DNA from: a virus
IMG/VR virus record: IMGVR_UViG_3300035670_000221
Coordinates: 1 to 60,804 of that record
Reading direction: 5' to 3' (one strand)
Length of the DNA stretch: 60,804 bases
Shown: in pieces, positions 1-60,804 of the stretch
Numbering within the stretch: the stretch's first letter is position 1
Layout: every line of letters begins with the position of its first letter
Notes under the pieces: model-generated
The model's database searches: none
What the model saw: the letters and a program-made list of their open reading frames with translations, nothing else
What the model was told of the DNA's origin: nothing
Made by a program: the position numbers and the translations under genes

Positions 1-1
1 T

Positions 2-2470
2 CAAATAAAAACTGTTTATCGTGGATACGCCCAATCACAATCCCGTATAAAATCTCTTGCTAATAAATCATATGCGCAAGCACATACTTGGATAAAGCAG
101 ACTTATCCACTTGGCGGCGGGGATACATTAGTAGTTGAAGACCATTTTAATAATACAGGAAGTAATGTTAGTTTAAATGGTTGGGCACCAGATACCTTAG
201 GTAGTGCTTGGACATTTCTTGAGGGTAGTGCTACTGATGCGTATGTAAGTGCAACACTTGATCGTGTATCTATTCCGGTCAATGCTGGCGATTTTTCCGA
301 TTATTATCAGTACTACAGCCCTGTTATACTTGGAGATGGCTGGGTTCAAGCAAATTTAAACGCTAGTACACGAGAGTATTGGGGAAATTTATTTGTAAGA
401 AGAAATGGCGATAGAACTGTATACGCTGCTTCAACGACGCTTTTCAGAGTTGTAAGTGGCAGTTGGACAAATTTAGGATCAGTTGGTACTACTGGTTCTT
501 GGTTTAGACTTCAAGCAACAGGAATTTCTCCAACATATATAAAAGTAGAGCGCCGAACAACTGAGGGAGCGTTAGGTACTGGATGGGCATTAGAAACAAC
601 AGATAGTACCTCTGCTAACCAAACAACTTCGGGTTATGCTGGATTAATAGTTACTGCTGACGGTGACTATTACTATTATAGCCACGATATTGATGATTTT
701 AAGGCTATGAGTTTGGGCGGGGAAGTAGTAGGCCCAACTTTTGCCCAAGCGCAAGCACAGATAGCAGGAGCCGTCGCTACCTATAGGGGCTATGCTCAAG
801 CTCAGGTACAAATAAAACAAAGATATCAGGCTTACTCACAAGCACAGACACAAATAGCAGGAAGTGTCACTACTTATAGAGGTTACGCTCAAGCACAAAC
901 AAATATAAAACAAATATACCAAGTATATGCGCAAGCACAGGGTTGGATTAAAACTACCTATCCAAAAGGTGGTGGATATTCAACAATAGTTAGAGAGTCC
1001 TATAACTCTGGCGGTGGTATACCTACTGGTACTGGACCTTATACCCATACAGTAACATACCCAACGGGTGTAGTGGCTGACGATTATCTTGTTTTAACGG
1101 TCGGATTTAATGGAGGGGCAACGGGTATCTCTCTTGTATCTGATGGATGGACTTTAATAGGTTCTGCTACGGGACAATCAAACCCTGATCTATATATTTA
1201 TGGGCGCAAGGCAACTGGATCGCTATCAGGTGACTTTACATTTACTACTAATAATACTCTATATATTGGCTGGGTTTTAACGCGCTATAGTGGTGTTGAT
1301 ACCTCAACCCCTCTTGATGTTACGGCTGTAGGAACAGACGGTGCTGCTAATACAGTATACTCATTAACAGGTATAACGACTGTTACAAACGGGGCAATGG
1401 TATTTGTAGGAGTTTCAGCAAACTCTTCTGCGGAAAGATTAACAGTTGATGGTGGAGAGCCAGTAACAGAATATGTCGAAGTATTCCAAGCATCTACTAT
1501 CAAGGATACAATGGCTGCTGATGGAATCATGGCCTCTGCTGGTAGTACCGATACTATTACAGGAACCATATCTTCCTCTCTTGCGTGGGCAGGAGTTGTA
1601 GGGGCATTAAGACCAGCGACAGGAGGGGCAATAGAAGGTCCAACCTTTGCTCAGGCACAAGCACAGATAGTACTATCAGCAGCTACAACATATGAAATCT
1701 ACGGTCAAGCACAGGTTCAAATAAAAACTACTTACAGAAGTTATGCACAAGTACAAACACAGATCAAGACTACTTACAGAGCATACGCACAGGCTCAGAC
1801 TCAAATTAAAACTACCTACCGATCATATGCTCAAGCGCAGGGTATAGTTAAAACAACCTATAGAGCCTATGCACAAGCATTGACTCAGATTGAACAGACA
1901 TACCGATCCCATGCTCAGGCAAATACACGGGTTAAGACAGTAAATATAAGAGCGTATGCTCAGGCACAAACTATAATTAAAGTTACTTATCTTGGCTATG
2001 CTCAGGCTAATGCTTGGATCGAGGTAGCATTTACCCAATACGCACAATCTCAGGCTAGCATTAAGTCTATTGGTTGGAATCAGTCTGCACAAGCACAAGT
2101 CTATCTAAAGGGAGCCTATACCTATATAGCGCAAGCACAGGCGCGGATAAAGCAAACTTATCGATCTTATGCTCAGGCACAAACACAAGTAAAGATTACC
2201 TATAGAGTATATGCACAAGCCTTGGCGCAAATAAAAACTTCATACAGAGTCTATGCACAAGGTCAAGGAACCATTAAGCAAACATATAGGGCTTACGCCC
2301 AAGCGGGGGCAACAGTTGAACAAACTTATACCGTCCATGCACAGGCACAGACTAAACTTGCCAGTTCAGTCAATAATTATGCTAATGCAATGGTATGGAT
2401 ATATACGCCTGTTTATCTTGCCCCAATTGCTGATATCGCCACCAACGGTTGGGTAGGGGTGGTGATTTGA
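2..2470 (+). CDS. Giant YAQAQ-repeat fibre protein 1 (5' truncated by window edge)
   Basis: The frame is open from base 2, so the ATG at 707 is internal and the real start lies upstream of the window; 822 residues are visible. The first ~40 residues are YAQAQ-type repeats, then a beta-rich domain (about 130-700), a few repeats, a second beta-sandwich-like domain (about 980-1615), and a long 14-residue repeat array (about 1640-2400) with the pattern YAQAQ-x-x-I-K-x-T-Y. The protein ends with IADIATNGWVGVVI, nearly the same end as the next gene. Family knowledge: large repetitive mosaic proteins with lectin-like inserts are typical phage fibres. Inference: a virion fibre that binds the host surface or polysaccharide. 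No catalytic motif is seen. Confidence 0.8.
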   Translation, partial: QIKTVYRGYAQSQSRIKSLANKSYAQAHTWIKQTYPLGGGDTLVVEDHFNNTGSNVSLNGWAPDTLGSAWTFLEGSATDAYVSATLDRVSIPVNAGDFSDYYQYYSPVILGDGWVQANLNASTREYWGNLFVRRNGDRTVYAASTTLFRVVSGSWTNLGSVGTTGSWFRLQATGISPTYIKVERRTTEGALGTGWALETTDSTSANQTTSGYAGLIVTADGDYYYYSHDIDDFKAMSLGGEVVGPTFAQAQAQIAGAVATYRGYAQAQVQIKQRYQAYSQAQTQIAGSVTTYRGYAQAQTNIKQIYQVYAQAQGWIKTTYPKGGGYSTIVRESYNSGGGIPTGTGPYTHTVTYPTGVVADDYLVLTVGFNGGATGISLVSDGWTLIGSATGQSNPDLYIYGRKATGSLSGDFTFTTNNTLYIGWVLTRYSGVDTSTPLDVTAVGTDGAANTVYSLTGITTVTNGAMVFVGVSANSSAERLTVDGGEPVTEYVEVFQASTIKDTMAADGIMASAGSTDTITGTISSSLAWAGVVGALRPATGGAIEGPTFAQAQAQIVLSAATTYEIYGQAQVQIKTTYRSYAQVQTQIKTTYRAYAQAQTQIKTTYRSYAQAQGIVKTTYRAYAQALTQIEQTYRSHAQANTRVKTVNIRAYAQAQTIIKVTYLGYAQANAWIEVAFTQYAQSQASIKSIGWNQSAQAQVYLKGAYTYIAQAQARIKQTYRSYAQAQTQVKITYRVYAQALAQIKTSYRVYAQGQGTIKQTYRAYAQAGATVEQTYTVHAQAQTKLASSVNNYANAMVWIYTPVYLAPIADIATNGWVGVVI

Positions 2471-2471
2471 T

Positions 2472-5400
2472 ATGCCTATCTTGACAAAAGCCGCTAATTC
2501 CCACACAGATGTTGTCGATACTTGGGCAACACAAACAAACGCTTACTCAACGACTAGTGATGACCAGTATGCTACTCATACCCAAGCGTCTAGAAACGGT
2601 ACTGCTGAAATAAGATTTGGATTTCCTTCGTTTACAACTTCTGATATTCCAGATGGGTCTACAATAAACTCTGTAAAGGTAAGCGCGGAAGCTGCCGTAA
2701 ATCAGAGCATTGGATCAGTAATTGGCATTACTATAGAAAATCCTTCTGGTACTGATGTTGGAACTAGTGTAGAAACAAGTAATACAACTGATACCCTAAT
2801 CGAATGTTCTGCTTCTACAATACCCTCATTACAAAACCTACGCGATCAGACGGTCTTTGCCCACTTCCTATATGACCGGGCAAATAGCTCTACCTCTGAA
2901 ACAGTAAGAATAGACTATGTATCCATTACAGTTGATTATACTCCGGGTGCTGTCACTACTGTAACTCACGCACAGGCTCAAGCACAAATATTAGCGCTTA
3001 CAACTTATAACACTTATGCACAAGCATTATCTCTTATTATAATAAGAGCTACAAATATAGGGCAAGCAGCAGCCCTTATAGCGACCACCCCACAGTATAA
3101 TTATGTTTACGACTCCTTTACAAGAACGGAAGCACAGGGTTGGGGAACATCTGATACTGGGGCGGTATGGTCGTTTCCTACTAATGATTATACTTCTGTA
3201 AGCGATGGTAAGGCTATCAAATCACTTGCCTATAACACCTTTGGTGGGTTGTACAATGTAGTATTACCAACTAAATGGAGAGTTTATTTTGAGTTTGGCT
3301 TGTCATCTTCACCCGATTCAAGTGTTACAATAGCCTTTATAGACGGAGTTCCTTCAACTACTTCTTCAACTGTCGCAAATGATGGTAAGAGATTAGGAGT
3401 ATTTATTTGGTCAGATAGCACAATACGAGTAATAACAGGTTTTAATAAAAACAATCTTACTGCTATTCCTAGTGGAAATCCCGTATATCAGGTCGGAGAA
3501 ACTTGGGCCTATAAAGGATTTGTAAACTGGAATGGAACAAATATTGTTAGTGATTACAGGCTAGAAAATCTATCTACTGGCGCTAGTTATAGTGGTACAC
3601 AAACTGGGTCTGCAACTACAGCAGATTCTTTACCCGGTCATACAAGAATTTCCGCATGGTCGATTTCTGATATTAACTTGTATTTGGATAATGTAGAATT
3701 ATCAAGATGGTATGATAATGGATACGCACAAGCACAAGCACAAATTGTAACTAGTGGAGTTACTACTTATGAAGTAAGTGGTCAATCTTTGGCCCAAATT
3801 TTGCAGAGTTATCAAGTAACTGGTCAAGCACAGGCACTAGTAAGCTCTGATAAACTTGCTATTAGAAGAATATATCTTGCGGATACTAGTTCATCATCAA
3901 CTAATATAAACATCTCTATTGAAGAACCCGATTCTAGAAGTATGTTAGTCTTAGCATTTTGGGGAGACTTAACTTCTGGTACACCACCAACTATTTCTGG
4001 TGGAGGAAAAACTTGGATAGCAGCCTCTAACTCCTATTTATTAGGAGATAGTGAAGCTAGGATATATGTAACAACAAATGTGTCTGATGCATCCCCTACG
4101 AACCAAATTACAGTAAGTTGGAGTAATTCTGATACTGACTACCAGTTTCAAATATATGAAGTCATAAATGGATTTTTTGCAGGAGATTTTTCTGGTGATA
4201 CATATACTGGGGTCAATACTCAACTAATTATTGACCTAGGTTATTTTACTAGTCCTTTTTATAATAGATTGTATATAGGTGTTGGCGGTAATACATCATT
4301 TGCTTCTACATATAGTTTTGATGAGGTTTTAGGTACAACTTTAGATACGCAAATATTAGCAGGATATGGTAATGGGTTTTATTATCTAGATTATTATAAC
4401 GATTTTGTTAGTTTAGAACAAACATCTATAATTATAGACTCAACTGGGGCTGTTGAATCTGGAAGCATAGCGTTAATTGCATTAAATGAAAAGCCTCCTA
4501 GACAAGTTGCTCAAGCACAAGTACAAATTACTGCTTCTGGTGGGGCAACAATCGTATTACAGTCGGGGCAATCACAATCTCAAATTAAACAAACTTATAA
4601 AGTATATGCTCAATCAAATACTTGGATTAAAACTATAGATCAGAGAGTATATGCACAAGCACTTACTTGGATTAAGATAGCCTCTATCAGAGGTTATGCT
4701 CAGGCAAATACTTGGATTGAAGCCAGTTATAATGGATACGCTCAAGCACAGACAGAGATTACTGTGCCGGGGGCAACAAAGACATTCTATGCTCAAGCAA
4801 ATGCTCTTATAGGTCTAACAACGAACCTATATAGTTTCATAGATGAAGAGGCTCCAGATACTTCTGATAGAATTATTTCCCCGCCCCAAAGTACCAATTA
4901 CTATGAGGCACAATTAACTACTGCTTCAACCCCTGACTTCCTACAAGATGTTATTGTCAGGTTCCGCGCTCTAGCCTATAACTACCAACAGGCATCAGTA
5001 TCAGTTTCTTTGCGAGAGGGAATTATATCTAGAGCTTCCAGAGATATTTCGCTTACTGGTACTGAAACTGAATATAGTTTTAATCTAACTCCTGCTGAAA
5101 TAGCAAGCATTACTGACTACTCTGATCTTAGAATTCGCTTTACACCACTCGATGCTATAACTGATGAAAGAGTAGTTATTACTTGGGTGCAAGTACAAAT
5201 GCCTCAAGGAACAGGGGCTAAGGTTAGAAGAGCATTTGGTCAGGCATTAGCACTAATAAGCCGTCAAGTATTTACCTTCAATGCTTACGCACAAGCACAA
5301 GCAAGTATTAAGCAAACCTATCAAGTATATGCACAGGCTAACGCTCATATAAAGACTGTAGCGGTTATGGCTTATGCACAGGCACAGGCACAGATCAAGC

Positions 5401-7040
5401 AAACCTACAGAGGGTACGCACAGGCGCAAGGTCTAATCAAGCAAACATATCAGGCTTATGCTCAGGCTCAGACTCAAATTGAGGCTACCTATAATGCATA
5501 TGCTCAGGCGCAAGCCACAATTGAGCAAATCTATAGAGCCTATGCACAGGCGGGCGCGTGGATAGAGCAGACATATCAAGTATACGGACAAGCGCAGACT
5601 TGGATTGAACAGACAAGTATTCAATATGCTAACGCACAGGCGTATATTGAGCAAACATATCTAGCCTACGCTCAAGCACAGACACAAATCTTTATCCCCG
5701 TTTACACTTATTCCGTATACGGACAGGCGAACGCGCATATAAAGGTAACAGATAACAAGGTTTATGGACAAGCTAATACTTGGATAGAAATAACCGCACA
5801 GGGTTACGCACAGGCTCAGACTCAGATTGAGCAAGCCTATATGCAATACGCTCAAGCACAGGCAATTATATCTGTTGCTAACCAGAAGTATGCTCAGGCG
5901 CAAGCGCAGATCAAGCAGTCGTATCTAGCCTATGCTCAGGCTCAGGTAAACATTAAGCAGACCTACAGAGTCTACGCACAGGCTAATGCTTGGATAGAAA
6001 TTACTTCTGCTGGATATGCTAATGCACAAACAACAATAAAGCAAGCATATCATGGTTACGGACAAGCGTTAGCAGAAATAAAGCAAGCATACCAAGCATA
6101 TGCACAAGCCAATACTTGGATCGAGCAGTCATATCAAGCATATGCTCAGGCACAGGCTTGGGTAGAGCAGACATATGTTGCCTATGCTCAGGCACAGGCA
6201 ACTGTCAAGACTTCGTATCAAGGATACGCTCAGGCTCAGGCAGTCCTTGAAGCTGCCTATAATCAATCTGCACAGGCTCAGGCTAAACTAAATGCGTACA
6301 ATGTTCCTCAATTTGCACAAGCACTAGCACTCATTGCAGGACAGCAGAGTGCCCATGCACAAGCACAGGCAACGATCAAGGCTACAGCCAATGCTTACGG
6401 TCAAGCACAAGGCCAGATCAAAACAACTTATCAGGCATATGCTCAGGCTCAAGCAGCGATCAAGCAAGCCTACCAGTCCTACGCTCAAGCGGGCGCAACA
6501 ATAAAGCAAGCATATCCTGCGTATGGACAGGCACAAGGCACAGTAAAGACTTCGTATCAATCATACGGACAAGCCCAAGGCTACATAAAGGTAACTGGAA
6601 ATCTTGTCTTTGCACAGGCTCAGGCACAAATCAAGCAAACATACTTGGTCTATGCACAAGCACTAGCGACAATTGAGGCTACCTACAGCGCACACGCTCA
6701 GGCTAATGCTTACATAAAGGTAACTGGTAATAATGCCCATGCCCAAGCACAGGCTTACATTGAGCAGACCTATGTTGTTTACGCACAAGCACAAGCCTAT
6801 ATCAAGGGTATTGTCCTAGCATATGCTCAGGCACAGGGCGCAATAAAGGCTACAACTTATGTAGTAGGTCAAGCACAGGCATGGTTGGCTGGACTACAGG
6901 TAGCAACAGCACAAGCACAGGCAAGTATCTTTGCCACAAGCGGCCAATATGGTCAGGCAATAGTTTACATTTATATCCCACAGATTGCTAGACCAATCGC
7001 TGATCTAAGCAACGATGGCTGGGTAAGGACGGTGATATAA
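2472..7040 (+). CDS. Giant YAQAQ-repeat fibre protein 2 (1522 aa)
   Basis: It starts one base after the preceding stop. Residues 1-155 form an N-terminal domain shared with the next gene (identical stretch SRNGTAEIR). Residues ~210-415 hold a beta-sandwich with the signature YDSFTRT followed by GWGTSDTG, seen in many phage and bacterial surface proteins. Residues ~460-680 are a second beta-rich insert, and ~785-915 a third, shared with fibre 3. Residues ~933-1506 are an almost uninterrupted array of about 40 fourteen-residue repeats. The C terminus IADLSNDGWVRTVI matches fibre 1. Alternation of small and polar residues (A-Q-A-Q) suggests beta strands, possibly a solenoid or trimeric fibre shaft; this is inference. 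Likely role: tail or side fibre. Confidence 0.85.
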   Translation: MPILTKAANSHTDVVDTWATQTNAYSTTSDDQYATHTQASRNGTAEIRFGFPSFTTSDIPDGSTINSVKVSAEAAVNQSIGSVIGITIENPSGTDVGTSVETSNTTDTLIECSASTIPSLQNLRDQTVFAHFLYDRANSSTSETVRIDYVSITVDYTPGAVTTVTHAQAQAQILALTTYNTYAQALSLIIIRATNIGQAAALIATTPQYNYVYDSFTRTEAQGWGTSDTGAVWSFPTNDYTSVSDGKAIKSLAYNTFGGLYNVVLPTKWRVYFEFGLSSSPDSSVTIAFIDGVPSTTSSTVANDGKRLGVFIWSDSTIRVITGFNKNNLTAIPSGNPVYQVGETWAYKGFVNWNGTNIVSDYRLENLSTGASYSGTQTGSATTADSLPGHTRISAWSISDINLYLDNVELSRWYDNGYAQAQAQIVTSGVTTYEVSGQSLAQILQSYQVTGQAQALVSSDKLAIRRIYLADTSSSSTNINISIEEPDSRSMLVLAFWGDLTSGTPPTISGGGKTWIAASNSYLLGDSEARIYVTTNVSDASPTNQITVSWSNSDTDYQFQIYEVINGFFAGDFSGDTYTGVNTQLIIDLGYFTSPFYNRLYIGVGGNTSFASTYSFDEVLGTTLDTQILAGYGNGFYYLDYYNDFVSLEQTSIIIDSTGAVESGSIALIALNEKPPRQVAQAQVQITASGGATIVLQSGQSQSQIKQTYKVYAQSNTWIKTIDQRVYAQALTWIKIASIRGYAQANTWIEASYNGYAQAQTEITVPGATKTFYAQANALIGLTTNLYSFIDEEAPDTSDRIISPPQSTNYYEAQLTTASTPDFLQDVIVRFRALAYNYQQASVSVSLREGIISRASRDISLTGTETEYSFNLTPAEIASITDYSDLRIRFTPLDAITDERVVITWVQVQMPQGTGAKVRRAFGQALALISRQVFTFNAYAQAQASIKQTYQVYAQANAHIKTVAVMAYAQAQAQIKQTYRGYAQAQGLIKQTYQAYAQAQTQIEATYNAYAQAQATIEQIYRAYAQAGAWIEQTYQVYGQAQTWIEQTSIQYANAQAYIEQTYLAYAQAQTQIFIPVYTYSVYGQANAHIKVTDNKVYGQANTWIEITAQGYAQAQTQIEQAYMQYAQAQAIISVANQKYAQAQAQIKQSYLAYAQAQVNIKQTYRVYAQANAWIEITSAGYANAQTTIKQAYHGYGQALAEIKQAYQAYAQANTWIEQSYQAYAQAQAWVEQTYVAYAQAQATVKTSYQGYAQAQAVLEAAYNQSAQAQAKLNAYNVPQFAQALALIAGQQSAHAQAQATIKATANAYGQAQGQIKTTYQAYAQAQAAIKQAYQSYAQAGATIKQAYPAYGQAQGTVKTSYQSYGQAQGYIKVTGNLVFAQAQAQIKQTYLVYAQALATIEATYSAHAQANAYIKVTGNNAHAQAQAYIEQTYVVYAQAQAYIKGIVLAYAQAQGAIKATTYVVGQAQAWLAGLQVATAQAQASIFATSGQYGQAIVYIYIPQIARPIADLSNDGWVRTVI

Positions 7041-10000
7041 ATGGCTATTCTAACTAAGGCTGCTAGTTCTAATACAGTTATAACTGGCGTATGGACTCTG
7101 CCAACAAATGCTTATGGTACTACTAGCGATGATCAGTATGCTACGCATACCCAATCGTCCCGAAACGGTACAGCAGAAATAAGGTATGGGTTCCCATCAT
7201 ACAGCATTTCTGATATTCCTGATGGCTCTACTATTAACTCTGTAAAGGTTAGTGCAGAAGTTGGGTTAAATCAGAGTATTGGAAGCGTTATTGATATCAC
7301 TATTGAAAACCCGTCTGGAACCGATGTAGGAAACATAGGGGAGTATTCTGGTAGCACAGCAGATCAAGTCATTGAATCTACTGCTACAACTATTCCAACA
7401 CTACAGAACCTTCGTGATCAAACAGTTTTTGCTCACTTCCTATATGACCGGGCAAATAGTGCAGTCTCAGAAACAATACGCATTGACTATGTATCAATCA
7501 CCGTAGATTATACTGCTGGCGCTACTACAGTAAATGCATCTGCACAGGCACAAACTCATATTAAGATAATTCAGCGAGGATTTGCACAAGCACAAGCAGA
7601 TATAAAAGTAATTGCAAACTCTTATGCTCAGGCACAAGCAGAGATAGCCCCACCATTTATAACTTATAATAATTATGCCCAATCTATGGTTATAATTAAA
7701 GGACTAGATTATGCTTATGATACATTTACACGCACAGTAAATGATGGATGGGGAACAGCAGAAAATGGTGGAGATTGGACTCCTGTAATTACACCTACCT
7801 CATTATATCAAGTTTCTTCGGGAGTCGGACAGTTTATCCTAAATCCCACGGATATAATGGCTATAATCGAGTTAAATGAAATTAGCATTGGTGATATTGA
7901 TTTTCAGGTTGATTTTTATATCCCATCTCTTCCGCCAGCGGATAAATCTAACCCAGCAATAGGTTTAATTTCTAGGGCATCTCAAAACTTTAACATGACC
8001 ACGGGCTGGATTTATTCTGTTGAGGTTGATAGTCTTGGTGCTACTGCTAGCTCTTTTATGGCGTATGTAGGAGGGACACCTGTATATAGCGGGGGTATTG
8101 TAGAAAGTACCTTATCTGCGGCAACATGGTATACAGTCCGAGTACAGGTAGTAAATATTTTAGATGGTACTATAGATTTACGCGCTAAATATTGGGAAAG
8201 GGGTACTCAAGAGCCTGATTGGCAGCATAATATTAATACACTACCTGATCCTATCTACCCTGAGCAATTTGCTCCCGGCTCTATTGCGCTGCTTGCCTCT
8301 GCCGAAGAGACTGGATACACTATCTCAGTTGATAATTTAAAGGCGCAAAGATATATTTCTGCGGGTTTTGCACAAGCCCAAGCAGAAATCGCTGCTGGAC
8401 TTAGTACCTATAATAGTTATGCTCAATCTTTGGCACAGGTTAAACAAACCTATCTAGGCCATGCTCAATCTTTGGGGCAAATAAAACAATTATATTCTGT
8501 CTATGCTCAAGCAATATCAGTAACCGTACAAAAGAGTATGGTATCTGCACAGGCAAGTACTTGGATAAAGCAAACTTATAAAGCTTATGCCCAGGGTCAA
8601 GCACAAATCAAGCAAACATATCGTGCTTATGCTCAAGTACAGGTACAGATTAAAACTACCTATAGGGTATACGCTCAGGCTCAAACACAAGTAGAGCAAG
8701 CGTATCTAGCATATGCCCAAGCACAGTCTCAGGTAAAGTCTCAATACCAGTCTTACGCACAGGCTAATGCCACTATTACAGTACCCTCTGTGGGTGGGGA
8801 TGCCTACGCAAATGCTGGGGCACTAATTGGTAGAATAGAAGACCTATATACAGCAATAGATGAAGTATCAGCAGATGATACAGACTTTATTACTACAAGT
8901 CTACCAACTGGTTTCTATACATATAGGGTAGAACTAGAACCTCTTAATATTCCTGATTGGCCCATTCATCATATCCTGCGGTGGCGCTCAGATACGCGGG
9001 GCACAAGTAATCTAGGTGTTCAACTATACGATGGCGACACCATGATTACAAGTGTGCTTGTAGAACCGGCTAATGGTTTCCAGACATTTGAGTATGCCTT
9101 AAGTGATCTTGAAATCAATTCCATTGCTGACTACTCTTCTCTAATTGTTGAATTTACTTCGACAGATCGAACATATGTCTCTTGGGTAGAATTACAGGTT
9201 CCTTACGGCGCTCCAAAGAAGACTTATAGAAAGTCTGGACAAGCACAAGCATTCATTAGAGTTACCTATACATACAATGCTTATGCTCAGGCTGCTACAC
9301 AAATTGTGCAGTCATACCAGCAGTATGGTCAGGCACAGTCTCATATCGTAAGAACAGAGAATGCTTATGCTCAGGCACAGACTCAGATCGAAGCAACTTT
9401 GTTTGCATATGCCAACGCACAGGCAACAATTCTGCAAACATATCTGTCGTATGCAAATGCTCAGGCACAGATCGAGCAAACTTATCAGCAGTACGCTCAG
9501 GCTCAGGCGCAGATAAGACAAACATATTTGATATTTGCACAAGCACAGGCAAATGTCAAGAATACTTATCAAGCTTACGCACAAGCGCAGGGACAAATAA
9601 AGCAAGCGTACATAGTATTTGCAAATGCTCAGACTTCTGTAAAGAGTATGTACCAGCAGTATGCACAGACACAAGCAAGGATACTTGCATTTAATGTTCA
9701 GGCTTATGGTCAAGCAGCAACAATAGTTGAAGGCTCATTTACACAGACTGCACAGGCACAGGCTAGAATTCTAGCATATAATGTACAAGCATATGCTCAA
9801 GCACAGGCAGAAATTAAGGCAACCTATCGAGCATACGCACAAACAAATACTTGGATAAAGGTAACTTTCCAGGGATATGCAAATGCCCAAACTCAGATCG
9901 AGCAAACTTATCAGGCATGGGCGCAAGCAAATGCTTACATTTTCGTAAGGGTTTTCGTACACGGACAAGCACAAGCCTTCATCATATCTGCTAGAGAAGT

Positions 10001-10814
10001 CTACGCTCAGGCACAGACACAAATCAAGGCTACTTATCAAACATACTCACAGGCAAATGTTTGGATAGCAGGAGCATTTATTCAGTCTGCACAGGCTCAG
10101 GCTCGTATTATAGCGTATGCAGTTAATAATTATGCACAAGCACAGACTCAAATCAAGACAACCTACAAGGTTTATGCACAGGCTAAGACTTGGATCGAGA
10201 TTACAAGCACGGTATATGCACAGGCACGAACAGCAATTGAGGCGACTTACCAAGCATACGCACAGGCTAATGCATATATTAAACTTGTTGTGTATAATTA
10301 TGCACAAACACAGACAATTATCAAGACTACTTACACTCAGTCTGGACAAGCGGGGGCATTAATTGGACAACTATATCAAGTCCATGCTAATGCCCAAGTA
10401 AGCGTCAAGGCAACGGTTATAATATATGCACAGGCTATCGCTTGGATAGAAGTTACTTCTACAGCATACGGGCAAGCGGGCGCATTAATTGTAACTTATG
10501 TTCAGGTATATGGACAAGCAATAACAACAGTACTCGCTACACAGGCAGTATTCGCACAGGCTCAGGTATTCATTGTCAAGGCTACAGCAGTCGGACAGGC
10601 CGCAGCCTACATTAGAATCGTATTTATTCTACATAAATTAATCATAAGCGACACATCAATGACGCTTGTACTAAGCGATGTAGACCCGCTCGATATCAAT
10701 ATTAAAGATGAGCATAAGGATCATGTAATTACAGATACAAAAGAATTTGATATACAAGTATCAGATAGAGCAGGATTAAGTCTCATACTATCTGATAGAA
10801 ATTACTGGGGGTGA
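7041..10814 (+). CDS. Giant YAQAQ-repeat fibre protein 3 (1257 aa)
   Basis: The ATG follows the TAA of fibre 2 with no gap. The N-terminal ~155 residues are a clear paralogue of fibre 2. The YDTFTRT beta-sandwich lies at ~222-435, a repeat block follows, then the insert shared with fibre 2 (~600-724) and a final array (~729-1193). Unlike fibres 1 and 2, it lacks the IAD-GWV-VI ending and instead has about 60 residues rich in 'SD' turns (ISDTSM, LSDVDPLD, VSDRAGL, LSDRNYWG), which may be a different tip or a partner-binding segment. This end gene of the tandem set is followed directly by a small Ig-like gene. Role as virion fibre is inferred from composition and mosaic domains. Confidence 0.85.
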   Translation: MAILTKAASSNTVITGVWTLPTNAYGTTSDDQYATHTQSSRNGTAEIRYGFPSYSISDIPDGSTINSVKVSAEVGLNQSIGSVIDITIENPSGTDVGNIGEYSGSTADQVIESTATTIPTLQNLRDQTVFAHFLYDRANSAVSETIRIDYVSITVDYTAGATTVNASAQAQTHIKIIQRGFAQAQADIKVIANSYAQAQAEIAPPFITYNNYAQSMVIIKGLDYAYDTFTRTVNDGWGTAENGGDWTPVITPTSLYQVSSGVGQFILNPTDIMAIIELNEISIGDIDFQVDFYIPSLPPADKSNPAIGLISRASQNFNMTTGWIYSVEVDSLGATASSFMAYVGGTPVYSGGIVESTLSAATWYTVRVQVVNILDGTIDLRAKYWERGTQEPDWQHNINTLPDPIYPEQFAPGSIALLASAEETGYTISVDNLKAQRYISAGFAQAQAEIAAGLSTYNSYAQSLAQVKQTYLGHAQSLGQIKQLYSVYAQAISVTVQKSMVSAQASTWIKQTYKAYAQGQAQIKQTYRAYAQVQVQIKTTYRVYAQAQTQVEQAYLAYAQAQSQVKSQYQSYAQANATITVPSVGGDAYANAGALIGRIEDLYTAIDEVSADDTDFITTSLPTGFYTYRVELEPLNIPDWPIHHILRWRSDTRGTSNLGVQLYDGDTMITSVLVEPANGFQTFEYALSDLEINSIADYSSLIVEFTSTDRTYVSWVELQVPYGAPKKTYRKSGQAQAFIRVTYTYNAYAQAATQIVQSYQQYGQAQSHIVRTENAYAQAQTQIEATLFAYANAQATILQTYLSYANAQAQIEQTYQQYAQAQAQIRQTYLIFAQAQANVKNTYQAYAQAQGQIKQAYIVFANAQTSVKSMYQQYAQTQARILAFNVQAYGQAATIVEGSFTQTAQAQARILAYNVQAYAQAQAEIKATYRAYAQTNTWIKVTFQGYANAQTQIEQTYQAWAQANAYIFVRVFVHGQAQAFIISAREVYAQAQTQIKATYQTYSQANVWIAGAFIQSAQAQARIIAYAVNNYAQAQTQIKTTYKVYAQAKTWIEITSTVYAQARTAIEATYQAYAQANAYIKLVVYNYAQTQTIIKTTYTQSGQAGALIGQLYQVHANAQVSVKATVIIYAQAIAWIEVTSTAYGQAGALIVTYVQVYGQAITTVLATQAVFAQAQVFIVKATAVGQAAAYIRIVFILHKLIISDTSMTLVLSDVDPLDINIKDEHKDHVITDTKEFDIQVSDRAGLSLILSDRNYWG

Positions 10815-10818
10815 TTAA

Positions 10819-11112
10819 ATGGTTAAACCCAATGTCTATGTACTAGGAGGATCGCCAGAGCTTAGATTAGAGTTTTATGATCAAGACGGCGATCCTATGG
10901 TTCCTAACGAAATGCGTCTAAGTGTTAAAGACCCGGCTGGGGAAATTATAACATATTCGGGCGCAGATTTAGTTGCTGCTTCTGGTTATTTATACTACAT
11001 ATATCGCCCCACAGTAATTGGTTGGTACGAATATGAAGGTTGGGGCAAGGATGGAACAGGCCGTGAAATTGCACAGACTAATGGCTTTGAAGTTGTAGAC
11101 CGACTATATTAA
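10819..11112 (+). CDS. Small Ig-like protein after the fibre genes (97 aa)
   Basis: ATG at 10819 sits four bases after the fibre 3 stop, with a purine-rich GGGGGTGA as ribosome site. The sequence is all-beta in character: an ELRLEFYDQDGDP strand-turn, VKDPAGEIITY, YYIYRPTVIGWYEYEGWG, which resembles small Ig-like proteins found beside phage tail and fibre genes. No catalytic residues or membrane segments. It probably acts as a fibre accessory or structural protein translated together with fibre 3. The exact family is not recognised. It is the last gene before the promoter of the tRNA region. Confidence 0.6.
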   Translation: MVKPNVYVLGGSPELRLEFYDQDGDPMVPNEMRLSVKDPAGEIITYSGADLVAASGYLYYIYRPTVIGWYEYEGWGKDGTGREIAQTNGFEVVDRLY

Positions 11113-11123
11113 ATAAAAAGGAG

Positions 11124-11152
11124 TTGCATTGCGACTTCTAATGTGGTATAGT
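11124..11152 (+). promoter_or_regulatory. Sigma70-type promoter for the tRNA/accessory block
   Basis: TTGCAT (-35, 11124-11129) and TATAGT (-10, 11147-11152) are separated by exactly 17 bases. The expected start is near 11159, the first base of a perfect inverted repeat. The -35 is embedded in GAGTTGCATTGCG, which is repeated at the promoter near 59442. Confidence 0.75.
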
Positions 11153-11158
11153 ATAGGT

Positions 11159-11203
11159 GAGGCGGAAGGGGTTCCCTAAGTTGAAGCGAATTCCGCCTCG
11201 CCA
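11159..11203 (+). other. 5'-terminal stem-loop ending in G-CCA, tRNA-acceptor-like minihelix
   Basis: GAGGCGGAA (11159-11167) pairs perfectly with TTCCGCCTC (11191-11199) around a 23-base loop, and the stem is followed by G and CCA (11200-11203), just as a tRNA acceptor stem is followed by a discriminator base and CCA. It begins at the predicted transcription start and ends two bases before the first tRNA. It may cap the transcript or serve as a processing signal; there are no D or anticodon arms, so it is not a normal tRNA. Confidence 0.45.
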
Positions 11204-11205
11204 AC

Positions 11206-11282
11206 GGCCCCGTATCCCAACCGGCAGAGGAAGAGGACTTAAAATCCTTATAGTGTCAGTTCGAATCTGACCGGGGCTACCA
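11206..11282 (+). tRNA. tRNA-Leu(UAA)
   Basis: Cloverleaf with a 7-bp acceptor (G1:U72), 3-bp D stem with 11-base D loop, anticodon loop CTTAAAA (anticodon TAA), T loop TTCGAAT, discriminator A and encoded CCA. The variable loop is only 5 bases, unlike normal bacterial tRNA-Leu, which has a long variable arm. Confidence 0.85.
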
Positions 11283-11285
11283 AAT

Positions 11286-11362
11286 CCCTCCGTACTCCAA
11301 TTGGCAGAGAGGGTAGACTCAAACTCTATTAAGTATCAGTTCGAATCTGATCGGAGGGACCA
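11286..11362 (+). tRNA. tRNA-Leu(CAA)
   Basis: Acceptor CCCTCCG pairs with CGGAGGG; anticodon loop CTCAAAC (CAA); T loop TTCGAAT; A73 and encoded CCA. The variable loop is 5 bases (class I). The 3' acceptor strand, GGAGGGA, lies 4 bases before the next ATG and can act as its ribosome binding site. Confidence 0.85.
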
Positions 11363-11363
11363 G

Positions 11364-12032
11364 ATGAATTCAAAGCAAGCAATCTTGCTTGTTAGTTGGG
11401 CAGGGACAATACATCTAGCAAAGGAATTGTTAGAGACTAGTTTAAAAGATTATAATAGAGATATTGTTGTAGTTATCAATGATATTGCAGCCGTAAAGGA
11501 TGAAGAGACATTATCGTGGCTTATGAATTGTGGGCACAAGGTATTTCCCGTCGAAGGTAATCGCTGGGAAATGGGTGGCCTAGAAGCCATGATTGTCTTT
11601 ACAGGATACGAGGAGTTTATTCTTATTCAGGATACATTGGAAATTAAGGATACTAAAATCTTTGATATCATGTTTGATGAATATCCCGGTAGGAGTGTTG
11701 CCTTCGGTAAAGACTGGGCATGTTATCTAGGAAAGTATCGTAGGCAGATTTTAATGCAGTTCCCGTTACCGCCCGTTCTTAATAAGATGGATGCCTTCTA
11801 CTGGGAGCAAGTGCTTCCAATGGCATATGAAGGAGTTGCGAAGCAATTAGAGGGGCATGAGTTAGCAGTATTATTCCCTGAGTGGCACAACAAGAATCCA
11901 AACAACTACTACGATGAGAAGTTTGGAAGGACTAACATCGTGTTAGACAATCCGTATCTAATCAAGAGAAAGTCAGTTGAGTGGCCCGGTCCATTTAATA
12001 TTAGGGCGAGAGTCTTTCATGGCGATGAATAA
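11364..12032 (+). CDS. Glycosyltransferase-like protein, paralogue A (222 aa)
   Basis: Start chosen at ATG 11364, one base after the tRNA-Leu CCA; the purine run GGAGGG in the tRNA 3' end is the only good ribosome site. The N terminus (QAILLVSWAGTIHLAKELL, then DIVVVIND) looks like the first Rossmann-like half of a GT-A glycosyltransferase. WEMGGLEAM and EEFILIQDTLEIKD follow, and the paralogue at 13068 has REMGAIKVI and DEFWLIQDSIQFIN at the matching places. The D of LIQD may be the metal or sugar-nucleotide site. Length is short for a full GT2 enzyme. Inference: transfers a sugar to a phage or host surface component. The family assignment is tentative. Confidence 0.5.
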   Translation: MNSKQAILLVSWAGTIHLAKELLETSLKDYNRDIVVVINDIAAVKDEETLSWLMNCGHKVFPVEGNRWEMGGLEAMIVFTGYEEFILIQDTLEIKDTKIFDIMFDEYPGRSVAFGKDWACYLGKYRRQILMQFPLPPVLNKMDAFYWEQVLPMAYEGVAKQLEGHELAVLFPEWHNKNPNNYYDEKFGRTNIVLDNPYLIKRKSVEWPGPFNIRARVFHGDE

Positions 12033-12984
12033 ATTACGAGTAGGGTCGTTGTTCTCTGGCGCAGGAATGCTGGACCTTGGCTTAGAGTGGGCCGGTATGG
12101 AAACAATCTTTCAGGTAGAGATTGATCCTTGGAACCAGCATTTGCTAGAGAAGAATTTCCCGAATACAATTAAATACACAGATATCAAGGAAGTAGATTG
12201 TGAAGATTTACCAAGAGTCGATGTTCTCGCAGGAGGATTCCCCTGCCAGCCAGTCTCCATCGCCGGAAAGAAAAAGGCGCAGGAAGATGAAAGGTGGCTC
12301 TGGCCGGAATTTGCTAGAATCATTCGCGGCCTTAGACCAAGATTCGTCCTTGTGGAAAATGTCCCCGGACTACTTGGCAGAGGTTTCGGGGAAGTCCTCG
12401 CAGACCTTTCCACGCTCGGGTATGATGCGGAGTGGACAACTTTTCCAGCAGCCTTCGTTGGCAGCCCGCATCAAAGAGATAGACTATGGCTTGTGGCCTA
12501 CTCCAACATCGAGCGATGGAACGGGTGGACCGGGAACATCGGAGAAGCGTCAGGGAGGAATGAACCTTCGGACAGCAGTAACAATTTGGCCGACACCAGC
12601 AGCGAGCGAGGTTCGTCAGGGCTATCAGAGGCGACCAGCCGGGGCGAGTGGAAACAAGCCTCATCAGAAGTCCTTGACAACGAGAGTGGTGGACGCAGAG
12701 AGGGAAGCACAGAAGATTTGGCCGACTCCAAGGGCATCGGAGTGGAAGGGTACAGGACCGATTGGTTCGTCATCCCACCAGCACCGATTATCACGGAAAT
12801 ATTTAGACGCTACCGTACAGGACGCGGAGCAGATTACTGGGCAACTGAACCCGAATTGGGTAGATTGGCTCATGGGACTCCCCGTAGGGTACACAGATTG
12901 TGGTCACTCGGCAACGGCGTCGTGCCCCAAGTCGCGGAAGTAATTGGTAGATTAATTGTAGACGCAAACAACAAGGCTTCGTAG
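12019..12984 (+). CDS. DNA (cytosine-5) methyltransferase (321 aa)
   Basis: ATG 12019 (or 12025) overlaps the end of the previous gene by about 14 bases. Motifs in order: SAM site FSGAGMLDLG (residues 12-21), GGFPCQPVS with catalytic Cys76, ENV (113-115), the QRDRLW motif (152-157), a variable target-recognition region rich in Ser/Glu, and C-terminal LGNGVVPQVAEVIGRLI. It adds a methyl group to C5 of cytosine, presumably shielding phage DNA from restriction; no cognate nuclease is adjacent. The last ten bases overlap tRNA-Leu(UAG), whose T8-A9-G10 is the stop codon. A 247-codon second frame lies inside it. Confidence 0.9.
   Translation: MAMNKLRVGSLFSGAGMLDLGLEWAGMETIFQVEIDPWNQHLLEKNFPNTIKYTDIKEVDCEDLPRVDVLAGGFPCQPVSIAGKKKAQEDERWLWPEFARIIRGLRPRFVLVENVPGLLGRGFGEVLADLSTLGYDAEWTTFPAAFVGSPHQRDRLWLVAYSNIERWNGWTGNIGEASGRNEPSDSSNNLADTSSERGSSGLSEATSRGEWKQASSEVLDNESGGRREGSTEDLADSKGIGVEGYRTDWFVIPPAPIITEIFRRYRTGRGADYWATEPELGRLAHGTPRRVHRLWSLGNGVVPQVAEVIGRLIVDANNKAS
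12200..12943 (+). CDS. Overprinted WPTP-motif protein inside the methyltransferase gene (247 aa, +1 frame)
   Basis: An uninterrupted frame, shifted by one base, lies wholly inside the methyltransferase gene, with ATG 12200 preceded by AAGGAAG. It encodes QEDSPASQSPSPE, DSSLWKMSPDYLAE, TFPRSGMMRSGQLF, three W-P-T-P motifs and LNPNWVDWLMGLPVGYTDC. From memory, proteins with this motif order are widely annotated in phages and metagenomes, either as hypothetical or as DNA methylase. Each WPTP sits on an [LV]A[YD][ST] motif of the main frame. It is either a true overlapping gene or a conserved shadow of the enzyme; I cannot tell without comparing substitution rates. Function unknown. Confidence 0.4.
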   Translation: MKIYQESMFSQEDSPASQSPSPERKRRRKMKGGSGRNLLESFAALDQDSSLWKMSPDYLAEVSGKSSQTFPRSGMMRSGQLFQQPSLAARIKEIDYGLWPTPTSSDGTGGPGTSEKRQGGMNLRTAVTIWPTPAASEVRQGYQRRPAGASGNKPHQKSLTTRVVDAEREAQKIWPTPRASEWKGTGPIGSSSHQHRLSRKYLDATVQDAEQITGQLNPNWVDWLMGLPVGYTDCGHSATASCPKSRK

Positions 12985-13051
12985 CCCAATAGGTAGAGGC
13001 ATATGCCTTAGGAGCATACAAGTGAGAGTTCGAATCTCTCCGAAGCCACCA
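12975..13051 (+). tRNA. tRNA-Leu(UAG)
   Basis: Acceptor GGCTTCG/CGAAGCC, 3-bp D stem, anticodon loop CTTAGGA (TAG), T loop TTCGAAT, A73 and CCA. Short 5-base variable loop as in the two other Leu tRNAs here. Its first ten bases are also the end of the methyltransferase gene. Confidence 0.85.
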
Positions 13052-13067
13052 AACTTTAGGTGAATAA

Positions 13068-13787
13068 ATGAAACAAGGAATTGTAGTAGTTACATGGAGC
13101 GGGGGCGCTAAGTGGGCTAACCTTTGTCTAGATAGTCTAAGCCCGCTATATGGGCAGTACCCATTCTATGTTGTAGTTAACGACGGCAAGAATGCCCATC
13201 CTAAGTGGATAGAAGAGTTAACCAAGTATTTTAATGTAGTCTTATTAGATGGCGATCATCGAGAGATGGGCGCAATCAAAGTTATTACAGAGCATACAGA
13301 CCTAGATGAATTCTGGCTGATCCAAGACTCCATCCAGTTTATTAATCCGTCCTTTATATGGGACTCATTCGAAAATCACCCTGGAAAAACTTGCACTTAT
13401 TGCAAGAATCCTATGCAGTATTATCTAGGCAAGTGGCAAGCCAGCATCATTAGACAGATGGATAATATTCCTCTACCTAAAACAAAGGAAGAGGCTGTAT
13501 ATCTAGAGCATGAATTCTATAATATGTATAGAGATAAGAAAAATGAACTAGATTATCAACCTCCTGAAATGATTATTTACGATAGCGCATTTAGCCATAA
13601 GAATAAAGAAGCAAATTATATTGAAGAAATTTTAGGCGAGAAAAGACTTAGTGTTGTAGGCATAGGGCTTATCAAGCGCTTATCCCTATCTCCTGAAAAC
13701 TTAGTAATCGAGCCAGATAGGCGACCATTTACAGAAGAAGAATATCTAGAATGGTTAGGTAGTTTCCAAGGATCGCCGCCAAGTTAA
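13068..13787 (+). CDS. Glycosyltransferase-like protein, paralogue B (239 aa)
   Basis: ATG 13068 follows TTTAGGTGAATAA. The layout matches paralogue A at 11364: GIVVVTWSGGAKWANLCLDSL, YPFYVVVNDG, REMGAIKVI, DEFWLIQDSIQFI, then YYLGKWQASIIRQM against YLGKYRRQILMQF. This suggests duplication within the accessory block, split by the methyltransferase and a tRNA. The fold suggestion (GT-A-like nucleotide-sugar binding half) rests on the alternating hydrophobic strands at the N terminus and conserved Asp residues, not on a definite family match. Inference: sugar transfer to a surface or virion component. The stop is five bases before tRNA-Arg. Confidence 0.5.
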   Translation: MKQGIVVVTWSGGAKWANLCLDSLSPLYGQYPFYVVVNDGKNAHPKWIEELTKYFNVVLLDGDHREMGAIKVITEHTDLDEFWLIQDSIQFINPSFIWDSFENHPGKTCTYCKNPMQYYLGKWQASIIRQMDNIPLPKTKEEAVYLEHEFYNMYRDKKNELDYQPPEMIIYDSAFSHKNKEANYIEEILGEKRLSVVGIGLIKRLSLSPENLVIEPDRRPFTEEEYLEWLGSFQGSPPS

Positions 13788-13792
13788 TCTGC

Positions 13793-13869
13793 GCCCCCGT
13801 AGCTCAATGGATTAGAGCAGGGCGTTTCTACCGCCAAGGTTGGGAGTTCGAATCTCTTCGGGGGTGCCA
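13793..13869 (+). tRNA. tRNA-Arg(UCU)
   Basis: Acceptor GCCCCCG with CGGGGGT (G1:U72), D arm GCTC...GAGC, anticodon loop TTTCTAC (TCT), T arm GGGAG TTCGAAT CTCTT, discriminator G, encoded CCA. Reads AGA codons, common in this AT-rich phage. Confidence 0.9.
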
Positions 13870-13887
13870 ATTCTTTAGGAGTATTAT

Positions 13888-14427
13888 ATGATTAAGTTAG
13901 ACATAGGTGCAGGAGGGCCATCAGGCGACGACTCCTTTATATCTATTGATAAATATGTTGAGTCTGCTGATATCAAGGCAGATATGTGGGAGTTGCCATT
14001 CGCTGATGGTGAGGTAGATATAATCTACGCTTCCCATTGTCTGGAACACATATCCAAGTATATGGTAATGCCCACACTTCTAGAATGGAAGCGGGTATTA
14101 AAGGTCGGGGGAAGATTACAGGTATTGGTACCAGACCTTACATGGGCCTGTATGTGGTGGCTGCAACACCCGTATAATAACTGGTGCATGGATATCATCT
14201 ACGGTAATCAGAAGCATGAAGGACAGTTTCATAAGACAGGATTTACTCCTGACATTATGAGATATTATATTCAGGATATTCCAGGCTTAGAAATACGAAA
14301 GATTACTTACTTTGGGGGTACGATAGAAGATATCTATAAGACCTACAAAGAGGGCGATGTACTAGAGCAGCGAGTTATTAACTTTGAAATAGAGAGAGTT
14401 GAAGATGGACAATCAGATATTGTATGA
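13888..14427 (+). CDS. SAM-dependent methyltransferase, class I (179 aa)
   Basis: ATG 13888 has AGGAG upstream. The start, IKLDIGAGG, is a motif I SAM-binding loop; WELPFADGEVDIIYASHCLEH resembles the Methyltransf_11 pattern (acidic residue, then 'hcLeHi'), and WKRVLKVGGRLQVLVPD matches post-motif III. The protein ends after a variable C-terminal cap. The substrate could be a sugar, protein or nucleotide; nearby glycosyltransferase-like genes make a surface-sugar role plausible (inference). Its last bases overlap the start of the next small gene. Confidence 0.75.
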   Translation: MIKLDIGAGGPSGDDSFISIDKYVESADIKADMWELPFADGEVDIIYASHCLEHISKYMVMPTLLEWKRVLKVGGRLQVLVPDLTWACMWWLQHPYNNWCMDIIYGNQKHEGQFHKTGFTPDIMRYYIQDIPGLEIRKITYFGGTIEDIYKTYKEGDVLEQRVINFEIERVEDGQSDIV

Positions 14428-14569
14428 TAGGTATGAAGCAGCAGCCAAGGCCATCAGAGAATGTAAGGTAGCGGATAAGGCGGCTGAGAGAAAGTTTGGC
14501 ATAGCCTACCAGAATCTTGTAAAGGCTGGATTAGCCATGCAGATCAAGAAGAAATACAGGAGTGGATAG
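14405..14569 (+). CDS. Small basic helical protein (54 aa)
   Basis: ATG 14405 overlaps the end of the methyltransferase by 23 bases. The protein is helical and charged (YEAAAKAIRECKVADKAAER, then KKKYRSG at the end) with no Cys pairs or membrane segment. The reading frame ends at TAG 14567, just before the next start, and its end supplies the AGGAG ribosome site of the next gene, which supports translational coupling. No family recognised. Confidence 0.5.
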   Translation: MDNQILYDRYEAAAKAIRECKVADKAAERKFGIAYQNLVKAGLAMQIKKKYRSG

Positions 14570-14570
14570 A

Positions 14571-14753
14571 ATGCCGGTTACAGTTAGAGATGGACAGAAG
14601 GTATGGCCTACTTGTCCAGAGTGTGGGTGCAGACTAAGAAATTTATCTGGCTTTATTTTAACTCACTTTCATAATGATGAAGATGAGGAACATGATGCTA
14701 GAGGATGCAAGTGCCCATTAGTAAACGAGATGTGGGAAATCTTAATTAAATAA
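14571..14753 (+). CDS. Small zinc-ribbon-like protein (60 aa)
   Basis: Start taken at ATG 14571 because AGGAG at 14558-14562 is 8 bases away; an in-frame GTG at 14562 overlaps that site. CPECGCRL near the N terminus and GCKCPL near the C terminus, with a His cluster (THFHNDEDEEHD) between, suggest one zinc site. Possibly a nucleic-acid-binding or host take-over protein; function unknown. Confidence 0.6.
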   Translation: MPVTVRDGQKVWPTCPECGCRLRNLSGFILTHFHNDEDEEHDARGCKCPLVNEMWEILIK

Positions 14754-14758
14754 TTTTA

Positions 14759-14837
14759 CGGGGTGTAGCTCAGTTTGGTTTAGAGCGCGTGGTTTGGGTC
14801 CATGAGGCCGTAGGTTCGAATCCTATCACCCCGACCA
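14759..14837 (+). tRNA. tRNA-Pro(UGG)
   Basis: Acceptor CGGGGTG/CACCCCG, D arm GCTC...GAGC, anticodon loop TTTGGGT (TGG) on stem CGTGG/CCATG, T loop TTCGAAT, A73, encoded CCA. Confidence 0.92.
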
Positions 14838-14906
14838 ATTTCATAACAAAGGAGTGAAGTTTGCTGAAATTCGCCCTAAATAGGTTAGTTTTCAGCATTA
14901 ATAGAT

Positions 14907-15233
14907 ATGGGAAAGAAGCGAAGATTGCGTACTTCGTGGTTGTTCGCTGCTAAGATAACAGGTAATTTTCCATTCGATTTTCATTTTATGCGGGACGAAA
15001 GGACTAGTCAGATTCAATGTTCGTACTGCGGTAGATTTATACCGATAGATACGATGACTAGGGATCATGTATACCCTAAGAGTTTGGATGGTACTTATAC
15101 AACACCTTGTTGTACTCCATGCAATATAGCGAAAGAGGATAAGCGTCCTATAGAGTGGGCACTATTTGCAACGGAAAGCGAAATAGCGTTCGGAAAGGAG
15201 TGGGTGTTACCCAAAAATCGGGCGCAAGATTAG
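14907..15233 (+). CDS. HNH endonuclease (108 aa)
   Basis: CSYCGRFIP, then TRDHVYPKSLDGT, then CCTPCNIAKEDKRPIEW give the two CxxC zinc pairs and the D-H...N core of a small HNH nuclease. ATG 14907 has no clear ribosome site of its own. Upstream, a strong GGAG precedes TTG 14861, which opens a 30-codon frame ending at 14953, inside this gene; translation may couple from it. Free-standing HNH enzymes in phages are often homing nucleases, fitting the position inside a tRNA cluster (inference). The TAG stop directly abuts tRNA-Gly(UCC). Confidence 0.8.
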   Translation: MGKKRRLRTSWLFAAKITGNFPFDFHFMRDERTSQIQCSYCGRFIPIDTMTRDHVYPKSLDGTYTTPCCTPCNIAKEDKRPIEWALFATESEIAFGKEWVLPKNRAQD

Positions 15234-15308
15234 GCTGCGGTAATGTAAAGGTCAACATGACAGTCTTCCAAACTGTAAATCGGAGTTCGATTCCCCGTCG
15301 CAGCACCA
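15234..15308 (+). tRNA. tRNA-Gly(UCC)
   Basis: Acceptor GCTGCGG/TCGCAGC, anticodon loop CTTCCAA (TCC) on stem ACAGT/ACTGT, T loop TTCGATT, A73, CCA. Starts on the base after the HNH stop codon. One mismatch (A:C) in the T stem. Confidence 0.9.
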
Positions 15309-15309
15309 T

Positions 15310-15384
15310 GCGGTAATAGTATAACGGTAATTACATCGGCTTGCCAAGTCGAGGATCGGGGTTCGATTCCCCGTTACCGCTCCA
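15310..15384 (+). tRNA. tRNA-Gly(GCC)
   Basis: Acceptor GCGGTAA/TTACCGC, anticodon loop TTGCCAA (GCC) on stem TCGGC/GTCGA, T arm CGGGG TTCGATT CCCCG, discriminator T, encoded CCA. One base after the previous tRNA. Confidence 0.92.
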
Positions 15385-15416
15385 GCCGCTAAGGTAAACC
15401 AAAGGAAGTGGTAAAA

Positions 15417-15551
15417 GTGACGGAAGATAAGCGGCTGTTAATTACGCAATGGGCGCAAGATGCGGCAACAACTACAAAATATTATAAATTATTTATTGAT
15501 AGTTTGATAGCAATGCAGTTAATCTTTACTCTAGTGCTATTATTTTTATAG
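15417..15551 (+). CDS. Tiny membrane protein in the tRNA cluster (44 aa)
   Basis: GTG 15417 with AAGGAAG upstream. A polar N-terminal half (EDKRLLITQWAQDA) is followed by a single C-terminal hydrophobic helix (SLIAMQLIFTLVLLFL) reaching the last residue. The stop TAG ends two bases before tRNA-Trp. Topology resembles a tail-anchored peptide. Function unknown; possible roles are superinfection exclusion or membrane modification (speculative). Confidence 0.5.
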   Translation: MTEDKRLLITQWAQDAATTTKYYKLFIDSLIAMQLIFTLVLLFL

Positions 15552-15553
15552 AT

Positions 15554-15629
15554 GGGAATGTAGTTTAATTGGTAAAATGCTAGTCTCCAAAACTGGAAGA
15601 TGTAGGTTCGAATCCTGCCAGTCCCGCCA
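15554..15629 (+). tRNA. tRNA-Trp(CCA)
   Basis: Acceptor GGGAATG/CAGTCCC with one A:G mismatch, anticodon loop CTCCAAA (CCA) on stem CTAGT/ACTGG, T loop TTCGAAT, G73 as usual for Trp, encoded CCA. Confidence 0.9.
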
Positions 15630-15643
15630 ACTTAAGGTGTACA

Positions 15644-15799
15644 ATGAAATGTTCTAATGTTAATTGTGCAAAGCAGTCTGATGAGTATTGCAATGTAGTA
15701 TTTACTAAGCCTTCTGATAGTGCCTCTTACACACTTTGTTTAGATTGCTACAGATTAGTTATACTTACAACTAGACGATTAATCGATAAGCCACGGTAG
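15644..15799 (+). CDS. Small zinc-knuckle protein overlapping tRNA-Phe (51 aa)
   Basis: ATG 15644 follows AAGGTGT. Cysteines occur as C-x4-C near the N terminus, a single Cys at residue 16, and CLDC at residues 32-35, a likely zinc site. The stop codon TAG (15797-15799) is bases 8-10 of tRNA-Phe, exactly the arrangement seen for the methyltransferase and tRNA-Leu(UAG). Function unknown. Confidence 0.55.
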   Translation: MKCSNVNCAKQSDEYCNVVFTKPSDSASYTLCLDCYRLVILTTRRLIDKPR

Positions 15800-15866
15800 C
15801 TCAGTTTGGTAGAGCGATAGGTTGAAGCCCTGTGCGTCGGCGGTTCAAGTCCGTCCCGTGGCACCA
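15790..15866 (+). tRNA. tRNA-Phe(GAA)
   Basis: Acceptor GCCACGG/CCGTGGC, D arm GCTC...GAGC, anticodon loop TTGAAGC (GAA), T loop TTCAAGT, A73, CCA. Overlaps the upstream gene by ten bases. Confidence 0.92.
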
Positions 15867-15885
15867 CTTATTTAGGAGTTATAGA

Positions 15886-16164
15886 ATGACGAAAGAGTAT
15901 GAATATGTAGTACCAAATTTAGGTAATACCAGTCTTACTACTGGTACTATAACATGGAACGATTATTGGCCTACTAGTACATATTATACTTATTGGTATC
16001 CTCAGACAATTTATAAGTATCAAGTGTTTTGTCCAAAGTCTAGATGCAAGGGTGTTACTTGGGGCGAGTTAAATACTACGGTAACTTGTCCTAAGTGTTT
16101 CTCTACTATTAAGTTAGTAAGTAGTCCAACACCTAAGCCAGATTACGAAGTCGAAGTGAGTTAA
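15886..16164 (+). CDS. Tyr/Thr-rich protein with C-terminal zinc ribbon (92 aa)
   Basis: ATG 15886 has TTAGGAG upstream; the open frame extends back into tRNA-Phe but has no ribosome site there. The N-terminal half is rich in Tyr, Trp and Thr (YWPTSTYYTYWYPQTIYKY). The C-terminal half has a CPKSRC pair and a CPKC pair, consistent with one zinc ribbon. No family recognised. It lies between tRNA-Phe and a tiny membrane peptide. Confidence 0.6.
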   Translation: MTKEYEYVVPNLGNTSLTTGTITWNDYWPTSTYYTYWYPQTIYKYQVFCPKSRCKGVTWGELNTTVTCPKCFSTIKLVSSPTPKPDYEVEVS

Positions 16165-16165
16165 G

Positions 16166-16240
16166 TTGGACCCAGTAATATTAATATTAATTGCAATAGT
16201 TTGTTTAGCAGCAGCATTCTATATTAGAAAAGAATACTAA
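16166..16240 (+). CDS. Tiny single-helix membrane peptide (24 aa)
   Basis: TTG 16166 starts one base after the previous stop and encodes a peptide that is almost entirely one membrane helix (DPVILILIAIVCLAAAFYI) with a charged RKEY end, as in known phage and bacterial micropeptides. The TAA stop abuts the first base of tRNA-Lys(UUU), the same junction seen for two other genes here, which supports reality. Function unknown. Confidence 0.4.
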   Translation: MDPVILILIAIVCLAAAFYIRKEY

Positions 16241-16317
16241 GGGCCATTAGCTCAATCCGGCAGAGCAAGGGACTTTTAATCCACAGGTTGTAGGTTCAAA
16301 TCCTACATGGCTCACCA
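16241..16317 (+). tRNA. tRNA-Lys(UUU)
   Basis: Acceptor GGGCCAT/ATGGCTC, D arm GCTC...GAGC, anticodon loop CTTTTAA (TTT), T arm GTAGG TTCAAAT CCTAC, A73, CCA. The anticodon stem has only three firm pairs (two mismatches at its outer end). Confidence 0.85.
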
Positions 16318-16400
16318 GATTATTTATGTTAGGTCTGATGTTCCGCGCCTATCGGGTTGGAGGAAGAAGGATAGGGCCAACCAAACCAAAGGGTGATATT

Positions 16401-16487
16401 ATGATTCTGTTAGCGTTTATCTTATTAGTATTATTGTTTGATGCTTTTGCAGTAACGCTAGGGGAGGATACAGCATTACGGGGGTAA
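16401..16487 (+). CDS. Tiny membrane peptide (28 aa)
   Basis: ATG 16401 has AAAGGGTGA seven bases upstream; an earlier in-frame ATG at 16326 lacks a ribosome site. The product is one hydrophobic helix (ILLAFILLVLLFDAFAV) with a short acidic tail. It is the third tiny membrane peptide in this cluster. The next reading frame starts two bases after its stop. Confidence 0.4.
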   Translation: MILLAFILLVLLFDAFAVTLGEDTALRG

Positions 16488-16488
16488 A

Positions 16489-16686
16489 ATGGTACAGATA
16501 TGGATGCTATTCGAAGATAATACATTCGATGCTACACCACCAATAGAACGATACTTGGCTGAATTACTGGTCGCAGATATTGCTGGCGGTAATCCATGGC
16601 AGATTACTTCTAACCCTCCGTCATATAAGTATGTTAAGAAATTAATATTAATTCCTGTAGGGGTGCGTAACTCAAAGGTAGAGTAG
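16489..16686 (+). CDS. Small protein overlapping tRNA-Lys(CUU) (65 aa)
   Basis: ATG 16489 follows the stop of the 28-residue peptide with GGGGG as a possible ribosome site. The protein is mixed acidic and hydrophobic (WMLFEDNTFDATPPIERYLAEL at its start, in part) with no motif I recognise. Its last 26 bases lie inside tRNA-Lys(CUU), a larger overlap than elsewhere, so it may be a chance frame. Confidence 0.4.
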   Translation: MVQIWMLFEDNTFDATPPIERYLAELLVADIAGGNPWQITSNPPSYKYVKKLILIPVGVRNSKVE

Positions 16687-16735
16687 GAGACTCTTAATCT
16701 CTTAGTTGGAGGTTCGAATCCTCTCGCACTCGCCA
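16661..16735 (+). tRNA. tRNA-Lys(CUU)
   Basis: Acceptor GGGTGCG/CGCACTC, anticodon loop CTCTTAA (CTT) on stem GGAGA/TCTCT, T arm GGAGG TTCGAAT CCTCT, G73, CCA. Confidence 0.9.
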
Positions 16736-16737
16736 TG

Positions 16738-16811
16738 GCGACTGTGGTGTAATGGCAACACTTTAGATTGTGGCTCTGACATTTCGGGTTCGAATCCCGA
16801 CAGCCGCCCCA
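16738..16811 (+). tRNA. tRNA-His(GUG)
   Basis: Anticodon loop TTGTGGC (GTG), D arm GTG...CAC, T arm TCGGG TTCGAAT CCCGA. G at 16737 can form the G-1:C73 pair specific to tRNA-His; discriminator C, encoded CCA. One A:C mismatch in the acceptor. Confidence 0.9.
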
Positions 16812-16813
16812 AC

Positions 16814-16888
16814 GGTCCTATAGTATATCGGATAGTATATCTGTCTGTCGAACAGAAGGGAGGGGTTCAACTCCCCTTAGGACCGCCA
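16814..16888 (+). tRNA. tRNA-Asp(GUC)
   Basis: Acceptor GGTCCTA/TAGGACC, anticodon loop CTGTCGA (GTC) on stem TCTGT/ACAGA, T loop TTCAACT, G73, CCA. Confidence 0.92.
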
Positions 16889-16911
16889 TCAATTTAAGTT
16901 AGGAGATTCAT

Positions 16912-17247
16912 GTGAAAAGAATTACTTTGATCGTTGCAGCACTACTATTAGTGGGCGCTTGTAGCGCACCCGTTGTAACTCCGTCACCTACTCCGGTCCC
17001 TATGCCGACTCCACAGGTTATTGTAAAGACTGTTGAAGTCCCTGGACCTACAGTTTATAAGGTTCCTCAAGTTTGTTTGAACGCAATTGATATGCTTGTA
17101 AAAGCATTAGATAGCGAAAATACTTTGTTAGGATTTTACCTAGATGGAAAGGAACCTCCACAGGAAGCCTTTGAAAAGTTTCTTGAAGGCGACCCGGAAA
17201 CAATGTTCAAGATTATAACAGAATGTGTTAAATACCCAAATCCATAG
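16912..17247 (+). CDS. Proline-rich lipoprotein (111 aa)
   Basis: GTG 16912 with TTAGGAG upstream. Signal peptide MKRITLIVAALLLVGAC ends in a clear lipobox (LVGAC, Cys17), so the mature protein would be lipid-anchored. A Pro/Thr/Val-rich linker follows (PSPTPVPMPTPQV, VEVPGPTVYKVP) and then a helical domain with two Cys. It lies just upstream of the endolysin. Small Pro-rich lipoproteins next to lysis genes can be Rz1-like outer spanins; an exclusion lipoprotein is the alternative. Its stop overlaps tRNA-Ile by two bases. Confidence 0.65.
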   Translation: MKRITLIVAALLLVGACSAPVVTPSPTPVPMPTPQVIVKTVEVPGPTVYKVPQVCLNAIDMLVKALDSENTLLGFYLDGKEPPQEAFEKFLEGDPETMFKIITECVKYPNP

Positions 17248-17320
17248 CCCCATCGATTAATGGTTAGATCGTCGTGCTGATAACGCGAAGACCTTGGTTC
17301 GACTCCAAGTGGGGCTACCA
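17246..17320 (+). tRNA. tRNA-Ile(GAU)
   Basis: Acceptor AGCCCCA/TGGGGCT, anticodon loop CTGATAA (GAT) on stem TCGTG/CGCGA, T loop TTCGACT, A73, CCA. Bases 1-2 are the AG of the lipoprotein TAG stop. Confidence 0.9.
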
Positions 17321-17321
17321 T

Positions 17322-17397
17322 CTCTCTATCGTCTAATGGATTAGGACGGCTGTTTCTCAGGCAGCAAATTGGGGTTCAATTCCCCATAGAGGGACCA
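17322..17397 (+). tRNA. tRNA-Glu(CUC)
   Basis: Acceptor CTCTCTA/TAGAGGG, anticodon loop TTCTCAG (CTC) on stem GCTGT/GCAGC, T arm GGGG TTCAATT CCCC, A73, CCA. Confidence 0.9.
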
Positions 17398-17402
17398 CTC
17401 AT

Positions 17403-17476
17403 TGGCCTGTCGTTTAATGGTAGGACACTAGGCTCTGAACCTATCAATCGGGGTTCGACTCCCTGCGGGCCAGCCA
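17403..17476 (+). tRNA. tRNA-Gln(CUG)
   Basis: Acceptor TGGCCTG/CGGGCCA (U1:A72 as common in Gln), anticodon loop CTCTGAA (CTG), T arm CGGGG TTCGACT CCCTG, G73, CCA. The outermost anticodon-stem pair is mismatched. Confidence 0.9.
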
Positions 17477-17491
17477 ATACTAGGAGCGTAT

Positions 17492-18370
17492 ATGAATATA
17501 CCAGATATAACTACAAGTCTATTAACAAATACGGCGTATGGGTACCCTCGCGGTAGCGTGCGCAGAATAAAGCCACTTCTATTAGCGTGTATTCATATTA
17601 CATCTAATCAAAATAATCTTGGAGAAAATGCCGCAACTAATGAACGCAACTATGCTAATCGCGCAGACTCTAACGGCCCTAGCGCCCACTATTATCTTAA
17701 CAGGGACGGGAGTGGCGTAAAGGCTATCGAGCCTGTGAAGTATGCGGCATGGAGTAATGGAGATGTTAATACCCCGAATACAGCGATCTTTGGTTATAAG
17801 ATACTAAAGAATATGTATCTAGATAATGGGTATAATGCTAACGAAGCATTCTTGCTGGAAATAGAAAACTGTGGCTATGGGTCATCGTATCCTATTACTA
17901 GGGCGCAGAAGGAAACAATGGCATACCTATTAGCAACTTTTAGTCTATCACAAGATATTCCAATCAGTAGAGATACGGTATGGGCGCACAGCGATCTTAA
18001 CTCTGCTACTCGGGCTAACTGCCCAATAGCAAAGGCTAGTAAAGAAGCATTCTTAACAGAAATAATTAATCTAGCAGAAGAATATAAGAAAGAAATAATT
18101 GTTGCTCCATATAAAGCACAGATAACAGTTCTTACGGAACAGGTAGAGGTACTAAAGACTGAGGTTATATCTCTTAATTCAAGAATTTCAGAATTAGAGA
18201 ATAAGTTACTTACTGCTCAATTAGACTTGTTAGAGTGCCAGAAGCAACTGTCTGCAACACAGGACGCACTAGATGAAGCTAATAGGCAGATTGCAGCCCT
18301 AGAAGATATAGTAAATGAATACGATGAGGTTAGAGCCTTGTGGACTAAACTCCATGAGATTCTAAATTAA
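17492..18370 (+). CDS. Endolysin: N-acetylmuramoyl-L-alanine amidase with coiled-coil tail (292 aa)
   Basis: ATG 17492 with TAGGAG upstream. Residues ~25-190 are an Amidase_2-type domain: CIHITSNQ (His35), SAHYYLNRDG (His66), VWAHSDLN (His166) and NCP (Cys177); His35, His166 and Cys177 are the probable zinc ligands. It cleaves the bond between MurNAc and L-Ala of peptidoglycan. Residues ~195-285 form a long heptad-like coiled coil in place of a usual wall-binding domain, perhaps for oligomerisation. The stop abuts tRNA-Arg(UCG), and four RNA genes separate it from the holin candidate. Confidence 0.85.
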   Translation: MNIPDITTSLLTNTAYGYPRGSVRRIKPLLLACIHITSNQNNLGENAATNERNYANRADSNGPSAHYYLNRDGSGVKAIEPVKYAAWSNGDVNTPNTAIFGYKILKNMYLDNGYNANEAFLLEIENCGYGSSYPITRAQKETMAYLLATFSLSQDIPISRDTVWAHSDLNSATRANCPIAKASKEAFLTEIINLAEEYKKEIIVAPYKAQITVLTEQVEVLKTEVISLNSRISELENKLLTAQLDLLECQKQLSATQDALDEANRQIAALEDIVNEYDEVRALWTKLHEILN

Positions 18371-18447
18371 CCGCCCGTAGCTCAATGGACAAGAGCGACT
18401 GACTTCGGATCAGTAGGTTGAGGGTTCGAATCCTTTCGGGCGGGCCA
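18371..18447 (+). tRNA. tRNA-Arg(UCG)
   Basis: Acceptor CCGCCCG/CGGGCGG, anticodon loop CTTCGGA (TCG) on stem ACTGA/TCAGT, T loop TTCGAAT, G73, CCA. Begins on the base after the endolysin stop. Confidence 0.92.
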
Positions 18448-18449
18448 AT

Positions 18450-18536
18450 GGATCGGTTGGACAATCTGGTGAGTCCACCTGACTGTAGATCAGGCACAAA
18501 GAAACGCTGTAGGTTCGAATCCTACCCGGTCCACCA
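18450..18536 (+). tRNA. tRNA-Tyr(GUA)
   Basis: Acceptor GGATCGG/CCGGTCC, D arm GGAC...GTCC, anticodon loop CTGTAGA (GTA) on stem CCTGA/TCAGG, a ~13-base class II variable arm, T loop TTCGAAT, A73, CCA. Confidence 0.92.
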
Positions 18537-18538
18537 AT

Positions 18539-18626
18539 GGGGTCGAGTGGACGATTAGTTGCGGTACACGATAAGTCGATACTTAAATACTTTAACATGG
18601 GGTTCGACTCCCCATCGACTCCACCA
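18539..18626 (+). ncRNA. tRNA-like RNA with no D arm and unassigned anticodon
   Basis: The acceptor is 8 bp (GGGGTCGA with TCGACTCC), followed by A and CCA, and the T arm is canonical (TGGGG, TTCGACT, CCCCA). A variable-arm-like hairpin (TTAAA-TAC-TTTAA, 18583-18595) precedes it. Between, no D stem or standard anticodon arm can be drawn; instead 18552-18578 folds as a 10-position stem (nine pairs, three wobble) with a 7-base loop CGGTACA. The 13-bp acceptor plus T stack recalls tRNA-Sec, but there is no TCA anticodon. It could be a decayed tRNA-Ser or a tRNA mimic. Confidence 0.5.
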
Positions 18627-18627
18627 A

Positions 18628-18701
18628 TGCGGGGAGGGCTGGTTGCCCCGGTAAGTCTCATAAGCTTTGCCTTGCGAGTTCGATTCTCGCCCCCGCAACC
18701 A
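18628..18701 (+). tRNA. tRNA-Met(CAU)
   Basis: Acceptor TGCGGGG/CCCCGCA, anticodon loop CTCATAA (CAT), T arm GCGAG TTCGATT CTCGC, A73, CCA. The D arm is short (GGC...GCC with a small loop). The 3' end CCCCGCAACCA matches the typical initiator tRNA end, but the three G:C anticodon-stem pairs of initiators are absent; Ile2 (modified CAU) is also possible. Confidence 0.8.
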
Positions 18702-18724
18702 ACACTTTATGGGAAGTGGTTTAT

Positions 18725-19069
18725 TTGGAAATAATTATTGGAATAGGTACAGTTGTTGGTATAATGATCTTCGGGTTTGGGGTCGGAATGCTAACTGGTC
18801 TTCCCAAGTATAGTAATTTGTTATCGTCTTTATGGATAATATTTATCTTAATATTAATAGCCACATTAATACTTTATGTATTACAGATTATTCATGGTGC
18901 AGTAATTCCCCAAGTATGGTTAGGATTTTTAATTCTATCTTTAATCTGGTTAGTGTTTGCTAGATTTGGAAGGTTTATTACCAAGGAGCGAAATTATGCT
19001 AAGACACAGCAGAGAATTGACACGCTTTCAGAGAAACAGGATAGCGAACAAGAGAAAGAAGAAGTTTAA
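18725..19069 (+). CDS. Holin candidate with three membrane segments (114 aa)
   Basis: TTG 18725 is favoured because GGGAAG at 18711-18716 is 8 bases upstream; a GTG at 18716 overlaps that site. Three hydrophobic stretches: residues ~2-25 (IIIGIGTVVGIMIFGFGVG), ~34-62 (SLWIIFILILIATLILYVLQ) and ~65-83 (VWLGFLILSLIWLVFARFG), followed by a charged tail ending EQEKEEV. Size, topology and position shortly after the endolysin fit a class I holin, which would permeabilise the inner membrane at lysis. Not assigned to a named family. The next gene starts inside its 3' end. Confidence 0.55.
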   Translation: MEIIIGIGTVVGIMIFGFGVGMLTGLPKYSNLLSSLWIIFILILIATLILYVLQIIHGAVIPQVWLGFLILSLIWLVFARFGRFITKERNYAKTQQRIDTLSEKQDSEQEKEEV

Positions 19070-19265
19070 GAATCTATTTTATTTGTCTGAGTTAATAGAT
19101 GAGTTACCTAATAACTGGTTTAGTAAACACCACTTTACGGATTGCAAGTGCCGTGCGTGTAGAGGTAGTAATTACAATAGACAAAAGTTTGATTGGAAGC
19201 GTGCTGTTGTAGATCAAAATTACGCAGCCTTATCAAAGAACGATAATCAAAAGACTTGGTGGTAG
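18996..19265 (+). CDS. Basic zinc-knuckle protein (89 aa)
   Basis: Start chosen at ATG 18996, preceded by AAGGAG; it overlaps the holin candidate by 74 bases. The N terminus is very basic (RFQRNRIANKRKKKFKN), and a CKCRACRG motif with nearby His residues suggests zinc binding. It may bind RNA or DNA, but no family is recognised. A terminator follows directly after its stop. Confidence 0.6.
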   Translation: MLRHSRELTRFQRNRIANKRKKKFKNLFYLSELIDELPNNWFSKHHFTDCKCRACRGSNYNRQKFDWKRAVVDQNYAALSKNDNQKTWW

Positions 19266-19269
19266 AATC

Positions 19270-19300
19270 AAAGCCCTGAAATGCTCAGGGCTTTTTATTT
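19270..19300 (+). terminator. Rho-independent terminator
   Basis: AGCCCTGA (19272-19279) pairs with TCAGGGCT (19285-19292) around AATGC, followed by TTTTTATTTT. It closes the tRNA/lysis transcript before the terminase genes. Confidence 0.85.
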
Positions 19301-19312
19301 TGAGGTTTAACA

Positions 19313-19978
19313 ATGGACGAGGAAAATCAGGAGATACCTGAACAGTATAAAGGTAAGATAAAAAGGCTGCGAAATATTCCGAGATTTAAAGACTTTACGG
19401 ATTATCAATTATTACAAATGGTATTACGGAAAGAAAAAGTCAAGGAAGAAGAACAACTAATGGCCGCTATAGATGGGCCAACTGCTAAACTAGATAAGCG
19501 ATTTGAGCAGAAACTAGCCAGCCTTCAAGAAGAGTACGGCGTAGATATGAATGACTCAAATGATGTTGAGTCATTGCGCCAACTAGTACGATATCTTATC
19601 CAGCAGGAAGATATCGACAAGGATATGAGTGCAGTAAAGAAAACTTTACAATCTGATCCTGTTACTCTATCTAGAACATTAAAGTCCTATGGTGACTTAC
19701 AGCGCAGCCTTACAATGTCGATCAATGAATTACAGGATCGGCTGGGCATTACAAGAAAGGCGCGAAAGGAAAAGCAAGTAGATGATATTCCACAATACAT
19801 AGACTCGCTCAGAAAGCGGGCCGAAGATTTCTGGAAGAGGTCTACTACTCCTATCGAGTGCCCGAAGTGCAAGATTGAATTAGCAAGACTTTGGATTAAC
19901 TTTCCCACTATGAGTCATGAAATAACAAGCAAGTGGGAATGCTGGCAATGTAAAGAACAGGTGTTATTCATTAAATGA
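19313..19978 (+). CDS. Terminase small subunit candidate with C-terminal zinc ribbon (221 aa)
   Basis: First gene after the terminator, overlapping the large terminase start by four bases (ATGA). The protein is mostly helical (KGKIKRLRNIPRFKDF at the start) with a middle coiled region and a C-terminal zinc ribbon: CPKCKIEL and CWQCKEQ. Position directly before TerL and the helical DNA-binding character suggest the packaging small subunit that recognises phage DNA; sequence family is not recognised, so this rests on gene order. Confidence 0.6.
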   Translation: MDEENQEIPEQYKGKIKRLRNIPRFKDFTDYQLLQMVLRKEKVKEEEQLMAAIDGPTAKLDKRFEQKLASLQEEYGVDMNDSNDVESLRQLVRYLIQQEDIDKDMSAVKKTLQSDPVTLSRTLKSYGDLQRSLTMSINELQDRLGITRKARKEKQVDDIPQYIDSLRKRAEDFWKRSTTPIECPKCKIELARLWINFPTMSHEITSKWECWQCKEQVLFIK

Positions 19979-21564
19979 TAGATGAAGTATTCGAACAAGA
20001 ATGGGCGCTTACGCAAATATTACAGCACCCAGTACTGTTCCGTGAATTCATCAATGAAGATGATCCTAACTGGAACGGTCTGGAAATACATGAGAGGGCA
20101 TGGTCTACCTGTAGGTCTAATTATGTTTCCATGTGTTGTGGCCGGTCTGTACACAAGACAACGACCATGATCGAGATGCTATATTACTGGATGGTCAATG
20201 GAATGTTTATTCCCGGCGATCCTGGATTATTTGTTCTTGTGCCAAATAAGGCACAGAAAGATTTGGCATTCTTTAGAATTCGTTCTGCGTGTTTAGGACA
20301 TTGGCTGATCAGGCAATACCACCCATCTATCAATGTTACAGAAGGTAAGATTGATTTTAGTAATGGGTTCCAACTTTTAATGAGAATTGCTGGCGCAGCA
20401 GGATCAGAGTCCAATGTTATTGGTCTACACACTTATCGTATATGGGTGGACGAGGCTCAGGACTTGCCTTGGAGAACATGGCTATCATTGCAGAACTGCC
20501 TTAAGGTAGAGATAGATAATTTCCAGATGATTACTTCGGGGGTACCGAATGGTGAGCGTCGAGAAAATGTTCTCTATACGACAGATCAATTAGATGAGAA
20601 GTATGTAAAGTTTAACGCTCCTCAGACAATCATGAGTTGGTGGAGTCCTGAACTTGAATACATTAGAAGAAAAGAATACTTTGCTGTTCAGGAAGACTCC
20701 GAAGATTACAAGCACTATGTTCTAGGACAGCACGGAGTACCGACATTCTCTGTCTTTGATAGAACAAGATTTGTAACTGACGATCATGAAGTACAGTTAA
20801 TAATCCTGACCAGTCAGATGTTTGAAGGGTGCAAGAGAAGGGATATGGACGGGAAGGTACGATATCACCTAGAGGAAATCCTCGCACCGCCCCCTGTAGA
20901 GTCCTACAAGGGCGCTATGCCACGGCTAGGGCTAGGATACGATGTTGGATATTCTCCTGATCCCGGCGTATTCTTTATCATGTATGAAGACCTTATGACA
21001 GGTAAATGGAAGTGCCTCGCCCGCATTATCATGCAGCGTGTAGAGTATCCTTTACAGAGGGAAGTTTTAACTTGGCTTGATAGAATATATCAATTTAGTT
21101 TTATTGGAATAGATATGGGTGGCCCCGGTAAGGTACAATACCAGGACTTGGCTGGAGACTTGGATAATTATGGAAAGTATAATTATCTACAAAGGCTACA
21201 CCCTGTAGAGTTTGGTGGGTTTATGGTGGTTGCCATAGACGAAGAAGGTAATGAAAAGAAAGAACAGGTTAAGAAGCACGCAGTAGAGACTTTATCTAGA
21301 TGGGTGCAACAAGATAAGAGTTTTATATTCTCCAAAGACGATGACAACCTTATGGCAGAGTTAGAGAGAACAAAATTTAGACGAACCATTACCGGAGAGC
21401 CTGTATATTTTACAGATGATGACCACCAAATGGCAGCAATGATGTGTGCAATTATGGCATACGAAAATACTTATGGAAGCCCTGTAGTTAAATTAAAGGA
21501 AGATATAAAGATTAAATTGGTATCTGCTAAATGGTTGGTGCCGAATACAGGAGTGTATAACTAG
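19975..21564 (+). CDS. terL: Terminase large subunit, packaging ATPase and nuclease (529 aa)
   Basis: The N-terminal ATPase has a modified Walker A (CGRSVHKTT, residues 55-63), a LFVLVPNKAQKDLAF segment typical of terminases, and Walker B IWVDEAQD (156-163). The C-terminal RNase H-like nuclease starts at GYDVGYSPDPG (~residue 320), with a second acidic site at FIGIDMGG (~376) and late acidic residues near YFTDDDHQ. It pumps DNA into the prohead and cuts concatemers. Start at ATG 19975 overlaps the small-subunit gene. The stop TAG shares its G with the GTG start of the portal gene. Confidence 0.92.
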   Translation: MIDEVFEQEWALTQILQHPVLFREFINEDDPNWNGLEIHERAWSTCRSNYVSMCCGRSVHKTTTMIEMLYYWMVNGMFIPGDPGLFVLVPNKAQKDLAFFRIRSACLGHWLIRQYHPSINVTEGKIDFSNGFQLLMRIAGAAGSESNVIGLHTYRIWVDEAQDLPWRTWLSLQNCLKVEIDNFQMITSGVPNGERRENVLYTTDQLDEKYVKFNAPQTIMSWWSPELEYIRRKEYFAVQEDSEDYKHYVLGQHGVPTFSVFDRTRFVTDDHEVQLIILTSQMFEGCKRRDMDGKVRYHLEEILAPPPVESYKGAMPRLGLGYDVGYSPDPGVFFIMYEDLMTGKWKCLARIIMQRVEYPLQREVLTWLDRIYQFSFIGIDMGGPGKVQYQDLAGDLDNYGKYNYLQRLHPVEFGGFMVVAIDEEGNEKKEQVKKHAVETLSRWVQQDKSFIFSKDDDNLMAELERTKFRRTITGEPVYFTDDDHQMAAMMCAIMAYENTYGSPVVKLKEDIKIKLVSAKWLVPNTGVYN

Positions 21565-23252
21565 TGGATAAAATACAATTAGCCAAAGCGTCAGCATATG
21601 ACGGAGCAACCTCCCCGTTCGATGGAGCGGGGTCTTTTTATTACCCGCAGGGTAATGCTCTAGATGAGCAGTATCAAATTCTAGGGCTATCTCCTGAGAA
21701 ATTAATTATTCCTAGAAACTATCATGCTGTTATTAAGATGTGCTATGACTTCTATCAGCGAGGGGGAGTAGTAGGAACTGTTATCAATAGACTTCAAGAG
21801 TTTACTATTACTGAAATACGAAACGGCCAAAAGAAAACCACGGACGAAGCGAACGCTTATTACGAGGCCGTGCTACGAAGAAACCCATCGAAAATGATGA
21901 GGTTCTTAAATAACGGGGCGTTGGAATATTACTTATCAGGTATGTTAATTCCTAGGGTAGATTTTGTAGAGGAACGGGGACGAGATATATCCCCTGACCT
22001 TAGACCTAATAAGGTTTATAAGTTTCCCATATTTGACTGGTACCCTCCGCTACTCACCTATATTGAGTGGGTAGGCTGGGGCAAGAGAAAGTTTTATATT
22101 AAGGTACCAACGGCAGACATACGATTAATCCGCAGTAGATCGGGAAAGAATATTAAGGAACAACAATTAAAGTTAAAGTTATATGAGACACAGTTTCCTC
22201 AGTATGTAGAAGAGATTCGAAATGGAGCAGACAAAATTGCCATTCCCGATCCAGACTACATACTACGAAAGGAAATCTCATATAGTCCTTATCCTACTCC
22301 CTATCTTTATAATGTATTAGAGCCGTTAACATTTAAACAACAACTTCGTCGGATGGACTTTGCGGTAGCATCTAGAGTCATTAACGCCATCCTACTTGTA
22401 CAGGAAGGCTCCGACAATTTCCCACTAACAGAAGAAACAAGAGAAAATCTTGATGAGTTAAAGACTCAGATACTTGCGCGTGCAAATAATCCTAGATTAA
22501 TTGAAAGATTGTTTATCCTGTTTTCTAACCACACGACTCAACTTAAGTGGATAACTCCTGATGTAGCAGCAATGTTGGATCAGGATAAGTATCGACAGGT
22601 TAATGATGAGTTGGGGCAGGGACTAGGTTTCTCTGCTGTGCTAGTAACAGGAGAGGCTAAGAGCGGACAGGGTTCAGAAATTTCTACTTGGGCTATCCAG
22701 CCGATGATGGAGCAGTTGCGGCAAGAATTAATTGACTGGGTAGCAGTACAGTATGAGATGTTAGGAGAGATGAATGGATTTAGGAATACTCCTGTTCCAT
22801 CATTTAAGCCTGTCAAACTACAGGACGCTGTAAAGAATGCGGCTGTATTTGCTCAAGCATTCAAGGAAGGAAACCTAAGCCGAACAACCCGAGATGATAT
22901 GTTGGGCATAGACTTTAATTCAGAAGTTGAATTAATGAAGGACGAATTAACAATCATGAAGGGTATGCCGCCATTCCCACCAATGCCGTACTCCCCACTC
23001 CCACCGGGAATGCAGGGAATGGGGCCGGATGGCAAATCAATTAACGGCAGACCGCAGGGAACGCAGAACACCCCGATCAACAATAGAAATACAGGCGTCA
23101 AGCCGTCAGGCCAAGAGCCTACTTCTAGACTGGCCGCAGAAATAATGGATGATGAGGAAGTACTCAACCTAATAAATAAGGTTGCCGAGTCTACAGGGAT
23201 CGAGATTACAGCAGATAAGTTAGAACAAATTGGCGGAATATTAGAAAATTGA
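21564..23252 (+). CDS. Portal protein (562 aa)
   Basis: GTG 21564 overlaps the terL stop by one base. Length, location and content (YDFYQRGGVVGTVINRLQEF, a long helical C-terminal half, proline-rich tail) fit the dodecameric head vertex channel. An intrinsic-terminator-like hairpin lies ~50 bases into the gene (CCCCG/CGGGG then TCTTTTT). The C-terminal region (MPPFPPMPYSPLPPGMQG, then NNRNTGVKPSGQ) is disordered and may face the head interior. The next gene starts within its stop (TGATG). Confidence 0.85.
   Translation: MDKIQLAKASAYDGATSPFDGAGSFYYPQGNALDEQYQILGLSPEKLIIPRNYHAVIKMCYDFYQRGGVVGTVINRLQEFTITEIRNGQKKTTDEANAYYEAVLRRNPSKMMRFLNNGALEYYLSGMLIPRVDFVEERGRDISPDLRPNKVYKFPIFDWYPPLLTYIEWVGWGKRKFYIKVPTADIRLIRSRSGKNIKEQQLKLKLYETQFPQYVEEIRNGADKIAIPDPDYILRKEISYSPYPTPYLYNVLEPLTFKQQLRRMDFAVASRVINAILLVQEGSDNFPLTEETRENLDELKTQILARANNPRLIERLFILFSNHTTQLKWITPDVAAMLDQDKYRQVNDELGQGLGFSAVLVTGEAKSGQGSEISTWAIQPMMEQLRQELIDWVAVQYEMLGEMNGFRNTPVPSFKPVKLQDAVKNAAVFAQAFKEGNLSRTTRDDMLGIDFNSEVELMKDELTIMKGMPPFPPMPYSPLPPGMQGMGPDGKSINGRPQGTQNTPINNRNTGVKPSGQEPTSRLAAEIMDDEEVLNLINKVAESTGIEITADKLEQIGGILEN
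21613..21642 (+). promoter_or_regulatory. Terminator-like hairpin inside the portal gene
   Basis: CCCCG (21613-21617) and CGGGG (21628-21632) flank a 10-base loop and are followed by TCTTTTTATT. It is in frame within codons ~17-26 of the portal gene, so if active it would reduce portal and downstream transcription relative to terminase. Confidence 0.4.
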
Positions 23253-23515
23253 TGAAGAATTATCCTATTGTAGCAGTATTTTGGGAAGACCATGTTCACT
23301 ATGAGCGGTCCCCAATGATCAAAACTAAAGATGCTATACCAACTCCTACCCTATCGGTGGGCGTGCTATACAGCGAAGATGACAGGGTAATGATTATTGT
23401 ATCGGATATAGAACGGTATAATGATCGTGACGAAGCGACTTATATGGTTATATTAAAGAGTACCGTGATAGCTAAGAAGGTATATGGTAAAATAAAACTA
23501 AGGTCATTAAGATAA
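23252..23515 (+). CDS. Small unknown protein in the head module (87 aa)
   Basis: ATG 23252 overlaps the portal TGA (TGATG), so translation is probably coupled; a TTG one codon earlier is the alternative. Beta-rich in character (VGVLYSEDDRVMIIVSD, YMVILKSTVIAKKVYGK). No motif, membrane segment or signal. Its place between portal and protease suggests a head-related role. Confidence 0.6.
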   Translation: MKNYPIVAVFWEDHVHYERSPMIKTKDAIPTPTLSVGVLYSEDDRVMIIVSDIERYNDRDEATYMVILKSTVIAKKVYGKIKLRSLR

Positions 23516-23582
23516 GTTGCGCCCAATTTAACGATTTATTAAGAAATATTATTATGGATAGTGGCCCTGGAGGGATGCCGCA

Positions 23583-23867
23583 ATGGAAATAGTTGTAGCA
23601 TTAATAGGCTCTCTAGGGGCAACCTTAATCGCTTTGATTGGATTATACGGGTCTTCTCGACTTGGTATAGGGGCCAATCAAGAAAAACTTGTCCACACAC
23701 TTACGGAAATAGTCGAAGCACAAGAAAAGAAAATAGAACAAATGCAAGAGTATATTAAAGAAAGGGACAAGATAATAGAGGTATTAGAACGCAGGGTGAA
23801 TGAATTAGAAACACTAACCATTGCCCAGTCTCAAAAACTTGCAGCACTAGGGAATTTAGAGAGGTGA
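23583..23867 (+). CDS. Single-TM coiled-coil protein (94 aa)
   Basis: ATG 23583 with GGAGGG upstream. An N-terminal hydrophobic segment (IVVALIGSLGATLIALIGLYG) precedes a charged coiled coil (EIVEAQEKKIEQMQEYIKERD) to the end. This N-in, coiled-coil-out topology resembles an inner-membrane spanin or a holin-like accessory protein, though the position between portal and protease is unusual for lysis genes. Function uncertain. Confidence 0.55.
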   Translation: MEIVVALIGSLGATLIALIGLYGSSRLGIGANQEKLVHTLTEIVEAQEKKIEQMQEYIKERDKIIEVLERRVNELETLTIAQSQKLAALGNLER

Positions 23868-23871
23868 TAAT

Positions 23872-24909
23872 GTGAAGAGTTCTACATTTAATATTGTCAT
23901 GTCCTCAATCGAGCGGCCCGAAGAATCTAACCCATTCTTGGTTACTGCTAAGTTTATCTTTGCAGACAATCAGCCGAACGATAACGGCATGGGCATTGAG
24001 TTTGAGGAGTTTCCCGCCGTAGCTGCTAGTGCGATTAATATGCCCGTAAAGATGAGATATTTAGGGGAAGGGATAGGAAACCACGCTGGTTCTATACCTA
24101 TCGGACATATTATACACATGGAGATAGAGGACGAACCTTTAAGCGAAGTCAAACGATTAATTGGTACAGCAGCACTTTATGCAGATGAGTACGAAGACGA
24201 AATAGGATTTTTATTTCAAGCATTTGCAGAAAATAAGGCTCCCGGCATTTCGTGGGAGTTAGCATATTCGGATAGTATAGTAAAGGATGGAATTCATTGG
24301 CTAAAGGGTATCATTACCAAAGCAGCCACATTCGTCAAATTTCCTGCTTATGGAAAGCGAACAGCATTACTTGCGCTTGCTTCCGATAGCAATTTATCTG
24401 ACGAAGAATTAGATGAGGAATTACTAAAGCTTACCAAGGCATCTTCTACAGATACGGGAGGTAACAAAGTGGAACTAGAGGAATTACAGAAAAGAATTGA
24501 GGAGTTGATGGCCGCACTTTCTGCTAAGGATGCAGAAATTGCGGATATCAGATCACAGCATGATTCGATTGTTGAGGAAAATAGCACGCTAAAGGATCAA
24601 ATGGCGGCTATACAAAAGAACGCACGGGTTGAAGAGAGAGCAAGAAAGTGGGTCGAGGCTGGATTTACATTCAGCGAGGACGCAGAAAAGGCTACAGAGA
24701 AGCGAGAGTTTCTTGCAAGTCTAGATGATAGTTTATTTGAGATATATCTATCTGACCTTGTTGCAGCGAAGGGCACACAGAAGCCCCCAGCCGAAGCGTC
24801 TGCCTCACGAAATACGGACGGCATTCCTAAGCCGGAAATAACGGATCAGGATGAGGAAATATCATTAGAGGAACTACGCCTAGCTCTTAGAACAGCGGCG
24901 CGGTCATAA
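23872..24909 (+). CDS. Prohead protease fused to scaffolding domain (345 aa)
   Basis: GTG 23872 follows AGAGGTGATAAT. Residues ~1-180 have the shape of a phage prohead protease (early beta strands, FPAVAASAINMPVKMRYLG, then GNHAGSIPIGHI with a candidate catalytic His, and GISWELAYSD); the His is clear but the Ser is not certain. Residues ~200-260 form a coiled coil typical of scaffolds (ELEELQKRIEELMAALSAKD), then an acidic tail. It lies just before the decoration and capsid genes, as in other phages. An internal GTG at 24469 probably makes scaffold alone. Confidence 0.75.
   Translation: MKSSTFNIVMSSIERPEESNPFLVTAKFIFADNQPNDNGMGIEFEEFPAVAASAINMPVKMRYLGEGIGNHAGSIPIGHIIHMEIEDEPLSEVKRLIGTAALYADEYEDEIGFLFQAFAENKAPGISWELAYSDSIVKDGIHWLKGIITKAATFVKFPAYGKRTALLALASDSNLSDEELDEELLKLTKASSTDTGGNKVELEELQKRIEELMAALSAKDAEIADIRSQHDSIVEENSTLKDQMAAIQKNARVEERARKWVEAGFTFSEDAEKATEKREFLASLDDSLFEIYLSDLVAAKGTQKPPAEASASRNTDGIPKPEITDQDEEISLEELRLALRTAARS
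24469..24909 (+). CDS. Free scaffolding protein from an internal start (146 aa)
   Basis: Within the protease-scaffold gene, GGAGG at 24457-24461 sits seven bases before in-frame GTG 24469, exactly at the border between protease and coiled coil. This matches the known strategy in lambda-like phages, where a nested gene gives excess scaffold. The product starts MELEELQKRIEELMAAL, is mostly coiled coil, and ends with the same acidic C terminus as the parent. Expression is inferred from the site. Confidence 0.55.
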   Translation: MELEELQKRIEELMAALSAKDAEIADIRSQHDSIVEENSTLKDQMAAIQKNARVEERARKWVEAGFTFSEDAEKATEKREFLASLDDSLFEIYLSDLVAAKGTQKPPAEASASRNTDGIPKPEITDQDEEISLEELRLALRTAARS

Positions 24910-24940
24910 CTAATTTATTTAAAGGAGGTTGAAGTATAAA

Positions 24941-25582
24941 ATGGCAGACGCAATCAATACTGGTAATCCCGTAACAACAGCGTTCGTAGTTAACAAGTAC
25001 GACGATATTGACGGTGCTAATATAAACCAGGAAACACCAAGAGGACGATTAGCGTTCCGAGACACTAATGGAAGAATGACACTTCCACGAACAACAGCAG
25101 AAGCAAACAAGGCTATGTTCCCCGTGGATTGGCCTAAGCCATTAAACCCTGCTCCATATTTCGATGGACCGGGACTAAACGGCACAACACTATATCCATT
25201 CAGCGATGGATCGAAGGATGCATCAGAGTCAACATACACTATGGACCCTGACCTAGCATTTTCTACTCCATGGCCCGCAGCAATTAAGCAGTATGATCTT
25301 CCCCCAGCACTCTATGGCCTACCAGTAACTTCTGGTAATAAGTGCCTAGTGTATGACGGTGGAGTATTCACATATGGCTCAGGCGCATATACCGGAGTTA
25401 TCTCTGACTATGTAATTGGCTCACCTGTGTATGCTGCATTTGATAGTGGCAATGAAGGAAAGATTGCTTATACAGTTTCAGGAGTAGCAACTGCTCGCTC
25501 TGTCGGTACAGTTTATTCTAAGGAAGTCTTTGGCGACCTAACTGTAACTGTTAAGTTAAAGGGTGTAGACGGTTTACTATAA
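24941..25582 (+). CDS. Head decoration-like protein (213 aa)
   Basis: ATG 24941 is favoured: AAAGGAGGT lies at 24921-24929 and an upstream in-frame TTG overlaps it. The protein is Pro/Gly-rich and beta-rich (PRGRLAFRDTNGRMTLP, YTGVISDYVIGSPVYAAF), without Cys pairs or membrane segments. It is located between scaffold and major capsid protein and has a very strong ribosome site, so it is probably abundant: a head-stabilising decoration protein or capsid accessory. Family not recognised. Confidence 0.6.
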   Translation: MADAINTGNPVTTAFVVNKYDDIDGANINQETPRGRLAFRDTNGRMTLPRTTAEANKAMFPVDWPKPLNPAPYFDGPGLNGTTLYPFSDGSKDASESTYTMDPDLAFSTPWPAAIKQYDLPPALYGLPVTSGNKCLVYDGGVFTYGSGAYTGVISDYVIGSPVYAAFDSGNEGKIAYTVSGVATARSVGTVYSKEVFGDLTVTVKLKGVDGLL

Positions 25583-25618
25583 TAATAGAAATCTAACAAA
25601 AGGAGGCGACGACTAGAG

Positions 25619-26614
25619 ATGAAGCAACTAACTCCCGAAATGCGAACAGCACTTGCTGAATTAGCGAAGAAAGATAAGAATGCTTTCGCACAGGTTATTA
25701 CAGAATATGTTGACCCCGTGTATCTGACATTCGATCTTGTAGGCCAGTTTATGGGCACAAGAGAGATGCAGTTCGGTGATATTTTGGTTAAGCGATTCAA
25801 GGGCAAGTATAATGTCCAGCAGATCGTACCCGGCCAGATTACACTAGGTCAGCAAATTTCAGTCCGAGACAAGGCAATGAGTATCAACCTAGATATCTTG
25901 TCTGCAAAGGCTGAATACAACACACTAGAATTAGAGCATGGTGGCCCAGCATTTACACCAGAGGCAGTACGACGAGACATTCAGGCGGCTCTTAATGAGA
26001 AGCTTGTTCTACGAACATGGAATGCTCTAGGAAATATCTGGACTACAGGAAATGCATCGGCACTAACAATTCCAGGCTCGGCTTATTCTAACTTTATTGA
26101 TGCAAGTGGAGAGCTTACTTCTACTGCTCTAGATAACGCAATCGACCATACCAATTATTGGGCTGGAAGCGTGCGGGCAATTATCGGAACAGAGGCAGCA
26201 TTAGCACCACTATCAACATTTGGTCAGTACAAGATCGTATCAAGTACAAATAATGTTGACTCGTATGTAACAATCAATGGACAGCCCTCAGGTACATTCC
26301 AGAATGTATCTCCATATGGCGACGGACCTAAGATTGTTGAGTCATATCGAGGCGTAAACAATATTGTTCGATTAAAGCAAATCTTCGACAATAGCGAATA
26401 CCCACCAAAGCCACTTCTACCTTCGGACTTTATTCTTGTAGTAGGAGACAATGTAGGCGAATTTATTACCTACGGTGGACCACAGTTTAAGGAATATGTT
26501 GATAACCGACCAACTCCTCCATACTGGAATTATGAAACATGGATTCAGTTTGGTATGATGATCTGGAATGCCCGAGGCATCACCAAGATCAAGGTTACTT
26601 CAAGCGTTCCGTGA
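25619..26614 (+). CDS. Major capsid protein (331 aa)
   Basis: Strong ribosome site AAAGGAGG about a dozen bases before ATG 25619. Length and position after protease-scaffold and decoration genes, and before a terminator, are standard for the HK97-fold capsid protein. The sequence shows a long N-terminal arm and helix (MRTALAELAKKDKNAFAQV), FGDILVKRFKGKY in the E-loop region, a helical P-domain part (FTPEAVRRDIQAALNEKL) and late beta strands (FILVVGDNVGEFITYGG). It would form the icosahedral shell. Assignment rests on gene order and layout. Confidence 0.8.
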   Translation: MKQLTPEMRTALAELAKKDKNAFAQVITEYVDPVYLTFDLVGQFMGTREMQFGDILVKRFKGKYNVQQIVPGQITLGQQISVRDKAMSINLDILSAKAEYNTLELEHGGPAFTPEAVRRDIQAALNEKLVLRTWNALGNIWTTGNASALTIPGSAYSNFIDASGELTSTALDNAIDHTNYWAGSVRAIIGTEAALAPLSTFGQYKIVSSTNNVDSYVTINGQPSGTFQNVSPYGDGPKIVESYRGVNNIVRLKQIFDNSEYPPKPLLPSDFILVVGDNVGEFITYGGPQFKEYVDNRPTPPYWNYETWIQFGMMIWNARGITKIKVTSSVP

Positions 26615-26652
26615 TAGCCCATAGTATAGGGTAACTGAATATTAAATAGTTG

Positions 26653-26700
26653 GGGCCATTCGGTCATTATCAAATGGCCGAGTGGCCCTTCATTTTTATT
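26653..26700 (+). terminator. Strong terminator after the capsid gene
   Basis: GGGCCATTCGGTCATT (26653-26668) pairs with AATGGCCGAGTGGCCC (26673-26688) over 16 positions with two G:U pairs and an ATCA loop, followed by TTCATTTTTATT. It may limit read-through from the abundant capsid transcript into connector genes. Confidence 0.85.
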
Positions 26701-26737
26701 AGAAGACGATCAGCATCTATAGGGTGCCAGGAGATTT

Positions 26738-27172
26738 ATGATGACTAGCTTGATTTATTACAAGAAGAATGTACCATTTAATGTTGGTATTAGATTTCAC
26801 ATCAGGGATAACGACGGTATGGTTCTTTCTAACCAGTATCCGTTCGTAGCAATTGAGCCAGAGAAGTTGCGAGACTTTATGATGGCTAACAAAGGCTCAA
26901 TTGAGAGAGGGCTTATTATTAAAACAGAAGAGCCTGACCTTAACATCAATAATGCTAATACGATTGATGATGAGCAAGCGGCACAGATAGTTAAGAATGT
27001 ATTTGTGCTTAAGAAGAAGCTAACAGAAATTTCATCGGAGACTGCGCTACTTAAATTATACGAAGCAGCAAAGTCACAGCGGCGATCAACCAAAGTGTTA
27101 GAGATGATAGAAGAGAGGTTAGCAGAAATTTCACCATTACTAATGCAGGGAATAACAACGGGAAGTGAGTAA
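26738..27172 (+). CDS. Connector-region protein (144 aa)
   Basis: ATG 26738 (or 26741) with CCAGGAG upstream. The N-terminal part is beta-rich (YYKKNVPFNVGIRFHIRD), and the C-terminal half is helical (EQAAQIVKNVFVLKKKLTEI, then STKVLEMIEERLAEI). It lies between capsid and head-tail adaptor. It may be a head accessory or a small adaptor; the family is not recognised. Confidence 0.6.
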   Translation: MMTSLIYYKKNVPFNVGIRFHIRDNDGMVLSNQYPFVAIEPEKLRDFMMANKGSIERGLIIKTEEPDLNINNANTIDDEQAAQIVKNVFVLKKKLTEISSETALLKLYEAAKSQRRSTKVLEMIEERLAEISPLLMQGITTGSE

Positions 27173-27177
27173 GCCCT

Positions 27178-27645
27178 ATGAATCTACTTGACTTGGTTCC
27201 ACAATTTAAGCGCCACCTTGGTCAGTACCAAGATACAACAAAGGATACTGATTCTACATTGGCTGCTTATCTTGCTGACGCAGTAGAAGCTTTACAATTT
27301 AGGTGGTCTAGGACTTATGCAATTACCTATACTGCTCCTAATTCATACGCTGTAGAGCCGGCGATTGCTAGCAAAGATAGACGGCCCATCATACTTATGG
27401 CTTCAATTATTTATAAGATGGGTAATCTCCAACTAGCAGGATTTAGGGACCAAGATTTCTCCTACGATCCACAGCAGGGACGACAGAATCCTATTCAAGT
27501 AGATGTTGAAGAACTGGCACGGTTTCTGCCAATATATAGATTAGCGAGAGCAAAGACCGCTTCGCTACGCGGATACAATAACGCGGTTAATCCTGAATCA
27601 TATCTAGGTGTACTGTATTCAGGAGGATATTATTACACACCGTAA
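27178..27645 (+). CDS. Head-tail adaptor protein (155 aa)
   Basis: ATG 27178 is five bases after the previous stop. It resembles head-tail connector proteins of the gp6/gp15 type: an N-terminal helix (LLDLVPQFKRHLGQY), YLADAVEALQFRW, and a later helical hairpin with PIILMASIIYKMGNLQLAG. Such proteins form a ring below the portal. Gene order after the capsid supports this. Confidence 0.65.
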   Translation: MNLLDLVPQFKRHLGQYQDTTKDTDSTLAAYLADAVEALQFRWSRTYAITYTAPNSYAVEPAIASKDRRPIILMASIIYKMGNLQLAGFRDQDFSYDPQQGRQNPIQVDVEELARFLPIYRLARAKTASLRGYNNAVNPESYLGVLYSGGYYYTP

Positions 27646-27656
27646 TGAGGTAAGGT

Positions 27657-28307
27657 ATGGTAACAATTTGCATCCCGACATATTTCGGCCCGCCCTTGGT
27701 TACAAATTGTGTGACTTCAATCATGGACAATGTAACCAATCCTATTATCATGGTATATAAGAATGATGTAGGCTGGCTTAAAGCATGTAATGAATTAATG
27801 TGGGCAACAACAACAGATATTATTCTATTAAACGATGATACTGTTGTTACATCAGATATTGTACAAGAAATGAAATCCCTTGCATATTCGGATGACCGTA
27901 TCGGAATTGTAGGAGGAAAGTCCCTGTCTCCTGATGGGGAACACATCAATAACTTTGGAATATATGTTGGATCAGATGGGAATACAGCACATAAATACTT
28001 TGGAGAATTAAAGGATAAAATTACGGAGCCTGTTACTCAGAAGTCAGTCGAAGGGTCATGTATGTATATTAAGAGAGAAGTTATTGATGCGATTGGCGTA
28101 TTCGATGAAAACTTTGGAATGGGCTACAGAGAAGAAGTTGATTATTGTTTTAGAGCAAGGGAAGCAGGGTACAAGATAGTATCCTCTCCTAAGGCAGAGT
28201 ACATACACTTGGTCAATCAAACTCATGGGCGATTGAATGTCCAGAATGACAAGTATGCGTACTTCATGGAAAAGTGGGGCGACAAACTCGCCACAGGAAA
28301 GATATAA
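27657..28307 (+). CDS. GT2-family glycosyltransferase (216 aa)
   Basis: Nucleotide-sugar-binding start VTICIPTYFGPPLVTNCV, donor-binding DxD-like LLNDDTVV (~residues 59-66), GSCMYIKREVIDAIGVFDENF and EEVDYCFRAREAGYKI, the usual order of a GT-A family 2 enzyme. It transfers a sugar from an activated donor to an acceptor. Its position within the head-tail connector module, translated with structural genes, suggests the acceptor is a virion protein (inference). ATG 27657 with GAGGTAAGG upstream. The next gene begins soon after its stop. Confidence 0.85.
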   Translation: MVTICIPTYFGPPLVTNCVTSIMDNVTNPIIMVYKNDVGWLKACNELMWATTTDIILLNDDTVVTSDIVQEMKSLAYSDDRIGIVGGKSLSPDGEHINNFGIYVGSDGNTAHKYFGELKDKITEPVTQKSVEGSCMYIKREVIDAIGVFDENFGMGYREEVDYCFRAREAGYKIVSSPKAEYIHLVNQTHGRLNVQNDKYAYFMEKWGDKLATGKI

Positions 28308-28318
28308 GGAGTAAAGGA

Positions 28319-29296
28319 ATGGGAAGGAATCCACAGCGAGGCGACTTAGCAATTTTCTACGGTGATAAGCGCAACAATGGTCAATATGATAATGGGGTCT
28401 GGATGGATATATTGGATATCCCCTATCTCCAAAGACTAGATGAATCAAAAGATTTTAATACTGTCATCCGAACATTATGGCTGGATGCGATTGGTTGGAG
28501 CAAAGAAATACGCTCACGGTATCCCGAAGTGGTGCAAATAGGGCTATCAGATCATCCGTTATCTACCCATATAAGTCGGCTGCCAGCCGATAAGCAGCTT
28601 GAATACATTCAGGATTTGCAGTACTTGGACGGCATTATGGCTCTTACAGAAGAAGAAAAGAGTTGGTACCAATATGCCGTTCCGTCTATCCCTGTAATCA
28701 AAGCTGGCCTACCATTTCCTGTAGAGAAATATGAGAAACAATATGGTCATCTACGGGACTCTGAGAAAGAGTTTATTGGTTTAGGTGTGGGTGCGGCAGA
28801 CAATGACAGGAACTTTATTTCGAATCTCCTAGTATTTAGAGAGCTTCGGAGAAGGAATCCTAATCTTGTCGGGGTGTTTCTATCTATCCCGCATCAGTTG
28901 ATGAATTATTGCACCTATATGGCTGATAACTTTGACGGAGTATATATCCATCAGCGGGAAAATATGGAATCCTATATGGAAATGCTTTCTAGATGCAAAC
29001 TCGTCATAAGTATGGCAGATAGAAACACACCCGGCAGAATACAAGGCGAAGCAGCGTTCTTACAAATTCCAGTTGTTGGTTCTAACAGGCTGGAATTACA
29101 GAGCGAGTTATATCCTGATCTAGCAGTTTCTCCGTTCGATGTAGAGGGCGCAGTAGAAGCAGCGAATAGAATACTAACAACAGATGAAGGAGAAATTATT
29201 TCTTCTGTCGCATACGATAGATTAGTTTCTAGATATGATTACGAACCTAGCAGAAAGAAGTTTGAAGACTTACTAGCAAAAATAAGAGGCGAGTAA
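28319..29296 (+). CDS. GT-B-like glycosyltransferase (325 aa)
   Basis: Start at ATG 28319 with ATAAGGAG upstream; an earlier in-frame start lies inside the previous gene. The C-terminal half has the GT-B donor-binding shape: FIGLGVGAADNDRNFISNL, MLSRCKLVISMADRNTPGR, GEAAFLQIPVVGSNR and a final helix that packs back. The N-terminal half is a Rossmann-like acceptor domain with VIRTLWLDAIGWSKE. Likely acts with the GT2 gene next to it, building a two-sugar unit (inference). The stop is one base before the next start. Confidence 0.7.
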   Translation: MGRNPQRGDLAIFYGDKRNNGQYDNGVWMDILDIPYLQRLDESKDFNTVIRTLWLDAIGWSKEIRSRYPEVVQIGLSDHPLSTHISRLPADKQLEYIQDLQYLDGIMALTEEEKSWYQYAVPSIPVIKAGLPFPVEKYEKQYGHLRDSEKEFIGLGVGAADNDRNFISNLLVFRELRRRNPNLVGVFLSIPHQLMNYCTYMADNFDGVYIHQRENMESYMEMLSRCKLVISMADRNTPGRIQGEAAFLQIPVVGSNRLELQSELYPDLAVSPFDVEGAVEAANRILTTDEGEIISSVAYDRLVSRYDYEPSRKKFEDLLAKIRGE

Positions 29297-29297
29297 T

Positions 29298-29768
29298 GTG
29301 CCGTTAATAATTAAGGTAAACCGTGATTGGGTAAAGAGAAACATAGACGACGGTAGAAAGAGCATTGGTCGCAATGTGACCTTCTACAATGTCGCACAAG
29401 CGCCGTGTAGCCTCTGTACGGCCTCTGGATACTATGACACGGTAAATGATACCACTTTCTATTTTAATTGCCCTGTGTGCAATGGACAGTACTATATAAA
29501 TACGGAAGTAGGTACAGAAGTACTAGCCCGAGTAAGGTGGTCAAATGACCAAGCAATTACTGCAACCCCAGGCGGGCGTTATTATATTGGGGATGCCACC
29601 GCTACCATAGAGGATAAATATCTATCGGTAGCGGAGGCTGCATTTAATGACACCGGCAAGGTTGTTGTCGATGACAAAGAAATGCAGATTATAAAGATTA
29701 TTCCTGAGGGCGCAATGGAAATCAATAGATATAAAGTAATATTAAAGGCTTATGGAGATAGAACATAG
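29298..29768 (+). CDS. Connector protein with zinc-ribbon motif (156 aa)
   Basis: GTG 29298. CSLCTASG and CPVCNGQ form two Cys pairs (a zinc site like those in small phage connector proteins and DnaJ-type knuckles). The rest is beta-rich (YYIGDATATIEDKY, VVVDDKEMQIIKI). The position between adaptor and tail genes suggests a head-closure protein. The family is not certain. Confidence 0.55.
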   Translation: MPLIIKVNRDWVKRNIDDGRKSIGRNVTFYNVAQAPCSLCTASGYYDTVNDTTFYFNCPVCNGQYYINTEVGTEVLARVRWSNDQAITATPGGRYYIGDATATIEDKYLSVAEAAFNDTGKVVVDDKEMQIIKIIPEGAMEINRYKVILKAYGDRT

Positions 29769-29788
29769 GAAAGGAAAGGAGATAAAAT

Positions 29789-30046
29789 ATGCAACCAAAT
29801 ATAGTTGTTTGTCCTTATTGTGATAAGGATTTTATTTATAATAAGGTAAATGGTATCTCACTAATACAAGCGGCGCAGGATATCGAGGCCCGTAAGAGGG
29901 TTTACATCAAACTAATGTTAGATATGTTACAAGATAGGCTCGATCCCAAAGAGTTTCCAGTAGTAAAGAAAATAGTCCTAGATCATTTCAATGATATGAT
30001 TCGTGATGTTCATACGATTACGGGGTTTGGGACAGAAGCAGAGTAG
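29789..30046 (+). CDS. Small protein with CPYC motif (85 aa)
   Basis: AAAGGAGATAAAAT precedes ATG 29789. The N terminus has VVCPYCDKDF, one half of a zinc site, and the rest is helical (ARKRVYIKLMLDMLQDRL). No family recognised; located among connector genes. Confidence 0.6.
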   Translation: MQPNIVVCPYCDKDFIYNKVNGISLIQAAQDIEARKRVYIKLMLDMLQDRLDPKEFPVVKKIVLDHFNDMIRDVHTITGFGTEAE

Positions 30047-30056
30047 GTGATCGGTA

Positions 30057-30755
30057 ATGCTAGGCTACCAAATCGATATGTCAGATGTGGAAGTCTTCGT
30101 TAACCGAATGGCTTGGGAAGGTGACGCCGCAACAGCGTTATTCTTTAAGTTAGCAGAACCTATTGTTCAAGCAATAATTGTCGAAACAATAGAGGAAGTA
30201 TCTACGATAGCGGGGGATGAGGGCTTTCCGCCTGAATACTCTTCTCATTTAATTGAACAAGTTATTATAAGTTCACCTACTAGAACAGGACCGGACGGTA
30301 TAACGGTGGACTTTACTTTGCTTGGAACCTATGAGCATTACGCAATGGGTTTCCACAGGCACGCAATTAGCGATGATAATCAAAGGATTGAGTTACCTTA
30401 TGCTAACCAGCCTCTTAAGAATGACATAGATGTAAGACAAACATTTTGGGAAGATAAAGTTGCGGGTACATTCCTGTACGAAGATACTATCCAAAATAGA
30501 GTCGAGGTTTGGGCAAGCCTAGGTGTGGCCCCTGAATGGTGGGTGCTACAAAATGGATCGGACTCTGATCCCTATGTAACACCTAGACCACTAGCAGAAA
30601 TAGTTTCAAGAAAACTGGAAGGCCCACTAGCAGCACTCTATGAAGAGACTATGCAAATGGCTGTTGATAGAGCAGATCATGGATGGGCTACTACCCCAAC
30701 AGGTGGACTAAGATATAATGTTCGTGGTGCCAAGGGACAATTTGTAAAGAGGTAA
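30057..30755 (+). CDS. Neck/tail-completion protein candidate (232 aa)
   Basis: ATG 30057 with GTAGGTGATCGG upstream. Contains a conserved-looking core (EEVSTIAGDEGFPPEY, TYEHYAMGFHRHA, PEWWVLQNGSDSDPYVTPRP) and a C-terminal basic end (RYNVRGAKGQFVKR). The gene order, before the tail terminator and tail tube genes, matches HK97 gp10-like neck proteins, but length is greater than usual. Role inferred from position. Confidence 0.55.
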   Translation: MLGYQIDMSDVEVFVNRMAWEGDAATALFFKLAEPIVQAIIVETIEEVSTIAGDEGFPPEYSSHLIEQVIISSPTRTGPDGITVDFTLLGTYEHYAMGFHRHAISDDNQRIELPYANQPLKNDIDVRQTFWEDKVAGTFLYEDTIQNRVEVWASLGVAPEWWVLQNGSDSDPYVTPRPLAEIVSRKLEGPLAALYEETMQMAVDRADHGWATTPTGGLRYNVRGAKGQFVKR

Positions 30756-30759
30756 TGAT

Positions 30760-31212
30760 ATGCCAAAGAGTAAATACATGGAAAGGCGATCACTCAGAAA
30801 CGAGTTATCGACCTACCTTACAGCGCAAGGCTGGACGGGAATTAATTATGAGGAAGGTTTCCTCAAAGACGAGGCAATTGTGGTCCCATGTGTTTCGGTA
30901 CATTTTCTACCCTCTAACTTTAAGGCACTACAAATGGGGCGCGATAATTCTAATAGTATTAGACGAGTAGTACAGATAGATTGCTACATGGAAAGCGAGC
31001 CTCGCGCAGATGCAATCTCTGATGTAATTGCTGACTTCATAGAAATAACCACAGTATCTATCAAGGATCAATCTGACACCGAGATAGGTGTAATGACTTC
31101 GGAGACTGAAACAATAAGTTGGCAGACCGTGCCCCCGATATTGAACAAACCGAAGATTATTAGATGGCGAGCAATTGTTAGAGCAACATTTAATTCGTAT
31201 TATTATGAGTAG
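30760..31212 (+). CDS. Tail terminator protein candidate (150 aa)
   Basis: ATG 30760 starts four bases after the previous stop. An alpha-beta layout with VVPCVSVHFLPSNFKALQMG, RRVVQIDCYMESEPRADAIS and WRAIVRATFNSYY at the end resembles the small tail-terminator proteins that cap the tube, and the next gene is the tail tube protein, the standard order. Confidence 0.6.
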   Translation: MPKSKYMERRSLRNELSTYLTAQGWTGINYEEGFLKDEAIVVPCVSVHFLPSNFKALQMGRDNSNSIRRVVQIDCYMESEPRADAISDVIADFIEITTVSIKDQSDTEIGVMTSETETISWQTVPPILNKPKIIRWRAIVRATFNSYYYE

Positions 31213-31291
31213 TCCGACACACAAATAGGGCGGACTCTTTGGAAAAGGAAAAGGTTACATATTAATTTAATTTAAAGGAGGAAGAGTACGC

Positions 31292-32482
31292 ATGGCTAGA
31301 CGACCAAGAATTCACTCTAGAGATATTCAGCCAATGCTTGCTACACCTAAGGGACTATTAACTGTAGCCCGAGTGCAGCGATTTGATTGGCCGATGAACC
31401 TACCTACAGAAACCATTGACGAACTAGGTCGAAAACTTCATGTAGGCAAGACACAGCAAACACCAGAGGTAACAGTAACAGTTGAGGCATTCGATGTATC
31501 TCACAATACTATTGCCCACCTTACTGGTTATACCCCAGCAACATTCCCAACAGCGTCGGGTGTGTCGATTACTGATCTAAAGCAAGTCGATGTTATTGGA
31601 CAGATCAGAGATACAAGTACACTTAATATTGTTAACGCTCTTTATGTAAAGAGAGGCACAATTACAGGAATGGACGCTTCGTTTGGTGTCCGAGATAATT
31701 CAACAATCACATATACTATATCATCAAACAGTAAGAAAGAATTTAAGAATCCTGTTTACTATGAGCAGTTTACATTAGCATCAGGTAATGCAACAGTTTC
31801 GCTATCGCAGACACCTGTGTTCCTACCAGTAACATCAGGATATGTTGCAGGAGCATATAAGACTTCTACAGCAGGAGTTGGACTATACCTAGACGAGTAT
31901 ACAGACTTTAATATAACAGGCTCTAACTTAACATTCACAGGCACAGGAACAGCGACCGGAGATGTTGTTTGGGTTACATACACAAGCACAGCACCTAAGC
32001 AGTTTAATGCGCTAAACGATACAGATGCAGCAGCAATTCAGGGCAAGTATGTTCCGCTACAGATTTCGGTAAGTACAATTCCGAGAGCGCAGAGCGCAAC
32101 AATTAGACTTGCTTATGATATTGAAACACTATACGAACTAGGTGGACTAGGAAAGCCAATCGGAAATGAATTGGGCGTACCAAATGTTACCGGCGATGTT
32201 AGTGTTCTAAAAACAGACAACGAGTTAGTTAATCTTTTAACGGGTCAGGCAGCAGATGCCCCTGAGACAGATATCGAATATGCAAAGAACAATTTGCCTC
32301 TTAAGATTTCTCTCAAAGACCCAAGAGATACAGCCAAGATACTTCTTACTTACTATGTGCCATCGATTACGATCACAAGTGAAGGAGATTCGTCAACAGT
32401 TAACCAGTCAGTAACAGAGACATTTGCATGGGAGTCAACAACGGGCGACCTATACATTGCATCTGGTGCTGGACCTTGGTGA
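31292..32482 (+). CDS. Major tail tube protein (396 aa)
   Basis: AAAGGAGGAAGAG precedes ATG 31292, a strong site. The protein is beta-rich and Thr/Ser-rich, with VARVQRFDWPMNLPTETIDELG early, as in tube proteins, and a long C-terminal extension that may carry an Ig-like decoration. The terminator after it and its place before the tail chaperones fit an abundantly made tube protein. No sheath gene is seen, so the tail is noncontractile. Confidence 0.75.
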   Translation: MARRPRIHSRDIQPMLATPKGLLTVARVQRFDWPMNLPTETIDELGRKLHVGKTQQTPEVTVTVEAFDVSHNTIAHLTGYTPATFPTASGVSITDLKQVDVIGQIRDTSTLNIVNALYVKRGTITGMDASFGVRDNSTITYTISSNSKKEFKNPVYYEQFTLASGNATVSLSQTPVFLPVTSGYVAGAYKTSTAGVGLYLDEYTDFNITGSNLTFTGTGTATGDVVWVTYTSTAPKQFNALNDTDAAAIQGKYVPLQISVSTIPRAQSATIRLAYDIETLYELGGLGKPIGNELGVPNVTGDVSVLKTDNELVNLLTGQAADAPETDIEYAKNNLPLKISLKDPRDTAKILLTYYVPSITITSEGDSSTVNQSVTETFAWESTTGDLYIASGAGPW

Positions 32483-32526
32483 AATTAAATTGCGTTAATT
32501 GGGAAGTTTAATTACTTAAACTCTAA

Positions 32527-32572
32527 AGGGGAGCAGGGCAGTAATGTCCCTGCTCCCCTATTATTTTAATTA
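32527..32572 (+). terminator. Terminator after the tail tube gene
   Basis: AGGGGAGCAGGG (32527-32538) pairs perfectly with CCCTGCTCCCCT (32548-32559) and is followed by ATTATTTTAATT. It should reduce transcription of the tail chaperone and tape measure genes relative to the tube protein. Confidence 0.85.
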
Positions 32573-32582
32573 GGAGAAGGAA

Positions 32583-33293
32583 ATGGTATCGATACTAGAT
32601 TTATTTAAATATAAGAAGCCAGTAGAAATAAAGGACGAGAAGGGCGAAGTAGTTGCGACGGTTTGGGTTAGGGTATTAGGAGATTGGGACTTAGACCAAG
32701 CCTATCGGGCTGGGCGCATTAAGTCTTCAAAGGTCAGAAAAGAATTACGCGATACCTCGTCAGATGAATACTTCGCAGAGATAGCAATCATTGAAGAGGG
32801 ATCAACCGAAGACCTGACTGCCTTAGTCAAGCAGTCAAAGCAGACAGACTTTTATGCTATGGCCCAATCTGCAATTGATAGAGAGGACATACCAAAGATC
32901 GAGGATTTTGCAGTCGATCCAGATGCTCCAACGCTAGAGGAACAGGAGCGCAAGGATATTGATGAGTTAGATCGAGAATTAAAATACCAGCAGAAGATAA
33001 AGGATTTTGTTGATACAAAAAATCTCGAGCTAGACGAGCAACTTAAGCAATTAGGTAGAGAGGAATTAGTTGAGGCCGCAAAGAAAGCACTTACAGACCT
33101 ACGGGCATTAAGTGCATTCATTGATGAAGTGTTGGACCAGAAGGTATTTAGGGGCACTTACACAGACAAGGAATGCAAGAACCGGGCCTTTAAGGAATAT
33201 GAAGATTACTTAAATGAACACGGACTAGTAAAGAATCAACTACGAACAGCCTACCAAAGCCTGGAGTTAAACCCCGAAGATATAAAAAACTAG
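32583..33293 (+). CDS. Tail assembly chaperone, G-type short product (236 aa)
   Basis: ATG 32583 with TTAGGAGAAGG. Acidic, mostly helical protein (TLEEQERKDIDELDRELKYQ, then ELDEQLKQLGREELVEAAKK), located between tail tube and tape measure, the position of tail assembly chaperones. These cytoplasmic proteins bind the tape measure before tube polymerisation. A slippery heptamer overlaps the last codons, so some ribosomes shift by -1 into the next frame and make the longer form. Confidence 0.8.
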   Translation: MVSILDLFKYKKPVEIKDEKGEVVATVWVRVLGDWDLDQAYRAGRIKSSKVRKELRDTSSDEYFAEIAIIEEGSTEDLTALVKQSKQTDFYAMAQSAIDREDIPKIEDFAVDPDAPTLEEQERKDIDELDRELKYQQKIKDFVDTKNLELDEQLKQLGREELVEAAKKALTDLRALSAFIDEVLDQKVFRGTYTDKECKNRAFKEYEDYLNEHGLVKNQLRTAYQSLELNPEDIKN

Positions 33294-33329
33294 CAGAGGG
33301 TGGCTTGGCAGGAATGGCCTTAGCCGCCC
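33284..33329 (+). promoter_or_regulatory. Programmed -1 ribosomal frameshift signal
   Basis: Slippery A AAA AAC (33284-33290) in the zero frame, a seven-base spacer including the TAG stop, and a stem GGGTGGC (33298-33304) pairing with GCCGCCC (33323-33329), seven pairs, enclosing a GGC/GCC inner pair set. This matches the known layout of -1 frameshift sites in tail chaperone genes. Confidence 0.85.
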
Positions 33330-33583
33330 ACAAGCAAACAGGGCTACCCTTCGCAGAAGATATAGAGATAACGGCTGACCTCCCACACACTATATCCTAC
33401 TTGATAATGTATGCGGCTAAGTTGGAATCGTTCAACGAATTAACAGAAGATAAGAAGCCGCCGCGAGGTATTTGGGATAAACCCTATAAGTTAAAGGAAT
33501 TTTTCGATGAAGTATTTAAGACTGATAGTAATAAGGATCGTGAATCTTTATCTATTCAGTTTAACCCGGAGGAAGTGGAATAG
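33290..33583 (+). CDS. Tail assembly chaperone, T-domain reached by -1 frameshift (about 97 residues)
   Basis: The -1 frame is open from the slippery site to 33583. After the shift it reads LAEGGLAGMALAAHKQTGLP and so on, giving a ~333-residue fusion with the upstream product. The internal ATG at 33305 has no good ribosome site and sits in the hairpin, so independent initiation is unlikely. The domain contains FAEDIEITADLPHTISYLIM and an acidic C terminus. It is equivalent to the GT protein of lambda-like phages, which links the chaperone to the tape measure. Confidence 0.8.
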   Translation, partial: LAEGGLAGMALAAHKQTGLPFAEDIEITADLPHTISYLIMYAAKLESFNELTEDKKPPRGIWDKPYKLKEFFDEVFKTDSNKDRESLSIQFNPEEVE

Positions 33584-33586
33584 CCG

Positions 33587-36500
33587 ATGCCTGATGTAGT
33601 CTTTCGTATACGGTCAGAAGGAGATATTAAACAATTTTTAGGCAGTATTCAAAGTAGTGCCGATTCTTATATATCTCGTACAAATAGACAACTAGAGCAA
33701 TTATTTACTGGCCGTATGGGTAATATCTTCACGGGCGGTTTTGGTAATCAGGGTTCAGGATTTGGTAGATATGTCGATGGGTTTAAAGCGGTAGGTCCAG
33801 CCGTTAGGTCAGCATCTCTTGAAATAGATAGTTTTAATAATAGATTAAAAGCTGTAGCTGAAACTGGAGTACGGCTAAGTAACGGAGAATTTATTCCTAC
33901 AGGAAAAATTGAAACTTTTACCGGTAATGCGAAAGGTTATATCGATTCCCTAGAAAAGATAGCACAAGCAGAAACAAATTTAGCAAATACAAGAGCGTTT
34001 AATAAGCGTCAACAAACTAGGCTATCTGATACTTTAACTAGCACTACTGCTTCTGAAAGAGCAAGAATATCTCAACCTTTTAATACACAGATAGCAGAAT
34101 ATTCTGCTAATAGAGATATGTACTCTGCTGAACATCAGCGTCTTAAGGCTATGGTAGATGCTTATAAAAAGTTTGGCGCTCAAGTTCCCTCAGTTATTAA
34201 TTCAGAATATCAGCGAGTAACTAGGGCCATGAATGCCCAGGGGGCTTCTATTGCTAACGCTGGCAGAAGGATGCAAGCCGCTTTAGCTGCTGGGCTTAAT
34301 CCTACTAATAACCCTCAAATAGCGGGGGCATTAAGTAAATTAACGGCTTTCGGGCAAACAGCAGCGGAATCTGAAAGAGCTGCTGTATCAAGTTTACAGG
34401 CCGCTAGAGTTGCCTCTGCACAACAAATGAATGCTGTTCCCCCTGTTCCAGCTAATATAAAAGCTACTCTTGATTCCTCTACTCAACTTAAAAATATGCT
34501 ACTTAAAGCAGGACTCGGTGGCGGGCTTGGTACGGATACGCCTGGATTTGCTAAAGCAGTACAAGGCGCTAACTTTAGTGCCCCTTATCTTGATCTTGTA
34601 AAGGGCGTTACTAGGGTTAGTGGAGAATTTGAGACTGCTACCGGAAAAGCTGTAAGATTTGGTGCAGAGATAGATAAGAATGGAAAAGTATTAACACGCT
34701 TTGGTGGGCAACTATCAGGTGTCGGTAACTTCCTACGAATGATCCAGCGAGACTTTGTAAAAGTTATCGAGTGGACAGTTGCTACAACCGTAGTCTTCGC
34801 ATCGATGGGCGCAGCAATAAATACAATAAAGCAAATCAATGAAGTAGATAAACTATTACAGAGATTTGCTATTACTGCACAGATGACAGCCGAAGAGACT
34901 AGAGGTTACTTCTCAGAGTTAGCAAAGATTGCTTATCAGACAGCAACCCCTCTAAATGAAATGATCAAGGTTGCAGACGATATGGCTCTAGCGACTAGAA
35001 AGGCTGGACAAACTACACAAGAATGGACCCGACAAATTAGTGAGATGGGTAATGCCGTAGGCATTCTAACTAACATTGCGGGCATGGAGACTTCCCAAGC
35101 AGCAGATACATTAACTGCTACCATGAAACAATTAGGTGTCAGTACATCTGACCTTGTTCCTATCTTGAATAAGGTTTCTGCTGTAGCCGGTGGGCAGCAG
35201 CAAGCAATCTCTGATGTTATCAGAGGTCTAGCAGTAATGGCCGAAGCAGGAAAACAGGCTGGATTAACAATTGATCAGCAAATTGCTACTGTTCAAACTT
35301 TATCTCAGGTAACATCTAAATCCTCTGCCGAAGTTGCTACGGCATTTAAGAACCTAGTCGGATCAATTGACTCCCCAGGCTCTATTAAAATTCTAAGTGA
35401 GTTTGGTATTCAGGTACGGGACGCAGAAGGAAATGCCAGAAACTTCTTACAAATTTATAAGGATATTCAGGATGCAATGGATCAGGGTATTATTCCAGAA
35501 GGACGAATGAAAGAAGTTATCCGAGGAATATCTGGTGGTCCACGACGAGCGCCCGATGCTGCGGCGTTACTAAGTAATGTTAATACGATCTTTGAAGTAG
35601 AGGCTCAATCAGTTAATGCTGCTAATGAAGCATTACTAGCCAACGCCAAGATACTTGATACTAACAGCGCCAAGATTACCCAGTTACAGGTTAAACTAGA
35701 TGAGCTTGCATTTGAGAAGTTTGCTACAGTTATTAGAGAGAGCGTGGGCGATCTAGCAGGTATTTTTAAATCTATTCTAGATATTATTGGGGCAATTCCT
35801 AATGAGTGGCTTAAGTGGGGAGTACAAGTACTAGCCTTTATTGGAATTATAAAGGCCGTTAGTCTAGTTGCTAAGGGAATACAGGCTATAATTGCTTCGT
35901 TTGCTGGATTAATAGGCGCATCTGTTGTTCAAGCAAAAGCATTAGCAGGAGCATTGAACGGTACTGCCGCTGCTGCACGGGCTACTCAAGCGGGCCTAGG
36001 AGGGGGCGGAACTGGACCATTTGGATATGGGCCGCCAGCACCTAATCCTGCGGCGGGAGCAGCAGCAGGAGGACTATTTGCAAGGCTTAAAGATTTTGCA
36101 AAGGCCCCCGGATTAGGAGCAAGCGTTGGAACATTAGGAGTAGGGGCATTACTTGGAGCAGGGGTATCAGCGGCCTCGGGCGGGGATATATTTGAAACAA
36201 TAGGTAGCGGACTATCGGGTGCAGGAATGACTGCACTAGTTGCCCCGTTACCTATACCTCATATAAAAGCTTTAGGCGCAGCAGCACTTGCTTTAGGGAC
36301 GGCGTTACAATTTGTAGGAAATACTACAAAAGAGAATAAAAATGAATTAAACTCAAATACTGAGGCAGTATTAAATGCTGCAACAGCATATACAGAAGCC
36401 GACGCCACAATAAAGTCTTTAACAGAAACTCAGGCTAAACTAATAGATCAAACAAATTTCTTACGCAATGATAAAACAGAAGAAGGAATGAATGCTAGAA

Positions 36501-38620
36501 TAGATGCTCAAAATAAATTGGCAGAAGTTACTGCTAATTTATTCTCAGCTAATGAGCAGTTATTAAAGAGTTATCAAGATTTAGATTCAGCAATTGCTCA
36601 ATCAAATGACGGGGCGCTTAAAGATATTAAAAGTGCATGGATAGATGCTGCTAGAAATGGTCTAGCAAGTGCTGAACAAATTAAAAAGATACAGAATGAG
36701 TTAGAGTTACTTTATTTAAAGCAAGCATATCCTGATCAATACATAGCAAAGCCCGGTAATGCTATAATTAGACCTCCAATGTCTACCGAAGGTGGAACAA
36801 TTGGCTCTGCGCTTTCTAATCGTGTTCCTGCGGATGGAAGATACGCGCCGGGATTAGCCGGGCAATCTGTCTATAAAGAAATAGATGCTGCCAAACTAAA
36901 TGTAGATGAATTTAAGAAATATTTTAAAGAAACAGAAACAGGACTTAAGTTTACAGCAGATATGCCCAAAAATCTTCAAACAAGTCTTGCATTGTACGGT
37001 TTAGTAGCAGAGATAGGTAAGACTAATGCCGAAGAAGCAGACAAATTTGCCAAGGCATTAGAAGAAGCCGGAATATATATGGATAACCTTAGCGCAGGAT
37101 TGCTAGGGTACCAACAACTTCAAGCTACTCTAAATTCTCAGTTAACTCTTGGAATGATTACCCCTGAACAGAAAGCAAATGCTGAGAAACAATATAGAGC
37201 AGCACTATCAGCGTCTTCGCAATTAGGTACTATTAATTATGCGCCCGGTCGTTATGGTTATGAGCAAAGACAGAAAGATGCTAGTACTCTTAACAAAATA
37301 GCGCAAGACCCTAAGATGGTATTCTCTCCAAATACTAAACCTTATAATGATTTATTAAGCGTTGTGTCTAAGTTGCGTCCCGAGCTTAAGGATATGCCTT
37401 GGGATGAAGCAGCCCAAGCATTACAGAAGATGGGGTTCCATATTGCTTATACAGCGGATGCTGCTAGTAGTGCTTACAACGAGCTTGATAAATATGCAGA
37501 ATCGATAGAATCTATTGAGGCTGCTGCGGCTGGTTCAACTCAAACAATTGCAGATATGTCGTTAGCACTATATGAATCTTATATTAATGGAGAATTAACT
37601 TCTAAAGAATACGAAAATTTAGACTCTAGACTAAAAAATATAGGAGATTCTGCTCAAACAGCATATGAAGCTTTAGCAAATCATCCTAATTTCGTAGAAG
37701 AGGTTGCTAGCGGAAACGAGCAATGGGACGCAATGATCAAGCATCTAGAAAAAATTCCTGGCTTGGAAAATGCTTCCTCATTAAGTCTTGAAGAATTAAT
37801 TGGTAAGGTTAGAGATTATGGAGCAAGGCAAGATAATACAAATCAGCAAGCCAGCACATGGGCAGCTTTACTTATATGGATTGGTCAAATTATAAATGCT
37901 TTACCTGATTATAAAGTAACTACCTATGAAGTAAGAACAGTATACACTCAGGGTAATAAGCCAGCATTTAGAATTGTTGGTGGAAAGAAAGTGCCAATAA
38001 ATGCTGGTAGGGGAGCAGCATATGGTGGACCTACTACTACTACTTCTGGTGGTTCTTCTACCTTTAAGCCCCCACCATTTCCAGATTTTAATCTTGGAAT
38101 AGGGGGCGCTGGTGGCGGCTCTAGTGGTGGCGGTGGCGGAAGTAGTGCCCGACGAGGCTCAGTTGATATGCCAGAGGAATTCGCTGGCGATCCTAAGTAC
38201 TGGGCTAAGAAGGCTGTTGCTTGGGCTAGAAAATATCAGAACGCTATCCCCGGTGAGAGGGCTGAACACGCTAGAGACTTAGTAGCCATCATGAATGGCA
38301 ACAATAGAATTCTACTACAGCGAGGAATCAGCGAAGAGTATCTACGAAAGGCCATGCAGGAGTTATCAGATCAAATTAAGAAGCAGAATGAATTACTTCT
38401 TAAAGCAGATACCATGCGCAGAATTCGTGTAGGTAGTGGAGACTTTGCAGCCATTGCCAATGTACCGATGAATAGTAAGTCAGGCATCAGCGTGGGTGGA
38501 CCGGGACAACCAATTAATATTAACTTGAACATCAACGGTCAGGTTATGACGCCCGCACAGTTTACTCAACTTGCTAACGCAGTAGCGGCGCAAATCAAGA
38601 AGAGTTATCAAAACTCGTAA
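33587..38620 (+). CDS. Tape measure protein (1677 aa)
   Basis: ATG 33587 after GGAGGAAGTGG. Very long, Ala/Gln-rich, mostly helical, with internal hydrophobic segments (WTVATTVVFASMGAA at ~residue 395; WLKWGVQVLAFIGIIKAV at ~745; LGVGALLGAGVSAASGG at ~855), a hallmark of tape measures that span the host membrane during ejection. At ~0.15 nm per residue the tail would be near 250 nm (inference). The C-terminal end carries a Gly-rich linker. It sits between the chaperones and distal tail protein. Confidence 0.9.
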   Translation: MPDVVFRIRSEGDIKQFLGSIQSSADSYISRTNRQLEQLFTGRMGNIFTGGFGNQGSGFGRYVDGFKAVGPAVRSASLEIDSFNNRLKAVAETGVRLSNGEFIPTGKIETFTGNAKGYIDSLEKIAQAETNLANTRAFNKRQQTRLSDTLTSTTASERARISQPFNTQIAEYSANRDMYSAEHQRLKAMVDAYKKFGAQVPSVINSEYQRVTRAMNAQGASIANAGRRMQAALAAGLNPTNNPQIAGALSKLTAFGQTAAESERAAVSSLQAARVASAQQMNAVPPVPANIKATLDSSTQLKNMLLKAGLGGGLGTDTPGFAKAVQGANFSAPYLDLVKGVTRVSGEFETATGKAVRFGAEIDKNGKVLTRFGGQLSGVGNFLRMIQRDFVKVIEWTVATTVVFASMGAAINTIKQINEVDKLLQRFAITAQMTAEETRGYFSELAKIAYQTATPLNEMIKVADDMALATRKAGQTTQEWTRQISEMGNAVGILTNIAGMETSQAADTLTATMKQLGVSTSDLVPILNKVSAVAGGQQQAISDVIRGLAVMAEAGKQAGLTIDQQIATVQTLSQVTSKSSAEVATAFKNLVGSIDSPGSIKILSEFGIQVRDAEGNARNFLQIYKDIQDAMDQGIIPEGRMKEVIRGISGGPRRAPDAAALLSNVNTIFEVEAQSVNAANEALLANAKILDTNSAKITQLQVKLDELAFEKFATVIRESVGDLAGIFKSILDIIGAIPNEWLKWGVQVLAFIGIIKAVSLVAKGIQAIIASFAGLIGASVVQAKALAGALNGTAAAARATQAGLGGGGTGPFGYGPPAPNPAAGAAAGGLFARLKDFAKAPGLGASVGTLGVGALLGAGVSAASGGDIFETIGSGLSGAGMTALVAPLPIPHIKALGAAALALGTALQFVGNTTKENKNELNSNTEAVLNAATAYTEADATIKSLTETQAKLIDQTNFLRNDKTEEGMNARIDAQNKLAEVTANLFSANEQLLKSYQDLDSAIAQSNDGALKDIKSAWIDAARNGLASAEQIKKIQNELELLYLKQAYPDQYIAKPGNAIIRPPMSTEGGTIGSALSNRVPADGRYAPGLAGQSVYKEIDAAKLNVDEFKKYFKETETGLKFTADMPKNLQTSLALYGLVAEIGKTNAEEADKFAKALEEAGIYMDNLSAGLLGYQQLQATLNSQLTLGMITPEQKANAEKQYRAALSASSQLGTINYAPGRYGYEQRQKDASTLNKIAQDPKMVFSPNTKPYNDLLSVVSKLRPELKDMPWDEAAQALQKMGFHIAYTADAASSAYNELDKYAESIESIEAAAAGSTQTIADMSLALYESYINGELTSKEYENLDSRLKNIGDSAQTAYEALANHPNFVEEVASGNEQWDAMIKHLEKIPGLENASSLSLEELIGKVRDYGARQDNTNQQASTWAALLIWIGQIINALPDYKVTTYEVRTVYTQGNKPAFRIVGGKKVPINAGRGAAYGGPTTTTSGGSSTFKPPPFPDFNLGIGGAGGGSSGGGGGSSARRGSVDMPEEFAGDPKYWAKKAVAWARKYQNAIPGERAEHARDLVAIMNGNNRILLQRGISEEYLRKAMQELSDQIKKQNELLLKADTMRRIRVGSGDFAAIANVPMNSKSGISVGGPGQPININLNINGQVMTPAQFTQLANAVAAQIKKSYQNS

Positions 38621-38632
38621 GGGGGGATAGAG

Positions 38633-39391
38633 ATGCCAACACCAGCGTACTTAGTAAAATATAATAACTATACCCTCCCAGGATTTGCACAGAGGGAATC
38701 GTTTGATTCAGTTACCAACATTGCCGACCACTATGCAGCCTATGTCGATGGATCATTGTCCGAAGATTTAGGGCTGGCAAATAAACAATTGACGGTAGGC
38801 ATGAAAGTTTGGGAGCAGGATTATATGACCTGTAAGGATCAAGTACAACTTGCTGCTACTATGGTGAGAAGTACGAAAGCCTTTGCTCCCCTTTATGTAG
38901 GCTATACAGATAAGCATTACATGGCTATGGGTAAGTCAGTAACTACGGAGAAGGATGCTGGTACTTCGGTACGCACTCTTGATTACGAGGTTCAGTTTGA
39001 ATGTAAACCGTGGCTGCAAAGTGATACTACCCATGTACTACATTACGGTGCTGTAACTGATCCTGTTACCATTACAACAGATGTAGTAGGGAGAACCATC
39101 GCTAATGGTGGGTGGACTCCAACAACACTTTATATATCCGGCGAAAATATTACTGTAAGTGGATATACATCTACAGGGGAGTTTACTGGCTTTATATCAA
39201 TATCTGGACAAGTTGCTCAATATGGAATATTCTCAGAAGATTTTGTGGCTATCAACGCCTCTGGTGTTAATGTAATAACAGAGATTATGCCGGTAGATTT
39301 TAGATTATATGTTGGGCCGGGAAAAACTTCCTTCTATATAACGGGCGCAGTATGGGCTAGATTAGAATATAACGATAGGTGGTATATCTAA
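38633..39391 (+). CDS. Distal tail protein (252 aa)
   Basis: ATG 38633 with AAGGGGGGATAG. The start (PAYLVKYNNYTLPGFAQRESF), VKVWEQDYM-like VGMKVWEQDYMTCKDQV, LDYEVQFECKPWL and a C-terminal galectin-like beta half (LYVGPGKTSFYITGAV) fit distal tail proteins that form the hexameric ring at the tail tip, to which adhesion proteins attach. A second copy of this protein makes up the last 250 residues of the 2787-residue gene downstream. Confidence 0.8.
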   Translation: MPTPAYLVKYNNYTLPGFAQRESFDSVTNIADHYAAYVDGSLSEDLGLANKQLTVGMKVWEQDYMTCKDQVQLAATMVRSTKAFAPLYVGYTDKHYMAMGKSVTTEKDAGTSVRTLDYEVQFECKPWLQSDTTHVLHYGAVTDPVTITTDVVGRTIANGGWTPTTLYISGENITVSGYTSTGEFTGFISISGQVAQYGIFSEDFVAINASGVNVITEIMPVDFRLYVGPGKTSFYITGAVWARLEYNDRWYI

Positions 39392-39429
39392 TACAATAGG
39401 GAATCTCAAATACAATTGAGGGGATGGAA

Positions 39430-42400
39430 ATGTACACAGAGTATAGAGAGTTTGGGCAAGCATTAGCCCTAGTCGTAGGCTTCACGGATAACCGTGAAGA
39501 TGCGCTAGATTTTGGCGTGCTTGCCCCTCTTTATTTTTCTCAGTCCCCGTTTGTATTTACCAAGTCTGTAACTGATGGTTTAGAGAAAGTAAGACCTGAC
39601 GGCGGTAGCCCCGGTCAGAATGCTGTAGCATGGGCTAAGATAACCCTTCCCGGTAATAAGGTTCAGAATGTCTATATAGATAACTTTAATAGTTCAGAGT
39701 ATCCAAGTTATGCAGCAAATTATGATACAACTTACTATACTGCATTTATAGGCTCTAAAACCTATGGTATAGATTACGACTTTACAATATATGATGAAGA
39801 TTTTAATATCGTATCAACTGGAAACGCCGCTCCAATGGGAGATGACAGAATACAGCCATCATTCGTTAGAATGTATGCAACACTATCTCCCGGTAAGACT
39901 TACTGGATACGAATTGATGACTGGCACGCTAGCGGGGGTTGGAGAATACATGGTGAATTTCAGCAATATTTTCCGTCAGGTAATGCATTTGTTTATTTCT
40001 ATAACTATAATAATGACGATTATCTGCGACATACCGTTAGCATTTATCTTGGCGACCCAGCACAATTTGCACAAGCGAGAGTGCTAATTGATTCTCCTGT
40101 AAAGATAGCAACCGGTAATACAAGAACATGGATTACAAGGCCCGATGCTCAAGCCTATGCCATGACATATGTTGTCAAGCCGTATAAATTTGCGGCTACG
40201 CAAACGCTTATCATTAATGGATATAAATATGCGCAAGCCCGAGTATTTATTCGGGTGCAGGGAAACTATGCACAAGCAAATGCTAGAATAACGGATACAT
40301 ATGCTATACGCTACGCTCAGGCAAGAGTAAGGATCGCATATACTGGTGGTTTCGCTAACGCACAAACATGGATAGAAACTGAATATTATCAACCAGCACA
40401 GTCTGCTACCCTCATCGTATTCGGTGGAGCGTTAGCACAGGCACAGGCTTCCATAAATCAATCCTCCTATGTAGCACAGGCTCAGGCATATCTTTATTCG
40501 TTTGATCAGCCAGTACACGGACAAGCACTTACAAGCACTAAGGTTGAAACCTATGCTTGGGCGCAAGCAATGGTTTGGATAAAATTAAGAGCATATGGCG
40601 GCGCTCTCCTAGATACCTTTGATAGAACATCGACTGATCATTTATCATTCAACCTTGGCATGGCAAATACTGGGCAGATATGGCAATATGCAGGTGGTTA
40701 CTGGCAAGAATGGAGAGCGCATGTATATCCAGATAGCGGTAATCTAGTAGTAGAAAATCCTGGTACTTATAGTTATAATTATGTTTATGCCAAAACAAGT
40801 CCTTCACTACCAAGTATTAAAGAGTCTGGTACTGTAGAATTTGATATCTATATTCCTGCACAAAGATATAGTGGATATACTGGTTATCATTATATGTACT
40901 GGTATGATATAGATTGGTATTTTTATCTATATGATTACTCTGATACTACTTATCGTATGAGAGTAAATAGTACAAGTGTATATCTAGAAGTTACTCCTGA
41001 AAGAGAGACTTGGTATTCTGTAAAAGTTTCTTTTGATGTAACTGGTGAAGGTAGCAGTACTTATGCTAAGGCAAAGATGTGGAAGAGAGGTACTACCGAG
41101 CCTGAATCTTGGACTAGAATTCTTAGCGTTTATCCTTATACTAGTTATTATGATGAACCTCAATTATATATTTCTACTCCTTATATTAGAAAATATGACG
41201 GTATTTATGATAACCCACTAGGATTATTAGATAATTTAAAGATAACTACTCACTTTGATCAATATTTTAATCAAGGGTACGCTAATGCTACGGCAGACAT
41301 ACTTGCAATAAGTGATCATCCTGCTCAAGCACAAGCCTCAATAAACCAGTCCTCGTATGTGGCGCAAACACGGGTATGGGTTAAACAAACCTATAATATT
41401 TATTCTCAAGCACAAGCATGGATTAAGAAGGGCTGGGGATTTGGATTAGCGGGCGCTAAAATTAAATGGGTGCCTGATATTTATGCCAGTAAAGTCATCG
41501 AAGATGGGGCTACACACCTATATGGTATACACATTAAACCCTATCCTACTGAATATTATTGGCAAGACGAAATAGGTAATGCCAACTCTATTTATTATTA
41601 TTGGACTTATCTTAATACTGTAACTTCTCCTGTGCGCCCTGAAAAGATTGGCGCTTTTATGAATTACTACCGAGAATATAGACGATGGTACGATAATATA
41701 GTAGAAGAATTTTGGGGCGATAGATCGTGGACCATAGAAACATGGGTTAAATCACCACAGACTGCAAGTTATAGAAGCACAATCTTTGATCTGCGAGCAG
41801 GAAATAGTCCATACTATTATGTAACTGTATACTTTGGTAGCAACACGGGTGGAAATGGTAACAAGATTGTTACTTACTTTAATAACCCGGTAGATGTGAC
41901 AGAATATGCAGATACAGGCATAGTATATACTCCTAATACTTGGTATCATGTAGTATTAACTTATTCTAATAAAGAATTTAAACTTTATGTTAATAGTGAA
42001 TTAAAGACTACAACACAGCGGCCTAATTGGAATTTTAATACTAGTTCAGCCATATTTAGTATACATTATTCAGGCTGGTTTGGTTATAATAGTGGTACAT
42101 CAGAAGGTTTAAGCTATGATAACCTTGCTATTTATCCTCTAATTCTTACACCAGAACAGATATACGACCACTATCTATATGGTGTAGCACCTACTGGTCA
42201 AGCGCTGGCTTCAATTAACCAGAGTAGTTATGTAGCACAAGCACAGGCACGGATACTACGAACATATCCTAATGCTGACGGCCCCGGCCCATTCGCTCAG
42301 GCTGGTTTCTTGTATCGTACAGGACTATGCTTGGCACAGGCTATTGTTTATATCAGTCCAGCATTTGATCAAAATGTCTTTGGTCAAGCACAAGCGCGCA

Positions 42401-45400
42401 TAGTCGGTGTTCAATTCTACGGACAAGCACAGGCAATTATTCATGCACGCGATGGTATTGCTGCTAGGGTATTTGATGGGAATGCTAATAATATTAATGA
42501 TGTAGATATTCTTAGATTATGGGAATATTATAACGAAATTGGCCCACTTGAACCACAATACACTTACTCTCCACTAAAAATACCACCCACAGGTTTTCCT
42601 ACTACATTGGGTGGAACAATATCGGAAAACTGGGGAATTGTATGGGTTGCAAACTTTGTCGCAGATGAGGCAGGGGTATGGTATTTCTCTTCTGTTCACG
42701 ATGATTGGACTTATGTAGGTATTAAGAACTGGTCAACAGGTACCACAACTACCGTAATAAACAATACTGGAACTGGTACACATACGGGCAGTATAAATCT
42801 TACAGAAGGCCAGCAATATACCTTAGTCTGTGGCTTTAGTAACGGCGGTGGCCCTTGGTATATAGGATTAAAATACGGAAGACCGGGTAAGGGGTCGGCT
42901 GTTGACTACTTAACAGATGATAACCCCCCATGGATACCGGCATCTTCTCGTTATAAGAAAGCACAAGCAAATGCTTGGATCGTTTATATTGATCCAAATA
43001 GTGGGGCAACAGTTTGGCCTACATTTAGCCAAGCAAATGCTAGAATTCAGTACTCTAACCTACAAGCATACGGACAAGCGACTGTACAGTTTGGCACTTG
43101 GCGACCAGCACAGGCAATAGCACAGATAGCCTACAGCGTTACAGATAACTATAGGGGAGTAGTTCTTGCTGATAAGCCCATCTTCTACTTCCCCCTAGAT
43201 GATATGAGCGCTTCCTATAGTGCTTCTACTTACTATTCTGCTGCTTATCTTCCAGACCTAGCCGCTGACGGAAATACAAACGATGGTTGGGCAAGTCTAG
43301 GGTATAGTGCAGGAAATACTTGGTGGCAAGTTAATTGGAGAGAGCCGCAAACAATCCAGACTGTTACAGTAACAAACCGGCCCAACTATACAATGGGTTC
43401 AGGAAGAATTCTGTTTAGCGATGGATCATCGTTTAGTGTTACTTTCCCGTCCGCAGCAAGAGGGGTTTCTAACTACAGCACGCCTGTAACAAATGTTACA
43501 TGGATGAGATTAATAAGTGATTCTGGAGGAAATACAAACCCCGGCTTCTCAGAAGTAGAAGCATTCAATGGCGATACTAGAAATCTTGTTAGATGGCCGA
43601 TAATTAGCGGTATAGAAATAGAGCCAACAAAACTTAAAACCATTGTTGGTAGAAGAGATGCTACTTGGTCATCTACTATAAACCCGACCGGTACTCTTAA
43701 TACTGCTGTAGGATTTGGCGGGGCCGTTGATTTTAATAACATGGATGCAGTTGTTCCCGCTATTAATAGTGGTACAACAGGTGAAACTCTTACTTTCCCC
43801 GGCACATGGAAGACAGAAAGCAGTAGCTTTAAATTATCAACCCAGTTCTGGTTAAATGCAGGGGATACTGTAACTATTGATTTAACAAATGTGTATTGTA
43901 GTGGCTACAATATATCGCTGGGCCTATGGAAAACAAACGACGGCTCTACATCAGAAAATACCTATGCTTATATAGGAAGCGGGCCGATAACCGGAACCTT
44001 TACTAGAACAGCAACACAGACAGGTATACATTATATTTATATATATACGAGTGGAGGTCAGTCTTATCCACCAACTGGATCGGGCACCATTTCCTACCCC
44101 AACTATAATATAGAATCCTCTTTACCTATAACTGACGGCTCTCCCATAACTGTAGAATTTTGGTTAAATTATGACGGCCAAGATCAGAAAATGGTCCTAG
44201 GTTTTACTCATTATGATATTTTCTTAAGAAATACAGGTGCAATAGGATTTAATGATGGTGCAGGAAACCATTGGGGAACGCTTGGGATATCCGCAAACAA
44301 CTGGCATCATGTTGCTGCTGTTATGTACACGGGGCAAGCAGCCAATGTTGCTAACAAGATTTATATCGATGGCGTACAGAAAACACTATCTTGGATTTCT
44401 GGTACTGGAATAAATGTTAGGTATTTTTCTGAAAGGTTTGTTCTTGGTGGCTGGAATAGTAATACAAGTTATCGTGCTACATTCCCTATTGATGAATTAG
44501 CTATCTTTAACTACGAATTAACAGCCGAGCAAATATTAAATCACTATCAAGCTAGAAAGAATCAAGGCTACGCTATAGCACAAGCAAGAATAATAGCATT
44601 CGATGTTCCTCAAGTTGCTCAGGCTCAAGCGCAGTTTGGTACTTGGCGACCGGCTCAGGCATTAGCAAAGATCAATGCGTTTGATTGGCCGCAACAAGGA
44701 CAAGCACAGACATTAATTAGCACACGATACGGCCTAACTCGTATGACTTGGACCTCGCTATCGTCCAATGAGCCTGAACGATGGGGCGTAGGGAATATCT
44801 ACCGTTATGATATAGAGGGTATAAGAGGCTATCCAAATTATTCAGAATACGGTGAAAATCCCACATCATGGATTAGAGATGATGACTGGGGTATGGCGTG
44901 GTCTGTCCGCTTTACAGCAGATGCAACAGGTACTTGGCAATTTCAGACCATTTCTGATGACGGTTCCGAAGTACGAATTGATGGAGCTATAGTTGTAAAT
45001 AATAATTTTGGTGGGGGTCAAGGATCAACTACTAGATCAGGATCGATAACCCTTACCCAAGGACAAGAGTATAACTTACACGCACGATGGGGGCAAGGCG
45101 GCGGTCCTTGGAATATCACTATTCAATACAAGCGACCAACCGATTTATCTTGGCAGTATTTAACAAGTAATAATCCACCATGGATACTGGAATATTTCTA
45201 TGCTGGATTTGGTCAGGCTCAAGTATATACACAGAAAGGTATACGCTACGAGGGAGTAGGTCAAGCTCAGGCACGCTTAATTGCATTCGGTGTTGAGGGC
45301 GTTGGACAAGCATTAACTACTATCTTGCGCCCGTACCGAGTATATGCTCAGGCATTAGTACAACTTACAACTTCCTACCATCCAGCACAGGCCAAGGTTT

Positions 45401-47787
45401 CGATTAAAGCTACCGCATATAAAACAGGTCAGGCGCGTGTACAAATTGGTACATTTAGATATGCACAGGCTAAGACTAGAATTATTGCCTTCGATGTATC
45501 TAGATTTGGACAGGCACAAACTTATATAAGTAGGTCATTCTGGACTCACGGACAGGCGCGAACACAAATTAAGCAGACTTATCCACTATTTAGTATAGAT
45601 ACTAACTATGCTACAGCAGCCTACGGGGCAACAATTACTGCTAGCCCTGACTACACAGTAGAGGGCGCAGTAGAAAATATCATAGACAGTAGCGCAATTA
45701 GTTATTGGGAAAGCCTTGTAATCTTCGATGTAGGGGCCGAAGACCCCTATATGTATGTTACAATTGATTTAGGAACCAACAGACCAATTTCTGCATTCTC
45801 TATACTAGCTAGTAAATACAATGCTACCGTTGAAGTACAATACAATGAGTACGGATGGGGCAATTACTGGGTAACTCTTGACACCGTTACATTCCCTGTA
45901 AGCGTAGGAGAAGACCTTGATCCCGTAGCTAACACGGTTCATAGATCATTCCCAACACTTAATAAGAGACTATGGAGATTAAAGATCACCAATGGTGGGG
46001 ATGACAGTAGAATAGCCATAAACACATGGCAACTAGGTAGTTACTCTATAAAGGGCGCGACTTTCGCCCAAGCCTTGGCGCAATTAGGTAGATTTGGTCA
46101 TGCACAAGCAGGGTACTATATTAGCCCAGGTTTAGGTACCCAAATAGGTCAGGCTAAGGCACAAATAGTACAAACTTATCGGGTATCTGGTCAGTCTTAT
46201 GCATTTATCATACCGCCAACTTATTTTGGTAATGCGCAAGCATCTATTATCCAAGTATACCAACGCTATGCAAGCACTATAGCGTGGATTCTGCCTCCAA
46301 CAGCCTACGCTCAGGCTCTAGCAACCATTCATGCCTATGATGTTAACAACATTGGACAGGCTATTGTTAGCGTGCTTACCCAGTATTCTGTGGAGGGTCA
46401 GGCAGAAGCCAGTATCATCAAGAGTGCCGGATATGCTACAACACAGGTCGCAATATTTAGACGAACATTTATATTTAGTCAGAGCATGGTATCTGTTGGG
46501 CACTTCCAGTACGGGCTTGCCATGGCATTTATTGTAGCCCAGTATAAGTACTCCCAATCACTAGCAACTGTTAAACAAACATACCATAAATACTCACAGG
46601 CAGCAGTATCAATCCAAAGATTTGAACGATGGGGATATGCCCTAGCAACTATTCTACAGACCTATAGAAACCCATCGAATACAGGTCACGCACAAGCAGT
46701 AATCAATATGGGTTGGGGACTGGGACAGGCACTAGCCACAGTTATACAGACCTATCGAAAGTACGCTACCACAACAGTTTGGATAGAGGCTACATATGGT
46801 CAACCCGCTCAGGCTCTTACTAGCCTGTTCATAGAAGTATGGCAACTCGCTAACGCTAATGCACATATAGCCGAGAGACACTTTGGAATAGGTAATGCTA
46901 CAACGCAGATCGGATACTTCAAGTATGCTCAAGCTCAGGCACGAATGATAGCGTTCAATGTCCCTAAAGTTGGAAATGCGGGCTGTTATATAAAGGTGGA
47001 CATAAGTATTCCAAATATTATTCCGTCAAGTGATCGAGCATCGTACTTGATAACATTTAATGGAGAGAGAATTCCAGGCTATGTACAAAGTGAGTCGTTT
47101 GACTCAATTCTAAATATAGTTGGATACAACAATCCATACTATGACGGCTCAATGAGATATCCAGATTATAATTATACACAAAGTTTTGCTGCATACAACG
47201 GACTAGAGAATAAGACAATCACATTGACTGTTATCGTATGGGAGCCTACTTACATGGAGTGCAAGGCACGGGTGCAAGAAGCAGCAACCATTCTAAAGTC
47301 TGCTAGAGGAAAATATAGCAAACTATATATACAAAACTATGATAAGTATTACCTAGCGATGCCAAAGAGCCTTACAATGGAGAAGGAAGCCTACACTAGC
47401 GGCCAAAGGCTAGAGTATCAACTAACATTCGATGCAAAGCCGTGGCTAATAAGTAATGAAACCTATAGCATCCTTAACGCTGTTGGTACAACAGATACAG
47501 GCGCAAGAACGATAGCAGACGGTGGATGGACTCCAACTAAGATCATAGTTTCGGGCACAGATATAGAGATAAGTGGAATGACTGACTCATTAGAGAGTAC
47601 AGGCACGGTAAATATTAGTGGCACAGTTACAGATTTTATTATAGACACAGAAGAATTTACTTCAAGTGATAATAGTGTTATTACTCCGAAGGATTACGGT
47701 ATTTATGTAGGTCCGGGTAGAACAACTTTCCATGTAACGGGCGCTACAAATTGCAGGATTGAATGGAAAAATAGATGGCACTTATAA
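39430..47787 (+). CDS. Giant YAQAQ fibre fused to a second distal-tail domain (about 2785 aa)
   Basis: ATG 39430 is favoured over 39424 because GAGGGG at 39418-39423 is six bases upstream of it. The protein is a mosaic on YAQAQ repeats: an N-terminal beta domain; a TFDRTS beta-sandwich (~395-610); LamG-like domains (~760-920 and ~1570-1710); PA14-like domains (~1000-1170 and ~1770-1925); discoidin-like domains (~1260-1380 and ~2055-2210); and ~2537-end, a clear paralogue of the distal tail protein (VWEPTYMECKARVQEAATIL, FHVTGATNCRIEW). PA14, LamG and discoidin domains commonly bind carbohydrates. The likely job is a tail-tip adhesion fibre anchored by its own C-terminal ring domain. Confidence 0.85.
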   Translation: MYTEYREFGQALALVVGFTDNREDALDFGVLAPLYFSQSPFVFTKSVTDGLEKVRPDGGSPGQNAVAWAKITLPGNKVQNVYIDNFNSSEYPSYAANYDTTYYTAFIGSKTYGIDYDFTIYDEDFNIVSTGNAAPMGDDRIQPSFVRMYATLSPGKTYWIRIDDWHASGGWRIHGEFQQYFPSGNAFVYFYNYNNDDYLRHTVSIYLGDPAQFAQARVLIDSPVKIATGNTRTWITRPDAQAYAMTYVVKPYKFAATQTLIINGYKYAQARVFIRVQGNYAQANARITDTYAIRYAQARVRIAYTGGFANAQTWIETEYYQPAQSATLIVFGGALAQAQASINQSSYVAQAQAYLYSFDQPVHGQALTSTKVETYAWAQAMVWIKLRAYGGALLDTFDRTSTDHLSFNLGMANTGQIWQYAGGYWQEWRAHVYPDSGNLVVENPGTYSYNYVYAKTSPSLPSIKESGTVEFDIYIPAQRYSGYTGYHYMYWYDIDWYFYLYDYSDTTYRMRVNSTSVYLEVTPERETWYSVKVSFDVTGEGSSTYAKAKMWKRGTTEPESWTRILSVYPYTSYYDEPQLYISTPYIRKYDGIYDNPLGLLDNLKITTHFDQYFNQGYANATADILAISDHPAQAQASINQSSYVAQTRVWVKQTYNIYSQAQAWIKKGWGFGLAGAKIKWVPDIYASKVIEDGATHLYGIHIKPYPTEYYWQDEIGNANSIYYYWTYLNTVTSPVRPEKIGAFMNYYREYRRWYDNIVEEFWGDRSWTIETWVKSPQTASYRSTIFDLRAGNSPYYYVTVYFGSNTGGNGNKIVTYFNNPVDVTEYADTGIVYTPNTWYHVVLTYSNKEFKLYVNSELKTTTQRPNWNFNTSSAIFSIHYSGWFGYNSGTSEGLSYDNLAIYPLILTPEQIYDHYLYGVAPTGQALASINQSSYVAQAQARILRTYPNADGPGPFAQAGFLYRTGLCLAQAIVYISPAFDQNVFGQAQARIVGVQFYGQAQAIIHARDGIAARVFDGNANNINDVDILRLWEYYNEIGPLEPQYTYSPLKIPPTGFPTTLGGTISENWGIVWVANFVADEAGVWYFSSVHDDWTYVGIKNWSTGTTTTVINNTGTGTHTGSINLTEGQQYTLVCGFSNGGGPWYIGLKYGRPGKGSAVDYLTDDNPPWIPASSRYKKAQANAWIVYIDPNSGATVWPTFSQANARIQYSNLQAYGQATVQFGTWRPAQAIAQIAYSVTDNYRGVVLADKPIFYFPLDDMSASYSASTYYSAAYLPDLAADGNTNDGWASLGYSAGNTWWQVNWREPQTIQTVTVTNRPNYTMGSGRILFSDGSSFSVTFPSAARGVSNYSTPVTNVTWMRLISDSGGNTNPGFSEVEAFNGDTRNLVRWPIISGIEIEPTKLKTIVGRRDATWSSTINPTGTLNTAVGFGGAVDFNNMDAVVPAINSGTTGETLTFPGTWKTESSSFKLSTQFWLNAGDTVTIDLTNVYCSGYNISLGLWKTNDGSTSENTYAYIGSGPITGTFTRTATQTGIHYIYIYTSGGQSYPPTGSGTISYPNYNIESSLPITDGSPITVEFWLNYDGQDQKMVLGFTHYDIFLRNTGAIGFNDGAGNHWGTLGISANNWHHVAAVMYTGQAANVANKIYIDGVQKTLSWISGTGINVRYFSERFVLGGWNSNTSYRATFPIDELAIFNYELTAEQILNHYQARKNQGYAIAQARIIAFDVPQVAQAQAQFGTWRPAQALAKINAFDWPQQGQAQTLISTRYGLTRMTWTSLSSNEPERWGVGNIYRYDIEGIRGYPNYSEYGENPTSWIRDDDWGMAWSVRFTADATGTWQFQTISDDGSEVRIDGAIVVNNNFGGGQGSTTRSGSITLTQGQEYNLHARWGQGGGPWNITIQYKRPTDLSWQYLTSNNPPWILEYFYAGFGQAQVYTQKGIRYEGVGQAQARLIAFGVEGVGQALTTILRPYRVYAQALVQLTTSYHPAQAKVSIKATAYKTGQARVQIGTFRYAQAKTRIIAFDVSRFGQAQTYISRSFWTHGQARTQIKQTYPLFSIDTNYATAAYGATITASPDYTVEGAVENIIDSSAISYWESLVIFDVGAEDPYMYVTIDLGTNRPISAFSILASKYNATVEVQYNEYGWGNYWVTLDTVTFPVSVGEDLDPVANTVHRSFPTLNKRLWRLKITNGGDDSRIAINTWQLGSYSIKGATFAQALAQLGRFGHAQAGYYISPGLGTQIGQAKAQIVQTYRVSGQSYAFIIPPTYFGNAQASIIQVYQRYASTIAWILPPTAYAQALATIHAYDVNNIGQAIVSVLTQYSVEGQAEASIIKSAGYATTQVAIFRRTFIFSQSMVSVGHFQYGLAMAFIVAQYKYSQSLATVKQTYHKYSQAAVSIQRFERWGYALATILQTYRNPSNTGHAQAVINMGWGLGQALATVIQTYRKYATTTVWIEATYGQPAQALTSLFIEVWQLANANAHIAERHFGIGNATTQIGYFKYAQAQARMIAFNVPKVGNAGCYIKVDISIPNIIPSSDRASYLITFNGERIPGYVQSESFDSILNIVGYNNPYYDGSMRYPDYNYTQSFAAYNGLENKTITLTVIVWEPTYMECKARVQEAATILKSARGKYSKLYIQNYDKYYLAMPKSLTMEKEAYTSGQRLEYQLTFDAKPWLISNETYSILNAVGTTDTGARTIADGGWTPTKIIVSGTDIEISGMTDSLESTGTVNISGTVTDFIIDTEEFTSSDNSVITPKDYGIYVGPGRTTFHVTGATNCRIEWKNRWHL

Positions 47788-47796
47788 GGTGAAAAT

Positions 47797-50700
47797 ATGT
47801 TACAGATAAGAATAGTTACTCCAAACTTTGAATATGGGATTGCCTTTGATAATCCTGTAATACTTGAGAACGCTACTGATATTACTTTGTCTAAGACTGT
47901 AAATTCAAGCGACGAAGGCATTCAATTCTCTTTCCCCCTTAATGATCCTAAAAATCAATTTATAGATTATACCAAATGGTGGGAGTGCTGGGATACCAAG
48001 ATCAACCAGCGTATCAATTACGGCCCTATACACTCTATACAGAGAGTAAGTGGAGAAGCAAAGCAGATCAGCGGGCCGGGTAGGTCAGCGATACTAGCCG
48101 ATCATTATAGAAGTTTACAGTCATTCTATCAGCCAATTGATCAGTTCCTAGATGACTTAAGATTTGAGAATTTATCTATACAGCCAAGAACAAGAACAAA
48201 TATTAATAACTATCTAGAAGATGATATAGATAGTAGTAGAGATGACTATTATAGAGTTAGTTTAAATAGCAAAGATTTTGCTATCGATGAGCAAACAGGT
48301 TATATAGCAATTGGTAAGGATGCCCCCGCTAGAGGGCAAATAAAAACTAATCAACATTGGGCCGGTACTTATAAATCAGATTGGCTAGAGATTGATTTAG
48401 GTAGAAAAGCAGCAATAACTAAAGTTAAAGTACTACTACCTTGGTGGGGAGGGGCCACCAATAATACTACAAGAGCCTATGATTGGAAATGGCAGTATTC
48501 AGCAGATAATGCAAATCTTTGGAATTTATATGGGGATGACTATCCTCTATATAGAAGTTGGACTAATGTATATCAATCTCCAATACCTAATTATGAAGTT
48601 TTAAGGCCCCCTGATGGAAAAATTTTATATTTTGGTGACGATGGATATGAAAGAAATCAATATACCGCTAGTGGTAGCCCTATATACGCTAGATTTTGGA
48701 GACTAAGTATAACAAATACTCATGCTTGGTACACTAAAGCAGATGGTACTAAGTCTGATCAGTATAATTGGGAGTGTAGAGGCAGCAATGTGTTCTTGGG
48801 CAAAAGTAAGAAATCACCGCGCCCATCTAAAGGTCCAATTATTCCGACAACGGGAGTCAATACATATAGCGATTGCTACGCTTCGGCAGTAGAGATAAGT
48901 TTATTTAAAACTATTTTAGATAGAGATGAGTTAACTGATATTATTTATCAAGAAATTCAGAATGATAGTAAACAAATAACTTATAATCGAACAGTCTTGG
49001 CAGAGGAAATGAGAAATCATACCTTTAAACAATCAGATGGTTTAAAGGTAGCCGGTAAGAAGTTTGAGCCTGGAACATTCTTTAGACGGGGCTATATGTC
49101 TGGAACAACTGTAGATGTTTATGATGAGTTTAATCATAAAATTTGGAATGATTTAACAAATAGGAATTTCAAAACTCCTGCTTTCAGTAGATTATTAAAG
49201 TTTAATAAAACAAGTGCTAGAGTTATGTCTATTGATGCATGGAGGGGTAGGCTTGATCCTTACTCTCACGGAGGAAGTTATGTATATTGTACCGAACAAA
49301 ATGATTCAGCAGTTATAGATTTTAGAGGAATTTCTTTCAAGTGGTATGCAACTGTTCCTGATACTAGTCCTATTGTTACAAATCCAGACGGTAGACAAGT
49401 TGGACAGGGGTTTGTTAAGATTGAAATTAGGTCTAAAACTGGTGGAGTACACTCGCACCCACCATCAGCCAGAACATTGAAAGCAAATCCTAAGGCACCT
49501 ACATGGATTGACCCTGTAACAGAATGGAGTGCGTGGGAAACATTAGAGGATAATTTCCCTGTACCTGTAGGAGTAAGCGGTGAAAAGATATGGGAGATTA
49601 CTCCCGAGTCAGAAATTCTTGAAAGAGATAAGTCTTATCAAATTAGAATAACTAATTTAAATGCAGGATTTGTTTCTATTGATGCTTTTGCTGGATACTG
49701 GTCAGGCTCAATGCATGAATTAAATGAAGATGACGAACGCATAGCTTTGAATAGACCAACAGAAATAAGACAGTACTTTCATAAAAAATATACAGGTGGT
49801 AGTGTTTATGGATGGAGAAAGTCTTTAACCACAGGGACTAAGCAATCTTTATCATTTGTAGGAGATAGAGTAATTATTTATTCTAGAAAGGGTCCAAATT
49901 ATGGTGTAATTGAAATACAAATGAGCGCTTATGGCTATGACTCTAATGGTAATTATATTTCTGGAGTATTACGAATACCTACAGGTACAGTAGAAGTTAA
50001 CGATGTAGATGTACCTACTTATAATTCTGACGGTAGGATATCTATTAATTTAAATAGGTCTACCGAAATTCCACAATATGTAGTATTTGATAGTAATGAT
50101 TATTTTACAAACGGGCTACCTTGGGGACGATACACGGTTTATGTTATTAAAGACTCTAAAACTGGTCCTATTTGGATAGATGGCATGTCTGTACATGAGA
50201 CTAATGGGCTTAGTGTTAAGTTCTTAAATACTTCTTATTTGGATATCCTTAAGTCTACAGCCGAAGCACTTCAAATGGAGTGGGAAATAACTGAGAGAGG
50301 GTTACGGGTAACTCCTAGAATTGGATATGATACAAACTTTGTTGCAGCCGAAGGAAGGGGCGCTACAATTAAAATAGATGAGGCCGATGATGTTAGTAAG
50401 GTAGCAACCATGCTCCTAACTACGGGCGCAGATATTGAGGGTCTACCATTATGGACACTAACAGAAAATAAAACCAATAGAGATATAATGGGTAGAACAG
50501 TACAAAGAGAGTACGATTCACTAAGAAATGTAGCCGATTACTACACGCTTATCGGTGTATCTAGAGGAGAATTACTTAGAAGGCGGGAACCAGAAAGAAG
50601 AATAACTGTAACAACCTCTGATATTAGTAACCTACAACCGGGGGATACATTTATTGTTAAGACTCCTGAATTAGAAAAGCGGGTGCGTGCAAATACTATT

Positions 50701-50886
50701 TCTAGAACACAAGGCAGTAATGGAACAGAGTATACAATAGAGTGTACTTCGTGGCCTATTGAGCCTATTGTTCCTAGAACTATTGCTGGAAAGTCCTCCT
50801 TCCCTATTGTACCAATAGAGGAAAGAATACTCCCATCCGATCCGTATTACGGGGAGTATTATAAGAAAGTTACAGATGTATTTTAA
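47797..50886 (+). CDS. Tail-associated (hub/Tal) protein (1029 aa)
   Basis: ATG 47797 follows the fusion fibre. The N-terminal ~130 residues look like the hub part of a Tal protein (IRIVTPNFEYGIAFDNPVIL, INYGPIHSIQRVSGEAKQISG). A middle region holds discoidin-like beta segments (YKSDWLEIDLGRKAAITKVK). The C-terminal part (~860-1000) returns to a hub-like domain (ALQMEWEITERGLRVTPRIG, then VTTSDISNLQPGDTFIVKT). Such proteins close the tail tube below the distal ring and direct host contact. No peptidase motif is obvious. Confidence 0.75.
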   Translation: MLQIRIVTPNFEYGIAFDNPVILENATDITLSKTVNSSDEGIQFSFPLNDPKNQFIDYTKWWECWDTKINQRINYGPIHSIQRVSGEAKQISGPGRSAILADHYRSLQSFYQPIDQFLDDLRFENLSIQPRTRTNINNYLEDDIDSSRDDYYRVSLNSKDFAIDEQTGYIAIGKDAPARGQIKTNQHWAGTYKSDWLEIDLGRKAAITKVKVLLPWWGGATNNTTRAYDWKWQYSADNANLWNLYGDDYPLYRSWTNVYQSPIPNYEVLRPPDGKILYFGDDGYERNQYTASGSPIYARFWRLSITNTHAWYTKADGTKSDQYNWECRGSNVFLGKSKKSPRPSKGPIIPTTGVNTYSDCYASAVEISLFKTILDRDELTDIIYQEIQNDSKQITYNRTVLAEEMRNHTFKQSDGLKVAGKKFEPGTFFRRGYMSGTTVDVYDEFNHKIWNDLTNRNFKTPAFSRLLKFNKTSARVMSIDAWRGRLDPYSHGGSYVYCTEQNDSAVIDFRGISFKWYATVPDTSPIVTNPDGRQVGQGFVKIEIRSKTGGVHSHPPSARTLKANPKAPTWIDPVTEWSAWETLEDNFPVPVGVSGEKIWEITPESEILERDKSYQIRITNLNAGFVSIDAFAGYWSGSMHELNEDDERIALNRPTEIRQYFHKKYTGGSVYGWRKSLTTGTKQSLSFVGDRVIIYSRKGPNYGVIEIQMSAYGYDSNGNYISGVLRIPTGTVEVNDVDVPTYNSDGRISINLNRSTEIPQYVVFDSNDYFTNGLPWGRYTVYVIKDSKTGPIWIDGMSVHETNGLSVKFLNTSYLDILKSTAEALQMEWEITERGLRVTPRIGYDTNFVAAEGRGATIKIDEADDVSKVATMLLTTGADIEGLPLWTLTENKTNRDIMGRTVQREYDSLRNVADYYTLIGVSRGELLRRREPERRITVTTSDISNLQPGDTFIVKTPELEKRVRANTISRTQGSNGTEYTIECTSWPIEPIVPRTIAGKSSFPIVPIEERILPSDPYYGEYYKKVTDVF

Positions 50887-50900
50887 TTGGACTTGATTTT

Positions 50901-51131
50901 ATGATAAATGATAGCTTAGTACAAGTTGGCAAAGATTTTGATAAGGATAAGAAAAGTACAAAGCATGTTACAAATAGGGTGACAAAAGTTGGCCCAATTG
51001 TAGAAAAGTGCAAAGATTTAGTTGGAGTTTTATATACATACTCTATGGAATTTTATACTTATGGAGAGCAGAATGTAAGTTTAACTATAACATTTGATCC
51101 TAAGTATAACAATATTTTCTATGGTAATTAA
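50901..51131 (+). CDS. Tail-tip module protein A (76 aa)
   Basis: ATG 50901, no strong ribosome site, 15 bases after the Tal stop. It consists almost only of the segment shared with the next two proteins: a basic start (RVTKVGPIVEKCKDLVG), Y-x-x-EF, and a beta strand (NVSLTITFDPKY). It may be the minimal anchor unit of a family whose larger members carry receptor-binding domains, or a truncated member. Confidence 0.55.
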   Translation: MINDSLVQVGKDFDKDKKSTKHVTNRVTKVGPIVEKCKDLVGVLYTYSMEFYTYGEQNVSLTITFDPKYNNIFYGN

Positions 51132-51132
51132 C

Positions 51133-51924
51133 ATGGCTAGAATTATACAAAACTTTCCTAGAACTGAGCGTCGAACTGATATTGTGGATTTAGTAAATCC
51201 ATATATAAAAGAATTTGATGCTAATAATTCCTCTGTAAGTTTAGATATAAATTTAAATCCTAAGTCTATGCCATGTAGTGTAAACCCCCCTATCCGCCCT
51301 GATAGTTATGCTCGCGTTAAATATGGTGGAGATTACACGCGGCCAGAAACTTGTACTTCCGATGCTTGCTGCGACGGGACAATTACAGCATTTTATATTG
51401 TTGATGGTATAGAACAAATAGGGGGCTATACAACTAATGGTACATCTATAACTGTTCCAGAAGATGGGTGTTATTATGTGCGTATTAAGGGAGGCGGCTG
51501 GGGAATTAGTTATTTTATGGGCGCGCAAACAGAATTAATACTTTACCATAATGGTTCTGCAATTGCCTCAGGTAATAGAGTAACTACAGGATATATTGCA
51601 CTACTTGGTCCGGTAATTTATTATACTCCACCAGTTTCTAATCTATTTGCTGTAATTGAAGCCAAGGCTGGAGATACTATTTCTGCTTCGATGAATGCAA
51701 GTGGGTTTTCTTTATGTTATGGGTGGGTAGCAGGGACTTATTTAAGAGGGTCATTCCAAGTTTATACTAGTGAAATGGAGGTCATACTAATAGCCTCTGC
51801 TGAGAATGTTCTAGCATCTCCTCCCGAGCCTCCTCTGGAATATCCAGAAGGAACTGTTGTTGATCCAATTGAGGCTAGAATAACGCTCTTAAATCCCGCT
51901 AATAGTCAAACATTAATAGGTTAA
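51133..51924 (+). CDS. Tail-tip receptor-binding candidate B (263 aa)
   Basis: Start at ATG 51133, two bases after the previous stop. Residues 1-45 match the shared anchor (RRTDIVDLVNPYIKEFDAN, then SVSLDINLNP). After a Cys-rich linker (CTSDACCDG) comes an all-beta domain resembling a C1q/TNF-like jelly roll (VPEDGCYYVRIKGGGWG, LILYHNGSAIASG, IEAKAGDTISASMNASG), a fold used by many phage receptor-binding proteins. Role is inferred from these features and position after the hub. Confidence 0.6.
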   Translation: MARIIQNFPRTERRTDIVDLVNPYIKEFDANNSSVSLDINLNPKSMPCSVNPPIRPDSYARVKYGGDYTRPETCTSDACCDGTITAFYIVDGIEQIGGYTTNGTSITVPEDGCYYVRIKGGGWGISYFMGAQTELILYHNGSAIASGNRVTTGYIALLGPVIYYTPPVSNLFAVIEAKAGDTISASMNASGFSLCYGWVAGTYLRGSFQVYTSEMEVILIASAENVLASPPEPPLEYPEGTVVDPIEARITLLNPANSQTLIG

Positions 51925-51928
51925 ATAT

Positions 51929-53056
51929 ATGAATGAATTACAAAATATAGGAAAAAGTCTAGCTAAAACTAGAAAAAGTAAACAACAAAATGAACGCCGT
52001 ATAACTAAAAATACTCCAACAGTAGAGCGAAAACTGGATATTATTGCCTCTGATACTAATTATGTATTAGAATTTCCTTATAGAAACGCTAATAATGTAA
52101 TGTTAAATATATATATCAAACCTGATAATTGTTGTGAATGTCTGAAAGGTTATACACCAGAAGGGAGACAGGCTTGGGGAGATATAACGGGTTATGAAGG
52201 AGTTCCGCCTCCAACTAGTATCCCATCGGATATCCCTGCCTCTGGTGGAGCGGAAGCAAACTACACAGGACCGGTATCAGATGGTTTATACCATCAAAAT
52301 ATTCTTAGTAACATTGGAACAGCAGGAGTAGACGATAGTTCTTGGTTCGCATATCCCGGCTACCCTTTCTTTCATTTACTAGATGGTTGGGATACCAATC
52401 CGGTTAATAGATACGGTGATTTTACTTCTACTAGTATGTCATTAATTACTCCTACAGACGGAGTTTATTTAATAAAGTATACTGCTAATGTAACAGGAGT
52501 AACTACAAATACTAGTAAAGTAACTGCTGCTATAAGAACGAGGGCCAATGGTACAGATGAATGGATAAATTCTTCTACTAAAATATTTTCTATTGAGAAA
52601 GGAAACTTAGGGGAAGATTTTGAATACGGAGTAAACGGTAGACTTTATTTGAACATATTAATTTATGCTATATGCTATCCATTAAAAGCCTTAGAAGAGG
52701 TAGCGGGGTGGATTAAAGCAGAAGATGTTCTTTACTGGAATCCTATGGGTCTTGGAAATGGTAGACTTGAGGTAACTTTAGTTGGAGAGGGTTATGGTAT
52801 AATAACAGGCATAATTACAGACAATGCAACTGGGCTACCTTTAGTTGGCGTTGATGTATATCTAGATTATGATATTGCTAGAGAGCCAGCGTACACAGAT
52901 GAGACTGGAAGATATACATTCTACAATGTGCGCCCAGGTCAGCAAAAAGTAACTGCTTCCAAGTCTAATACTGATGGTTATATAGCACAAACTCAAATGG
53001 CTACAGTTAAAATAAATGAAATTACTACTTTAGGTTTCTTATTAACACATTTATAG
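51929..53056 (+). CDS. Tail-tip receptor-binding candidate C with CarboxypepD-reg-like domain (375 aa)
   Basis: ATG 51929 is four bases after the previous stop. The N-terminal ~65 residues repeat the shared anchor (TPTVERKLDIIASDTNYVLEF), followed by a CCECL motif. The middle is a C1q-like beta domain (SLITPTDGVYLIKYTANVTG). The last ~85 residues (GIITGIITDNATGLPLVGVD, YTDETGRYTFYNVRPGQQ) match carboxypeptidase-regulatory/CNA-B-type Ig domains common in adhesins. Likely a tail-tip adhesin. Confidence 0.65.
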   Translation: MNELQNIGKSLAKTRKSKQQNERRITKNTPTVERKLDIIASDTNYVLEFPYRNANNVMLNIYIKPDNCCECLKGYTPEGRQAWGDITGYEGVPPPTSIPSDIPASGGAEANYTGPVSDGLYHQNILSNIGTAGVDDSSWFAYPGYPFFHLLDGWDTNPVNRYGDFTSTSMSLITPTDGVYLIKYTANVTGVTTNTSKVTAAIRTRANGTDEWINSSTKIFSIEKGNLGEDFEYGVNGRLYLNILIYAICYPLKALEEVAGWIKAEDVLYWNPMGLGNGRLEVTLVGEGYGIITGIITDNATGLPLVGVDVYLDYDIAREPAYTDETGRYTFYNVRPGQQKVTASKSNTDGYIAQTQMATVKINEITTLGFLLTHL

Positions 53057-53065
53057 GAGATAATT

Positions 53066-53326
53066 ATGGCATATCCAACAGGATTAAAAATATTTATTGA
53101 TGACGAGGACTGTACTTATTATATATTTGGGGATAATACATTTACTCCCGACGATGAAAATAATGTTTTCAGAGGTATAGATATAACTCCGTACCTTAGA
53201 TCAATAGATAATATTTCAAACGATAAAAACTACAAGCCCAATCCACAGGGCGCAAATGTACACAAGATTGAAATTACCGCAGAAGATGGAAACGGGCGCG
53301 TGGAATGTAGAGTTGAGGTTCGGTAG
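53066..53326 (+). CDS. Small tail-module protein (86 aa)
   Basis: ATG 53066 with ATAGGAGATAATT. An acidic beta-rich protein (IFIDDEDCTYYIFGDNTF, VHKIEITAEDGNGRVECRV). It resembles small tail-tip accessory proteins in composition only. No motif recognised. Confidence 0.6.
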   Translation: MAYPTGLKIFIDDEDCTYYIFGDNTFTPDDENNVFRGIDITPYLRSIDNISNDKNYKPNPQGANVHKIEITAEDGNGRVECRVEVR

Positions 53327-53331
53327 GTATT

Positions 53332-53556
53332 ATGGTAAAATGGACTATAGAATCCTCCTTAGATAGAGAATACATCTATGAGAAAGCAGCAATGCTTGGA
53401 TGGTTTGACGATCCACCAAGAGTACAAGTACGAGAGTATATTGGTATGGAGGGACGCTGGTATCTAATAGAACCGTATGAAGAGGAATGCAATTGCCCTA
53501 GTTTGATACGCCCAACGAAAGCGTTGGCAAGTAGGTTAGGTAAAGGAGAGCAATGA
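53332..53556 (+). CDS. Small tail-module protein (74 aa)
   Basis: ATG 53332 is five bases after the previous stop. It contains YEKAAMLGWFDDPPRVQVRE and a late pair of Cys (EEECNCPSL), but no recognised family. Its 3' end holds AAAGGAG, the ribosome site of the glycosyltransferase gene it overlaps by four bases. Confidence 0.55.
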   Translation: MVKWTIESSLDREYIYEKAAMLGWFDDPPRVQVREYIGMEGRWYLIEPYEEECNCPSLIRPTKALASRLGKGEQ

Positions 53557-54743
53557 AAATTTTATTTGTAGGGGACTCACCGACTGTTAATACAGGCTTT
53601 GGAATAGTCTCTAGAAACTTATTAAACAGACTTTATAATAAAGGTCATGAAATTCATGTGCTGGGAATTAACCATCATGGAGAGCCTTATGATCAGAGGA
53701 AATTTCCATATCCGATCCATCCCTGCGAACCGGGCGGGGGGATGGACAAGTTGTTTGGCCTCAACCGTCTATGGCAGATTGTACCACATGTGCAGCCCGA
53801 CCTTCTATTTTATTTTAATGATCCGTGGATCATAGAGAAATACGAGCAGCACAGGCCCGCAACTATCTCGGCCCCCTACCTCAAGAGGATAGCCTACTTC
53901 CCTATCGATGCTGGCCCCCTCAAGCCTAGTACAGCAGAGTTTCTAAGTGAATTAGATGCTCAGATTTGTTATTCAAAGTTTGCAGAGCGTATTGTTATAG
54001 AAGCAAACAAGGGGGTGAGGCCGGATAACTTACACCAGATATATCACGGAGTAGACTCTGATATATTCTATCCAATAAACCAGCAGAAAGCACGGCAGCA
54101 ATTAGGCATTCCTTTAGATGCATGGGTAGTAGGCATGGTAGCGCGCAATCAGTATCGAAAGAGATTTGATATATTGATTAGTGCGTTTGCCAAATTTGCT
54201 AAGGACAAGCCTGATGCAAAATTATACTTACATACAGCCGTAGATGATGTTGGATTTGATTTAGTTGATTTGATCAAGAATCAATTTGATCTAGAAGGTA
54301 AGTTAATTCTTACCGAAGGGGTAACGCCGGCTAAGGGAGTTCCAGATGAGATGCTAAATCTTATCTATAATTCCTTTGATGTTAATGCTCTTATTAGTCT
54401 TGGCGATGGCTTTGGATTACCGGTGGCAGAGTCCATGGCAGTAGGGTGTCCGCAGATTGTGAGCGATCACTCTTGTTTGAAGGAATTAGTTGATGGTCAT
54501 GGCGGTTTAACAGTTAAGAATGCTGGCTGGCTACTACATACTGCTGGCATTAATACTTGGGGCGGATTAACAGATGAAGATGATCTAGTACGGAGTCTAG
54601 AATGGGCTTACAATCACAAGGAATTAATGCGTAAGCGCGGAGAAGATGGGTACAACTTTATAAAGCAGCCCCAGTTTAACTGGGACAATATTGCTGATGA
54701 GTTTGATAGTCTCATAAAGGGACTATTTCATATTATTAATTAA
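53553..54743 (+). CDS. GT4-family glycosyltransferase (396 aa)
   Basis: ATG 53553 overlaps the previous stop. Full GT-B enzyme: N-terminal KILFVGDSPTVNTGFGIVSR (acceptor domain start), IYHGVDSDIFYP linker, VGMVARNQYRKRFDILISAF, and the donor-site end GDGFGLPVAESMAVGCPQIV with the Glu pair typical of the E-x7-E motif. It retains glycosyl configuration when adding a sugar. Its place at the end of the tail operon suggests modification of tail or fibre proteins (inference). Confidence 0.88.
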   Translation: MKILFVGDSPTVNTGFGIVSRNLLNRLYNKGHEIHVLGINHHGEPYDQRKFPYPIHPCEPGGGMDKLFGLNRLWQIVPHVQPDLLFYFNDPWIIEKYEQHRPATISAPYLKRIAYFPIDAGPLKPSTAEFLSELDAQICYSKFAERIVIEANKGVRPDNLHQIYHGVDSDIFYPINQQKARQQLGIPLDAWVVGMVARNQYRKRFDILISAFAKFAKDKPDAKLYLHTAVDDVGFDLVDLIKNQFDLEGKLILTEGVTPAKGVPDEMLNLIYNSFDVNALISLGDGFGLPVAESMAVGCPQIVSDHSCLKELVDGHGGLTVKNAGWLLHTAGINTWGGLTDEDDLVRSLEWAYNHKELMRKRGEDGYNFIKQPQFNWDNIADEFDSLIKGLFHIIN

Positions 54744-54756
54744 GGGGGTGAGCCTA

Positions 54757-55395
54757 TTGGCGTCACTAAATATATTAAACTATCCTGCCAGATTTCAGTT
54801 TAGACAGCCAGGTGTGCCATTTAGTCTACAAAAGGTTGCTTGCACAGATACCTGTATTCAGATGATTCTTCATTATTATAAGGATCGACTACATTCATTA
54901 AATGATATAAGAAAAGATTCTGGCGTCCCTCCTTACGGAAGAGGTTTAAATGTTACGGCGGCTCTTAGAACATTAAGAGCAAATGGAGTTTCACACTATA
55001 ACTGGACGCTAGGATATAGTAGAACATTTATGAGAGCAAAACTAGCCCTTGGTCCGGTCATAGTAAGTGTTAATTATCGTTACTATCCAACATGGCCGGG
55101 ATCAAGATGCGGAGGAAACGATTGTAGAGAAGGCGGCAAGACAGACTGTGGCTTTACTGGCGCTCATGCAGTACTAGTAATCAAGCAAATACCTGTAAAG
55201 AATTCTGCCGGTACAATTGTTCGGTATGATTACTTAGTGCGTGATCCAGACCATAATTCAGCGAGTCGTCCCGAAAAGCCTCGATATGATCGAATGACAG
55301 AGGCACAGTTAAAGCGAGCCATGGAATATATCAAGTATATATCTGGCTGGACTAGGCCATATGTTATCTATCCAACAAGAAGAAAAGTTTTATAA
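54757..55395 (+). CDS. C39-like cysteine peptidase (212 aa)
   Basis: TTG 54757 is favoured: AAGGGGG lies 8 bases upstream, while an in-frame GTG at 54748 overlaps it. VACTDTCIQMILHYY resembles the catalytic Cys motif of C39-like peptidases (Cys29 in this numbering), ALGPVIVSVNYRYYPTW follows, then GAHAVLVIK with the likely catalytic His and VRDPDHN with the Asp. Such enzymes cut peptides after Gly pairs or act on cell-wall peptides. It precedes a holin candidate, so it may be a lysis or virion-associated peptidase. Confidence 0.7.
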   Translation: MASLNILNYPARFQFRQPGVPFSLQKVACTDTCIQMILHYYKDRLHSLNDIRKDSGVPPYGRGLNVTAALRTLRANGVSHYNWTLGYSRTFMRAKLALGPVIVSVNYRYYPTWPGSRCGGNDCREGGKTDCGFTGAHAVLVIKQIPVKNSAGTIVRYDYLVRDPDHNSASRPEKPRYDRMTEAQLKRAMEYIKYISGWTRPYVIYPTRRKVL

Positions 55396-55408
55396 GGAGA
55401 GTGTATAA

Positions 55409-55702
55409 ATGAGACCTCAAGGAATTCTAGTTCCGTACACATTAATAAGTAAGATTCCTCTATTTAATCAGCTTCCACCTGCAACTCAGGCTGTATTGCT
55501 TAGAGCATTAAAGGCAGCAGTTGCGACAGCAGTTGCTATCTTGTTAGCGGCAGCTTTAGGTGGAGTACTATTCCCCGCTGATTGGAGTCCAGTACTTGTT
55601 ATTGCAGTAACAACACTTCTACAGGCAATTGACAAGTGGCTACGGGCAACACCTGATCCGCCAGTCACAGACCCGATTGAGGAACCGGAGCCAGTAGTGT
55701 AA
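55409..55702 (+). CDS. Second holin candidate (97 aa)
   Basis: ATG 55409 with ATAAGGAGAG. Two hydrophobic segments: LLRALKAAVATAVAILLAAA (~residues 30-55) and LVIAVTTLLQAIDKWL (~62-78), then a Pro/Glu-rich tail (DPPVTDPIEEPEPVV). This is a common layout for small holins; pairing with the C39-like gene upstream suggests a lysis or ejection function. Not assigned to a named family. Confidence 0.5.
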   Translation: MRPQGILVPYTLISKIPLFNQLPPATQAVLLRALKAAVATAVAILLAAALGGVLFPADWSPVLVIAVTTLLQAIDKWLRATPDPPVTDPIEEPEPVV

Positions 55703-55708
55703 CTAATA

Positions 55709-55752
55709 GGGAATTGCTTGGAGTAAAATCTAGGCAATTCCCAATCTTTAAT
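55709..55752 (+). terminator. Terminator of the late operon
   Basis: GGGAATTGC plus TTGGA (55709-55722) pairs with TCTAG plus GCAATTCCC (55729-55742) around GTAAAA; nine outer pairs are perfect. AATCTTTAATT follows, a weak T run. It lies right before the promoter of the replication genes. Confidence 0.7.
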
Positions 55753-55757
55753 TATAT

Positions 55758-55786
55758 TTGATCTAATCCCCGGAGTGTGCTATCAT
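55758..55786 (+). promoter_or_regulatory. Sigma70-type promoter for the replication genes
   Basis: TTGATC (55758-55763), 17 bases, TATCAT (55781-55786). The 160-base leader before the SSB gene carries an AT-rich stretch and an antisense tRNA-like sequence. It lacks the GAGTTGCATTGCG motif of the two other promoters. Confidence 0.7.
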
Positions 55787-55839
55787 ATTTATATATATTA
55801 TATAGAGTAGATGCTCTGTATAGTATAGTATCTATATAG

Positions 55840-55915
55840 GAGGGAGTGAAGCCGATGACTTGAACCTCGCGCCGGGACCGGCGTATTATCCAACTGAGTG
55901 CCCCGACTACTATGA
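55840..55915 (-). pseudogene. tRNA-like remnant on the - strand inside the SSB leader
   Basis: Read on the - strand, the sequence shows CTCAGTTGGATAA (D-loop-like), a GC-rich anticodon-like stem (CGCCGG/CCGGCG with too few loop bases) and GGTTCAAGTC (T-loop signature) in correct order. The acceptor strands do not pair and the anticodon loop is too short, so it is not a working tRNA. It could be a decayed tRNA, an attP-type segment, or, since the leader is transcribed on the + strand, an RNA antisense to a tRNA. Confidence 0.4.
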
Positions 55916-55953
55916 GTGGGCCAATTGATCAACACTAGAAGGAGAGAAATAAA

Positions 55954-56688
55954 ATGCCATTTTCCGAAGAGCCAAAGACTCGTTCCTATGACGAGACTCG
56001 CAAGCGAACAAGCGCACAGTATGTAAAGTTTTCAGAAGACTATCGAGTTGTTCTACGCATTCTTGATCCCCACGCACGCACCGTCTGGAAGCATTGGATT
56101 GCGGAAGCGAATGGTGGACGGGGCATGATGGCTAATTGCCCTAATACCCCACAGAACCGTATCTGTCCGGTCTGCAAGCAGATTGATGCTCTTGCCAATG
56201 ATGACCCGCGAAAGATTGAGCGCAAGGCCAAGCGCCGATTTACCGTTAATGTCCTAGACAGAACCCCGACTACAGTATGTAATTCCTGTAATGCTGTAAC
56301 GCCCGGAAAGACTTGCCAGAATTGTCACGCTGATCTTAAGAAGGCTGAGTTTGTCCCGCTCAATAAGGTTAAGATTCTTGAGGGCGGGCCTGAGCTTTTC
56401 AATAAGACACTTAATGCTGTCGAGAAGATTCAGTCCGAAGACTTCGGCGTTGATATCACGGGCTATGATATTAACTTTACTACTACGGGTAAGCTACGGG
56501 ATCGAAAGATTGCTGCGCTTCCACAGCAGCCGTCAGATGTTCCGCTTGATGCAATGCTTGATCCTGAGACTGGTGAGCAGCAGAAGATTTTCGATCTTGA
56601 TCTGCTAGCGGAGCCGACCAGCGTTGAGGAAATCGAGGCAATGCTTCGGGGCGCAACACTAGAGGAAATCCTTGCCATTAGGGGATAA
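55954..56688 (+). CDS. Single-stranded DNA-binding protein, T4 gp32-like (244 aa)
   Basis: ATG 55954 with GAAGGAGAG. SAQYVKFSEDYRVVLRILD followed by VWKHWIAEANGGRGM is the OB-fold start typical of phage gp32-like proteins; CP and CPVC, then CNSC and CQNC provide zinc ligands. The acidic C terminus (EEIEAMLRGATLEEI) is the usual partner-binding tail. It coats ssDNA during replication and recombination. It heads the replication unit after its own promoter. Confidence 0.8.
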   Translation: MPFSEEPKTRSYDETRKRTSAQYVKFSEDYRVVLRILDPHARTVWKHWIAEANGGRGMMANCPNTPQNRICPVCKQIDALANDDPRKIERKAKRRFTVNVLDRTPTTVCNSCNAVTPGKTCQNCHADLKKAEFVPLNKVKILEGGPELFNKTLNAVEKIQSEDFGVDITGYDINFTTTGKLRDRKIAALPQQPSDVPLDAMLDPETGEQQKIFDLDLLAEPTSVEEIEAMLRGATLEEILAIRG

Positions 56689-56694
56689 TTAAAT

Positions 56695-57132
56695 ATGCCT
56701 TATAAAAATAAGGCGGATGCGGAGGCGTGGCGCTTACGATATCAAGAGACAAAAAACTCTAGGCGTCGTGAGCGTTATGCCTCTGATCCTATTTATAGAG
56801 AAAAAATATTAAGCAATAAGTGGAAACCTCCTCCTGCTAAACAGCGAGAATATGAGAAGATAAGTAAGGAACGAAGCAGACTTCGGCGGATTGATAAGAT
56901 ACAAGAAACACAGAACAATCTGTGTGCGATATGCCATAAACCCGAGAGACAAATTTTAAACGGTAAACTTAAATTACTGAACCAAGATCACGACCACGAG
57001 TCGGGAAGACTTCGTGGCTTTCTTTGTATGGATTGTAATACGGGTCTAGGCAAATTTCACGATAATGTTGAGTATCTTAAGTCTGCCATAGAGTATTTAA
57101 TTCTATGGAGGACGAAAGATGGAGGAAGTTAA
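56695..57132 (+). CDS. Recombination endonuclease VII (145 aa)
   Basis: The C-terminal half has the Endonuclease_7 signature: LCAICHKPE, LNQDHDHESGRLRGFLC, CMDCNTGLGKFHDNVEYL, with two zinc CxxC pairs and the DHDH catalytic core. The basic N-terminal half (WRLRYQETKNSRRRERY) probably contacts DNA. It cleaves branched DNA and Holliday junctions before packaging. It overlaps the next gene by 14 bases. Confidence 0.88.
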   Translation: MPYKNKADAEAWRLRYQETKNSRRRERYASDPIYREKILSNKWKPPPAKQREYEKISKERSRLRRIDKIQETQNNLCAICHKPERQILNGKLKLLNQDHDHESGRLRGFLCMDCNTGLGKFHDNVEYLKSAIEYLILWRTKDGGS

Positions 57133-57490
57133 AAGTCTAAGTCAATGGCGCTTTGAGATTAAACGATTTGGCAAGCAGCATTGGGCAAGATTTTACCAAG
57201 CAATGGTGGGCTTTCCAGTATCTAGTTATCCTCGCTTCTATAAAACCTTGGAACGCTACGGTGAAGCCATTTTATTTGACTCCATCGTAGCGGCATCGGA
57301 TCGAACCTTTGACTCTGATCCTCTCAATTATGTAATGAAGATCGCACATAATAAGTGGAAGGAGCAGGAGGAAGAGATAGATGCAGCGGAAGAATACGAG
57401 GCGGATATCGAGAAAGCGAAGCGCCAAAGTCGTCGCCAGAGTGAGGAGTTAGCCAAGAAACTAGATAAGGCAAGGAGGATAAATGGTTAA
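57119..57490 (+). CDS. Small helical protein before the helicase (123 aa)
   Basis: ATG 57119 with GGAGGACGAAAG, overlapping endonuclease VII. An N-terminal Trp/Arg-rich part (LSQWRFEIKRFGKQHWARFY) precedes a highly charged C-terminal coil (EEEIDAAEEYEADIEKAKRQ). It overlaps the DnaB gene by eight bases. This position could fit a helicase loader or regulator, but no sequence family supports it. Confidence 0.5.
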   Translation: MEEVKSLSQWRFEIKRFGKQHWARFYQAMVGFPVSSYPRFYKTLERYGEAILFDSIVAASDRTFDSDPLNYVMKIAHNKWKEQEEEIDAAEEYEADIEKAKRQSRRQSEELAKKLDKARRING

Positions 57491-58784
57491 CGATATACCG
57501 TTCAATGATGAGATGGAGAGGGCAGTAATCGTAGGGGTGCTGCAAGACCCTCTGGTTCTGCCCAAGATTACAGCAGTATTATCCTCCGAAGATTTCTTTA
57601 AGGAAGTCCACAGAGAAATATTCAAGGCTATCGAGTCGGTGGAGACTGTTGACTCCCTGACAATCAAGGACAATCTTAAGCCCGACACAAGGATATATTT
57701 CCAGAAACTCGTAGATAATTCTGACAGACTGCTCCCCAATATTTCTAACATATTTTATTATGCAGAGGAAATCAAGGGCAAGAGTAAGTTACGATCAGGT
57801 ATCGAGTTAGGTAGACAGATCGCAACACTCTGTTACCAAGAACCTTCGTCGGATGAAGCGATGCATAAATTGGAAGAGATGTTTGCATCGTTCCTACAGA
57901 AGCAGATAATCTCTTCCTATATAGAGTCTACCAAGGATGCGTTCCTAGAATTCTCCAAGGAAATCTATGAGCGTACCAAGAAGGTTACGGCAGGAGTAGA
58001 AACAGGATTGATGCAAGTTGACCTATTGGTTAATAGGTTAGAGGACTTGGTAATCCTAGCCGCCCGCCCAGGGATGGGCAAAACTGCATTGGCTATTAAT
58101 GTAGCACGCAATGTCGCACAAGATAAGCCAGTATTGTTCTTCTCGTTGGAACAGTCACGGGATCAGATATTTGAGAGAATGCTATCTGCTGAGTCAGAGG
58201 TAGGTCACGACGAGATTAGGACCGGAGCATTCGTTGCTGATCAAAAGGATCAAACTAAAGTACAGAAAGCGCAGGAAGCGCTTGCTAAAGTATTTGAAAG
58301 AATACATGTGGACGATAAGCCGGGAGTAACGGCATCATATATCGCCTCCGTTGCTAGACAAAAGAAGTATGAGTGGGGAGAGATTGGATTAATAATCGTA
58401 GACTATCTCCATATCATGAGGCTCAATGACAAGTTGCCTACGGTTGAGGCACTTGGAGAAGCCTGTAAAGACCTAAGAAACTTAGGGAAAGAGTTAGGTT
58501 GCCCCGTCCTGTTGCTAGCACAGTTGTCTAGACAGAATGAAAATCGGGAGCAGAATAAGAAACCTAATAAGCGACCACAACTGTCTGACCTTCGATCCTC
58601 AGGAGAGATTGAACAGACAGCAGACATAGTAATGTTCCTCTATCGGGATAGTTACTACGAATTGGCAGGGATGGGACCAGAAGATGACTCAATGGAAGTC
58701 ATCGTGCAGAAGCATCGTAATGGTCGCACCGGAATAGCAACAGTTAGATGGCTTCCTCGCTTTGTGAAATTTAAAGATTTCTAA
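57483..58784 (+). CDS. dnaB: Replicative DNA helicase, DnaB family (433 aa)
   Basis: ATG 57483 has AGGAGGATAA upstream and overlaps the prior gene. The N-terminal domain (FNDEMERAVIVGVLQDP) and C-terminal RecA-like ATPase are both present: Walker A ARPGMGKTALA (~196-206), VLFFSLEQSRDQIFERML, Walker B IIVDYLHIM, LAQLSRQNE (sensor and loop), DLRSSGEIEQTADIVMFLYR. It unwinds the phage fork as a hexamer. No primase or polymerase is in the window. Confidence 0.93.
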   Translation: MVNDIPFNDEMERAVIVGVLQDPLVLPKITAVLSSEDFFKEVHREIFKAIESVETVDSLTIKDNLKPDTRIYFQKLVDNSDRLLPNISNIFYYAEEIKGKSKLRSGIELGRQIATLCYQEPSSDEAMHKLEEMFASFLQKQIISSYIESTKDAFLEFSKEIYERTKKVTAGVETGLMQVDLLVNRLEDLVILAARPGMGKTALAINVARNVAQDKPVLFFSLEQSRDQIFERMLSAESEVGHDEIRTGAFVADQKDQTKVQKAQEALAKVFERIHVDDKPGVTASYIASVARQKKYEWGEIGLIIVDYLHIMRLNDKLPTVEALGEACKDLRNLGKELGCPVLLLAQLSRQNENREQNKKPNKRPQLSDLRSSGEIEQTADIVMFLYRDSYYELAGMGPEDDSMEVIVQKHRNGRTGIATVRWLPRFVKFKDF

Positions 58785-58795
58785 ACGAGGTTAAA

Positions 58796-59434
58796 ATGTA
58801 TAAAACAAGACGAAAGGTAAAGAAAGAATATAAGTGTACAGTATGTAATAAGGTGTACTTACGATGGCAAGGTTTCTGTAGCGGGTGCAAGAAGGCTGGA
58901 ACAGTACAAGAATTCAAATCAATAGTAGAGCCATCGAGAGCTACACAAGAACAAAAGACTTTAATACGACGATCAAAGACTTCGGAGAGGGCTGTAGCCA
59001 AGCGAATGCTAGAGGCTGACGGTCCCGATCCTGTCTTTCAGAAGATAGCCACAAGCACCGGGCGCATCGGACATATCACAGGGCTAAGAATAGATGCTAT
59101 ATCTAAATCCTATGTGACAGAGAATAAGAACCGCAAGATGCCCTCCTGGATTATAGCGGCATGGATACTGATAAATCAACGAGCCACAGACTTCGACAAG
59201 AATGCCCTACTCCATGTTGATCCACCTAATATGCCCCATGAATATAGTACTAACGGGTCCAAGTTTAAACTAGATACCATGGCGATTATTGGTCAAGGAA
59301 GGCATGAATCTTTAATCCACCATGAGAAGGCATTGGCCGCAGTAGTAGAAATTCTACAGTCTGAAACTCCCGAAGGAGAGAAACTAAATTCTATCATAGA
59401 ATACCTAGTAAATTCAGAGCATCTAAGGAAATAA
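58796..59434 (+). CDS. Zinc-ribbon protein with possible resolvase-like domain (212 aa)
   Basis: ATG 58796. The N terminus, YKCTVCNKVYLRWQGFCSGC, is very like the RadA/Sms zinc ribbon, but the ATPase of RadA is absent. The central segment (GHITGLRIDAISKSYVTENK, then KMPSWIIAAWILINQ) resembles, from memory, small putative Holliday-junction or recombination nucleases of actinobacterial phages; the similarity is tentative. Position after DnaB supports a replication or recombination role. Confidence 0.5.
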   Translation: MYKTRRKVKKEYKCTVCNKVYLRWQGFCSGCKKAGTVQEFKSIVEPSRATQEQKTLIRRSKTSERAVAKRMLEADGPDPVFQKIATSTGRIGHITGLRIDAISKSYVTENKNRKMPSWIIAAWILINQRATDFDKNALLHVDPPNMPHEYSTNGSKFKLDTMAIIGQGRHESLIHHEKALAAVVEILQSETPEGEKLNSIIEYLVNSEHLRK

Positions 59435-59441
59435 AAGAGAG

Positions 59442-59470
59442 TTGCATTGCGCCCGGTTATATGCTAGAAT
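59442..59470 (+). promoter_or_regulatory. Sigma70-type promoter sharing a motif with the tRNA promoter
   Basis: TTGCAT (59442-59447), 17 bases, TAGAAT (59465-59470). GAGTTGCATTGCG spans the -35 as at 11121-11133. The leader (59478-59524) can form hairpins (GCGG/CCGC). Confidence 0.75.
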
Positions 59471-59524
59471 AGGTAGTAGCGGTAATCCAGCCGCCAAGCG
59501 GGGCTAGAAATACTGGGAGACTGT

Positions 59525-59737
59525 ATGAAGATTTGTGAAGAGTTTTGGGATGAATTTCTAGTCACAGCAAAGATGCTGTACATAATGGATCAGGAAGCAG
59601 ATGTTTATGATGTGTTTGAATATCTGCGTAGCCATCAGCAGGGTGCAAGTCCATATGGAGAAGCCTTCCTAAGACGAATTGATGCTGAGATTGAGAAGGA
59701 GGAAGGCAGACTTGAACATAGACGAATTATGGGATGA
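59525..59737 (+). CDS. Small acidic helical protein (70 aa)
   Basis: ATG 59525 after CTGGGAGACTGT. First gene of the second early-type promoter. Acidic N-terminal half (EEFWDEFLVTAKMLYIMDQE) and mixed C terminus. No motif recognised. Its end overlaps the next gene. Confidence 0.55.
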   Translation: MKICEEFWDEFLVTAKMLYIMDQEADVYDVFEYLRSHQQGASPYGEAFLRRIDAEIEKEEGRLEHRRIMG

Positions 59738-60005
59738 GGTTAATACCTATCTTAAACAGGTCAGCGTAGAGATAGATGGAGAACACATATGGTCTAACTA
59801 TCAGAATGTCGTAGCGATTATTCTTAGGCTACAGGAAATGCACAATCAACTAGCCCTCCTAGAAATCGCTGGTAGTGCAACACCTGAGGCTAAGAAGTTT
59901 AGGACGATGATCGTTGACCCAACCATCGAACGGTTAGAGAAGGTCGCATCGTTTGAGAGCCGGAAGATGACCGGCAAGCAGATTGAAAGTCAATTAGAAA
60001 GGTAG
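59712..60005 (+). CDS. Small helical protein (97 aa)
   Basis: TTG 59712 is chosen because AAGGAGGAAGG lies just upstream; the open frame extends further back without a ribosome site. It overlaps the previous gene by 26 bases. Mostly helical, acidic start (NIDELWDEVNTYLKQVSVEI) and lysine-rich end. No family recognised. Confidence 0.55.
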   Translation: MNIDELWDEVNTYLKQVSVEIDGEHIWSNYQNVVAIILRLQEMHNQLALLEIAGSATPEAKKFRTMIVDPTIERLEKVASFESRKMTGKQIESQLER

Positions 60006-60010
60006 AGGAA

Positions 60011-60265
60011 ATGGCTAGTTCTGGAAAGATTGTTCGCACCGAAACAAACTCCGCAGACTTTGTTGAAATTGTTATTGATAAGCCTTTGGTGTCCGTAGCA
60101 ATTCATAACAGGTTCTATCCTGTGAGTGGTAGAGGTCATGCAAAGTGTGATCCTACGGATGCGTGGAGTGAGGATTTCGGTGTTCAGTTAGCGTATTCGC
60201 GGGCGTTGGCTCGCGCAAGTAATAGGCTTATTAAGCATCTAGTGAAGTCTAAGCAAGGGGTGTGA
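60011..60265 (+). CDS. Small alpha-beta protein, possibly DUF1876-like (84 aa)
   Basis: ATG 60011 with GGTAGAGGAA. Beta strands FVEIVIDKPLVSVAIHNRFY are followed by GRGHAKCDPTDAW and a helix FGVQLAYSRALARASNRLI. The pattern 'G-x-G-x-A-x-x-x-P-x-D ... ELA-x-ARAL' recalls DUF1876-type proteins, but I cannot confirm this. Function unknown. Confidence 0.55.
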   Translation: MASSGKIVRTETNSADFVEIVIDKPLVSVAIHNRFYPVSGRGHAKCDPTDAWSEDFGVQLAYSRALARASNRLIKHLVKSKQGV

Positions 60266-60270
60266 TATGA

Positions 60271-60483
60271 ATGGGGATAAGCACCGGACCTAAGCGTGAT
60301 CCGGCCAAAGCCCTCGTTAATAAGTTATCTAGAAATAACTTTAACCTTATGAACAAAGCCGGTCAACTAGGCCGACAGGGAGTTAAGGGTCCAGCAGAAA
60401 TGCAGGAAAGGAGGGGTTTACTTGGTCCCGCGACACACCGTACAAAGAAGAAGAAGCAATATAAGCCGAGGATTTACGGTTAA
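60271..60483 (+). CDS. Small basic protein (70 aa)
   Basis: ATG 60271 after AAGGGGTGTGATATGA. Rich in Lys, Arg and Gly (RNNFNLMNKAGQLGRQGVKG, then THRTKKKKQYKPRIYG), probably nucleic-acid binding. Its TAA shares bases with the ATG of the next gene (TAATG). Confidence 0.55.
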   Translation: MGISTGPKRDPAKALVNKLSRNNFNLMNKAGQLGRQGVKGPAEMQERRGLLGPATHRTKKKKQYKPRIYG

Positions 60484-60725
60484 TGCAAAAAAGATTCGTC
60501 ATTGGATTGTATCCGACATTCGAAGCAGCGAAAGCAGCAAAGGACAAGGAGTTAACAGAGCATCCAGAGAACAATTACCAAGTGAGAAGAAAGTATAGAA
60601 ACTTTGCTGTTGTCCATCGAGTGACAACCGAAGAGTCAGAGCAAATCATCGAGCGTGCCAATAGTCTTTATCGCAAGCGCCCCAAGAAAAGGAGCAGGAG
60701 AAGTGTCGCAGATTTCCCAGCGTGA
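60483..60725 (+). CDS. Small basic protein (80 aa)
   Basis: ATG 60483 overlaps the previous stop. It has an alpha-beta start (RFVIGLYPTFEAAKAAKDK) and a very basic C terminus (YRKRPKKRSRRSVADF). No family recognised. It overlaps the start of the next partial gene. Confidence 0.55.
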   Translation: MQKRFVIGLYPTFEAAKAAKDKELTEHPENNYQVRRKYRNFAVVHRVTTEESEQIIERANSLYRKRPKKRSRRSVADFPA

Positions 60726-60804
60726 TTTCGATACCATGACAGATAATCCAGATAAGATTTATCTGATCGTGGCAAATAATTTTGAGGAAGCATATATGTC
60801 AGAG
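60703..60804 (+). CDS. Partial gene at the right edge (first 34 residues)
   Basis: GTG 60703 with GGAGCAGGAG upstream opens a frame that runs to the last base, reading MSQISQRDFDTMTDNPDKIY and onward. Too short to classify. It overlaps the previous gene by 23 bases. Confidence 0.5.
   Translation, partial: MSQISQRDFDTMTDNPDKIYLIVANNFEEAYMSE

What the first reader, a model, noticed from the sequence alone, without database searches (positions are those of the whole stretch)
12200..12943. A 247-codon second gene overprinted on the C5 methyltransferase
The +1 frame is open for 744 bases inside the methyltransferase gene, whose own frame keeps motifs I to X intact. The second frame has family-like motifs (DSSLWKMSPDYLAE, TFPRSGMM, three WPTP, LNPNWVDWLMGLPVGYTDC). 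Each WPTP lies exactly on an [LV]A[YD][ST] motif, and WLMGLPVGYTDC lies on the RLAHGTPRRVHRL stretch just upstream of the main-frame LGNG motif. If I recall correctly, both readings recur in unrelated phages, which means one DNA segment may be conserved in two frames.
Basis: partly seen in the sequence, partly recalled or inferred. Interest (0 to 1): 0.75.

Follow-up and report, generated by a model that had tools for sequence, protein, structure and literature searches.

The report
DNA methyltransferase subunit nested inside another
In this phage one stretch of DNA is read in two frames to make what look like the two halves of a single DNA-methylating enzyme, and the same double use recurs in hundreds of phages and prophages across bacteria; one enzyme of this kind, M.EcoHK31I, was described in 1995.

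Summary
A 247-codon +1-frame ORF (12200-12943) lies inside a C5 methyltransferase gene (alpha, 12019-12984). It matches the independent phage family phrog_1008 (E 2.5e-35). Of more than 280 related loci examined, nearly all carry the pair in the same +1 register, including 80 of 80 found with the main frame only. Nineteen of 19 ordinary C5 methyltransferases in the same genomes lack it. Close pairs show amino-acid-level purifying selection in both frames (omega about 0.26 each; second frame dominant over the WPTP stretch). The second frame is best read as the beta subunit of a split C5 methyltransferase. Alpha keeps motifs I-VIII and X but lacks IX; beta carries a motif-IX-like LNPxWVEWLMGxPxGWT. 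Variants in which alpha stops after VIII have IX and X in beta, and single-ORF relatives have I-VIII, xPTP repeats, IX and X in one frame. The layout matches M.EcoHK31I (1995). Expression, heterodimer formation and target site are inferred, not shown; target recognition by beta is my inference and departs from the published EcoHK31I view. Verdict: real, a new member of a known but little-noticed kind.

The parts
12019..12984 (+). alpha: C5-cytosine DNA methyltransferase, 321 aa, motifs I-VIII and X, no motif IX in its own frame
   Evidence: PF00145 1.7e-46, phrog_363 9e-76; PDB match to M.HhaI only over residues 5-163
12200..12943 (+). beta: 247-codon +1-frame ORF nested in alpha; putative small-domain subunit (WPTP repeats plus motif IX)
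   Evidence: phrog_1008 2.5e-35 over residues 9-237; length p about 1/20,000; two-frame constraint in relatives
12187..12191 (+). AAGGA, Shine-Dalgarno-like, 8 nt upstream of the GTG start of beta
   Evidence: sequence; consensus match only
12052..12066 (+). alpha motif I (FSGAG)
12232..12258 (+). alpha motif IV (GGFPCQPVS); in the beta frame this DNA reads about EDSPASQS
12463..12498 (+). alpha motif VIII (SPHQRDRLWLVA); last part of alpha alignable to M.HhaI
12494..12751 (+). beta WPTP repeats at 12494, 12587 and 12719, over alpha's low-complexity linker (VAYS / LADT / LADS)
   Evidence: in relatives alpha position 1 varies more than position 3 here
12845..12901 (+). beta motif IX-like LNPNWVDWLMGLPVGYTDC, over alpha EPELGRLAHGTPRRVHRL
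12904..12936 (+). alpha motif X (SLGNGVVPQVA)

Best explanation
The locus encodes both subunits of one split C5-cytosine DNA methyltransferase in two frames of the same DNA. Alpha (frame 0) makes the catalytic domain, motifs I-VIII and X. Beta (frame +1) starts inside alpha, here at GTG 12200 behind AAGGA, and supplies the small domain: the WPTP-repeat stretch in the place of a target-recognition domain, plus motif IX. The two proteins come off one mRNA by separate initiation and assemble into the active enzyme, which probably marks the phage's own DNA against host restriction or for regulation. Shown: two-frame conservation and purifying selection in relatives, complementary motif distribution, single-chain relatives with the same module order. 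Inferred: translation of beta, heterodimer, target recognition by beta, biological role.
For: Independent family model matches beta over most of its length. 173/173 and then 282/282 loci pair beta with a methyltransferase in +1, none standalone; this count includes some redundant loci. 80/80 methyltransferases found by the main frame alone have beta (E <= 5e-17). Methyltransferases in the sampled genomes whose alpha-profile score is high and whose Pfam match ends near motif VIII have it, while 19 of 19 others, most with their own visible motif IX, lack it. 31 disjoint close pairs: a3/a1 substitution ratio 3.27 upstream of beta, 1.65, 0.59 and 0.87 within, 11.2 downstream; omega_beta on alpha-synonymous changes 0.26 [0.21-0.32] in the overlap against 0.66 [0.34-1.01] outside, omega_alpha 0.26 [0.19-0.35]. 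When alpha ends after motif VIII, beta carries X: 4 loci, then about 20 more. Single-ORF relatives L427, L445, L437 have I-VIII, xPTP repeats, IX, X; the beta profile hits them at E 6.5e-18 to 2.5e-15. The L445 model matches M.HhaI, Z 23.7, rmsd 5.7, 255 aligned, model range 1-474. Precedent: M.EcoHK31I, two polypeptides, only motif IX on the small one (PMC3404938).
Against: No expression data. AlphaFold of beta alone is poor (mean pLDDT 56, motif IX region 72-84). Motif IX similarity to canonical enzymes is weak by profile alone (best hhalign column match is WLMGxP to RLMGFP, P 0.009, probability 5%). The published view puts the target-recognition domain of M.EcoHK31I in alpha, and alpha's linker here is under some constraint too (omega 0.40), so target recognition by beta is unsettled; the repeats are also low-confidence in the single-chain model. 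No close allele of the window exists in the collections searched, so its own substitution pattern could not be measured. Strong start signals for beta were recognised in 140 of 224 loci, not all.
Confidence: 0.83

Rival explanations
1. Beta is a real protein with an independent job (for example an anti-restriction or regulatory protein) that merely shares DNA with the methyltransferase.
For: Nothing here shows contact with alpha; beta has basic, low-complexity stretches and no fold by itself.
Against: Never found away from a methyltransferase; present in alpha-type methyltransferases whose Pfam match ends near motif VIII and absent from 19/19 others; takes over motif X when alpha lacks it; occurs fused in frame in single-chain methyltransferases.
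Confidence: 0.07
2. Beta is not made separately but as the tail of a +1 ribosomal frameshift product: alpha I-VIII joined to WPTP plus IX.
For: Single-chain relatives show that this fused order works; the frame relation fits a +1 shift.
Against: The beta frame is also constrained well upstream of any useful shift point (omega_beta 0.28 over motifs IV-VIII); many loci have a start signal for beta, 68/224 with NTGAATG staggered starts and 72/224 with an internal ATG or GTG behind an SD. Slippery sites were not searched for.
Confidence: 0.07
3. The second frame is not translated; its conservation is a by-product of the main-frame protein, codon bias or a DNA-level signal.
For: High-GC genes are often open in +1; annotators of most records list one frame only.
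Against: The window is 41% GC and its ORF length has p about 1/20,000; ordinary methyltransferases in the same genomes have no such ORF; constraint falls on beta amino acids, not on nucleotides as such; in the WPTP stretch the beta frame is the more constrained one.
Confidence: 0.03

Closest known systems
M.EcoHK31I alpha/beta (YGGCCR), Lee, Kam and Shaw 1995, NAR 23:103
   Same: Two polypeptides; large one has motifs I-VIII and X, small one has IX (PMC3404938). From my own knowledge: 309 and 176 aa, beta gene nested in alpha in another frame, both needed in vitro.
M.AquI alpha/beta (CYCGRG)
   Same: Split at the end of the catalytic half; loci such as L045, L152 and L244 have alpha I-VIII and beta IX-X like M.AquI.
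   Different: The window keeps motif X in alpha; in our loci beta also runs back over alpha in another frame for much of its length.
phrog_363 and phrog_1008 (both labelled DNA methyltransferase)
   Same: The two frames of the window match these two phage families.
   Different: The labels do not say that the two families are two frames of the same gene.
Paenibacillus phage Diva gp49 and gp50 ('g49 internal gene')
   Same: Annotated nested pair at the same kind of locus.
   Different: gp50 is called hypothetical; no function proposed in the record.
Single-chain actinobacterial/actinophage DNA methylases (L427, L445; Mycobacterium and Gordonia phages)
   Same: xPTP repeats, LNPxFxEWLMxxPxGW and motif X follow motifs I-VIII.
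   Different: All in one reading frame.

Membership tests
C5-cytosine DNA methyltransferase (alpha) | Catalytic motifs I, IV (PCQ), VI (ENV), VIII and X | tested here: met
C5-cytosine DNA methyltransferase (alpha as a complete single chain) | Motif IX between the recognition region and motif X in the same chain | tested here: not met
   no R-x-LTxREaxRLxGFP-like block in alpha; Pfam profile match fades after motif VIII; canonical enzymes in the same genomes have it
M.EcoHK31I-type nested heterodimeric C5 methyltransferase | Large subunit with I-VIII and X, small one with IX | tested here: met
   alpha I-VIII, X; beta LNPNWVDWLMGLPVGY, read as IX through single-chain relatives; direct profile match to canonical IX is weak
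M.EcoHK31I-type nested heterodimeric C5 methyltransferase | Small-subunit gene inside the large one in another reading frame | tested here: met
   that EcoHK31I itself has this is from my own knowledge
M.EcoHK31I-type nested heterodimeric C5 methyltransferase | Both polypeptides needed for methylation | not testable with these tools
   needs expression
M.EcoHK31I-type nested heterodimeric C5 methyltransferase | Sequence homology with M.EcoHK31I subunits | not tested
   sequence and original paper not held
phrog_1008 (beta) | Profile match over most of the protein | tested here: met
   E 2.5e-35, residues 9-237 of 247
M.AquI-type split | Motif X on the small subunit | tested here: not met
   window has X in alpha; met in about 24 related loci

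The most novel reading that the evidence does not exclude
A widespread enzyme family keeps catalysis and DNA recognition of one methyltransferase in two reading frames of the same DNA: the WPTP repeats of beta are the target-recognition domain, the alpha linker over them is largely a by-product, and whole modules (recognition stretch, IX, X) have moved between frames in evolution, giving nested, AquI-like and single-chain versions. This would be one of the most widespread long two-frame genes known in bacteria and phages.
Probability: 0.5. Interest if true: 0.78.

Novelty: new member of a known kind. Interest (0 to 1): 0.62.

Why it matters
Long same-strand overlaps with both products under selection are rarely demonstrated in bacteria and phages. 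Here one lies in a very common phage enzyme, spans many bacterial groups, is usually annotated as one gene, and has natural split, nested and fused versions that make the cost and origin of overprinting testable. If beta is needed, many phage 'orphan C5 methyltransferases' expressed from a codon-optimised single ORF would be inactive because recoding destroys beta.

Tried and rejected
Chance or codon-bias ORF: rejected. Standalone second gene: looked for, none found. AlphaFold of beta alone uninformative; beta profile against PDB sequences gave no relevant hit. Direct profile match of beta to canonical motif IX weak, replaced by the single-chain evidence. L384 looks like a single-chain fusion but its beta frame has stops, so it may be a decayed or mis-sequenced copy; not used. 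Plasmids: only one match with one query. Narrow peptide patterns from the window alone found 2 viral loci with beta and none with alpha, so no close alleles of the window. Paracoccus phage m5C enzymes from the papers (about 700 aa) seem to be another group; not pursued. No paper describing the nested family in phages was found in the library, which lacks most subscription journals.

Full report
What is there. The methyltransferase ORF spans 11977-12984, with a likely ATG at 12019 (321 aa). The second ORF, 12200-12943, is in the +1 frame and wholly inside it. Alpha matches PF00145 and phrog_363; beta matches phrog_1008 at 2.5e-35 over residues 9-237. Beta starts at GTG 12200, 8 nt after AAGGA. 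With synonymous codons permuted within the gene, a +1 ORF this long arose once in 20,000 trials.

Distribution. tblastn with beta found 11 phage records, and every one inspected has beta in +1 of the methyltransferase. Scans with the beta alignment gave 80 viral and 80 bacterial-genome loci from many phyla; all 173 beta ORFs overlap a methyltransferase in +1, and later 282/282 loci (includes duplicates of the same places). Loci chosen by beta would be biased, so the main frame alone was used next: 80/80 of the closest methyltransferases carry beta at E <= 5e-17. These are the 80 nearest to the window of 559 confirmed candidates, so the result describes this subfamily, not all C5 methyltransferases. 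As a negative control, 19 of 19 C5 methyltransferases without beta in the same bacterial genomes mostly have an obvious motif IX of their own and no unusually long +1 ORF. In evenly drawn genomes the family matched in 26/399 of the Pseudomonas set, 14/369 of the class of the same genome and 10/296 of the phylum of an Actinoplanes genome; some weak matches are ordinary methyltransferases.

Two-frame selection. Thirty-one disjoint close pairs were aligned as nucleotides. The ratio of substitutions at alpha position 3 to position 1 is 3.27 (2.47-4.81) upstream of beta, 1.65 (1.39-1.97) over motifs IV-VIII, 0.59 (0.41-0.80) over the WPTP stretch, 0.87 (0.71-1.08) over motif IX and 11.2 downstream. 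Position 1 of alpha is the wobble position of beta, so a ratio below 1 means that beta is the better protected frame. Among changes silent in alpha, those that alter beta are about four times rarer than those silent in both (omega_beta 0.26, 0.21-0.32), against 0.66 (0.34-1.01) outside the overlap; omega_alpha in the overlap is 0.26. Bootstrap support for lower omega_beta inside than outside is 0.993. The window has no close allele in these collections, so this rests on relatives.

What beta is. Alpha aligns to M.HhaI only through motif VIII and has motif X near its end, but nothing like motif IX. Beta ends in LNPxWVEWLMGxPxGWT. Direct profile comparison with canonical motif IX is weak though placed correctly. 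Three further facts carry the argument. First, in L045, L152 and L244 alpha stops after motif VIII, before any recognition region is complete, and beta continues through IX into a normal motif X; L015 is similar, and a targeted scan found about 20 more. Motif X is present exactly once per locus with few exceptions, mostly fragments or misses of a strict pattern. Second, L427, L445 and L437 are single ORFs with motifs I-VIII, two or more xPTP repeats, LNPAFAEWLMFWPAGW-like IX and X; the beta profile hits their C-terminal halves at 6.5e-18 to 2.5e-15, and related methylases are common in Mycobacterium and Gordonia phages. Third, the L445 model (pLDDT about 57-91 around IX and X, low over the repeats) aligns with M.HhaI end to end at Z 23.7 (the range gives end points only).

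Expression. In 68 of 224 distinct loci the two start codons are staggered as NTGAATG, often behind one Shine-Dalgarno, and in 72 an internal ATG or GTG has its own. Constraint on the beta frame upstream of motif VIII argues against a pure frameshift product. These are consensus matches and inference; nothing was measured.

Known precedent. M.EcoHK31I consists of two polypeptides; [quoted passage not shown] My own knowledge adds that beta is nested in alpha in another frame. Paenibacillus phage Diva carries an annotated 'internal gene' at this kind of locus. Where target recognition sits is open: the literature predicts alpha for EcoHK31I, while constraint and the single-chain relatives point to beta here; L440, a single chain with this motif IX but no clear xPTP repeats in its frame, shows that the recognition stretch can differ.

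Noticed in passing
12975-13051: A tRNA-Leu(tag) gene overlaps the last 10 bases of the methyltransferase alpha gene, including its stop codon.
   Followed up: no
11206-18701: Nineteen tRNA genes interspersed with short ORFs; the methyltransferase lies inside this array.
   Followed up: no
11364-12032 and 13068-13787: Two similar-looking ORFs (ILLVSWAGTIHLAKELLETSL and IVVVTWSGGAKWANLCLDSL near their starts) flank the methyltransferase; the listed TTG start of the first lies inside a tRNA gene, so ATG 11364 is likelier. Function not examined.
   Followed up: no
707-10814: Three consecutive ORFs with very many short YAQAQxxIKxTY-like repeats.
   Followed up: no
L352:1039-2473: After the beta stop the +1 frame continues as an apparent HNH endonuclease inserted between motifs IX and X of alpha, which stays open through it; resembles the hidden HNH 'ShiLan' element (PMC11855218).
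   Followed up: partly
L146-L150: Five copies of the same alpha/beta locus reported on one Roseovarius MAG chromosome (OX638333.1), perhaps repeated prophages.
   Followed up: no
L428, L429: Actinobacterial loci where xPTP repeats and motif IX are spread over both frames, as if modules had switched frame.
   Followed up: partly
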